From Bacteroidota bacterium (GTDB lineage: Bacteria > Bacteroidota > Bacteroidia > Chitinophagales > BACL12): 36,808 bases of DNA. Each line of letters begins with the position of its first letter. Position 1 is the first letter of the stretch. The stretch is from NCBI GenBank assembly GCA_016124275.1, contig WGOA01000086.1, forward strand, positions 1-36,808, given 5' to 3'. Position numbers and translations under genes: made by a program. The notes under the pieces are model-generated. The model did not search any database and had not been told where the DNA came from. It worked only from the letters and a program-made list of their open reading frames with translations. Shown piece after piece: positions 1 to 36,808 of this stretch.

Positions 1-108
1 AACAAGACCAATGTTAACTCCACATCAAGTCTTTAGCCACGCTTTGTTACGCCAATGTTAAGGCAAGGCTCCAGCGCCGCTGCAAAGCATTTCAACCTGA
101 ACGTTCGT

Positions 109-948
109 TCAAGCTTTTGCCCCAATGCGCCCATCGATCCACTCCAGAGCCGTGCGCATCACCTCCATGCGGTTGGTTTCATTGTGCAACTCGTGGTAGG
201 CACCCGGCCATTCGACATAGCGGGCTAATGGACCTGCCTTTTCTGCAAAGGCTTTGCTGGCTGGCGCACTGGTTAGCTTATCGGCAGAGCCGTGCATGAC
301 CAACACGGGAATGCGCAGCGAATCCGCATGGTCCATGGCCCACTGACCCGCCTGGTGGATACCAAAGAAGGCTCCGGCCGAAATTTTGTCGTGCACCAGC
401 GGATCATTGCGGTAATCGCGGCTCACGACCGGGTCGCGGGAAAGATCATCGGCGTTCAAACCGTTGGATTCCGCATACGAAGGCAAAATGCGCACCATAA
501 AAGAAGCCAGATGCACTTTGAATGCCGGGGGCTTAAAGGCCAGCTGAAACCACGCAGAGGAGCAAATAGCCCCGGCCAGGTCATGGTTGCGGCGCAGCAC
601 ATAATTAGCGACAATGTTTCCACCCATGCTCTGGCCGTAAAGGAACAGCGGCAAATGAGGTTCGCGCCGACGCCACTCCGCCACCAGCGCTTCTACACCA
701 TCCAGGTAATCCTCGTACCGGGCCACATGCCCGCGGGCGCCCGGCGTTAACCCGTGCCCGGTATGGTCAATGCCCATAACCCCAATGCCCTGGTCGTTAA
801 AAAATTCGGCGAAATGGTCGTAGCGCCCGCAGTGCTCGCCCTGTCCGTGAACGAGTGCAATACCGGCGCGCATGGGCGTTTCCGGCAACCAGGCGATGGT
901 GTGCAAAACCTGCTTGCCGGCTTTTAGTTGGAATTCAGAGGAATCCAT
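109..948 (-). CDS. Monoacylglycerol lipase-like alpha/beta hydrolase
   Basis: The product (279 aa) is a serine hydrolase of the lysophospholipase/monoacylglycerol lipase family, expected to release glycerol and fatty acid from monoacylglycerols. The nucleophile elbow GQSMGG gives Ser107; HGQGEHCGRY near residue 35 is the typical oxyanion-hole region, and GSADKLTS and YHELHNE supply the likely catalytic Asp and His. No signal peptide or membrane segment is seen, so it should be cytoplasmic. I place the start at the ATG at 948 rather than the upstream in-frame TTG at 960, because a TAATTTG -7 box overlaps that TTG. It is divergent from the phosphatase-fold/glpK operon, and a lipase next to glycerol kinase makes glycerolipid breakdown the likely theme. 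The substrate itself is inferred from the family. Confidence 0.9.
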   Translation of the reverse strand: MDSSEFQLKAGKQVLHTIAWLPETPMRAGIALVHGQGEHCGRYDHFAEFFNDQGIGVMGIDHTGHGLTPGARGHVARYEDYLDGVEALVAEWRRREPHLPLFLYGQSMGGNIVANYVLRRNHDLAGAICSSAWFQLAFKPPAFKVHLASFMVRILPSYAESNGLNADDLSRDPVVSRDYRNDPLVHDKISAGAFFGIHQAGQWAMDHADSLRIPVLVMHGSADKLTSAPASKAFAEKAGPLARYVEWPGAYHELHNETNRMEVMRTALEWIDGRIGAKA

Positions 949-957
949 ATTGGAAGG

Positions 958-964
958 CAAATTA
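958..964 (-). promoter_or_regulatory. -7 box TAATTTG before the lipase
   Basis: On the minus strand TAATTTG ends 10 bases before the ATG at 948. It is one base short of the Bacteroidota TAnnTTTG consensus. If used, the mRNA leader would be only a few bases long. Confidence 0.4.
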
Positions 965-1016
965 GGGAAAAAAGCTAACTTGCCTCGATTCGGAAGTACC
1001 TGTTAATCTACTGTTT

Positions 1017-2084
1017 ATGGATACTGTTCTGCGCCTTGTCCTGGGCATTCTCGGCTTAGCTGCCCTCATATTTGTTGGATTGCTGGTTTTTGGCACAGTA
1101 ACTGACTACAACCCGCCCCCTGTCGAAGATGCCGAAGCCCATCCGTTGGCAGTCTCGCCGGCCGTAACAGACTCCACATTGACCTTTCTGATTTGGAACA
1201 TTGGCTACTCCGGTTTGGGCCGTGATCAGGATTTCTTTATGGACGGGGGAAAAAATGTGCAGCCCCGGCGCAGCGAAAGTGACGCCAATTTTGCCGGTGC
1301 CCTGAACTACCTGCGCAGCCAACAGGACATCGACTTCCTGTTGCTGCAGGAAGTGGACCGCGACGCCAAACGCAGCTTCGGCCGCGACCAGGCTGTGGAA
1401 CTTTCGGAGGCTTTGCAGGCCCACCATTGGTACTTTGCGGCCAATTTCAAGGTCAAATTCATTCCCGTTCCTTTTGACCCGTTCCCTTTTGTGCGGCCCA
1501 TTGGACGCGTACACGGTGGCCTGGTCACGTTCAGCAAACCGACCCCAACATCAGCTAAGCGCTACGACTACCCCGGCAACTACGGTTGGCCCACCCGAAT
1601 TTTCCACCTGGACCGCTGTTTTCTGGAAACCCGCTATCCGCTTGCCGGGGGAAAAGAGTTGGTGGTCATCAACAGCCATAATTCGGCATACGATGAAGGC
1701 GGGGTGCTCAAGGCACAGGAAATGGCCATGTTGAAAGACTATGTGCTTGGCGAGTTCAATCAGGGCAATTACGTTATTGCCGGCGGCGACTGGAACCAAT
1801 GCCCGCCGGATTTTGACCCCAAGACCTTCAAGAAAGATGAGGCGGAATACGACCAACAGAACATTCCCGCCGATTACCTGCCCGGTTGGACCTGGGCCTA
1901 CGACGGCAGCACCCCAACCAATCGCAAAGTTGCCCGACCTTACGATCCAGCCAGCACGTTCACGACGGTTATTGATTTTTACCTTTTGTCGCCGAACGTT
2001 GACCTGCTCAGCGTTCAAGGCGTTTCGCTCGATTTTGCCCATTCTGATCACCAACCCGTTCAACTAAAGGTGCAGTTGCGTTGA
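1017..2084 (+). CDS. Membrane-anchored endonuclease/exonuclease/phosphatase-fold protein
   Basis: The protein (355 aa) has an N-terminal hydrophobic segment at about residues 4-26, likely a membrane anchor with the enzyme outside the cytoplasm, followed by an EEP-superfamily (DNase I-like) domain. The landmarks appear in order: FLIWNIG (metal-binding Asn), LLLQEVDRD (metal-binding Glu), [18 protein letters not shown] (catalytic Asp/Asn) and the terminal SDHQPV (Asp-His pair). Members cleave phosphodiesters or phosphomonoesters of nucleic acids, phosphoinositides or sphingomyelin. The substrate cannot be read from the sequence, but the neighbours (lipase, glycerol kinase) would suit a phospholipid-type substrate. 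Its stop codon overlaps the glpK start by one base (TGATG), so the two are translationally coupled. Confidence 0.85.
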
Positions 2085-3613
2085 TGAACCGAAAGTTTGT
2101 ACTGGCGTTGGACCAGGGCACGACCAGCTCGCGCGCCATCCTTTTTGATCGGAGCGGAGCGGTTCGCGGCATCGCCCGCCGCGAGTTTACCCAGCATTTC
2201 CCCCAATCCGGTTGGGTGGAGCACGATGCGGTAGATCTTTGGCAAACGCAGCTGGCTGCGGCCCAAGCCGTTCTGCGCGAACAGGAAGTGTCAGCGGCGG
2301 ACATTGAAGCCATCGGCATCACCAACCAGCGCGAAACCACGGTGGTTTGGAACCGCCACACGGGGGCCCCGGTTCACCGGGCCATTGTTTGGCAGGATCG
2401 CCGCACGGCAGCGCATTGCGAGCAACTAAAGATTCATCCGGGTGAAGGGTTTTTTCGCCAGCGCACCGGCTTGGTGTTGGACGCCTACTTTTCAGGCACC
2501 AAGCTCGCCTGGATCCTGGATGAGGTTCCCGGAGCCCGGCAGCAAGCTGAATCGGGTGATCTGCTTTTCGGCAACGTGGACAGTTGGTTGATTTGGAACC
2601 TGACGGGCGGAGCCGTGCACGCCACGGATGCTTCCAATGCCAGCAGAACGCTGCTTTACGACGTACACCAAGGCAAATGGTCGGAGGAATTGTGCAAAGC
2701 GCTGAACATTCCTATGCAGATGCTCCCAGAAGTTCGCGACTCCAGCGGGTTTTTTGGACAAACGTTACCGCAGTGGTTTGGAGGGCGTGCACTGACCATT
2801 GCCGGGGTTGCCGGAGATCAACAGGCCGCTTTGTTCGGACAGGGTTGCCTGGAGCCGGGAATGGCTAAGAATACTTATGGTACGGGTTGTTTTCTGCTCT
2901 TGCAAACCGGAAAGACGCCTGTAGTTTCGAAGCACGGACTCCTGACCACAGTAGCCTGGCAATTAGATGGAAAACTGTCCTATGCGTTGGAAGGCTCGGT
3001 TTTTGTAGCGGGTGCTGCCATCCAATGGCTGCGCGATGGGCTGGGCTTGTTTGACCGCGCAGAAGACAGTGAAAGCCTTGCCGCCCGATGCGACGATTCT
3101 GAAGGCGTGTACGTGGTGCCTGCCTTTACCGGCTTGGGTGCGCCCTATTGGGATATGTATGCACGCGGGGCCATTTTTGGGCTTACTCGCGGCACCGAAA
3201 AGTGCCACCTCGTGCGCGCAACACTTGAAAGCCTGGCCTATCAAAGCCGGGACATTCTGGATGCCATGACGGCAGACGCAGGAGAACCCCTCAAACAATT
3301 GCGGGTTGACGGAGGAGCAGCGGCCAACAATTTGCTGCTGCAATTTCAGGCAGACTTGCTGGGCATTCCGGTTTGGCGGCCTGCTGTTTTGGAAACGACT
3401 GCGCTGGGTGCGGCTTGCCTGGCCGGATTGCCCAGCGGTTTTTTTACCTTGGAGGATTTGAAAATCGGCTTGCAAAGCGACCGAAGCTTTGAGCCTGCCC
3501 AGAAGGATACCTGGCGGGAAGAGCGCTATCTGGGCTGGCAGGATGCGGTGCGGCGCAGCATGGGGTGGTTAAAAGATCGCGAACCAGCCCCAACTGTTGC
3601 CACAACTTCCTGA
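2084..3613 (+). CDS. glpK: Glycerol kinase
   Basis: ATP-dependent phosphorylation of glycerol to sn-glycerol 3-phosphate; FGGY carbohydrate kinase. The length (509 aa) is normal for GlpK. The N-terminal phosphate-binding loop [13 protein letters not shown], the glycerol-contact segment [10 protein letters not shown] followed by IVWQDRRT, the mid-protein [13 protein letters not shown] and the C-terminal [19 protein letters not shown] are all present. I use the ATG at 2084, which overlaps the upstream stop; an in-frame TTG lies one codon earlier. The product feeds GlpD, encoded at 10044, so the pathway is split between two loci in this window. The downstream sulfotransferase begins 24 bases after the stop and is probably co-transcribed. 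Confidence 0.97.
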
Positions 3614-3637
3614 CCTTATCCCACAGTAAGATAAATT

Positions 3638-4798
3638 ATGGAAGCGGCGAAAAGCAAACGAAAATCGGGTAAGCCCAGGCGGCCAGGCAAACTCAAGGAA
3701 AAGGCCACGATCAACCTTAGTCCTGCTATTGGGAGCTCCCTGCACAATTGGCTTTCTAACCTGTTGGCGTACGGGCCACCTTCCTGGAAATTTATACCTC
3801 GAGTACTGTTTGTTACGTTGGTTAGTTTGGTTGGTCTTCCTTTTCGGATGTGGGAAAGTTGGCGGTTGCGAAAAAAACTGAAAGCTACGCGCCTAGCGGA
3901 TGACCCGGTCTTTATTATTGGCCATTGGCGTGGAGGGACCACCCTGCTGCACAATGTTCTTTGTGAAGACCCCCAGTTTGGGCACATCACCATGATTCAG
4001 GCGCTGTTTCCCCGCTCGTTTATGACCACCCGGTTTTTCCGTTGGTTTTTGCAGCTTGCTATGCCCCCTACCCGGCCCATGGACAACATGGAGCTGACCA
4101 TTGATGCGCCTCAGGAAGACGAGTTGGCCCTGAGCAATATGACGCGCAACAGCTTGTACAACGGATGGCATTTCCCTTGGGGGCTCATGGACTTTTACCG
4201 GCGCTGGGTGGAGTTTGAAGGCATTTCGCAGGAAGGGCGTGACGCCTGGTGGCGGGAATATCACCGGTTGCTCAAGCGCGCAACCCTGAACAGCGGCGGC
4301 AAACGCTTAGTGCTGAAAAATCCCGCGCACACGCCGCGGATGCTGGAAATTTTGCGGCGTTACCCCAACGCCCGTTTCGTGCACATTTACCGCAACCCCT
4401 TTGAAGTGTTTTTATCCACCCGGCACCTTTACCGAAGTGCGGTCACGCCATTTATCGTTCAAAAGTACCCGGAGTCCAAAATGGATCGGGATTTCGTGCA
4501 GATCTATGAACGCATGATGAAAAAGTTTTTTGCCGATGAGCGAAAGATACCGGCAGACCGGCTTTTTACCATTCGCTTTGAAAAATTCCACGAGAACCCG
4601 ATGGGTACACTGGAGGAATTGTACCGAAGCCTCGGCATTGGTGGATTTGAGCGGGCGCGGCCCCACTTTCAACGCTACCTGGAGTCTCAAGGTGACTACA
4701 GCCAAAACAAATACTCCATGAGCGAAGAAGATAAAAATACGGTATTGCGCCATTGGGGCTTTGCCGTGGATCATTGGGGCTACCCGGTTCCGGATTGA
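3638..4798 (+). CDS. Sulfotransferase family protein
   Basis: The protein (386 aa) resembles PAPS-dependent sulfotransferases (Sulfotransfer_3 type). The 5'-phosphosulfate-binding loop is FIIGHWRGGTTLLHN at about residues 88-102, and the 3'-phosphate-binding segment is RFVHIYRNPFEVFLSTRHL at about 246-264. The N-terminus is very basic (KSKRKSGKPRRPGK) and is followed by a hydrophobic stretch near residues 45-65, so it may be membrane associated. It would transfer sulfate from PAPS to an unknown acceptor, such as a lipid or glycan. It follows glpK by 24 bases in an apparent operon. The acceptor is unknown, and no PAPS-synthesis gene is present in the window. Confidence 0.85.
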   Translation: MEAAKSKRKSGKPRRPGKLKEKATINLSPAIGSSLHNWLSNLLAYGPPSWKFIPRVLFVTLVSLVGLPFRMWESWRLRKKLKATRLADDPVFIIGHWRGGTTLLHNVLCEDPQFGHITMIQALFPRSFMTTRFFRWFLQLAMPPTRPMDNMELTIDAPQEDELALSNMTRNSLYNGWHFPWGLMDFYRRWVEFEGISQEGRDAWWREYHRLLKRATLNSGGKRLVLKNPAHTPRMLEILRRYPNARFVHIYRNPFEVFLSTRHLYRSAVTPFIVQKYPESKMDRDFVQIYERMMKKFFADERKIPADRLFTIRFEKFHENPMGTLEELYRSLGIGGFERARPHFQRYLESQGDYSQNKYSMSEEDKNTVLRHWGFAVDHWGYPVPD

Positions 4799-4896
4799 AT
4801 GCCTGAGCACATTGGTTAGCGCACACAGGTAAAGGTTTTGAGCGGCAGATTGCGTTTTAGAACATAGGGTAGTATATTCTATCCATACAAATACTT

Positions 4897-5928
4897 ATGG
4901 ATAACATAAAATCTATTGTGCTGGTTCGCGAAGGCTCTGCGGAGCGGGCCTTTGTGTTGAAGGATCAGCCCTGTCCCGCCCCATCGGCTGGTCAGGTGCT
5001 CATTGCCGTAGAGGCGTTCGGGTTAAACTTTGCCGACATCATGGCCCGCAAGGGCCTGTATCGCGACCGCCCTCCGCTCCCAACGGTTTTAGGGTATGAC
5101 GTGGTAGGCAGGATCAGCGCCATAGGAAGCGGGGTCACTCGGCTCAAACCTGGCCAACGCGTCACGGCCATGACCCGGTTTGGCGGCTATTCACAATACG
5201 CGGTTACGCAGGAACCCGCAGCGGCGGTGATTCCCGAAGATATGGATGCCGGCGTGGCGCTGGCGCTGACCACGCAATATTGCACCGCCTGGTACGCGGC
5301 TGAAGAATGTGTGCGCCTGCAACCAGGCGAACAGGTTCTTGTTCATGCCGCAGCGGGCGGTGTGGGAACGGCGCTTGTGCAAATGGCCCTGCGGCGAGGC
5401 GCTATCGTCTATGGGACCGCGGGTTCCGAGCAAAAACTGCAAGCACTCAAAACCGCTGGCGTGCATCATCCTATTGCCTATCGCGAGCGGGACTGGGACC
5501 AGCAAATCCGCAAACGCTGCGGCGATCGGGGCCTGGACGTCGTCTGGGACAGCGTTGGCGGAACCACCTTTCGCAAGAGTCTTGCACTCTTGGGGGCAGG
5601 CGGTCGAATAGTGGCCTACGGCGCTTCATCGCTTTCCGATGCCTCCAATTCCTTTCAGCGCAGCTTGCGGGGTCTGGCCTTTGGCCTATACCATCCCGTG
5701 CGATTCCTGATGCCCTCACAGGCGCTGATTGGTGTAAACATGCTCCGAATCGGCGACGAGCGGCCGGAAGTCTTGGAGCGCTGCCTGCGCGAAGTTGTGG
5801 CCTGCACCGCGGCCGGTGATCTCAGGCCTCATGTTGGAGGCTATTTTGACGCCAAAGACATTGCCAAAGCGCACACGTTTCTGGAGAGTCGCAAAAGCAG
5901 CGGCAAAGTGGCGGTACACTGGACGTAA
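4897..5928 (+). CDS. NADPH:quinone oxidoreductase-like (VAT1/zeta-crystallin type) dehydrogenase
   Basis: This 343-aa protein belongs to the medium-chain dehydrogenase/reductase superfamily, quinone oxidoreductase branch. The N-terminal GroES-like part contains the family signature AFGLNFADIMARKGLY. The Rossmann nucleotide site is HAAAGGVGTALVQMA near residue 150, and VWDSVGGTTFRKSLALLGAGGRIVAYG follows in the second half. The zinc-ligand cysteines of true alcohol dehydrogenases are absent, as expected for this branch. It probably reduces quinones or enones with NADPH; the physiological substrate is unknown. It has its own 98-base upstream gap, with no clear TAnnTTTG box. Confidence 0.88.
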   Translation: MDNIKSIVLVREGSAERAFVLKDQPCPAPSAGQVLIAVEAFGLNFADIMARKGLYRDRPPLPTVLGYDVVGRISAIGSGVTRLKPGQRVTAMTRFGGYSQYAVTQEPAAAVIPEDMDAGVALALTTQYCTAWYAAEECVRLQPGEQVLVHAAAGGVGTALVQMALRRGAIVYGTAGSEQKLQALKTAGVHHPIAYRERDWDQQIRKRCGDRGLDVVWDSVGGTTFRKSLALLGAGGRIVAYGASSLSDASNSFQRSLRGLAFGLYHPVRFLMPSQALIGVNMLRIGDERPEVLERCLREVVACTAAGDLRPHVGGYFDAKDIAKAHTFLESRKSSGKVAVHWT

Positions 5929-5980
5929 ATTTGCTGAGCGGAAGGGGCCCTTCGCCCGAGCAAAACTGCAACAACGCACT

Positions 5981-6868
5981 ATGACAGATCCTATAAAATC
6001 AGGTTGGCTGTATTGGGTTCGAAAGATTTTGCGCGTGCTGCTGCTGCTCGTTCTGGGACTGGCCGTGTTGGGGCTATTGGGCATGGAAGGGCTGGATCGG
6101 TATTTGTCCACGGAGCGCGGTGTGCGCTGGATTTACAAAAAGACGCCGGAAGCGATTGCGCTGCGCTACACGGATTCAGGGCTTCGGTATATAGAAATTG
6201 GCAATCCGGAAAAGCCGGCATTGTTGTTGCTGCACGGGTCGCCGGGCAGCGTCATGGATTGGCGCAGTTTTGCCCGCGACCCGGCCGTGTATGACCAGTA
6301 TCGCCTCCTGATACCGGAGCGGCCGGGCTATGGGGGCACTAAACCGCGCGGTGCTGAACCATCGGTGCAGGAGCAGGCCAGGCGTTGTCTGGAAGTTCTT
6401 TCGGGCGAAGGGCTACCTGCCGTTGTGGCCGGCTACAGCTATGGCGCACCGGTAGGGCTGGCCATGGCCGGTATGGCTCCCGAGCAAATTGCCCGCTTTG
6501 TGGGGGTTGCGGGACAGTACAATCCTGAGGACGAAATGACCCTTCCTATTTCTTATATGATTCGATTTGGAGTTTTCCGCTACCTTTTGCCGCGCTGGCT
6601 TTGGGTCTCCAACGTGGAAAAACTCGGGCATCCCGATGCGTTGCGGCAGGCACTACCCCTCTTCGACCAGGCCAATGTGCCCATTGACCTGATTCACGGA
6701 CTGCCCGATGCCATTGTACCCTACGGAAATTCGCCGTGGTTGGAACGCCGTTTGGGCGATCGGGTGCGCCTCTATACCGTGGAACAGGTCGGGCACGAAA
6801 TGCCCTTTTCCAGCATGGATACCATTGTGCAGTTTGTGTTAAGCCCCGAGCGCTTTTTTGGGGATTGA
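5981..6868 (+). CDS. Membrane-anchored alpha/beta hydrolase
   Basis: The product (295 aa) starts with basic residues and one transmembrane helix (about residues 14-34), then an alpha/beta-hydrolase domain. LLLLHGSPGS supplies the oxyanion hole, GYSYG the nucleophile Ser153, PDAIVPY the likely acid and VGHEMPF the catalytic His. I prefer the ATG at 5981: the open frame continues upstream, but the extra residues overlap the end of the preceding dehydrogenase gene and look non-coding. The substrate is unknown; the fold covers esterases, lipases, epoxide hydrolases and dehalogenases. It follows the dehydrogenase by 52 bases and may share its transcript. Confidence 0.85.
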   Translation: MTDPIKSGWLYWVRKILRVLLLLVLGLAVLGLLGMEGLDRYLSTERGVRWIYKKTPEAIALRYTDSGLRYIEIGNPEKPALLLLHGSPGSVMDWRSFARDPAVYDQYRLLIPERPGYGGTKPRGAEPSVQEQARRCLEVLSGEGLPAVVAGYSYGAPVGLAMAGMAPEQIARFVGVAGQYNPEDEMTLPISYMIRFGVFRYLLPRWLWVSNVEKLGHPDALRQALPLFDQANVPIDLIHGLPDAIVPYGNSPWLERRLGDRVRLYTVEQVGHEMPFSSMDTIVQFVLSPERFFGD

Positions 6869-6970
6869 GCCTGCATCAGATGGTTTTGCAACATGAGCTG
6901 AGTGGAATAAAACTTGGGTGCTGCTCCGGGTACCGGGATTTGGAATAGGCCCATTATCGGAGATGCCCAC

Positions 6971-6978
6971 TATCTTTG
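6971..6978 (+). promoter_or_regulatory. -7 box TATCTTTG of the tRNA-Ser gene
   Basis: TATCTTTG matches TAnnTTTG exactly and ends 4 bases before the first base of the mature tRNA. This supports Bacteroidota-type transcription and implies that the transcript begins very close to the tRNA 5' end. Confidence 0.7.
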
Positions 6979-6982
6979 CCCC

Positions 6983-7072
6983 GGAGATGTGCCAGAGTGG
7001 TCGATCGGGCCGCACTCGAAATGCGGTGTACTCGCGAGGGTACCGGGGGTTCGAATCCCTCCATCTCCGCCA
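6983..7072 (+). tRNA. tRNA-Ser(CGA)
   Basis: The sequence folds as a class II tRNA with a long variable arm. The acceptor stem pairs GGAGATG (6983-6989) with CATCTCC (7062-7068), followed by discriminator G and an encoded CCA (7070-7072). The anticodon stem is CCGCA/TGCGG with loop CTCGAAA; the anticodon CGA (7017-7019) reads UCG. The T arm contains GGTTCGAATCC. No integrase, and no repeat of the 3' end, is visible nearby. Confidence 0.97.
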
Positions 7073-7083
7073 AAGACCAGTAG

Positions 7084-7106
7084 GGGCAAACCCCGAAGGG
7101 GTGCCC
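7084..7106 (+). terminator. GC-rich hairpin after tRNA-Ser
   Basis: GGGC-AA-ACCCC / GGGGT-GCCC folds around a GAA loop, giving nine pairs with a two-base bulge, 12 bases after the tRNA CCA. No T tract follows, so it may be a processing or weak termination structure. Confidence 0.4.
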
Positions 7107-7239
7107 AGCCGGTCAGGATGCCTGGAAAAAATGCTTAAAAATTAATTCACAAAATCCAGGTTACTGACGTCGTTTTCAGTTCTGTTCCTTGTTAGTTTTA
7201 TCGCGCTTGAAAAAGTTTTCCGCATAGATATTATTCGCT

Positions 7240-7608
7240 GTGCTCAGCTTTGGCTGGGCCCAGCCTTTTATGCCCTATCTGGAATATGCCCTGTATGCCG
7301 ATACCATCGCGGCGACGCTTTGCATCAACCGGGAGCGCCCGGAAATGGATTGCCAGGGAAAATGCTACAGGAATCAGCAACTGGCTGATACCTTTCAGCA
7401 AACCCAGCAACAACCTTCCGATGCCGGGCTACCAGCATCCCAGGCACTTTTTCAACTTAAAGTAGCGCCATTCATTGCGCCCGCCAACGTTTCCTGTTTC
7501 CATCAGGCAAATCCTGAAAATCAACGTTGGCAGCATTTTTTATCCGACCTGGGTTTGTCACAATATTGGGAGGACGTTGTGTCTCCCCCGCCCCAACAGG
7601 TTGCTTAA
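7240..7608 (+). CDS. Small cysteine-motif protein (CxGKC) next to MbnP/MbnH
   Basis: The protein (122 aa from the GTG at 7240) has a hydrophobic N-terminus and the segment LCINRERPEMDCQGKC, with cysteines 28, 38 and 42, plus SCFHQ further on. From memory this Cys-x9-Cys-x3-Cys arrangement followed by a QL segment recurs in small exported proteins of Bacteroidota found near copper and MbnP genes; I know no assigned function. The MbnP gene follows 335 bases downstream. Oddity: in the same frame upstream of the GTG, codons 7207-7224 read LKKFSA, then a TAG at 7225, then ILFAVLSFGW, as if a normal signal peptide were cut by a stop. The true start, or an N-terminal nonsense change, is therefore uncertain. 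Confidence 0.6.
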   Translation: MLSFGWAQPFMPYLEYALYADTIAATLCINRERPEMDCQGKCYRNQQLADTFQQTQQQPSDAGLPASQALFQLKVAPFIAPANVSCFHQANPENQRWQHFLSDLGLSQYWEDVVSPPPQQVA

Positions 7609-7943
7609 AGGCCTTCAGCCACCCGGCCTTTCCTGCTGGTTGCTGCAACCGTTGATGGCTATCGACAGGTTCATGGCCATCCTGATTCCCCATCCTTAAA
7701 GCTGCTTGCTTTTCCTGATCAGATTTTCACGAATCTGTCTCTCTGAAAAGAAACGCGCCCAGGAATTCAGGACAATTCCCGTTTCAAGCACAGGACCTCA
7801 CGCGGTTTGACAAAATCGCGCAGAACGATCCGGTTTGGATCCTTCTGCAGCCTTGGGCCATCTCCAGGAATTAAATTAACACAAAACCATACGTGGTATT
7901 TGTATCCAATCCATTAAACGCTAACCCCAAACCCCTCAGCCTT
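7609..7943. other. 335-base non-coding region upstream of mbnP with four inverted repeats
   Basis: No convincing gene lies here; the open frames are short. Four dyads are visible: CAGATT-N6-AATCTG (7720-7737), GGAATT-N6-AATTCC (7762-7779), CGCGgTTT-gaca-AAAtCGCG (7801-7820) and GATCC-N5-GGATC (7827-7841). The first three are spaced about 42 and 40 bases centre to centre. They could be operators, leader-RNA structure or, for the first, a terminator of the CxGKC gene. No exact TAnnTTTG box was found close to the mbnP start. Confidence 0.45.
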
Positions 7944-8780
7944 ATGAAAAAACTACTTTTAGGAACCGTGCTGGCCGTAACAGCAGGCGGTTTCAGCGCG
8001 TGCAAAGAGGACCAAATTCAGGAAGAATTTGGCGTTTTCGAACTTGAGTTTGACCACAAAGTTGGCAGCAGTTCCCTGTCCATTTCTGCATGGGATGATA
8101 CCAATTATCCCTATACCAATGCTATGGGCCAGGTCTACAACGTAACCAATTTTGGCTATTACATAACAGGCGTTCAATTGAGCGGTCCGGATGGTGCCTT
8201 CCTTGAAGACCACATTCATTCGTCGGCTAACCCGGATGAAGTGCACGGATACTACCATATCCTGGAATCCGAACCCGCATCCAAGAGCATTCTTCTTAAA
8301 GATGTGCCTGCAGGCAAGTACAACCAGATTTCCTTTACGGTTGGTATCCCTGAATCCGGCGTGCAAGAAGGAGCAACTGGCGGCATTTTGGATCCCGCTG
8401 CTGGTGCCTGGTTCTGGAACTGGGACGCAGGATACATTGGCTTAGCCGTAGAAGGTCAATCCCCAAGTTCACCCGAAGTGGCTGGAGCCTTTAATCCCGA
8501 ACATTTTGTTGCGGTGCATATCGGCGGTTGGAAAGAAGTGGCCAGCAACCCCAACATGGTAAACAATACCAAAGTCATCACCTTGAACTTCGAGGCGGTA
8601 AACGTTGGCGAAAACCTGGAACCCTCCGCTCATTTGTATGCCGATGTTGCCAAAGTTCTGGATGGGCCTTCGGCAAACATTGACTTTACGACAAACTACT
8701 CCATCCACAGCCCAATCAAAGACCAGCCCTTTGCCGGGAATCTGGCTGAAGTGTTTTCTGTAGATCATTCGCACCAATAA
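7944..8780 (+). CDS. mbnP: MbnP-like copper-binding lipoprotein
   Basis: The protein (278 aa) has a lipoprotein signal peptide with lipid Cys20 (GGFSAC). It resembles the MbnP family: early LEFDHKVGSSSLSI, central YNVTNFGYYITGVQLSGPDG, many histidines (38, 90, 92, 101, 105 and a terminal HSH) and the hallmark WFWNWDAGYIGLAVEG (Trp156, Trp158, Trp160). In characterised MbnP/MbnH pairs the di-haem enzyme oxidises a tryptophan of MbnP to kynurenine, and MbnP binds copper. One of the Trp156-160 residues is the natural candidate, by inference. The likely place is the periplasmic side of a membrane. I start at the ATG at 7944 because it gives a standard signal peptide; a GTG at 7893 is in frame. 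MbnH follows after 133 bases. Confidence 0.85.
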   Translation: MKKLLLGTVLAVTAGGFSACKEDQIQEEFGVFELEFDHKVGSSSLSISAWDDTNYPYTNAMGQVYNVTNFGYYITGVQLSGPDGAFLEDHIHSSANPDEVHGYYHILESEPASKSILLKDVPAGKYNQISFTVGIPESGVQEGATGGILDPAAGAWFWNWDAGYIGLAVEGQSPSSPEVAGAFNPEHFVAVHIGGWKEVASNPNMVNNTKVITLNFEAVNVGENLEPSAHLYADVAKVLDGPSANIDFTTNYSIHSPIKDQPFAGNLAEVFSVDHSHQ

Positions 8781-8841
8781 CCAGGTGGTTTGTGCGCTGG
8801 AGGAATCCTTGAAACCAGCTACGAGTTAGAAAGACGTTTAA

Positions 8842-8873
8842 CCAGCCGGCAGCCCTGAAACGCTGCCGGCTGG
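8842..8873 (+). other. Strong intercistronic hairpin between mbnP and mbnH
   Basis: A perfect 12-base stem, CCAGCCGGCAGC with GCTGCCGGCTGG, encloses an 8-base loop. No T run follows, so rather than full termination it may slow polymerase or protect the upstream mRNA, giving more MbnP than MbnH. That role is inferred. Confidence 0.55.
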
Positions 8874-8913
8874 GACACCGCAAAGTTGTGCATTGAACGT
8901 TAACCCCTTCGAC

Positions 8914-9966
8914 ATGGACATTAATGCCAGCGTTGCAAAGAGATGGGCCTTGCTTGCGCTTTTAGGGGTAACCCTGCTCAGCCAGGGTTGTCAAAAAGGC
9001 GAGGAACCGGTTGATCCCTATGCGTTCAACTATCCGGATTATTTTCCAGATCCTACGTATACGTTTGACAACAATCCCATCACAGAACAAGGTTTTAAGT
9101 TGGGAAAAAAACTATTTTTTGATCCAATTCTATCGCGAGATGGCACGATAGCGTGTTCCAATTGCCATGTCCAGGCCGTGGCTTTTGCTGATGCGGCGCA
9201 TCCCATCAGTATTGGTATTGAAGAACGAATTGGCAAGAGAAACGCGCCTGGCCTTTTTAACTTGGGTTTTCGCGAAACGTTTATCTGGGATGGCGGTGTT
9301 ACCCATTTGGATTTTGTTCCGCTCAACGCCATAGAGAATCCTTTGGAGATGGATGACGACATCAGTTTGGTCATTCAAAAACTTACTGCCCATCCGGAGT
9401 ATCCCACCCTGTTTCGGCAGGCCTTCGGAACAGATACCATCAATGGCGCGTATTTTTTGCACGCTATGGCTCAGTTTCAATTGCTCCTGATCAGCGCCGG
9501 ATCTGAATACGACCAAATGCTGCAGGGTGAAAAATCGCTGACGCCGCTGGCCAAAACCGGGTTGAGCATTTTTGAAAGCCGTTGCGCTACCTGCCATGAC
9601 GGTGCTTTGTTTACCGACCAATCTTTTCGCAACAATGGACTAAATGCCAGCCACGAAAGCGATCCGGGACGCGCTTTGATTACCGCTGCAAACAGCGATA
9701 AAGGAACCTTTAAAGTGCCAAGCCTGCGCAATGTTGCAGCCACTTCGCCCTACATGCACGATGCCCGCTTTGGAACCCTAGAGGAAGTCCTGGACCACTA
9801 CGACGTTGGCATGGTTGATTCCGAAACCCTGGATCCTGTTTTCCGGCAACCCGATGGCAGCCTGGGCATTCCTTTGACCGATGCCGAGAAAAAAGCCTTG
9901 ATTGTCTTTTTGGAGACCCTCACGGACCGAGACTTCTTGCGCAATCCGCTGTTCTTTAGGAACTGA
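8914..9966 (+). CDS. mbnH: MbnH-like di-haem cytochrome c peroxidase/MauG family lipoprotein
   Basis: The protein (350 aa from the ATG at 8914) has a lipobox with Cys26 (LLSQGC) and two c-type haem motifs, CSNCH at 81-85 and CATCH at 224-228. It is typical of the bacterial cytochrome c peroxidase/MauG superfamily, including KLGKKLFFDPILSRDGTIACSNCH split around the first haem and the later KVPSLRNVAATSPYMHDARF. Because it directly follows an MbnP gene, it is best read as MbnH, which uses peroxide or high-valent haem chemistry to modify tryptophan on MbnP. An ordinary cytochrome c peroxidase is the alternative. A TTG start at 8893 is in frame but would put acidic residues before the signal peptide. 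Confidence 0.87.
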   Translation: MDINASVAKRWALLALLGVTLLSQGCQKGEEPVDPYAFNYPDYFPDPTYTFDNNPITEQGFKLGKKLFFDPILSRDGTIACSNCHVQAVAFADAAHPISIGIEERIGKRNAPGLFNLGFRETFIWDGGVTHLDFVPLNAIENPLEMDDDISLVIQKLTAHPEYPTLFRQAFGTDTINGAYFLHAMAQFQLLLISAGSEYDQMLQGEKSLTPLAKTGLSIFESRCATCHDGALFTDQSFRNNGLNASHESDPGRALITAANSDKGTFKVPSLRNVAATSPYMHDARFGTLEEVLDHYDVGMVDSETLDPVFRQPDGSLGIPLTDAEKKALIVFLETLTDRDFLRNPLFFRN

Positions 9967-10031
9967 GGGCATGGACAAACAACCCTTGCTGGCAAAAGAA
10001 ATACAGGCGGTTTTAGCTCAGCCCTTCGGGC

Positions 10032-10039
10032 TAACTTTG
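10032..10039 (+). promoter_or_regulatory. -7 box TAACTTTG of glpD
   Basis: The exact TAnnTTTG match ends 5 bases before the glpD ATG, which implies a leaderless or nearly leaderless mRNA. The box overlaps the right arm of a small hairpin, AGCCC-TTC-GGGCT (10020-10032), which could end mbnH transcription. Confidence 0.55.
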
Positions 10040-10043
10040 CCCC

Positions 10044-11705
10044 ATGATTTCCGTCTTTGACCGCCCTCGGGAAGTTTCTGAATTACAGAACGAAGTATTT
10101 GATTTAATTGTCATTGGCGGGGGCGCTACCGGAGCGGGCATCCTGCTCGATGCGGCTTCACGCGGCATGAAAACGCTCTTGCTGGAGCAGGAAGACTTTG
10201 CCTGGGGCACGAGCAGCCGTTCCACCAAATTGATCCACGGGGGGCTGCGCTACCTTAAACAATTGGAAATCAGCCTGGTGCGCGAAGTGGGCAAAGAGCG
10301 CGCTATCCTGCACGCCAATGCACCGCATCTGGTGCACCCGGAAGAATTGCTCCTGCCGCTCATTGAATCGGGAAGCCTGGGCAAATACACCACGCCTGTC
10401 GGGCTGTGGATGTACGAGAAATTGGCGGGGGTGCCCAAAGAGGAACGCTTCAAAACGCTGAGCCGCGAAGAGGCCCGAAAAGCTGAACCCCTCTTGAATT
10501 CCGCCATCCTGCAAGGCGCCGCGATCTACCGCGAGTACCGCACGGACGATGCCCGCCTGGTCACCAGCCTGCTCAAAACCGCTGCGCGCCTTGGTGGCCA
10601 AAGCCTCAACTATGCCTCGGTGGAAGGGTTTTTGTACGATGATGCAGGAGCCGTCTGCGGCGTGAAGGTTCAGGATCGAATAGGCCGGAAGGCCGTAACC
10701 TTCAAAAGCCACGCCGTGGTCAACGCCGCCGGACCCTGGTGCGACGAAGTGCGGCGGCTGGACAGCCCGGTCAAAGGCAAACACCTGCAACTGACCAAAG
10801 GCGTGCACCTGGTCTTTTCAAGAGAGCGCTTTCCCCTGAAGCGCTCTGTGTATTTTGATGTGCCCGATGATGGCCGGATGGTTTTTGCGATCAAGCGCGG
10901 TAATACCACCTACCTGGGGACCACCGATACGTTGTATGACCAGGCTATCGGGCATCCGCGCACCCTGGCAGCTGATGTAGTGTACCTGCTCAACGCCGCG
11001 AACCGGATGTTCCCCACCTTGCAGCTTGAACTAAAGGACGTGCAATCCAGTTGGGCGGGACTGCGGCCGCTCATCCACGAAGAAGGCAAAGGTCCATCCG
11101 AACTTTCGCGCAAGGATGAAGTCTTTCAAACAGACAGTGGGCTTATTTCTATAGCAGGGGGCAAACTGACCGGCTATCGGATTATGGCAGAGCGCATCGT
11201 GGATATGGTGATGATCAGGCGCACCGCGCAGGGGGCTGGACCCTACCGGGAATCCAAAACAGAAAACTTGCCCCTTGCGGGAGGCGACTTTGAAAATTAC
11301 ACGGCGGTTGCCCGGTTCAAGCAGCGTCTTTTTGGAGAGAGTCGGCAAGTAGAAGCCAGTACAACGGAAATTGACCACCTGGTGAACTGCTATGGCACGG
11401 AGGCAACGGCGGTGCTGGAGCGGGCCTACGCCCTTCACCCGGAAGAAATGGAGCCCCGCTGGCGCATGCTTCGGGCGGAGTTAGACTATTGCCTTTCGGT
11501 GGAAGGGGTCTGCACCCTGAGCGACTTTCTGATTCGCCGCACGGGCCGCTTGTACTTTGACCGGGATTCGCTGGAACCTTTTTACCCCGCCGCAGCGCAA
11601 TACATGGCCGAAAAAATGAATTGGACGCGCGAGCGCATGCAGGCGCAACTGGCTGAATTTGAACAAGCCTACTTCGAAGCCCTTTCCTTTCCGGAACAAA
11701 AGTAA
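10044..11705 (+). CDS. glpD: Aerobic-type glycerol-3-phosphate dehydrogenase
   Basis: FAD-dependent oxidation of sn-glycerol 3-phosphate to dihydroxyacetone phosphate, passing electrons to the membrane quinone pool. The 553-aa protein has the N-terminal dinucleotide fold VIGGGATGAGILLDAASRG, the family signature SSRSTKLIHGGLRYL, YLGTTDTLYD and GLRPLIHE in the substrate domain, SIAGGKLTGYRIMAE, and a full C-terminal helical domain with DFLIRRTGRLYFD. It completes the pathway begun by glpK at 2084, from which it is separated by about 6.4 kb that includes the tRNA and the MbnP/MbnH genes. It is monocistronic, with a strong hairpin after the stop. Confidence 0.96.
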   Translation: MISVFDRPREVSELQNEVFDLIVIGGGATGAGILLDAASRGMKTLLLEQEDFAWGTSSRSTKLIHGGLRYLKQLEISLVREVGKERAILHANAPHLVHPEELLLPLIESGSLGKYTTPVGLWMYEKLAGVPKEERFKTLSREEARKAEPLLNSAILQGAAIYREYRTDDARLVTSLLKTAARLGGQSLNYASVEGFLYDDAGAVCGVKVQDRIGRKAVTFKSHAVVNAAGPWCDEVRRLDSPVKGKHLQLTKGVHLVFSRERFPLKRSVYFDVPDDGRMVFAIKRGNTTYLGTTDTLYDQAIGHPRTLAADVVYLLNAANRMFPTLQLELKDVQSSWAGLRPLIHEEGKGPSELSRKDEVFQTDSGLISIAGGKLTGYRIMAERIVDMVMIRRTAQGAGPYRESKTENLPLAGGDFENYTAVARFKQRLFGESRQVEASTTEIDHLVNCYGTEATAVLERAYALHPEEMEPRWRMLRAELDYCLSVEGVCTLSDFLIRRTGRLYFDRDSLEPFYPAAAQYMAEKMNWTRERMQAQLAEFEQAYFEALSFPEQK

Positions 11706-11722
11706 GGGATGCCGAAACAGAA

Positions 11723-11747
11723 GGAGCCGGTCATAAAGACCGGCTCC
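11723..11747 (+). terminator. Hairpin after glpD
   Basis: GGAGCCGGTC and GACCGGCTCC form a perfect 10-base stem with an ATAAA loop, 17 bases after the glpD stop. There is no long T tract, as is common for Bacteroidota terminators. Confidence 0.65.
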
Positions 11748-11836
11748 AGGAATCGCAGAATGGGCTGACAAACGCGAAACCTATTGAAAAGAGGAATAAA
11801 AAACGCACCAACAATAACAATACCATATTCTTTACA

Positions 11837-11863
11837 ATGCATAACATATTTTATGCTATGCAT
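11837..11863 (-). terminator. AT-rich hairpin between glpD and the T9SS gene
   Basis: A 12-base stem (ATGCATAaCATA / TATGcTATGCAT) has a TTT loop. Its single mismatch becomes a G-U pair in minus-strand RNA. It lies 9 bases beyond the stop of the minus-strand gene and could end its transcript. Confidence 0.4.
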
Positions 11864-11872
11864 AAAAATGTT

Positions 11873-13321
11873 TTACAACCCAACCGTTAGCATTTGTGTA
11901 ACTGCGCCTTGATCGGTGTTTGCGCGGAGCAGATAGATTCCTGCGGGCCACGCGGACACATCAAACGAATAGTCACTGGCAGAAGAGGCTTCGCGGTACA
12001 TGCGCTGTCCATCGGCCGAAAAGACCGCAAATTCTGAAACCACACCTGGGAAGCGGACGATGACCTGCCCGGAGGCGGGGTTGGGGTAGGCTTGAAAACT
12101 GGCCCCCGTGATCACTTTGCGCAGCACCGGCATGCTGAACGACGCCAGAGCAGACCAGGGCGAAACATCCGTACCGCAGCGCGCCCGGACGCGCCAGTTA
12201 TAAGTTGCACCCGGTGTAAAGAAGGAGCTCGCTGCGTTCAATGCATTCGTTGGGGTGAGCAATCGATTGGTTCCACCCCCGACCGGACCGCCTTGCAACT
12301 GGTATTGTTCTGCTCCTGCAATTGCCGTCCAGCTGAAATCAACTCCCGTAACCAGCGAGGCAATTGCATTCAGACCACTGGGAGCAACAGAACAAGGAAC
12401 CGCCGCGTTCCACAGCGTGGCAGCGCCGGAGGCACCAGCGGCAGAACCAGCGCCAACGGTCGCAAAATGGATGTCTTCAAGATCCTGAACCGTTCCGGAT
12501 ACCTGGGTTGTCCAAATCGCTCCCCCATCGGTACTCACCTGAATCAGGCCTGCATTGCCCGCCAAATAGCCACGGCTGGCATCGAGAAAAAATACCTCGT
12601 TGAGGTTTTGTGGCGTACCGGTTACCTGAATGGTCCAGGTGCCGCCGCCATTGGTGGTGCGGAGCAAGCGCCCGTTGTCAGAAGCAATGTAACCATTGCT
12701 GGCATTGGTGAAAAACACATCATTCAGATCCCGGCCATTTCCCAAAAGGTTGCTCAAGGTCCAGGTTACCCCACCGTCAACGGTACTCAGGTAACTGTCC
12801 TCCCTGCCAACTGCATAGCCGTTATTATCGCTGGTGAAGAAAACACTCTCCAGGCGCTCTGCGGTACCGCTGCTCTGGGTTACCCAGGTCATTCCCCCGT
12901 CATCGGTGCGGAACACTACGCCATCCAATCCGACCACATGCCCGCGCAGGGCATTGAGAAAATGAAGGCCGAAAAGGTTGGAACCGGTTGGCACCAATGA
13001 AACGGTCCAACTGGCACCGGCGTCGGTAGATTTCAAAAACCGGCCGTTGTCCCCGACACCAAAACCGTTCAGGCCATCAATGAATTGCAAATCATTGATG
13101 TCGTCACCAAACACAGGGATACTGGCCTGCGCAAATGTTGCCCCCGCATCGGTGGAACGCAACAGCGTACCGGAATTGCCGCCAAGCAGCACGATATCCG
13201 AACCAATGCGAACGGTGGTATTCAGGTCCTGAAGGGTACCCGTTGGAGCAACTGCCCATTGAGCGGTCGCCGGAAAAAAAGAAAAGCTGCTCATCACTAA
13301 AGCATAGAATAACTTTTTCAT
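11873..13321 (-). CDS. T9SS-secreted propeller protein (BNR/YCF48-like) with C-terminal sorting domain
   Basis: The protein (482 aa) has a signal peptide (cleavage after about residue 20, PATAQ). Next come roughly six repeats of about 42 residues with the pattern STDAGASW / TDDGGMTWV, typical of YCF48/BNR beta-propellers, then a fibronectin-III-like segment near residues 305-395 (YNWRVRARCGTDVSPW). The last 75 residues are a T9SS type A sorting domain, with YPNPASGQVIVRFPG, WPAGIYLLRA and a terminal TQMLTVGL. It is expected to cross the outer membrane and be released or surface-attached. The ligand or role is unknown. Confidence 0.88.
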   Translation of the reverse strand: MKKLFYALVMSSFSFFPATAQWAVAPTGTLQDLNTTVRIGSDIVLLGGNSGTLLRSTDAGATFAQASIPVFGDDINDLQFIDGLNGFGVGDNGRFLKSTDAGASWTVSLVPTGSNLFGLHFLNALRGHVVGLDGVVFRTDDGGMTWVTQSSGTAERLESVFFTSDNNGYAVGREDSYLSTVDGGVTWTLSNLLGNGRDLNDVFFTNASNGYIASDNGRLLRTTNGGGTWTIQVTGTPQNLNEVFFLDASRGYLAGNAGLIQVSTDGGAIWTTQVSGTVQDLEDIHFATVGAGSAAGASGAATLWNAAVPCSVAPSGLNAIASLVTGVDFSWTAIAGAEQYQLQGGPVGGGTNRLLTPTNALNAASSFFTPGATYNWRVRARCGTDVSPWSALASFSMPVLRKVITGASFQAYPNPASGQVIVRFPGVVSEFAVFSADGQRMYREASSASDYSFDVSAWPAGIYLLRANTDQGAVTQMLTVGL

Positions 13322-13388
13322 GGTCTGGTTTTTGAAGATGAAGGAACAGGCAGGTCAAAAAAAGATTGGCCATCCGTTTCCATTGCAC

Positions 13389-13396
13389 CAAACTTA
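13389..13396 (-). promoter_or_regulatory. -7 box TAAGTTTG of the T9SS gene
   Basis: An exact TAnnTTTG match on the minus strand, 68 bases upstream of the ATG at 13321. No clear -33 TTTG partner at ideal spacing was seen. Confidence 0.45.
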
Positions 13397-13484
13397 GCGG
13401 GGGGCTCTATGCTTCCTGCACCAAACCTGCTGAACGGGCATTTCCTAACCCTGAACGGGGCAAAGGGCTTGTTTGAGGAACTGT

Positions 13485-13492
13485 TAACTTTG
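13485..13492 (+). promoter_or_regulatory. -7 box TAACTTTG of the YceI gene
   Basis: An exact TAnnTTTG match 38 bases upstream of the ATG at 13531. It may drive the following kinase operon as well. Confidence 0.5.
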
Positions 13493-13530
13493 CCTGAATG
13501 GTGCATCTGCTTGAACCATAAGCAGCGGCA

Positions 13531-14226
13531 ATGCGGCCTAAACCAGCTACCATGTATCCCTTAGCCTCGCTTGTTGTCTTCCTGCCCTTGTTTTGGACGG
13601 GGCAGCCTGCTGTTCACGCCAAGACTCGGCCAGATATTCAACAAGAAGAGGCCAGCGAGAACAAGCCACAACCCCATCATCGGAGGATTGCTGCATCCAG
13701 CCAAAGTGCTGAAAACCCAGGCGTGAACAACCAGGACGATCGCTTCCTGAGCACGAGCGGTCGAATTGATTTTGTCTCCGAAGCCCCTTTAGAAAGCATT
13801 AAGGCTTGGTCCGATGAGTTGCGCGGGGTGCTTGAATTCACGGGTGCCTTTGCCTTCAGTGTGAGCATGTCCAGCTTTGAGGGCTTTAATTCGGGTTTGC
13901 AGCGCCAGCACTTCCAGGAAAACTACCTGGAAATCAGTCGATTCCCGAAAGCATCGTTTGAAGGTCACCTGATTGAACGTCCTGATCTGAGCAGACCGGG
14001 TACCTATCCTGTGCGCGTCCGGGGGCAATTGACCATTCACGGGGTGACGCGCGAACGGATTCTGCCTGGCAGCATCCAGGTCATGCCCGACAAAAGCGTG
14101 AAACTATCCGCTACATTCGACATTCCTTTACGAGATCATGGGGTTAACATTCCCAAAATCATGCACCAGAAAATTGCAGAGTCGGTGCGCGTTGCCGTTA
14201 ATGCCAGGCTTGTTGTTCCCTCCTGA
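13531..14226 (+). CDS. YceI family periplasmic protein
   Basis: The protein (231 aa) has a signal peptide ending near VHAKT and a lipocalin-like YceI domain from about residue 65. Recognisable are GRIDFVSEAPLESIKAWS, FEGFNSGLQRQHFQENYLE, FPKASFEGHL, the family core QLTIHGVTRER and KIAESVRVAVNARL. YceI proteins bind long isoprenoids such as polyprenols or quinone-like molecules in other bacteria; the ligand here is not known. The longer start at 13531 supplies Arg and Lys before the hydrophobic core, while the ATG at 13552 is the alternative. A second YceI lies at 19833, beyond the kinase and cytochrome genes. Confidence 0.88.
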   Translation: MRPKPATMYPLASLVVFLPLFWTGQPAVHAKTRPDIQQEEASENKPQPHHRRIAASSQSAENPGVNNQDDRFLSTSGRIDFVSEAPLESIKAWSDELRGVLEFTGAFAFSVSMSSFEGFNSGLQRQHFQENYLEISRFPKASFEGHLIERPDLSRPGTYPVRVRGQLTIHGVTRERILPGSIQVMPDKSVKLSATFDIPLRDHGVNIPKIMHQKIAESVRVAVNARLVVPS

Positions 14227-14250
14227 TTCTAGCCTGGGGTCAGTTACGAA

Positions 14251-17200
14251 ATGAGCATGCGCATCAACCCTTCGTTCGGTCCGATCAATCGCCAATGCAG
14301 CGCTTTAAGGTATCTGGCTGCATTGCTGCTGCTCGTGCAGCCTTTTGCGCTTCGCTCTCAAGTATATGAACTGGATCTGCTGGACCTGCTGCAACCGGAC
14401 CTCGCAGCTGAAATACGCTGCATGTACCAGGATCAGTCGGGATTTCTCTGGCTAGGTACAGACCGGGGATTGTGGCGATTTGACGGGGAACAAACCCTGG
14501 CCCTGCCATGTACAGAAGACCCTGCACCTGCCCTTTCTGCCTTGTTCCGCCATCGCGATACGCTCTTTGCAGGATCGCCCTCCGGCAAACTTTACGCCCT
14601 TCCCCCGGAGGGTACCCTTCAATTGTTGCCCTCTGGGGAAGGCTATCCGGCAAAGGCCATCACCGCCATTTGCGCGGACACCCAAGGTCGGCTCTGGGTG
14701 GGAACGGCGGGAGAAGGGCTTTATGTGCGCCAGGGCAACCGCTGGTACCAAACCGCCCAACGCGACGGGTTGCCTTCTGATCAAATCAATGCTTTAGTTG
14801 CCGATGCAGACGGAGGCGTCTGGGCAGGCACCGACCGGGGCATGGTCCATGTGCGACAGCAGGGCAGCAACAGGCAACTCCGTCCGATGCCAAGAGGTGG
14901 AGACAACCCGGACGCCATCGTGACAGCCCTTTTGGCGTTGGATGACAATCAGTTCATGGTTGGTTTTTTCTCCGGGGGAATGGCCCACTTTCACGCTCGC
15001 GACACCCAATCAACCCCCTTCAGTGATCCATCGCAATGGCCCTACGGCCAGATCAGCAAACTGGTCTATTCGGCCGGTCTGTTGTGGGTAGGCACCGCAG
15101 ACCAGGGCTTGTTAGAAGCAGACCTCAACGCAAAGACGGTGCACCCGGTTCAATTGAGCAGCCGTGAGCCTGTACCGCGCATCCAACAGCTGGTTGCGCT
15201 GCGCGAAGGCCGGGTGCTCAGCATAAACCAACAGGGACAATTGTACAGTTTTGATCCACGTCGGCAGGCGGCGTTTGAACGTGGATCCTTCTATGGAGAA
15301 ACACAAGCCGTTTTGGAAGACTCCCAGGGAAGGGTTTGGTTCAGCACACTCGACGGCCTCTTCTGCTTTACCCCGAATCAGGGGAGCGAGGCAGAAAAAG
15401 TTGTCTTGACTGGGATGCCCAACGATGCTGTAATCATTTCTATGTTTCAGGATTCAGAGGATTTTATATGGTTTGGCACGTTTGACTTTGGCGCATTCCG
15501 CCTTGCGCCGGGGCAATCAAAGGCACAGCGCATCGCGGCTGGAGAAGGGGATCAAGATGGCAGTGTCCTGACGATACAGGAATGGAACGGTGCAATTTGG
15601 ATGGGTACCCTGGGCGGCGCTTATGCCTGGCAGGCAGGCACTGATCGCGCCGTGTATTTTGACCTGGGCATTGGACCAAATTTTATATACTGCCTTTATC
15701 CCGATCCGCAAGGTGGCCTATGGTTTGGTGCGGATGGTGCCGGAGCGTATCACCTGACGCAGGAGCATGTTAAGGAATCGAACTCAAACCAGAACATAAA
15801 AAAATCTACGCAGGGAAGGGCGACGGAAACATGGCTAAAAAAGTTAAACGCCGCAAATCCAAAACTCCCTTCCGTATTAGCGGGAACCACGGTGTACCAG
15901 GTACTCCGCGACCGCCGTGGAAGGTTGTGGTTTCACACGCGTGAACGCGGACTGCTTGCTGAACCGGAAATTGCCGCGCAAGGTCAAAGCAGCCCTTCGC
16001 CCGAACCGGTAACCCATTACGGGTTGCCTGAAGCGGTCATGGCCATTGCGCTGGACGACGAGGGCGTCGTGGTCATGCTGCACGAGCGAAGTGCCCATTG
16101 GATGCCCAATCCCTGGTATCCGAGCCGCCCGGTTGATTTGCAGGAATTGCGCGACCGACCGCGGCCCATGAGCAACGCCATCAGCTTGGGCCGAAACCGC
16201 ATCTGGTTTGGCAGCAACAAGGGTCCGTACTGCCTGCAGGGCAATCATGCCGATTTGCTGGCGTCGCCCATTGTCACACTGAATCAGGCTACTGCTGCAG
16301 GCAAGGTTTTCAAGGCGGGCAGCAAAGTCTCCAGCGGGCGGCGCCTGGTGGAGTTCTTTTTCACGGCTCCCTGGATAGGCGCAAACGACGCTGTCTTATA
16401 CGAATATGCGCTAATTGGAGCCCAGGAAGAAGGCTGGCGCATCAGCCAGGATGATCGGGCCTTTTTCAGTAACCTGCATCCGGGATCGTATGTGTTTAAA
16501 CTTCGCGCGCGTTTGAAGGATGCGCCGCAAGCAGGCCCGGAAATTGCCTTCCCTTTCTCCATTCCGAGACCGATTTACGCCAGACCCTGGTTTCTGGTGC
16601 TTTGCCTGCTGGCACTCATTGGCGGATTGGGGCTTTGGATCCGCTGGCGGGAGCGGCGGTTGCGGCGAATGGAAGAAGGAGAGCGCGATAAGATTCGAAC
16701 ACAATATGAATTGCTGCGCAACCAGGTGAATCCACATTTTTTGTTCAACAGTTTCAATACGCTCAGTGGGCTCATTGAAGAAGATCCGGTTCGGGCGCAA
16801 ACGTATGTGGAAAGGCTGAGTGGTTTTTTTCGCAACGTGCTCACCCACCGGAAAGAAGACTGCATTTCACTGGAAGAGGAATTGGGTATTCTGGATGATT
16901 ACCTGTCTATTCAGCGCGCGCGGTACGAAGACAATCTGGTCGTGACCATTGATGTTCCGGCTGCATTGCGCAACATGGCCCTTCCCCCGATGACCCTTCA
17001 AATATTGGTGGAAAATGCGTTGAAGCACAACGTCATTTCAAAAAACCACCCGATGCATTTGTCCATCAGGCAAGGTGCGCAGGGTGGTCTGGAAGTGGCC
17101 AATTCGCGCAAAGCCCGGCATACGCCTGCCGAAGGCACCGGTATTGGGTTGGAAAATCTATCGCGTAAATTGCAGCTGTTGGGCGCTCGTCCCCTCATCA

Positions 17201-17289
17201 TACAGGCCCTGCCCGAGCGATTTTCCGTAGAGGTCCCTTTGATTAGCAACCCTTCTCTATCTTCTTCTTATGCAGGTACTCATACTTGA
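14251..17289 (+). CDS. Periplasmic-propeller LytS-type sensor histidine kinase
   Basis: The protein (1012 aa) has a signal/anchor segment (about residues 24-40), then two-component-regulator propeller repeats such as DQSGFLWLGTDRGLWRFDG, TQGRLWVGTAGEGLYV and ADGGVWAGTDRGMVHV up to about residue 650. A Y_Y_Y domain (FFSNLHPGSYVFKLRAR) and a transmembrane helix (about 775-795) follow. The cytoplasmic kinase is of the His_kinase/LytS class: NPHFLFNSFNTLSGLIEEDP with phospho-accepting His829, then NALKHNV and GIGLENLSRKL of the ATPase domain. It overlaps the LytTR regulator gene by 20 bases, so the two form a matched pair. The signal sensed is unknown; the adjacent genes suggest envelope redox or lipid state. 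Confidence 0.92.
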   Translation: MSMRINPSFGPINRQCSALRYLAALLLLVQPFALRSQVYELDLLDLLQPDLAAEIRCMYQDQSGFLWLGTDRGLWRFDGEQTLALPCTEDPAPALSALFRHRDTLFAGSPSGKLYALPPEGTLQLLPSGEGYPAKAITAICADTQGRLWVGTAGEGLYVRQGNRWYQTAQRDGLPSDQINALVADADGGVWAGTDRGMVHVRQQGSNRQLRPMPRGGDNPDAIVTALLALDDNQFMVGFFSGGMAHFHARDTQSTPFSDPSQWPYGQISKLVYSAGLLWVGTADQGLLEADLNAKTVHPVQLSSREPVPRIQQLVALREGRVLSINQQGQLYSFDPRRQAAFERGSFYGETQAVLEDSQGRVWFSTLDGLFCFTPNQGSEAEKVVLTGMPNDAVIISMFQDSEDFIWFGTFDFGAFRLAPGQSKAQRIAAGEGDQDGSVLTIQEWNGAIWMGTLGGAYAWQAGTDRAVYFDLGIGPNFIYCLYPDPQGGLWFGADGAGAYHLTQEHVKESNSNQNIKKSTQGRATETWLKKLNAANPKLPSVLAGTTVYQVLRDRRGRLWFHTRERGLLAEPEIAAQGQSSPSPEPVTHYGLPEAVMAIALDDEGVVVMLHERSAHWMPNPWYPSRPVDLQELRDRPRPMSNAISLGRNRIWFGSNKGPYCLQGNHADLLASPIVTLNQATAAGKVFKAGSKVSSGRRLVEFFFTAPWIGANDAVLYEYALIGAQEEGWRISQDDRAFFSNLHPGSYVFKLRARLKDAPQAGPEIAFPFSIPRPIYARPWFLVLCLLALIGGLGLWIRWRERRLRRMEEGERDKIRTQYELLRNQVNPHFLFNSFNTLSGLIEEDPVRAQTYVERLSGFFRNVLTHRKEDCISLEEELGILDDYLSIQRARYEDNLVVTIDVPAALRNMALPPMTLQILVENALKHNVISKNHPMHLSIRQGAQGGLEVANSRKARHTPAEGTGIGLENLSRKLQLLGARPLIIQALPERFSVEVPLISNPSLSSSYAGTHT

Positions 17290-18031
17290 AGATGAGCCCG
17301 CAGCGGCTCGAAAATTGCGCCGGCTGTTGGAAGCCGATGGTCGAATCACTGGGATAGCCGGTGAATTGGACAGCATAGAAGCTGCCTTGCAATGGATCAG
17401 CAGTCACCCACGGCCAGATATTATTTTTTCAGATATAGAATTAGCAGATGGGTTAAGTTTTGAAGTCTTCCGGCAATGGCCGGATTGCCCGCCCATTGTT
17501 TTCGTTTCAGCCTACGACCAATATGCCCTGCAGGCTTTTCAGTCGCCGGGGGTGGATTACCTGCTCAAGCCGGTTAAGGCTGAAGAGCTAAAGCGCGCCC
17601 TGGATAAGTTCATGGCCCTCACCGGCAAAAGCAAAGCGGTGGACTTAGACGTGCTTCGCCAGGCGTTTGAGCAACTCAACAGCGCCGTTGCACCCAAGCG
17701 CTTCCTGGTTCGTTTTGGCGAAAAACTGGTTGCGCTGCAAGCTGCTGATGCGGCGTATTACATGGTTGATGGGCGAGTGGTGTTTTATATGGCAAAGGAT
17801 GGCAAGCGCTATCCGCTAGACCTGAGTTTAGAGGAAGTGGAAAACCTGCTCGACCCTGCTGTCTTTTTTCGTATTAACCGGCAGTTTATTGTCCAGGTCA
17901 GCGCTATCCGCAACATGCATGTGGTGTCAAAATCCAGGGTCAAATTGGATTTGCACCCGCCCCACCCCGGAGATACCATTGTTTCTAAGGAGAAATCACC
18001 GCTTTTCCGCGTCTGGATTCAGGGAAAGTGA
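17270..18031 (+). CDS. LytTR-family response regulator
   Basis: The protein (253 aa) has a receiver domain with acidic residues Glu7/Asp8, phospho-acceptor Asp55 (IIFSDIELADG) and Lys in LLKPVKAEE. A C-terminal LytTR DNA-binding domain (about 145-250) contains RFLVRFGEKLVAL, YPLDLSLEEVENLLDP and FFRINRQFIVQVSAI. It is the partner of the overlapping LytS-type kinase and probably controls the downstream cytochrome/YceI/DUF5777 genes, although no LytTR direct-repeat site was identified. Confidence 0.93.
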   Translation: MQVLILEDEPAAARKLRRLLEADGRITGIAGELDSIEAALQWISSHPRPDIIFSDIELADGLSFEVFRQWPDCPPIVFVSAYDQYALQAFQSPGVDYLLKPVKAEELKRALDKFMALTGKSKAVDLDVLRQAFEQLNSAVAPKRFLVRFGEKLVALQAADAAYYMVDGRVVFYMAKDGKRYPLDLSLEEVENLLDPAVFFRINRQFIVQVSAIRNMHVVSKSRVKLDLHPPHPGDTIVSKEKSPLFRVWIQGK

Positions 18032-18152
18032 CGGGCTGGAGCACCATTTAACGGTAGAAATGCCCATTGAGGAGGCAAATTGCCCCGTTCAGCCAGTTGG
18101 CTTGAGTCGGAACGCCCAGTGTGCGATAGTTTAGCAGAACAATTACGGGCTG

Positions 18153-18608
18153 ATGAACATTCGAAAAATTCTAGGGGTATTGGTGTTGCTGGGCGCTGTT
18201 GCGGGCGGCTTGGTCTATGTATTTGTCGTGAATAAACCCCATACGAACGTCGCTAAAGCGGAGGCTGCCTACGAAGGGTCCGCCACCGGATTGTATGCCG
18301 AGTTTCAGGCAGATGCCGCAGCTGCCGGCACCCGTTATGCTGGCAAAGTGGTCCAGGTTAGGGGTGTACTGGTAGAAATTGGGGGCACCGACGGATCCAT
18401 CAATTTGCAGTTGGAAGCAGGTAATCCCATGGGGGGAGGCCTCACCGCTGCTTTGGCAGACTCCGAAAACACGGCTGCCGCTGCTTTGGAGCCAGGGCAG
18501 GAAGTTGTCGTTCGCGGGGAGTGCAGTGGACTTGATCAGGACGAAGGAGGATTGCTCGGAGCTTTAGGGGCCACAGTACAATTGACGTCTTGCATTCTCG
18601 TTTATTAG
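18153..18608 (+). CDS. Membrane-anchored OB-fold (tRNA_anti-like) protein
   Basis: The protein (151 aa) has an N-terminal transmembrane segment (about residues 6-26) followed by NKPHTNVAKAEAAY and an OB-fold-like domain with YAGKVVQVRGVLVEI, LEPGQEVVVRGECSG and a terminal LTSCILVY. It matches the tRNA_anti-like family, common in Bacteroidota, whose members are exported or membrane-tethered despite the name. No biochemical role is established. Its end overlaps the region just before the cytochrome gene (next ATG 21 bases on), so it belongs to the same operon. Confidence 0.78.
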   Translation: MNIRKILGVLVLLGAVAGGLVYVFVVNKPHTNVAKAEAAYEGSATGLYAEFQADAAAAGTRYAGKVVQVRGVLVEIGGTDGSINLQLEAGNPMGGGLTAALADSENTAAAALEPGQEVVVRGECSGLDQDEGGLLGALGATVQLTSCILVY

Positions 18609-18628
18609 TAGCTGAAAACCACCGAGCG

Positions 18629-19366
18629 ATGACTTTTTTAACCCCACCTAAACTTGCAGCGGCTGGTTTGTTGTTGCTGGCTGGAGTGATCAGTTCCTGC
18701 CAACACGATCCGTTTATTCCGGATGGTTGGGTGCCGCCGATTGATCCGCCGGTGGATTCTCCTGGTCAACCTTTGGATCCTTGCGATCCGGATTCCGTGT
18801 ACTTTACCAACACCATTCTTCCCCTGCTCAATTCCAGTTGTGCCATTCCCGGATGCCACGATGCAGGAACGGCCGAAGAAGGAATTATCCTAAGCAGCTA
18901 TTCCTTAATCATCAACACAGGTGAAATTGAGCCCGGGGATCCTTCGGAATCCAAGGTTTTTGAAGCTATCACCGAAACCGACCCGGACAAAGTCATGCCG
19001 CCTCCCGGCAGCGGGGTTCCACCGTTGACGCCTGAACAAATCATGGACATTTTCACCTGGATCCAACAAGGTGCCTTAAACAATGGCTGTGATGGTTGCG
19101 ATACTACTGCCGTCACGTTCTCCGGAAGCATCTTTCCTTTGGTTCAGACCAACTGCACAGGTTGCCACAGCGGTTCATCCCCGCAAGGTGGACTGAGTCT
19201 GACCAACTATGCACAAATTTCGGCGGCAGCCAACAGCGGTATCCTGATGAATTCACTCAACGGTACCGGCGGCATTGTCCCGATGCCCTTTAATCAACCA
19301 ACGCTCTCGGATTGCGCTAAGCGAACCGTTCAAATTTGGATAGAAGATGGTGCGCCAAACAATTAA
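18629..19366 (+). CDS. Lipoprotein c-type cytochrome with one CX4CH and one CXXCH motif
   Basis: The protein (245 aa) has a lipobox (LAGVISSC), a proline-rich spacer and two similar cytochrome c-like units. The first unit has LLNSSCAIPGCHD, a CX4CH haem motif rather than the usual CXXCH, with the later methionine of DKVMPPPGSG as a likely axial ligand. The second has LVQTNCTGCHSG (CXXCH) and a later GIVPMPF. Both end in a helix of the form IWIEDGAPNN. It is expected to be an envelope electron carrier. I start at the ATG at 18629; a TTG at 18590 overlaps the OB-fold gene. Confidence 0.82.
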   Translation: MTFLTPPKLAAAGLLLLAGVISSCQHDPFIPDGWVPPIDPPVDSPGQPLDPCDPDSVYFTNTILPLLNSSCAIPGCHDAGTAEEGIILSSYSLIINTGEIEPGDPSESKVFEAITETDPDKVMPPPGSGVPPLTPEQIMDIFTWIQQGALNNGCDGCDTTAVTFSGSIFPLVQTNCTGCHSGSSPQGGLSLTNYAQISAAANSGILMNSLNGTGGIVPMPFNQPTLSDCAKRTVQIWIEDGAPNN

Positions 19367-19733
19367 ATACGTTCCAGGGTTTTTGCTTTTGCTGGGCATC
19401 GTCTTTGCAACAGGCAGTTGTTATTACGACAACGAAGAAGAGTTGTACGAGTTTTATTATGCGTCCAACCCTTGCGATACGACCGTTAGCACCTTTTCTG
19501 GCACGATTTTTCCCATCATTCAGGGCAATTGTGCTACAAGCGGTTGCCATGTTGCCGGTGGCTCTGGCCCCGGACTTTTGGAAAACTACGACCAGGTAAA
19601 ATCCATTGTTGACAATGGAAAACTGGAGAACCGGGTATTGGTACTTCGCAACATGCCACCCGGCGGTCCCCTCACAGACTGCCAACTTGTGCTGATTCAG
19701 CGCTGGCTTGACAACGGAGCAACAAACAATTAG
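19347..19733 (+). CDS. Small lipoprotein cytochrome c with a CX4CH motif
   Basis: The protein (128 aa) has a lipobox (GIVFATGSC) and a single haem-binding unit, IIQGNCATSGCHVAGG (CX4CH), with NMPPGGPL providing a probable methionine ligand and a final helix LIQRWLDNGATNN. It is homologous to the units of the preceding gene, whose end it overlaps by 20 bases, which indicates a tandem duplication and translational coupling. The likely role is electron transfer in the periplasm. Haem attachment at CX4CH is known for some cytochromes but is not proven here. Confidence 0.8.
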   Translation: MVRQTIKYVPGFLLLLGIVFATGSCYYDNEEELYEFYYASNPCDTTVSTFSGTIFPIIQGNCATSGCHVAGGSGPGLLENYDQVKSIVDNGKLENRVLVLRNMPPGGPLTDCQLVLIQRWLDNGATNN

Positions 19734-19832
19734 GCCCTAGATGTGCTGCAGGCATGGCCAAACAAATTAGCCTTTCTTCAAATTGGCCTTTCTTCAAATT
19801 GGCAAAGCGCCAAGACAAACCAAAAAAATACA

Positions 19833-20384
19833 ATGAGAAACATTATGTTAGTGGCCCTGCTCGCCATCAGCGTTCAGGCCGCCCAGGCGCAGAACCGTTG
19901 GTTCACCAAAGAAGGGTATGTGCGTTTTTACTCCCATACGCCTATGGAGGACATTGAAGCCAAAAACTACCAGGTAAACAGCCTGGTTGACTTCAGCACA
20001 GGAGATATGGCCTTCAGCATGTTGATGAAGAGCTTTCAGTTTGAAAAAGCCCTGATGGAAGAGCACTTTAATGAAAAGTATGTCGAAAGTGCCAAGTTCC
20101 CCAAAGCAACTTTTGAAGGTAAGTATGTGGCCGGTACCTCCATTGATCCGCGTAAAGCCGGCGAGCACAAAGTGACCGTTCAGGGCAAATTGACCATCCA
20201 CGGCGTAACCCGGGATGTGCAAACCACCGGTGTCTTCAAGGCAGATGGCAATGGTACGGTGGTAGGTACTGCTGTTTTCACGGTTAAGGTAGCCGACTAC
20301 GACATCAAAGTACCCGGCGTGGTGAAAGACAACATTGCCGAGAGCATTGAAATCTCTGTAAAGACGGAGTACAAGCCCATGTGA
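19833..20384 (+). CDS. YceI family protein
   Basis: The protein (183 aa) has a signal peptide (MRNIMLVALLAISVQAAQAQ) and a YceI domain: VRFYSHTPMEDIEAKN, FPKATFEGKYV, KLTIHGVTRDVQ and NIAESIEISVKTEY. It is a paralogue of the YceI at 13531, and the two flank the kinase, regulator and cytochrome genes. A bound isoprenoid or quinone-like ligand is possible by family analogy. The ATG at 19833 is chosen because it begins a standard signal peptide. The next gene starts 2 bases after the stop. Confidence 0.92.
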   Translation: MRNIMLVALLAISVQAAQAQNRWFTKEGYVRFYSHTPMEDIEAKNYQVNSLVDFSTGDMAFSMLMKSFQFEKALMEEHFNEKYVESAKFPKATFEGKYVAGTSIDPRKAGEHKVTVQGKLTIHGVTRDVQTTGVFKADGNGTVVGTAVFTVKVADYDIKVPGVVKDNIAESIEISVKTEYKPM

Positions 20385-20385
20385 G

Positions 20386-21336
20386 ATGAGAAAAAGCCTG
20401 ATTGCCTTTATTCTGACCTTATTGGCTGCCTGGCCGGCCCGGGCCCAGGATTTGTTGGACTTGTTGAACGCAACGGAAGAAGAACCCGTTGAGTACGCGT
20501 TTGCAACCTTTAAAACCACCAGGCTCATTAATGGCCATTCGGTGGAAACATATTCCGGCAAGGAACTGCTGTTCCTGATTAGTCACCGCTTCGGCCGCAT
20601 CAACGGGGGAGCATCGGAGTTCTTCGGGCTGGATAACGCCACAATTCGCCTGGGGCTGGAATACGGCATCACCGATCGGTTGGGCGTGGGCCTTGGGCGC
20701 TCATCGTTCGAAAAACTCTACGACGGTTTTGTCAAGTACAAGGTGCTGCAACAAAAATCGGGGGCTGAAAATTTTCCAGTGACCGTTACGCTTTTTAGCT
20801 CAGTGGCCATCAAAACGCTGGAATGGCCTGAACCAGAGCGCGAAAACTACTTCAGTTCCAGGATGTATTACACCTTTCAAACGCTGATTGCGCGCAAGTT
20901 CTCTGAAGGGTTCAGCCTTCAACTCAGCCCAACGCTGGTGCACCGAAACCTGGTTGACTCGCTCGCAGACGCGAACGATGTTTTCGCCCTTGGGGTGGGA
21001 GCGCGCCAAAAAATCACCGGGTCGCTGTCGGTAAACGCCGAGTACTTCTACGTTTTTCCCGGGCAAATTTCCAGCCCGCTCAACGGGGAAACCGTGCAAA
21101 ACGCGCTCTCCATCGGCTTAGACCTGGAAACCGGGGGACACGTGTTTCAACTGCACATGACCAACTCCCGCGGCATGATTGAAAAGCTATTCGTTACCGA
21201 AAGCACCGGAAACTGGCTGGATGGTGACATCCACTTTGGCTTCAACATCAGCCGTGTGTTCAGCTTGGGCAGTTCTGAGGGAAAGGGCGAAAAGAGAAAA
21301 GGCGACGCCCCTGCTGAGGCACCGCCTTCCTGGTAA
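20386..21336 (+). CDS. DUF5777 family outer-membrane beta-barrel protein
   Basis: The protein (316 aa) has a signal peptide ending at PARAQ, then LINGHSVETYSGKELLFLISHRFGRI split around conserved positions, ITDRLGVGLGRS and many alternating amphipathic strands typical of an outer-membrane barrel. It resembles the DUF5777 family of Bacteroidota. These barrels often lie beside YceI and cytochrome genes, as here; function is unknown. It begins 2 bases after the YceI stop and ends the cluster. The C-terminal tail (KGEKRKGDAPAEAPPSW) extends beyond the last strand. Confidence 0.85.
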   Translation: MRKSLIAFILTLLAAWPARAQDLLDLLNATEEEPVEYAFATFKTTRLINGHSVETYSGKELLFLISHRFGRINGGASEFFGLDNATIRLGLEYGITDRLGVGLGRSSFEKLYDGFVKYKVLQQKSGAENFPVTVTLFSSVAIKTLEWPEPERENYFSSRMYYTFQTLIARKFSEGFSLQLSPTLVHRNLVDSLADANDVFALGVGARQKITGSLSVNAEYFYVFPGQISSPLNGETVQNALSIGLDLETGGHVFQLHMTNSRGMIEKLFVTESTGNWLDGDIHFGFNISRVFSLGSSEGKGEKRKGDAPAEAPPSW

Positions 21337-21387
21337 AAACAGGAATCTTCTTCAAACAAGTTACCATCCATATGGGGTCCTGTTTTT
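21335..21387. terminator. Bidirectional terminator candidate between convergent genes
   Basis: AAAAACAGGA (21335-21344) and TCCTGTTTTT (21378-21387) form a perfect 10-base stem with A and T tracts on the outer flanks and a 33-base loop. It sits at the DUF5777 stop, before the convergent Usp gene. The long loop lowers certainty. Confidence 0.5.
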
Positions 21388-21493
21388 GCCTGCAGCGACC
21401 AGGTATGCCAACCATGAACACCGGAGTTTCCTCCCTTCCCTGAGCAGGCTTAACGGTTGGCAAAAGGCCGTACAAGAGGAGTTTAGCAGTGCC

Positions 21494-22348
21494 TTATGCC
21501 TGCTGTGGAGGAAAGATCAACAAAGGCACTTGCGTATGCATGGCCAGGCGTCTGGTCATGCTGCGGTGAATCAGTTTCTGCAAAAAGGGATGGTGTTCCC
21601 GAATCATGACCAATAGATCCACCTCGTTCTCATCGCAGTAGGTGGCCAACGCCTCTTCAACATCATGGCCTGGAATGACCTCACCTTTAGCCTGGCTGCG
21701 ACCAGGCATGGATTTATAGGCATTGAGCGAGCCAGCAATGACGCCACTGGTGACCACATCGCGCTCTTCAACCACATGCAGGAACGTGAGCTCGGCGCCA
21801 CAGCGGGAAGCCAAATCATCCAGCTCGCGCAGCAAACTCCCTTCTGAAAGCGGCGTTTCCAAGGCACAGGCAATGTGCCTGAATGGGGCAATTTTAACCC
21901 CATGCGGGACGGCCAAAATTGGCCGATCTGAACGCCCAACTACCGCCGCAGTTACACTGCCAAACAGCGCTCCGGCAACCCCACCGGCACCGCGGGTGCC
22001 CATAACAATCCAATCGGCTTCTTCTTCACGGGCCAGGCGGCTAATCTCGCCGGCGGCAAAGCCTGTCCGGACTACTGTCCTGAATTCAATGGCCTTCAGG
22101 GCTGCTGCTAAAGGAGCATCCCCTTCGCCCAATGTTTTGATCATTCGCTGCAAACGCTCGTGAAGCCGCTCTTCCAGGAGCGCATCAACCTCCGCTGTAG
22201 CCACTTCCGCATAAGGATCGGTCATGGGAACACCCTGAACATGCAACAGTTTAATGACCGCCTGGTAGCGGCCCGCCAGATCAACGGCTACCCGCAAAGC
22301 CTCGCTGCTGGGCTCAGAAAAGTCAACGGGGACAAGAATAGTTTTCAT
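21494..22348 (-). CDS. Universal stress protein, tandem Usp domains
   Basis: The protein (284 aa) contains two Usp domains. The first (about 1-145) starts MKTILVPVDFSEPSSEA and carries the ATP-binding pattern GTRGAGGVAGALFGS (G-2x-G-9x-G-S). The second (about 150-284) starts FRHIACALETP and ends PLLIFPP with a less conserved loop. Usp proteins bind ATP and support survival under starvation, hypoxia or redox stress. The ATG at 22348 is chosen over an upstream in-frame start because it begins the domain. It follows the Usp gene at 22389 by 40 bases and shares its strand, so it is probably driven by the operator-bearing promoter at 23340-23383. Confidence 0.92.
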   Translation of the reverse strand: MKTILVPVDFSEPSSEALRVAVDLAGRYQAVIKLLHVQGVPMTDPYAEVATAEVDALLEERLHERLQRMIKTLGEGDAPLAAALKAIEFRTVVRTGFAAGEISRLAREEEADWIVMGTRGAGGVAGALFGSVTAAVVGRSDRPILAVPHGVKIAPFRHIACALETPLSEGSLLRELDDLASRCGAELTFLHVVEERDVVTSGVIAGSLNAYKSMPGRSQAKGEVIPGHDVEEALATYCDENEVDLLVMIREHHPFLQKLIHRSMTRRLAMHTQVPLLIFPPQQA

Positions 22349-22388
22349 GGTGCTGAATTTTCTGTGAAGTTGAAGCGAATGCCTTGCC

Positions 22389-23672
22389 TTATGCTCTGCT
22401 TTTAGCGGCCGCATCCGGAGATTTGGAATGAAGTTGCCGTTTATGCGCGGTTTTTACAACCCAGACCGGTACATCTTCGACAGATTGAAGCAAACTTTCT
22501 GTTACCGAGCCAATTAAGGCACCGGTTAAACCACTCCGACCTTTTCCGCCGATCAGGATCATGTCTGCGGGAAGGTCAGAAGCGCTTTCTGCAACGGTTC
22601 TTGCTACGCTTCGATCTGCCTTAGCGTTGACGATGACCCGGGCATTGGGCGCCTGGTATTTCTCCTTGAATTCTTCCATCTGTTCTTCTGCGGCTTCGCG
22701 AAGCAAGTCCACCATGTTGGAGCCAGCCAGCCCATCGTAGTAAATGGAAGATGGCAGGTGACAGGCGTGGAAGAGAAAAAGTTCTGAGCCTTGAATATGA
22801 TCACTAATCCATTCAGCGGTCTCCAACGCTTTTGCAGAAGGTGCTGAAAAGTCTGTGGGTACTAAAAAAGTTCGCAATTGGAAAGTCGGCTTTTCGGGTA
22901 CAAACAAAACCGAACACTCGGACTTGCGGGCAATTCTTCGAGGAATAACGCCGCTGCCCCCTACCCTTTTCTTCCTGCCCATGATCATCAATTCTGCTGT
23001 CTTAATGTGCGCCCAGCGAAGCAATTGGCTTTCGGGTTTACCCTCTACAACCATGCACTCTGTGGCGTAGCGCTCTGATTCTGGGAATTCCTCCCGAACC
23101 TTGGTTTGCATATCGCGAACCAGGCGTTCATCCAGGGGAAGTTCGGCATCGCTTAACGCACTCTTTGCGATATCCGGCAAATCGAGATTGGGATAAACGT
23201 GAACAAAGTAAATTTTCTCAGGCGATAGCATATCCGCCAAAGAAGCCGTGTATTCAATCACGGCGCGGTCCATTGCGGTAAAGTCAAGACCAACGATCCA
23301 GGTGATTGGAGTTTTCATGGGGGGGTGTTTTACTTGATCCAAACCTACAATGCTTCTGGTGGCACGCCCATGAGTGCGCTCATTACGAGGGCTAACCTTC
23401 ATCAAATACGAATCCAGCTCTGTGTTCTGCGCACAGGCCATTCTAAACAATTCGATCAGCTCGGCGCGAAAAGGTACTCGCCCAACGATGGCAAGTTTTC
23501 CATTGATTTCAAGTGCCGGGGTTCTGGAAACTCTGCGCTCGATCAAAAGATCCAAATCCTGAACAATAGATAAATCTATGTTCAGGCCAAGTGACACAGC
23601 AGCTTGACGGACTTTGTCTTCCATCATGCGTTGACGTTCGCAGCCGGTTCCAAAAATTCGAAGGCGCAGCAT
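22389..23672 (-). CDS. Thioredoxin-fold segment fused in frame to a tandem-Usp protein
   Basis: The open frame (427 aa) begins with a small thioredoxin-like domain (about residues 1-78: RLRIFGTGC, cis-Pro segment SRTPALEINGK, IVGRVPF) of the kind usually carrying GCxxC; here it is CERQ, so the second cysteine is missing. A 40-residue linker with no recognisable fold leads to a Usp pair starting at Met119 (MKTPITWIVGLDF), with GGKGRSGLTGALIGS as ATP site near the C-terminus. An internal promoter with a perfect operator lies in the linker DNA (23340-23383), so the 309-aa Usp from the ATG at 23318 is probably made on its own. Whether the full fusion is also made is open. Confidence 0.8.
   Translation of the reverse strand: MLRLRIFGTGCERQRMMEDKVRQAAVSLGLNIDLSIVQDLDLLIERRVSRTPALEINGKLAIVGRVPFRAELIELFRMACAQNTELDSYLMKVSPRNERTHGRATRSIVGLDQVKHPPMKTPITWIVGLDFTAMDRAVIEYTASLADMLSPEKIYFVHVYPNLDLPDIAKSALSDAELPLDERLVRDMQTKVREEFPESERYATECMVVEGKPESQLLRWAHIKTAELMIMGRKKRVGGSGVIPRRIARKSECSVLFVPEKPTFQLRTFLVPTDFSAPSAKALETAEWISDHIQGSELFLFHACHLPSSIYYDGLAGSNMVDLLREAAEEQMEEFKEKYQAPNARVIVNAKADRSVARTVAESASDLPADMILIGGKGRSGLTGALIGSVTESLLQSVEDVPVWVVKTAHKRQLHSKSPDAAAKSRA
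23340..23383 (-). promoter_or_regulatory. CRP/FNR-type operator and -7 box inside the fusion frame, before the Usp at 23318
   Basis: The dyad ATGAG-TGCG-CTCAT (23370-23383) has its centre 36.5 bases upstream of the last base of the -7 box TAGGTTTG (minus strand; 23340-23347). The box lies 22 bases before the ATG at 23318. The spacing is identical to three other promoters in this window and fits a class II activator at about -41. Confidence 0.7.
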
Positions 23673-23676
23673 AGGA

Positions 23677-24513
23677 CTAAGCGGGAAAAACCAACAGCGG
23701 AGAACGGGCGTGCCAGGCCATTTCGCGGGTCAGGCTCTCGCTGTCCCACTCGTCTTCCCGGCGGTGCCGACTGCGCAGGACCAATAAATCCGCTTCGCGA
23801 TTCTCCAGGTAATCGCGGAGGGTTTCGCCTAAGTCAACGCCGCGGACCAAGTCAAACGAACAACGGTCATCTTCCATTAAATCGTGAAAGGTCTGCTGGA
23901 AGTTTTGGTATTCATCCGGTTGATCAAAAACAGCGTGTTCCCGAATATGGAGAACCGTCAGGCGTGAATCCAGGCGGGCGGCCATGTATTGCAAAAACCG
24001 AAGGGTATTCCGGTCATTGTCGTGGAAATCGACGGCATAGACGATGTGCGAAGGGTCTTTGTCCATGGCCCCATCCGGGATTACCAGCACCGGGACGTCA
24101 GCCGTGCGCAACATGGTTGTTGCTACAGAGCCCAATCCCCCTTCGACCAATTCATGTGCGCCTTGTGTACCCATAATGATCAGGTCACAGGCAAAACGCT
24201 TGCTGAATGAAGCAGTTCCTTCTTCTGGGTAATCTTCAACCAACACCGTTTCTACCTGCACAAGGTCACCGGAACGCTTGACCCCAACCGGTTTGCCGGA
24301 AGCCAGAAATTCTTCCATCATGGCCTGAAGCCTGGTTCGTTCCGCTTCTACCCAAGCCTCTTCCGCATTGCCCTCCGCGAAGGCACTGATTGGAACGCGG
24401 AAGGCATGAAGCGCCACAATGTCCGCATCAAAGGCCGAAGCCAATCGCAGCGCATGATCCATGGCATGCCTGGACAGCGGGCTAAAATCGATGGGAACGA
24501 GTATTCGTTTCAT
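23677..24513 (-). CDS. Universal stress protein, tandem Usp domains
   Basis: The protein (278 aa) starts MKRILVPIDFSPLSRHA. The first domain carries GTQGAHELVEGGLGS, a complete G-2x-G-9x-G-S ATP motif; the second (from about HIVYAVDFHDNDRN) is degenerate and ends SPLLVFPA. The ATG at 24513 is chosen because an operator/promoter lies just upstream; an open frame extends further but through that promoter. The next gene on the same strand, the thioredoxin-fold/Usp frame, starts 4 bases after its stop. It is divergent from the FixL-like kinase, and the two share a 168-base intergenic region. Confidence 0.93.
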   Translation of the reverse strand: MKRILVPIDFSPLSRHAMDHALRLASAFDADIVALHAFRVPISAFAEGNAEEAWVEAERTRLQAMMEEFLASGKPVGVKRSGDLVQVETVLVEDYPEEGTASFSKRFACDLIIMGTQGAHELVEGGLGSVATTMLRTADVPVLVIPDGAMDKDPSHIVYAVDFHDNDRNTLRFLQYMAARLDSRLTVLHIREHAVFDQPDEYQNFQQTFHDLMEDDRCSFDLVRGVDLGETLRDYLENREADLLVLRSRHRREDEWDSESLTREMAWHARSPLLVFPA

Positions 24514-24531
24514 GGATGCCGAGTTTGCACT

Positions 24532-24575
24532 CAAAATACCCGGTTCCTCGTCTGCCTTACCATGACCTGTGTCAT
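24532..24575 (-). promoter_or_regulatory. CRP/FNR-type operator and -7 box before the Usp at 24513
   Basis: The perfect dyad ATGAC-CTGT-GTCAT (24562-24575) is centred 36.5 bases upstream of the final G of TATTTTG (minus strand, 24532-24538), which lies 19 bases from the ATG. No correctly spaced box serves the divergent kinase gene, so the site is assigned to the Usp. Confidence 0.75.
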
Positions 24576-24681
24576 TGGCTTCGCTCACCTCCATCAACCT
24601 ATGAGGGTTCCCAAAGGCTCAGAACGGGCGAAAAGACCCTGCTTCTGGGCATTTACCCCTAAATTTAAGGCCCCTGCAGGA

Positions 24682-25956
24682 ATGAAAACCTTAGAAAACA
24701 GTTCTGAAGCTTTTCTGAAATCCGTCTTTGATACGGCTGTGGACGGCATTATTGTTATTGACCATCGGGGCATTATGTTAACCGCTAATCCATCAGCAGG
24801 GCGGTTGTTCGGGTATTCGATGGAAGAAATGGTGGGGGTTAATGTTAATATGTTGATGCCCAGTCCTCATCGGGCACAACACGATCACTACATCCACCGC
24901 TATTTAAAGACCGGTCAGGCCCGGATCATCGGGATCGGACGCGAAGTGGAAGGCCGCAAAAAGGATGGAACCTCCTTTCCCTTTCGTTTGAGCATCAGCG
25001 AAGTCCTCCTGGATGATGGCGAAATGGGCTTTACCGGCATTATCCACGACATTTCTGAAGTGAAACGCGTTGAGCACGAACTCAGGGAACTCAATGCCGA
25101 ATTAGAAGGCAAAGTGCGCGAGCGAACCGAAGAGCTGTCCAAAGCGGTGAACCGCCTGTTAACGACCAACAGCGATCTTGAACACGAAGTGGCCGAACGG
25201 CGCCGCACGGAAAACAAACTCCGCAGGATGCACGTGGACCTGGAGGATGCCCTAAACCGCGAAAAAGAACTCGGAGATCTTAAATCGCGATTTTTAACCT
25301 TGGCCTCCCACGAGTTTCGCACACCCCTGACCACCATCTTGTCTTCCGCTTCCCTGATAGGCCGCTACGATGATGATGCCGGCCAGATCAAACGGTTGCG
25401 CCACATAGAACGCATCAATGGAGCTGTCCGGACCCTGACCGGATTGTTGGAAGACTTTTTGAGCGTGGGCAGGCTGGAGGAAGGAAAAATCCAACCCAAT
25501 TTTGAAGAAGCCAACCTGGAAGAGAAGCTCCGGGAGTGGACCAATGACTTCCAGGAGACCCTCTGGAAAGAGGGAACATTAGCATTTTTTGCTTCGGAAG
25601 CCGGCGCATTTAGTGCCTCCACCGATCTGCGCATCCTGCAAACCATTCTTTTCAACCTGCTTTCCAACGCCGTTAAGTATTCACTTGAACCGATCCAAAT
25701 CAAGGTATCGCTGCTGCGACAGGAAAACCTGGCCCTGATTAGCGTGCAGGACAATGGCATCGGGATACCCGAAAAGGACATGGAGCACCTCACAGAACGG
25801 TTCTTTCGAGCCACCAACGTCAGCCATATCCAGGGAACCGGTCTGGGATTGCACATTGTTCGGGAATACGCAGAACTTTTAGGGGGAACACTCTCCATCC
25901 AGTCCAAGGCCGATCAGGGTTCAACGTTTACCGTTGTATTACCGCTACTCCCTTAA
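24682..25956 (+). CDS. FixL-like haem-PAS sensor histidine kinase
   Basis: The protein (424 aa) has a PAS domain (about 8-120), a coiled coil (about 125-195), a dimerisation/phospho-acceptor domain with His210 (LASHEFRTPLTT) and an ATPase domain with NLLSNAVKYS, DNGIGIP and GTGLGLHI. No transmembrane helix is seen, so it is soluble. The PAS segment closely tracks Bradyrhizobium FixL around the haem: His67 (QHDHYIHRY), Arg73, Ile82 and Arg87 (IIGIGR) align by spacing with FixL His200, Arg206, Ile215 and Arg220. It should therefore be a haem oxygen sensor, kinase-active when oxygen is low; this is inferred by homology. The ATG at 24682 lies 15 bases after a TAAATTTA near-consensus box. The partner regulator begins 97 bases downstream. 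Confidence 0.92.
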   Translation: MKTLENSSEAFLKSVFDTAVDGIIVIDHRGIMLTANPSAGRLFGYSMEEMVGVNVNMLMPSPHRAQHDHYIHRYLKTGQARIIGIGREVEGRKKDGTSFPFRLSISEVLLDDGEMGFTGIIHDISEVKRVEHELRELNAELEGKVRERTEELSKAVNRLLTTNSDLEHEVAERRRTENKLRRMHVDLEDALNREKELGDLKSRFLTLASHEFRTPLTTILSSASLIGRYDDDAGQIKRLRHIERINGAVRTLTGLLEDFLSVGRLEEGKIQPNFEEANLEEKLREWTNDFQETLWKEGTLAFFASEAGAFSASTDLRILQTILFNLLSNAVKYSLEPIQIKVSLLRQENLALISVQDNGIGIPEKDMEHLTERFFRATNVSHIQGTGLGLHIVREYAELLGGTLSIQSKADQGSTFTVVLPLLP

Positions 25957-25975
25957 TGTTCAAGGAGTTAATTTT

Positions 25976-25990
25976 AGACTGCTCCAGTCT
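25976..25990 (+). other. Inverted repeat between the kinase and regulator genes
   Basis: AGACTG-CTC-CAGTCT is a perfect 6-base dyad 20 bases after the kinase stop. It may be a weak terminator or attenuator, or an operator for the regulator gene. It does not match the TGA-N6-TCA sites. Confidence 0.35.
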
Positions 25991-26053
25991 TAACTGGCGA
26001 TGCTTCAAGGCTTAAAGCATGAGCATTTCTCGAATAAACGCAGGCTATTCCGT

Positions 26054-27124
26054 ATGAAAGGCATTATCGTACTCATAGAAGACAACACCGATGTTCGGGA
26101 GAACATTGCTGAAATTTTGGAATTGGACGGTTACGAAGTCCATGCCGCAGCCAATGGCAAAGAAGGGGTCCGCATGGTCAGGGAGCAAAACCCGGATCTG
26201 GTCATCTGCGACATCATGATGCCGGAACTGGATGGTTACGGTGTACTCCACATGCTTAACCGAGACCCAAAAACGGGCCATATTCCCTTTATCTTCTTAA
26301 CGGCCAAGTCGGAGCGGGATGATTTTAGAAAAGGCATGAACCTGGGGGCTGATGATTACATCACCAAACCCTTTGAGGAGCTGCAACTTTTAGATGCCGT
26401 TCAAATGCGGCTCAACAAACGCCGCCAGTTTCAGGCCACGGCCATCAGTCGGGATGCGGAAGGGATTTCGAGTTTCATCAGCGACGCCAAAGCTTCAGGA
26501 GCCCTCCAGCATCTTTCTGAAGACCGCGAAATGCGCCGCCTGCGCCGCAAGGAAACCATTTTTCGCGAAGGGGACCGCCCGCGCTACCTCTATTTGTTGC
26601 AATCGGGCAAGATCAAGGCATACCGCGTCAGTGAAGACGGCAAAGAATACATTACCGATTTATTCAAGCCTGGCGACTTCTTCGGCATCAGCGCCCTGAT
26701 GCGCGAAACCACCTACGGCGATACCGCTGAGGTATTAGAAGATGCCGAAATCGTGCTTATTCCTGCCGACGACTTCTACGCCCTGGTGCACAGCGATAAA
26801 GATGTGGCACACCGTTTTATCCAGTTGTTGGCCAATCACCTGGAAGAAACGGAAATACGGCTGGTCCGCCAGGCCTACGACTCCGTTCGCAAACGCGTAG
26901 CGGATGGCTTGCTGCTGCTGGAAAGCCGCTACCAGGAGCAACAGGGGAAGGGCCCCTTCGCCATGCACATCATGCGCGACGATTTGGCGGGCATCGTGGG
27001 CACCGCCAAAGAAACCGTCATCCGCACCCTTACTGACTTTCGCCAGGAAGGCCTGGTTGAAATCGGCTCATCGGGCGAAATCATCATCAAACACCGAGAA
27101 GGGCTCGAGAACATTATCGCATAA
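26054..27124 (+). CDS. Receiver-CRP/FNR fusion transcription regulator (FixJ-FixK-like)
   Basis: The protein (356 aa) joins a receiver domain (1-120; Asp10, phospho-acceptor Asp53 in VICDIMMPELDGYG, Lys in YITKPFEE) to a CRP-type effector domain (about 155-270, FREGDRPRYLYLLQSGKIKAY) and a CRP winged helix (about 275-350). The recognition helix reads TAKETVIRTL, with Glu and Arg at the CRP half-site-reading positions, compatible with TGA-type half sites. The cyclic-nucleotide pocket lacks the CRP glutamate/arginine signature and there is no FNR cysteine cluster, so phosphorylation is the probable input. Pairing with the FixL-like kinase suggests one protein doing the work of FixJ and FixK. 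The ATG at 26054 begins the receiver fold. Confidence 0.92.
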   Translation: MKGIIVLIEDNTDVRENIAEILELDGYEVHAAANGKEGVRMVREQNPDLVICDIMMPELDGYGVLHMLNRDPKTGHIPFIFLTAKSERDDFRKGMNLGADDYITKPFEELQLLDAVQMRLNKRRQFQATAISRDAEGISSFISDAKASGALQHLSEDREMRRLRRKETIFREGDRPRYLYLLQSGKIKAYRVSEDGKEYITDLFKPGDFFGISALMRETTYGDTAEVLEDAEIVLIPADDFYALVHSDKDVAHRFIQLLANHLEETEIRLVRQAYDSVRKRVADGLLLLESRYQEQQGKGPFAMHIMRDDLAGIVGTAKETVIRTLTDFRQEGLVEIGSSGEIIIKHREGLENIIA

Positions 27125-27148
27125 GGCAACAAGTTCTGAGCCCTCCAT

Positions 27149-27167
27149 GCTTTCCTTATTGGAAAGC
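27149..27167. terminator. Bidirectional hairpin between convergent genes
   Basis: GCTTTCC-TTATT-GGAAAGC is a perfect 7-base stem, placed 24 bases after the regulator stop and 18 bases from the convergent DUF2892 stop. Confidence 0.55.
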
Positions 27168-27184
27168 CCCCCGTCAAATATGCG

Positions 27185-27415
27185 TTAGTGTGCTTGCTTT
27201 TGTTCAGACGTATTTCTTCCCAGCACAGCGTGAATGGGACACCAGCCGGTTACGGCAAAAATGAAAACCGGCACCACCAGCAACATGATCCACAACTGGT
27301 GTGTTAAGCCGCCAATAATTCCCAGAAGCATCATCACCGCATAGCGAATAATGATGTCATTGAAGCCCATATTGTAGTCGAAAAGGTGGCGATCTGCGTG
27401 GTTTACCGTGTTCAT
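27185..27415 (-). CDS. DUF2892 (YgaP-like) small membrane protein
   Basis: The protein (76 aa) has two transmembrane helices (about 23-40 and 43-58) and the family ending GWCPIHAVLGRNT, matching DUF2892, the membrane domain found alone or joined to rhodanese in YgaP. In other bacteria it is linked to sulfur or redox stress genes, but no reaction is known. It has its own operator-bearing promoter and therefore seems to belong to the same regulon as the Usp and rhodanese genes. Confidence 0.88.
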   Translation of the reverse strand: MNTVNHADRHLFDYNMGFNDIIIRYAVMMLLGIIGGLTHQLWIMLLVVPVFIFAVTGWCPIHAVLGRNTSEQKQAH

Positions 27416-27438
27416 ACAGCCTGGTGTTTTGTTGCAAT

Positions 27439-27482
27439 CAAAAGTAAATGGGCGGGAACCGCGGTCTGCTGACCAGGCTCAT
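27439..27482 (-). promoter_or_regulatory. CRP/FNR-type operator and -7 box before DUF2892
   Basis: CTGAC-CAGG-CTCAT (27469-27482) keeps TGA-N6-TCA. Its centre lies 36.5 bases upstream of the last base of TACTTTTG (minus strand, 27439-27446), an exact TAnnTTTG match 24 bases before the ATG. Confidence 0.65.
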
Positions 27483-27532
27483 TGGCTGCCATGATCTGAG
27501 TCCGTTAAAGGAGTTAAGCGTGTTTAGGGCGT

Positions 27533-28420
27533 TTAGGGCTTAACCACGAGCAAGGCCTGGCGCTCGTGCCGGTCAACCAGCCCTTCGGTGACACTGCCCA
27601 CCAAAAAGCGCTCCACGGCCGAATGACCTTTTGCCCCCATGATGACCAGATCTGCCGGGTGATTATTCAGGTAGTGGTGGATCTCGCGCGAAGGATTAGC
27701 CGCTTCTGCAGGCAACAACACGGCTTTGTGAAGCAAGGCAGAGGCATCGCACTTTTGAAGAAAGCGCTCCAGCGCATCGCGCGCATTGGCTCCCATGATG
27801 CGTTCAAACTGGGCAGCGGATCGCGACAGTTGAAAATGGCCCGGGGGTACATCAAAAACGTGCAAAATGGTAATCGTCACGTCATCTAACCGCTCCGCAA
27901 TTTGCTTTGCCCGAAAAATGGCCGCTGCGCTTTCAGGCGAAAAATCTACCGCAACGGTGATGGTTTGGATAACAGGCTCTGAGGATTCGGGCACAATCAG
28001 CACATTGCAGGGTAACTGGCGCATCAGGCGCTTGACTTCTACTGCATTCTCCCTGCCGTCCGTATGGCGCCCCATGACGACCAAATCGACCGACTTAACT
28101 TCTGCCCAGTGCCGGATCTGTTGCTCGGGCTTTCCCTCAATAACTTCAGCGTGCACGTTGGATGGGCCGGGATCGCTGAAATAGCGTTGAACCCGGTGCC
28201 TGATGTTGCTGGCCAACTCCTCATCCAAAGGCTTGCTGTAGGGATTCTCTTCTTTGAAGCGAAGCGAAAAATCCAATTGTTGGACCAGGTTAGGCGCGCA
28301 ATGGATAAAGTAAAGATCCTCAGGTCGGTAAATTTTAGACAGAAATTCTGTGTACCGGATCAGGTCTTCATCGGAATCGCTAAAATCAAGTGCAATCAGC
28401 AAACGCTTAAAAGCGGTCAT
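27533..28420 (-). CDS. Universal stress protein, tandem Usp domains
   Basis: The protein (295 aa) starts MTAFKRLLIALDFSDSDED. The first domain lacks a clean ATP loop; the second carries GAKGHSAVERFLVGS (G-2x-G-9x-G-S) and ends QALLVVKP. In overall plan it resembles the Usp encoded at 23318, with FIHCAPN matching FVHVYPN after the first helix, so the two are probably a duplicated pair. The ATG at 28420 starts the fold. Two operator-like dyads lie in the 329-base upstream region. Downstream comes DUF2892, which has its own promoter. Confidence 0.93.
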   Translation of the reverse strand: MTAFKRLLIALDFSDSDEDLIRYTEFLSKIYRPEDLYFIHCAPNLVQQLDFSLRFKEENPYSKPLDEELASNIRHRVQRYFSDPGPSNVHAEVIEGKPEQQIRHWAEVKSVDLVVMGRHTDGRENAVEVKRLMRQLPCNVLIVPESSEPVIQTITVAVDFSPESAAAIFRAKQIAERLDDVTITILHVFDVPPGHFQLSRSAAQFERIMGANARDALERFLQKCDASALLHKAVLLPAEAANPSREIHHYLNNHPADLVIMGAKGHSAVERFLVGSVTEGLVDRHERQALLVVKP

Positions 28421-28749
28421 GGCAAAATCCTTTGGGCCAAAAATGGCTGGATATTCGCCAAAGGGTTTATGTCTGCGATCAATCCGCGTTCTGAGCCTCG
28501 TCAGTGAGGCGAAATCCGTGCCGCTAAAACAATACAAATAGATTAATCCCCCCTAAATACCGGGCGGCCCGATTGACCAAATAGCAATCGGGCCGCTCAC
28601 GGTAAACGCACCAATCAATATGGCACTAAAGTGGCCTGAACAAGCTAAAGGATTGGTGACCTCAGTCACTCAAGGTATTGATTCAAGAGCATCGCTGAAT
28701 GAACCCTCCCCGAGGCCTCAGCCTCGCGCAATTCCCCCAAAAAACGGTG
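28421..28749 (-). promoter_or_regulatory. 329-base region upstream of Usp with two dyads and one strong hairpin
   Basis: No gene is seen. The region holds CTGAG-CCTC-GTCAG (28491-28504), about 71 bases from the Usp ATG but with only a poor -7 box (ACCCTTTG) two bases off the usual spacing. A perfect 11-base hairpin, GCGGCCCGATT/AATCGGGCCGC with an 11-base loop (28564-28596), follows. A perfect GTGAC-CTCA-GTCAC (28656-28669) lies 236 bases from the ATG. The hairpin could terminate sulP or structure a long Usp leader. Confidence 0.5.
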
Positions 28750-30492
28750 TTAGGTTCTGGGAGCGGTACGCACCGCCGCGGAAACCGATGCCTCGTTTGC
28801 ATGACGACCTGCAACAGCCTCCTGCAGCGTCATGAAAACATGGTTGCGACCCAGTTTCTCAAAAAAGCCCGCGTGCTCCAGCTTGTCGCGAACAGGTCCG
28901 ATCAAACCCGAAAGGCGCAAGGCGATGCCTTCTCTTTGCAATTCTTCCCATACGTCTTGTAAGGAATGCAATCCGGTGGAATCGATGGCGGAAATGGTTG
29001 CGGCATCCAACACCAACACCCGGGTGCCGGGTCGGGCAGCCAGATTCTCCCGAATAGCCTGTTGCCAGAACGACGCATTGGCAAAGAACCATTGGCCGTC
29101 CGGGCGGAGGATGAGCGTGTTCGGAGGCTCGATAGCTTCGGGAAAGCGTTGCACGTTGCGGTAGATGCCCTTTCCCCCGTACTCACCGAGCACCGCGTAA
29201 TGCGGGCGGGAGGACCGGTACACCAGGTCGGCTATGGACAGCGCTACCCCCGCCAGGATTCCCGCTTCGACACCCAAGGTAACCGTAATGGCAAAGGTGG
29301 CGATCAACATGAACAAGTCGCGGCGGTCGTTGCGGTAGAGGTAGCGCACTTCTTTCAGGTCGATGAGCCCATAGACGGCGACCAGAATGATGGCCGCCAG
29401 CACGGCCTGCGGCAGACTGTGGAACAGCGGAGTTAAAAATAACAGGGTCAATGCGATTAATGCTGCGCTGATGATGGCCGCTAATCCGGATTGAGCCCCA
29501 GCCTGTTCATTGACGGCCGTGCGGGAAAAACCGCCCGTGGTGGGATGGGCCTGAAAAAAAGAACCGGCGATGTTTGCCGCTCCCAGCGCAATGAGCTCTT
29601 TGTTGGCATCTACCTCGTAATTGCGGTGCTTTCGCTGAACGGCTCGGGCCACGGCGTAAGATTCCATAAAGGAAATCAGGGCGATGGTCAGCGCTATCGG
29701 AGCCAGATGCCGGACAACCGACCAAAGACCATCCGGATAACGCTGGAGCGCCTCGGCAGCAAAAGGCAGGCCGGGTTGAGGCAATCCGGAGGGAATCTGG
29801 CCAATGATTTTTACGCCCATAGCATCAAGCGCCAACAGCTGCACCACAGCGATGCCCGCAACAACGGCCAACAGCGGCCCAGGCAGGCGGGGATCGATTC
29901 GCTTGCCGATCAGAATGAGGGCAATAGCCCCCAGCCCTAACCCAAGCGTGACCCCGTGAACCTGCTGAATCTGGCTGAACAATGCCCCCAACAAAACATG
30001 CAATTGCTGCGTGGAGGGCAAAGGAATTCCAGCCAGGTGTTTGAACTGGCTAAACCCGATGATGAGCGCGGCCCCCGTGGTGAAGCCGCTGATGACCGGA
30101 TGCGAAAGAAAGTTGACCAGAAACCCGAGGCGAAGCAGACCCATGGCCAGTTGAAAAATGCCTACCATGGCCGCAAGCAGAATGGCCATTGCCAAAAAAA
30201 CTGCCGGGTCACCGCCTGCCAGCGCACCAACGCCCGTGTTGACCAACAAGCTAATTAGGGCAACGGGCCCTACCGCCAAGTGCCGCGAGGTGCCAAAAAC
30301 CGCGTAAACCAGCAGCGGCACAGTAGCCGAATAAAGTCCGTAAATCGGCGGTAAACCCGCAATCATGGCATAGGCCATTCCCTGGGGAATCAGCATCACA
30401 CCGACCGTTAACCCGGCAAAGAGGTCACCGCGAAGCCACTCCCTCCGATAATCGCGCATCCAGCGCAGCCCGGGCATCCAACGTTCCAGCAT
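28750..30492 (-). CDS. SulP family anion (sulfate) transporter with STAS domain
   Basis: The protein (580 aa) has an N-terminal membrane domain with about 12-14 helices beginning LRGDLFAGLTVGVMLIPQGMAYA, the SulP signature. GLPPIYGLYSA and HLAVGPVALIS follow, and the C-terminal STAS domain (about 440-560) includes VLVLDAATISAIDSTGLHSL. SulP proteins move sulfate, bicarbonate or related anions. Next to a sulfur-type molybdoenzyme operon on the same strand, sulfate or sulfite exchange is the sensible guess, though bicarbonate cannot be excluded. Its promoter (30528-30571) has a half-conserved copy of the local operator. Confidence 0.93.
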   Translation of the reverse strand: MLERWMPGLRWMRDYRREWLRGDLFAGLTVGVMLIPQGMAYAMIAGLPPIYGLYSATVPLLVYAVFGTSRHLAVGPVALISLLVNTGVGALAGGDPAVFLAMAILLAAMVGIFQLAMGLLRLGFLVNFLSHPVISGFTTGAALIIGFSQFKHLAGIPLPSTQQLHVLLGALFSQIQQVHGVTLGLGLGAIALILIGKRIDPRLPGPLLAVVAGIAVVQLLALDAMGVKIIGQIPSGLPQPGLPFAAEALQRYPDGLWSVVRHLAPIALTIALISFMESYAVARAVQRKHRNYEVDANKELIALGAANIAGSFFQAHPTTGGFSRTAVNEQAGAQSGLAAIISAALIALTLLFLTPLFHSLPQAVLAAIILVAVYGLIDLKEVRYLYRNDRRDLFMLIATFAITVTLGVEAGILAGVALSIADLVYRSSRPHYAVLGEYGGKGIYRNVQRFPEAIEPPNTLILRPDGQWFFANASFWQQAIRENLAARPGTRVLVLDAATISAIDSTGLHSLQDVWEELQREGIALRLSGLIGPVRDKLEHAGFFEKLGRNHVFMTLQEAVAGRHANEASVSAAVRTAPRT

Positions 30493-30500
30493 AGCGTTCC

Positions 30501-30520
30501 AAAGGCCCTTTGTGGCCTTT
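30501..30520 (-). other. Leader hairpin just before the sulP start
   Basis: AAAGGCC-N6-GGCCTTT, a perfect 7-base stem, occupies nearly all of the predicted short leader and ends 8 bases from the ATG. It could affect ribosome access. No ligand-binding fold is recognised. Confidence 0.35.
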
Positions 30521-30527
30521 GTGGGGG

Positions 30528-30571
30528 CAAAGTAACGGTGTCAGCCCCCTATGTTGCGTGACTAAAGTTCC
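30528..30571 (-). promoter_or_regulatory. sulP promoter with a half-conserved CRP/FNR-type site
   Basis: TTACTTTG (minus strand, 30528-30535) is a near-consensus -7 box. GTGAC-TAAA-GTTCC (30558-30571) sits at the exact 36.5-base offset seen at the other promoters, but only its GTGAC half is conserved. Confidence 0.45.
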
Positions 30572-30651
30572 TCAAACCCGGGCCTGGCGGCGGATCACTG
30601 AGCCACAGCGGCTTTACATGGCCGGAGCGCCCACCCCTGCCAGGCAAAGGC

Positions 30652-33540
30652 TTATCCCTGTTGCGGCGGCGGCGGAGTGTGGTAATAGGCAGCATCTACG
30701 GGGCGAAGGGGCCTCGGCAGCCAGAGCGGCCGCCGCAGTCCATTCGGACCGGGTGCCGGACGGGCCAGCTTGAGCCACTCCCGATAGACCTCCATGGATT
30801 TTTCGGTATCCACGAAAACGTCGCCATAGCGGTCTTCTTGCCCAGCCTTGTGCAGCCGCACGCGCTGGTGCCAGCAATGCATCCCGCTGATGGGATCAGG
30901 ATGCACAGGAAAAGTTATGTTTTGATGCACGCCGCCATCGGACCAGAAAATGCGCGACGAATCCGGATCAGGGCTTTCGTAGGGGCTGATGCCCTTCAGG
31001 GTGCGCATCGAGTAGCCGCTGCCCTTTTTCTCAATGGCCACCGTATTCACCGCCCAGCGGTTGCCCAAGCCATCTTGCGGTCTGCGCCAGCGGCCAATGT
31101 GGTGCGAGCAGGCCACTACGCCAGGCTTCATGCTTTGCGTCACCCAGACCTTGTCCACAAAATATCCGATGTCCGTTTCCACCCGAAGCAAATCGCCGTT
31201 TTGAAGGCCCAGGTGCGCCGCATCCTCTGGATGCATCCAAACCGGGTTGCGGTTGCTGATTTCGGCAAGCCATTTGGCATTGCCCGACCGGGAGTGAATC
31301 AGCGTGGGCAGTCGAAAGGTGGGCACCAACGGATACTCGTTGTTCGCTTTGTTGAGTTGATCGGGATGGATATGGCTTTTGATGTAAACTGGTATCGCGT
31401 ACTCCGGCCATTTCCAATCCACCATGGTTGCCGAAAAGAACTCCTGGCGCCGCGAAGGGGTTGGCCAGCCAACCCGTGCCTTGTCCCCGACCATCACACC
31501 GATCGGTTCGCCGTTCTTCGTGATCAACCCCGTGGCCGGATCGGTCTGTGTGCCTTGCAGCTGCTCAGGACTTAGGGGCTTTTCGTGCTTTTGGTAGCCA
31601 AATTTTTCTACCTCAAATGCGCCGTACTTGCGCATGTAATCCAACGGAGTGATGCCTTCCAGAGCCGCAGCCTCCGGCAGGCCGGCGGTGTGTTCAAAAA
31701 TGTACTGATAATATTCATCAACTGTAATTTTCTGATCGCCGGGCCTGTACGGCGAAAGAAAATGTTTGCGAATGCCCAGACCTCCGTCCGGATCCATGCG
31801 CCAACTCAGCTCAATCCAAAATTCGTCTTCCTCCCAAACCTCGCCGGGATTGGCCTCATAAGTGAGCGCTACCGGCTTGCCTGCCCGCCTGGCCGCTTCG
31901 CGCAACACAGGCTGCCGGAAGGCAATCCAGGTGCCGGAATGGGTAGCATATGAATTTATATCGTGCCGTTCGGACGCCATGCCCATGGGCAGCACATAGT
32001 CGGCAAAATAGGCGGTCTCGTTCCAGGTGGGTGTCAGGGCAACATGGCAGCCTACCTTGTCCTCGTCCTGCAACATGTCCATCCACATAAACCCATCCGG
32101 ATAGGTCCAGACCGGATTGAATACACGGGTGAAATAGACGTCCATGCGCCCGCGGCCTTCGCGCAGAAAATGCGGGAGCAGGAAACTCATTTCGAAATGG
32201 GCCAAGGGGTATTCATCGGGAAAATGCAGCTCGTTCCAGAACTTGCCCGCCGGCGGATTGTCAAAGAACGAAGGCTTAAACTTGTTCCATATGTTGGGCG
32301 ATGTTCCACCTTCGGTTCCCACAGAACCCGTGAGCACATTGAGGAAGTGGAGGCAACGCGCAACGGCCCATCCGCCCAGATTACCGGAACCGGCGCTGCG
32401 CCAGGTATGCGTAGCAAAACGCGAACCTGCCTGCCCGATGAGCCGGGCCACATCAACAATCTTTTGGGCCGGAACCCCTGATTCCTTTTCGGCAAACTCC
32501 GGCGTGTACGCCGCATAATCCTGCAACAAGACCTCCAGGAACCGCTCAAAGCGCGGCTCTTCTTGCGGAAAACGGTGCTTCAGGTAAGCGGCCCAATTGA
32601 CCCAATCCTCCAAAAAACGGCGGTCGAAACGCTGCTCTACGAGTAAAATTCGCGCCATGGCCAGCAGGATGGCAGCTTCCGAACCCGGATAGGTGGGCAG
32701 CCAGTGATCGGCCATGGAGGCGGTGTTGGACAATCGCGGATCCAAAACCACCAGTTTGGCACCTGCCATCATGCCTTCAATGATGCGCTGTGCGTGCGGG
32801 TTAAAGAAATGCCCGCTTTCTAAATGCGCCGAGATCAACAAGATGACCCGGGCATTTGCGTGGTCAGGCGAAGGGCGATCGTAGCCCTGCCAGAGGTTGT
32901 ACCCGGTGCGGGCACCCGCAGAACAAATATTGGTGTGGGAATTGTGGCCGTCCACACCCCAGGCCTTCAGCACCCGATCCATGTAGCCTTCGTGCCCAGG
33001 ACGCCCTACGTGGTAAACCACTTCGTTGCGGCGGTCTTCGCGCAAGGCCTTGCCAATCCGGGCGGCGATGTCGTTGAGCGCTTCGTCCCAGGAAACCCGC
33101 TCAAACTGGCCACTGCCGCGTGGACCGCTGCGTTTGAGTGGGTATAAAATGCGATCCGGGTCGTTGATTTGGTTAATCGTTGCAGGGCCTTTGGCACAGT
33201 TTCGACCCCGACTGGCCGGATGCCAGGGATTGCCCTCGAATTTGCGTACGGTGCCCGTTTGCTTGTCAACGTATGCCAGTAAACCGCAGGCAGACTCGCA
33301 GTTGAAGCACGTCGTAGGCACGATCCGGTACTGCTTTTTTTCCCGCAAAGGCCAGGATTTGGCTTCGTACTCCTCCCAATCGTCCCAGCGATCGGGCGGC
33401 GGGTAATTGCTCAAATCGCCGGGCTCATTCATGGCCTCCAGGGGCTCGTCCCGCGCAGCCGATTCCGCCCGCAAGTCCGGGATCAAGCCCACGCTTTCGG
33501 CAAAGCGCTCCATCCAACCCGGTTTTCCTGATCCTGCCAT
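30652..33540 (-). CDS. Molybdopterin oxidoreductase, SoeA/PsrA-like catalytic subunit
   Basis: The protein (962 aa) is a bis-MGD molybdoenzyme of the DMSO reductase family. The N-terminal [4Fe-4S] ligands are Cys78, Cys81, Cys85 and Cys115 (TTCFNCESACG...GRNCAKG). HTNICSAGARTGYN probably provides a cysteine ligand to molybdenum, as in polysulfide, thiosulfate and sulfite-type members. No twin-arginine signal is visible, so the enzyme should face the cytoplasm, as SoeA does and unlike PsrA/PhsA. With the FeS-NrfD gene upstream, SulP downstream and a rhodanese at the head, a quinone-linked sulfite dehydrogenase (SoeABC-like) is the best guess. A reductase acting on polysulfide or another oxyanion remains possible. 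The only ATG after the upstream stop is at 33540; the 128-base leader holds repeats. Confidence 0.85.
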   Translation of the reverse strand: MAGSGKPGWMERFAESVGLIPDLRAESAARDEPLEAMNEPGDLSNYPPPDRWDDWEEYEAKSWPLREKKQYRIVPTTCFNCESACGLLAYVDKQTGTVRKFEGNPWHPASRGRNCAKGPATINQINDPDRILYPLKRSGPRGSGQFERVSWDEALNDIAARIGKALREDRRNEVVYHVGRPGHEGYMDRVLKAWGVDGHNSHTNICSAGARTGYNLWQGYDRPSPDHANARVILLISAHLESGHFFNPHAQRIIEGMMAGAKLVVLDPRLSNTASMADHWLPTYPGSEAAILLAMARILLVEQRFDRRFLEDWVNWAAYLKHRFPQEEPRFERFLEVLLQDYAAYTPEFAEKESGVPAQKIVDVARLIGQAGSRFATHTWRSAGSGNLGGWAVARCLHFLNVLTGSVGTEGGTSPNIWNKFKPSFFDNPPAGKFWNELHFPDEYPLAHFEMSFLLPHFLREGRGRMDVYFTRVFNPVWTYPDGFMWMDMLQDEDKVGCHVALTPTWNETAYFADYVLPMGMASERHDINSYATHSGTWIAFRQPVLREAARRAGKPVALTYEANPGEVWEEDEFWIELSWRMDPDGGLGIRKHFLSPYRPGDQKITVDEYYQYIFEHTAGLPEAAALEGITPLDYMRKYGAFEVEKFGYQKHEKPLSPEQLQGTQTDPATGLITKNGEPIGVMVGDKARVGWPTPSRRQEFFSATMVDWKWPEYAIPVYIKSHIHPDQLNKANNEYPLVPTFRLPTLIHSRSGNAKWLAEISNRNPVWMHPEDAAHLGLQNGDLLRVETDIGYFVDKVWVTQSMKPGVVACSHHIGRWRRPQDGLGNRWAVNTVAIEKKGSGYSMRTLKGISPYESPDPDSSRIFWSDGGVHQNITFPVHPDPISGMHCWHQRVRLHKAGQEDRYGDVFVDTEKSMEVYREWLKLARPAPGPNGLRRPLWLPRPLRPVDAAYYHTPPPPQQG

Positions 33541-33591
33541 GGGTACGCTGTTTTTGTGTGTGCTGCGTCTGTTTGATGCGGTCCTTTCTGC

Positions 33592-33665
33592 GTCTGTTGC
33601 CGCGTTTGTTGCTCCGTTTGTTGCTCCGTTTGTTGCTCCGTTTGTTTGAGCCGTGTGTTTGAGCC
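33592..33665. repeat. Degenerate 12-13-base tandem repeat in the leader of the molybdoenzyme gene
   Basis: Three perfect copies of GTTTGTTGCTCC (33604-33639) are flanked by GTCTGTTGCCGC (33592-33603), GTTTGTTTGAGCC (33640-33652) and GTGTGTTTGAGCC (33653-33665). On the coding (minus) strand the array almost lacks T and has little folding potential. It fills the gap between the NrfD-fusion stop (33669) and the next ATG (33540). Confidence 0.85.
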
Positions 33666-33668
33666 GTT

Positions 33669-35297
33669 TTAACTCAGGGGAAGGCGCTGTGGCGCTTCGA
33701 CCCAAATTCGTTCGCCAATCCAAAGCCCAACGAGTACCAGCAAGGCGCACAGCGGCAACCAGATAGCACTCGGAAAAACGGCTGGCGCCAAGGTGAGGAC
33801 CAACATCGGAACGGCGTTGCCAACCAGCACCAATCCCCCCCAAAACCAGCGGCGGTAAAAACCGCGGGTGATGGCGTGAACAACTTCTTCGATGGCCGTG
33901 TTGGCGTGCGTGAGGCTGAGTTCGGCGGCCGTGATCAGCAGGTTAGCGCCAATGGACCAGGCCAACAGCCTGGCGGCCGGTTCGCCCCACCCCCCCAGCG
34001 AAGAATGCAACACCGACGCAGCCGCAAGCAAGGCAGCGCCCGCCATGACCGCGTGAACCAGCATGTGCAGGGCTAAAACCGGGCTCTGCCAAAAATCGCG
34101 GCCCTTTGCTTGCGCAAACAAAAAGGCCGTGTACACGGCGGTGCCAAACGCCAGCGGATAAGCCAGCCAACGACCCGTCAGGCGCAAGGCTTCGGCATCG
34201 AGCAACAGGCCAATGCCCCACAGCGCAAGTGCCGCTCCATACCCGGTAATCAGGTACCCTCCCCGCACCAGCCAGGACTTCCAATGCGGGCGAAACAAGA
34301 CGTACAAAAAGCGGCGGGGCTGATCCAGGTCGGCCACCAGGAGCAGGCCCGTCAGCAACAAAAACACCAGGCCCACCGCAACAGCCAGCCCTTCGGCGGC
34401 CGCGTCAGGCAGCAAAACCGGCCCCATCAGGCCCATGGCCAGCACTACCCCTGACGAAAGGGCCTTGGTCCACACATACGTGTACACTTCACGGCCCCAA
34501 AGCAGTCCCTTATCCGGCGTATCGTACACCCGTCGCGCTTTGCCGAGCAGCACTTCGACCTGACGCGTTGGAGCGGCCTGCACCGGATCGGGGAGCGCCC
34601 CCTGCTCCGGCATCGTAAAGCGCGAAGCCAGATCCAAAACATCGGGGTTGACCGGGCGGCTTTGTGCGTAACGCGCAAAATGCCCGACACCGGCGCTTTG
34701 GCTGTTCCAAATATACGATTCACTGCGCTCCGTAGCGCTCGGATTCAGCGAGGACTCATCGCCGTTTACGTAAAAGAGGTTCGGGCGTGTACCCTTGTCT
34801 GCGCGGCGAACAGTGACTTGCTCCCGCGCAACGGTCTGCGCAATTTCTGAAGCTGGATCGTCCAGATCACCCGAGAGAATAGCGTGTTCAGGGCAAACAA
34901 TCACGCAGGCCGGTTGCAAGCCCAGATCCACCCGATGAGCGCAGTAATTGCATTTGGCGGCGGTATGCGTTTCCGGGTCGATGTAGAGCGCATCATAGGG
35001 ACAAGCCTGCATGCAACTCTTGCAACCGATGCAGCGCCGGTTGTCAAAATCAACGATGCCATCCGCGCGAATGAACAGGGCCTGCGTCGGGCAAATGGTC
35101 ACGCAAGGCGCGTCCGTGCAATGGTTGCAGCGCATAACCGAAAACATTCGCCGCGTGTTGGGAAAGCTGCCCTTTTCGACCTGCTTAACCCAGGTGCGGT
35201 TCACCCCCAGCGGCACGTCGTGCTCGGACTTGCAGGCCACGGTGCAGGCATGGCACCCGATGCATTTCCTGTTGTCGATGACAAATCCGTAACGCAT
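33669..35297 (-). CDS. FeS-NrfD fusion: electron-transfer and quinone-binding membrane subunit
   Basis: The protein (542 aa) joins a DmsB/PsrB-type ferredoxin (about 1-190) to an NrfD/PsrC-type membrane domain (about 265-540, around eight helices). The ferredoxin has four cysteine sets: CIGCHACTVAC from Cys12, CNHCTDAPCVTIC, CIGCKSCMQAC and CNYC...C...C, enough for four [4Fe-4S] clusters. In most related enzymes these are two separate proteins (SoeB and SoeC, or PsrB and PsrC); here one chain does both. It would carry electrons between the molybdenum subunit and menaquinone. The ATG at 35297 is chosen since it starts the ferredoxin fold (MRYGFVIDNRKCIGC). Confidence 0.9.
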   Translation of the reverse strand: MRYGFVIDNRKCIGCHACTVACKSEHDVPLGVNRTWVKQVEKGSFPNTRRMFSVMRCNHCTDAPCVTICPTQALFIRADGIVDFDNRRCIGCKSCMQACPYDALYIDPETHTAAKCNYCAHRVDLGLQPACVIVCPEHAILSGDLDDPASEIAQTVAREQVTVRRADKGTRPNLFYVNGDESSLNPSATERSESYIWNSQSAGVGHFARYAQSRPVNPDVLDLASRFTMPEQGALPDPVQAAPTRQVEVLLGKARRVYDTPDKGLLWGREVYTYVWTKALSSGVVLAMGLMGPVLLPDAAAEGLAVAVGLVFLLLTGLLLVADLDQPRRFLYVLFRPHWKSWLVRGGYLITGYGAALALWGIGLLLDAEALRLTGRWLAYPLAFGTAVYTAFLFAQAKGRDFWQSPVLALHMLVHAVMAGAALLAAASVLHSSLGGWGEPAARLLAWSIGANLLITAAELSLTHANTAIEEVVHAITRGFYRRWFWGGLVLVGNAVPMLVLTLAPAVFPSAIWLPLCALLVLVGLWIGERIWVEAPQRLPLS

Positions 35298-35397
35298 GAG
35301 CAGTGAGTTTCGGGGGAAGGGCTTACGTGGGCATGGCAAGGGAATGCTTGCAAAAGGCTGCCTCGGTCAACGCAGGCGGCAGCGGCTACACGGACCT

Positions 35398-35847
35398 TCA
35401 GGGCACCGCAGACGCTGTGGCTGCCTGAAAGGTTGGCAACTCACTGACCGGTTGCAGCGGTAAGCCAGCTTCCTTCCAAGCCTTCACACCGCCTTTCAGG
35501 CTGTACACCTCCGCAAAGCCCATGTCGTCCAGAATTTTGGCGATCTGACCAGAACCCTGGCCATCGCCGCAATACAGGTAAACGGCCCGCGCGTGATCCA
35601 CGTCGGTAAAGGCTGCCCGGGGCTTTTGCTCACCGAGTTTAAGCACCTGGGCATTGGGTAACCCTACCTGGCGCGGCTTATCCTTGAGATAAATGTCCAC
35701 CAAGAGGGCATTGGGATTCCCGGCCAGTTGGGCTTGAAACGCTTGAGGGGCCAGTCCCTCTGCTTGCGGCGATTTAGCGCAACCGGCATAGAGGCCAAAC
35801 AAAACAAAAAGTCCGAAGACCGGAAACAAGGTGGCTTTGACGTTCAT
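35398..35847 (-). CDS. Rhodanese-domain lipoprotein
   Basis: The protein (149 aa) has a lipoprotein signal with Cys23 (LYAGC) and a single rhodanese domain. The active-site loop is YLYCGDGQGSGQIA with Cys93, followed by DDMGFAEVYSLKGGVKAW, the family C-terminal signature. It probably carries or transfers sulfane sulfur on the outer face of a membrane. It is the first gene of a probable operon with the FeS-NrfD fusion (100-base gap) and the molybdoenzyme, which supports a sulfur substrate for the complex. The ATG at 35847 is chosen for the signal peptide and for its promoter 26 bases upstream. Confidence 0.9.
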   Translation of the reverse strand: MNVKATLFPVFGLFVLFGLYAGCAKSPQAEGLAPQAFQAQLAGNPNALLVDIYLKDKPRQVGLPNAQVLKLGEQKPRAAFTDVDHARAVYLYCGDGQGSGQIAKILDDMGFAEVYSLKGGVKAWKEAGLPLQPVSELPTFQAATASAVP

Positions 35848-35872
35848 GGAACAAGGATTTTGATGCCTGGAC

Positions 35873-35917
35873 CAAAATAGGCTTTCTGCAACAAGGACCG
35901 GGGTGACCTGGGTCACC
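35873..35917 (-). promoter_or_regulatory. CRP/FNR-type operator and -7 box of the rhodanese/NrfD/molybdoenzyme operon
   Basis: The 16-base perfect palindrome GGTGAC-CTGG-GTCACC (35902-35917) is the longest copy in the window. Its centre is 36.5 bases upstream of the last base of TATTTTG (minus strand, 35873-35879), which is the same -7 box sequence as at the Usp gene at 24513. Confidence 0.78.
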
Positions 35918-35958
35918 AAAGTCAGGCCTGTTGAAAAAAAGATCCGCCAGCTATGCTA

Positions 35959-36612
35959 TCAGGTCGGCAACCAACGCGCAGTCTGGCTTAATTCAATCCG
36001 GTTGCGGCCGAGTTTTAACTGACCATCATGCTCCAGGCGCTTGAGAAGCCGCGAAATCACTTCGCGCGAAGTATGCAACTCCTGGGCAATGTCCTGGTGC
36101 GACAATTGAAGAATATGGGTTCCCTCCGCCTTGTGGCGACCGGCCAGATACTGGATCAACCGCTCATCCATGCGCAAAAAGGCCACGGCATCAAAGGCCT
36201 TGAGCAGTTCGTTGAAGCGCATGGCATACGTCTGCATGATGAAGGCTTTCCAGGAGGGAAACTGGGTCATCCACTGGTCCAGATAAGCCACCGGAATCAT
36301 CAGAAGTTGGGTCTGTTCCTCCACGATGGCCAGGACAGAACTCTTCTGGTCGGCCATGCAGCAACTCAGCGACATGGCACACGTCTGACTTCCGGACAAA
36401 AAATACAACAAGACCTCACCCCCTTCCCCATCCTGCCGGCTAATGCGTATGCGCCCTTCAACCAACAGCGGAATGGCTTTGATGTAAGAACCCGGCCGCA
36501 TCAGCTCATCGCCCGGACTGAGGTTCATTTCACGCCCCTGCTCCCAAATCTGATCCAACAACGCGGACTCCTGAAAGAAGGGGAAAGCGTGCGCAAGGGA
36601 TTCTTTGGTCAT
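35959..36612 (-). CDS. Crp/Fnr family transcription regulator
   Basis: The protein (217 aa) has a cyclic-nucleotide-binding-like domain (about 20-135) and a winged helix whose recognition helix reads TSREVISRLLKRLE. Arg, Glu and the later Arg occupy the CRP positions that read GTGA, and ExxSR is also the FNR pattern, so the local GTGAC-N4-GTCAC dyads are plausible targets. The effector domain carries TCAMSLSCCM (Cys78, Cys84, Cys85), recalled as recurrent in Bacteroidota members and possibly redox or metal responsive. There is no N-terminal FNR cysteine cluster. It lies between two rhodanese genes. No copy of the dyad precedes its own start; the upstream region is strongly AT-rich. Confidence 0.93.
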   Translation of the reverse strand: MTKESLAHAFPFFQESALLDQIWEQGREMNLSPGDELMRPGSYIKAIPLLVEGRIRISRQDGEGGEVLLYFLSGSQTCAMSLSCCMADQKSSVLAIVEEQTQLLMIPVAYLDQWMTQFPSWKAFIMQTYAMRFNELLKAFDAVAFLRMDERLIQYLAGRHKAEGTHILQLSHQDIAQELHTSREVISRLLKRLEHDGQLKLGRNRIELSQTARWLPT

Positions 36613-36674
36613 GACAAGTTAACTAATGTTATGGATATAAATTATTATATTTATAAACTATTTATAATAATAAT

Positions 36675-36808
36675 TTAATAAACTTTTTCGCCCCGCTCCA
36701 AAAACAAGCCCCACGTGCGGTTGTAGGCATGGACCCGCTCGGTCGGCTTACCCGATGGGTCCACCACGGAATTGCCCGCGTTAACCCACTCAAAGATTCC
36801 GCCGTAAA
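36675..36808 (-). CDS. 3' end of a rhodanese-domain protein (partial)
   Basis: Only the last 44 codons lie in the window, and the gene runs off the right edge. The reading YGGIFEWVNAGNSVVDPSG then TERVHAYNRTWG and a terminal GEKVY matches the C-terminus of single-domain rhodaneses of Bacteroidota. The catalytic cysteine is outside the window. It is the second rhodanese here and lies 62 bases upstream of the Crp/Fnr gene on the same strand, so the two may be co-transcribed. Confidence 0.75.
   Translation of the reverse strand, partial: YGGIFEWVNAGNSVVDPSGKPTERVHAYNRTWGLFLERGEKVY

Follow-up and report, generated by a model that had tools for sequence, protein, structure and literature searches.

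Four promoters in a 36,808-nucleotide stretch of a Bacteroidota genome (the whole stretch is hereafter called the window) carry TGA-N6-TCA dyads that are best read, with a probability we put at roughly 0.8 from sequence comparison, as operators of a receiver-CRP fusion protein encoded in the same window, which would itself be controlled by an oxygen-sensing, FixL-like kinase. The features discussed below are collected in Table 1.

Table 1. Genes and promoter-operator elements of the window.
Feature	Position	Strand	Remarks
Promoter-operator of usp 22389-23318	23340..23404	-	distal dyad 23393-23404 (one mismatch), proximal dyad 23371-23382, -7 box TAGGTTTG 23340-23347
Promoter-operator of usp 23677-24513	24532..24596	-	distal dyad 24585-24596 (one mismatch), proximal dyad 24563-24574, -7 box TATTTTG 24532-24538
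Promoter-operator of YgaP-like membrane gene 27188-27415	27439..27503	-	distal dyad 27492-27503 (one mismatch), proximal dyad 27470-27481, -7 box TACTTTTG 27439-27446
Degenerate tandem before usp 27533-28420	28438..28503	-	distal dyad 28492-28503 intact, proximal dyad 28470-28481 with one mismatch, CATTTTTG 28438-28445
Promoter-operator of rhodanese/NrfD/molybdoenzyme genes	35873..35917	-	single dyad 35904-35915 within GGTGAC-N4-GTCACC, -7 box TATTTTG 35873-35879
Half site before sulP	30558..30571	-	GAACTTTAGTCA; judged unsupported
Universal stress protein gene	22389..23318	-	frame open up to 23672, with thioredoxin-like domain
Universal stress protein gene	23677..24513	-	domain match
FixL-like histidine kinase with PAS domain, proposed to sense oxygen through haem	24682..25956	+	Pfam PAS, HisKA, HATPase_c; best solved relatives FixL
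Receiver-CRP fusion, proposed regulator of the operators	26054..27124	+	Response_reg + cNMP_binding + HTH_Crp_2
YgaP-like transmembrane protein (DUF2892 of the initial annotation)	27188..27415	-	PF11127
Universal stress protein gene	27533..28420	-	domain match
Molybdopterin oxidoreductase	30652..33843	-	NCBIfam subfamily models all below cut-offs
4Fe-4S + NrfD membrane protein	33669..35339	-	domain match
Rhodanese-domain protein	35398..35847	-	first gene downstream of the 35904 dyad
Second CRP-family regulator	35959..36612	-	rejected as regulator of the operators

The initial annotation had described four dyads at one exact distance from a -7 box, and re-reading of the window confirmed their places as well as the spacing. 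At each of the four sites 36.5 bases separate the dyad centre from the last base of the box (written as 37 in all scan counts), the boxes being TAGGTTTG, TATTTTG, TACTTTTG and TATTTTG, and the genes read from the dyads lie on the minus strand. The window contains 14 TGA-N6-TCA dyads, and a TAnnTTTG/TAnTTTG box ending 15-60 bases downstream of the centre was found for only four of them, in all cases at offset 37. Scanning of the whole 3.42 Mb genome with a composite of this kind had also been suggested; the strict composite with a variable gap gave 12 + 20 = 32 matches (31 spacings per scan; 6 and 3 matches for the backwards-pattern controls), and exactly 4 of the 32 fall at the annotated spacing, all four being the window sites. 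An over-strict first pattern, TGACNNNNGTCA with TANNTTTG, had no match in this genome, and no upstream composite was found before the universal stress protein (Usp) gene on contig C9.

The element had been taken to be a single dyad, a view that stands for the proximal dyad but overlooked a second, distal one at three of the four sites. Three of the proximal dyads are preceded, at exactly 22 bp, by a one-mismatch dyad (TGATGAAGGTTA, TGATGGAGGTGA and GGACTCAGATCA), and distal-dyad-like matches occur at 6 of the 116 positions inspected (29 shifts at four sites), three of these six at shift 22. The 35904 site has no such distal dyad. With up to two mismatches allowed, the tandem has 10 matches in the genome against 1 for the backwards control. 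The three with one mismatch are all window sites. The seven with two mismatches comprise the one at 28438..28503 before a Usp gene, one preceding ccoS and ccoN (C50:23417; the ccoN frame has one in-frame stop in the assembly used), a tandem of identical sequence upstream of a CcoI-like metal ATPase gene at the ends of two contigs (C50:26066 and C95:22199), and a pair on contig C7 and one on C48 that look like chance (ccoS and the CcoI-like ATPase were identified by family models). Because degenerate tandems precede ccoS-ccoN and the CcoI-like ATPase gene on another contig, the predicted regulon is not local, contrary to the original description.

Some of the individual sites call for comment. 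The 23370 site sits within an open frame fusing a thioredoxin-like domain to Usp, and the 23340 promoter may thus be internal. Conservation before orthologues in the same-genus genome G001, another check that had been proposed, was mixed: upstream of the Usp orthologue corresponding to the 24532 promoter the proximal dyad is kept, as is the leading half of the distal one (TTGATGG), with a diverged spacer, whereas the 23340 promoter is weaker. The degenerate tandem at 28438..28503 had been missed by the initial annotation; the G001 orthologue of the gene behind it is likewise preceded by a tandem with two mismatches. The half-conserved site near 30558 had been offered as a possible operator of sulP, but it has two mismatches within its six core bases and lacks a distal partner, and sulP was dropped as a target for these reasons.

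The same grammar recurs in relatives, as the suggested scan of related genomes revealed. Receiver-CRP orthologues were matched in 84 genomes, and 40 stretches surrounding them, taken from 40 of these genomes (742,312 bases altogether), contain 95 dyad-box pairs at offsets 12-70: 37 have offsets of 36-38, 27 of 58-60, and the remaining 31 are spread over other values. Dyads are spaced by 22 in 37 cases and by every other value from 12 to 60 in at most two, counts that are non-independent since some of the loci are close kin. Two of these loci, L186 and L187, are arranged alike: genes for an Rrf2 regulator and for a cytochrome c diverge from a shared tandem pair, which stands at both offsets relative to a box on either strand. 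A contig search gave a further set: among the best 80 loci listed, 11 (L092-L102) match over both halves of the protein and bear names that we take to be all Bacteroidota. In nine of them (the short L092 and L100 being left aside) offset 37 was seen seven times, offset 59 seven times and any other at most once. The other 69 of the 80, whose best segment is mainly the receiver, showed no offset more than three times over 1.1 Mb, a weak control because they are drawn from many phyla. Finally, the perfect tandem plus TTTG was matched 203 times in all, spread over 85 of the 149 genomes, compared with 0 for the backwards control. The ancestral-looking element is the tandem pair and not the single dyad; the genome under study has no perfect tandem, its distal dyads being degenerate and absent altogether from one promoter.

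Compared with solved structures, the kinase matched FixL best (E 8.6e-32), and its His and GIGR motif could both be aligned; the aligned His is presumably the haem proximal His, going by the roles of these residues in FixL. The protein combines a PAS domain bearing the aligned His with HisKA/HATPase_c kinase domains, as expected of a FixL, and is predicted to carry haem, while the NCBIfam FixL model NF041777 scores 168.2 bits (cut-off 850) and covers the PAS part only. A FixL-like kinase is encoded directly upstream of the fusion at 36 of the 40 loci (L199, L200, L203 and L208 have no aligned kinase); the aligned His is kept in 34 of the 36 (missing in L185 and L207) and the GIGR Arg in 23. 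The fusion itself belongs to the CRP/FNR superfamily by its domains (PF00027, E 5.8e-24; PF13545, E 1.2e-14), and its N-terminus is a PF00072 receiver (E 1.1e-30), which sets it apart from a one-component architecture. The NCBIfam FixK model NF050806 matches the CRP part only, at 89.3 bits (cut-off 300), and the three N-terminal and one internal cysteines of an FNR [4Fe-4S] protein are not conserved. Receiver residues D10, D53, T83 and K105 are invariant in 13/13 fusions aligned, and orthologues are present in 84 of the 149 genomes searched, this one counted.

The perfect tandem occurs in 62/84 genomes with the fusion and in 23/65 without it, and the 22 fusion-bearing genomes without a perfect tandem include the one studied here. 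Stand-alone CRP proteins with conserved cysteines are present in 20 of the 23 genomes that have the tandem and no fusion, and were not found in the other three (G066, G077 and G130). The FNR-type cysteines are conserved in 20/20 of these stand-alone relatives. Sorted by regulator, the tandem is present in 57/74 genomes with the fusion only, 20/28 with the FNR-type only, 5/10 with both and 3/37 with neither; the resulting contrast, 82/112 with either protein vs 3/37 with neither, gives a Fisher p of 1.2e-12, although, as the genomes are related, neither counts nor p values are independent. E 1e-80 was adopted as the FNR-type cut-off once a gap had been seen (1.5e-81, then 2.6e-70). Five fusion-less genomes with weaker stand-alone hits (G008, G028, G040, G052 and G054) lack the tandem, and counting them as FNR-type changes the figures to 20/33 for FNR-type only and 3/32 for neither. 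Together with the recurrence of the offsets, the co-occurrence supports well the original proposal that a CRP/FNR-superfamily activator would act from about -41. The accompanying idea of one such activator over two Usp genes, DUF2892, the rhodanese operon and perhaps sulP is supported with respect to the activator and not supported with respect to sulP.

Could the sites be chance palindromes beside chance -7 boxes? TGA-N6-TCA fixes just six bases, and the window has 14 copies; however, 1000 dinucleotide-preserving shuffles of the window gave a mean of 0.27 composites over 46 offsets, with two composites at one offset in 2/1000 and more than two in none, and the same offsets peak in the 40 relative loci and the nine named loci. 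The constancy of the offset is thus, as had been argued, unlikely to be fortuitous, and the chance reading is scarcely credible. A real operator might still belong to another protein, and the initial annotation had named the products at both 26054 and 35959 as candidates. The gene at 35959 adjoins the rhodanese operon and the most palindromic site (35902-35917), and its orthologues, taken alone across the 149 genomes, are associated with tandems (69/101 vs 16/48, p 8e-5). Once the fusion or an FNR-type protein is present, however, the association disappears (69/93 with a 35959 orthologue vs 13/19 without, p 0.58), and none of the eight genomes with an orthologue and neither of the other two proteins has the tandem. 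Its recognition helix, SREVISR, is unlike that of the fusion, and in the tree 35959-type CRPs lie in a distant clade, far apart (100/100). The protein was rejected as the regulator on helix, clade and conditional co-occurrence, and control of the sites by it appears very unlikely; of the two candidates, the evidence favours the fusion.

A somewhat less improbable alternative, if still an unlikely one, is that the operators are common property of several CRP/FNR proteins, with an FNR-type elsewhere, the fusion here and a further CRP overlapping. All 14 fusions and all 20 FNR-type proteins in the comparison have the helix pattern GTxxE[ST]xIR, both kinds coexist in 10 genomes, and a related helix, GLR[VI]ETVIR, is found in five other CRPs. 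The tree places the 14 fusions in one clade (95/94) and the FNR types in two supported clades, with little support for these as a single group (22/8), and joins fusions and FNR types with two long-branched other CRPs (87/96). Searched with the FNR-type profile at E 1e-45 or better, on the other hand, the genome under study yields the fusion and no other protein.

The receiver-CRP fusion as regulator also accords with the kinds of genes concerned. The cbb3 oxidase, FixG, CcoI and HemN are low-oxygen genes. Thirty downstream frames, taken by a mechanical rule from the first 30 tandem loci returned out of the 203 matches (four sites without a frame were dropped from the target count), include 10 CcoN, 3 P-type ATPases, 2 Usp and 2 YceI, and among 34 frames near the regulator are 4 Usp, 3 Rrf2, 3 flavodoxin and 3 cytochrome c proteins, two each of FixG, CBS, ScdA and radical SAM proteins (both of the latter being HemN), one CcoN and one metal ATPase. 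By the established roles of the cbb3 oxidase, FixG, CcoI and HemN, and on plain counts as opposed to enrichment, the downstream genes are a microoxic programme.

In the proposed mechanism, the FixL-like kinase, encoded just upstream of the fusion, would sense oxygen via its haem-PAS domain and, as oxygen falls, phosphorylate the receiver of the fusion, whose CRP part would then bind the TGA-N6-TCA operators. One operator would be centred near -41.5, a class II position estimated from the -7 box, and in the full form a second one 22 bp further upstream, near -63.5, would lie on about the same face of the helix, the pair recruiting RNA polymerase to the TAnnTTTG promoter. Targets in this genome would comprise the Usp genes, the YgaP-like membrane gene and the rhodanese/NrfD/molybdoenzyme operon and, beyond the window, ccoS-ccoN and the CcoI-like ATPase gene of the cbb3 oxidase. 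In E. coli, CRP class I/II promoters have a site near -41.5 and another about two helical turns upstream. The arrangement here is similar, with the distal site probably near -63.5 instead of -61.5 (positions again reckoned from the -7 box) and with TAnnTTTG as a different -7 element.

The closest known system is FixL-FixJ-FixK of Alphaproteobacteria, which likewise has a haem-PAS kinase (the haem being predicted here), a receiver, a CRP/FNR-type activator and the cbb3 oxidase as a target. Unlike in that system, receiver and CRP are one protein here, so the transcriptional step from FixJ to fixK is absent, and the promoters are of the Bacteroidota type. The operators are tandem TGA-N6-TCA dyads, in contrast to the TTGA-type single sites with consensus TTGANCNNGATCAANG given in PMC4999443. 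FNR, an Fe-S oxygen sensor, shares the superfamily and has similar operators and targets, whereas the fusion has a receiver in place of the FNR cysteines; cysteine-bearing FNR-type proteins, which match solved FNR structures, replace the fusion in 28 relatives. In Caulobacterales a transferred fixLJ-fixK took over pre-existing FnrN sites (PMC4999443), which parallels the exchange of sensors proposed here.

The CRP/FNR family has recently been described (PMC12937710) as one-component and devoid of a response-regulator domain, a description that the receiver-CRP fusion contradicts. No earlier description of such a fusion or of the tandem operator was found in the literature searched, which covers few subscription papers. 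It is rather probable that the Bacteroidota hold to a single operator grammar, with a pair of TGA-N6-TCA dyads spaced by 22 bp at about -41.5 and -63.5 before TAnnTTTG, and exchange the oxygen sensor that reads it, the choice being between an Fe-S FNR-type protein and a receiver-CRP with its FixL-like kinase, and the fusion being a two-component CRP/FNR protein in which FixL-FixJ-FixK is cut to one step. This would give a large phylum a low-oxygen regulon that can be tested and whose sites are specific enough to be scanned for directly; it would also be a natural example of sensors being exchanged while the operators stay fixed.

In each of two stretches fetched from relatives' genomes (L186 and L187), two divergent promoters appear to share a single tandem operator pair, that is, two TGA-N6-TCA dyads 22 bp apart, with usual offsets of 37 and 59 from the -7 box.

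Tandem operator pairs between divergent promoters
Feature	Stretch	Positions	Offsets
Single tandem operator pair	L186	13491-13525	both, on both strands
Single tandem operator pair	L187	6393-6427	both, on both strands

The composite of dyad and -7 box was absent at both YceI-family genes of the window (13531-14226 and 19743-20384); among the 30 frames taken downstream of the first 30 tandem loci returned, of 203 matches in relatives, 2 were YceI genes. An additional TGACCTCAGTCA dyad, located between the usp and sulP genes (28657-28668), has no -7 box at the usual offset.

The gene of the second CRP-family regulator (35959-36612), which is adjoined by the rhodanese and molybdoenzyme genes, encodes a cysteine-rich stretch, CAMSLSCCM. 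On another contig of the same genome (C50, 21771-23162), the ccoN frame of the assembly contains one in-frame stop codon; either a genuine interruption of the gene or a mistake in the assembly could account for it. At 22389-23672 of the window, the Usp pair is preceded in frame by a thioredoxin-like domain (PF13192), and the same joined frame is likewise open in the same-genus genome G001 (L172, 2447-3794, minus strand).
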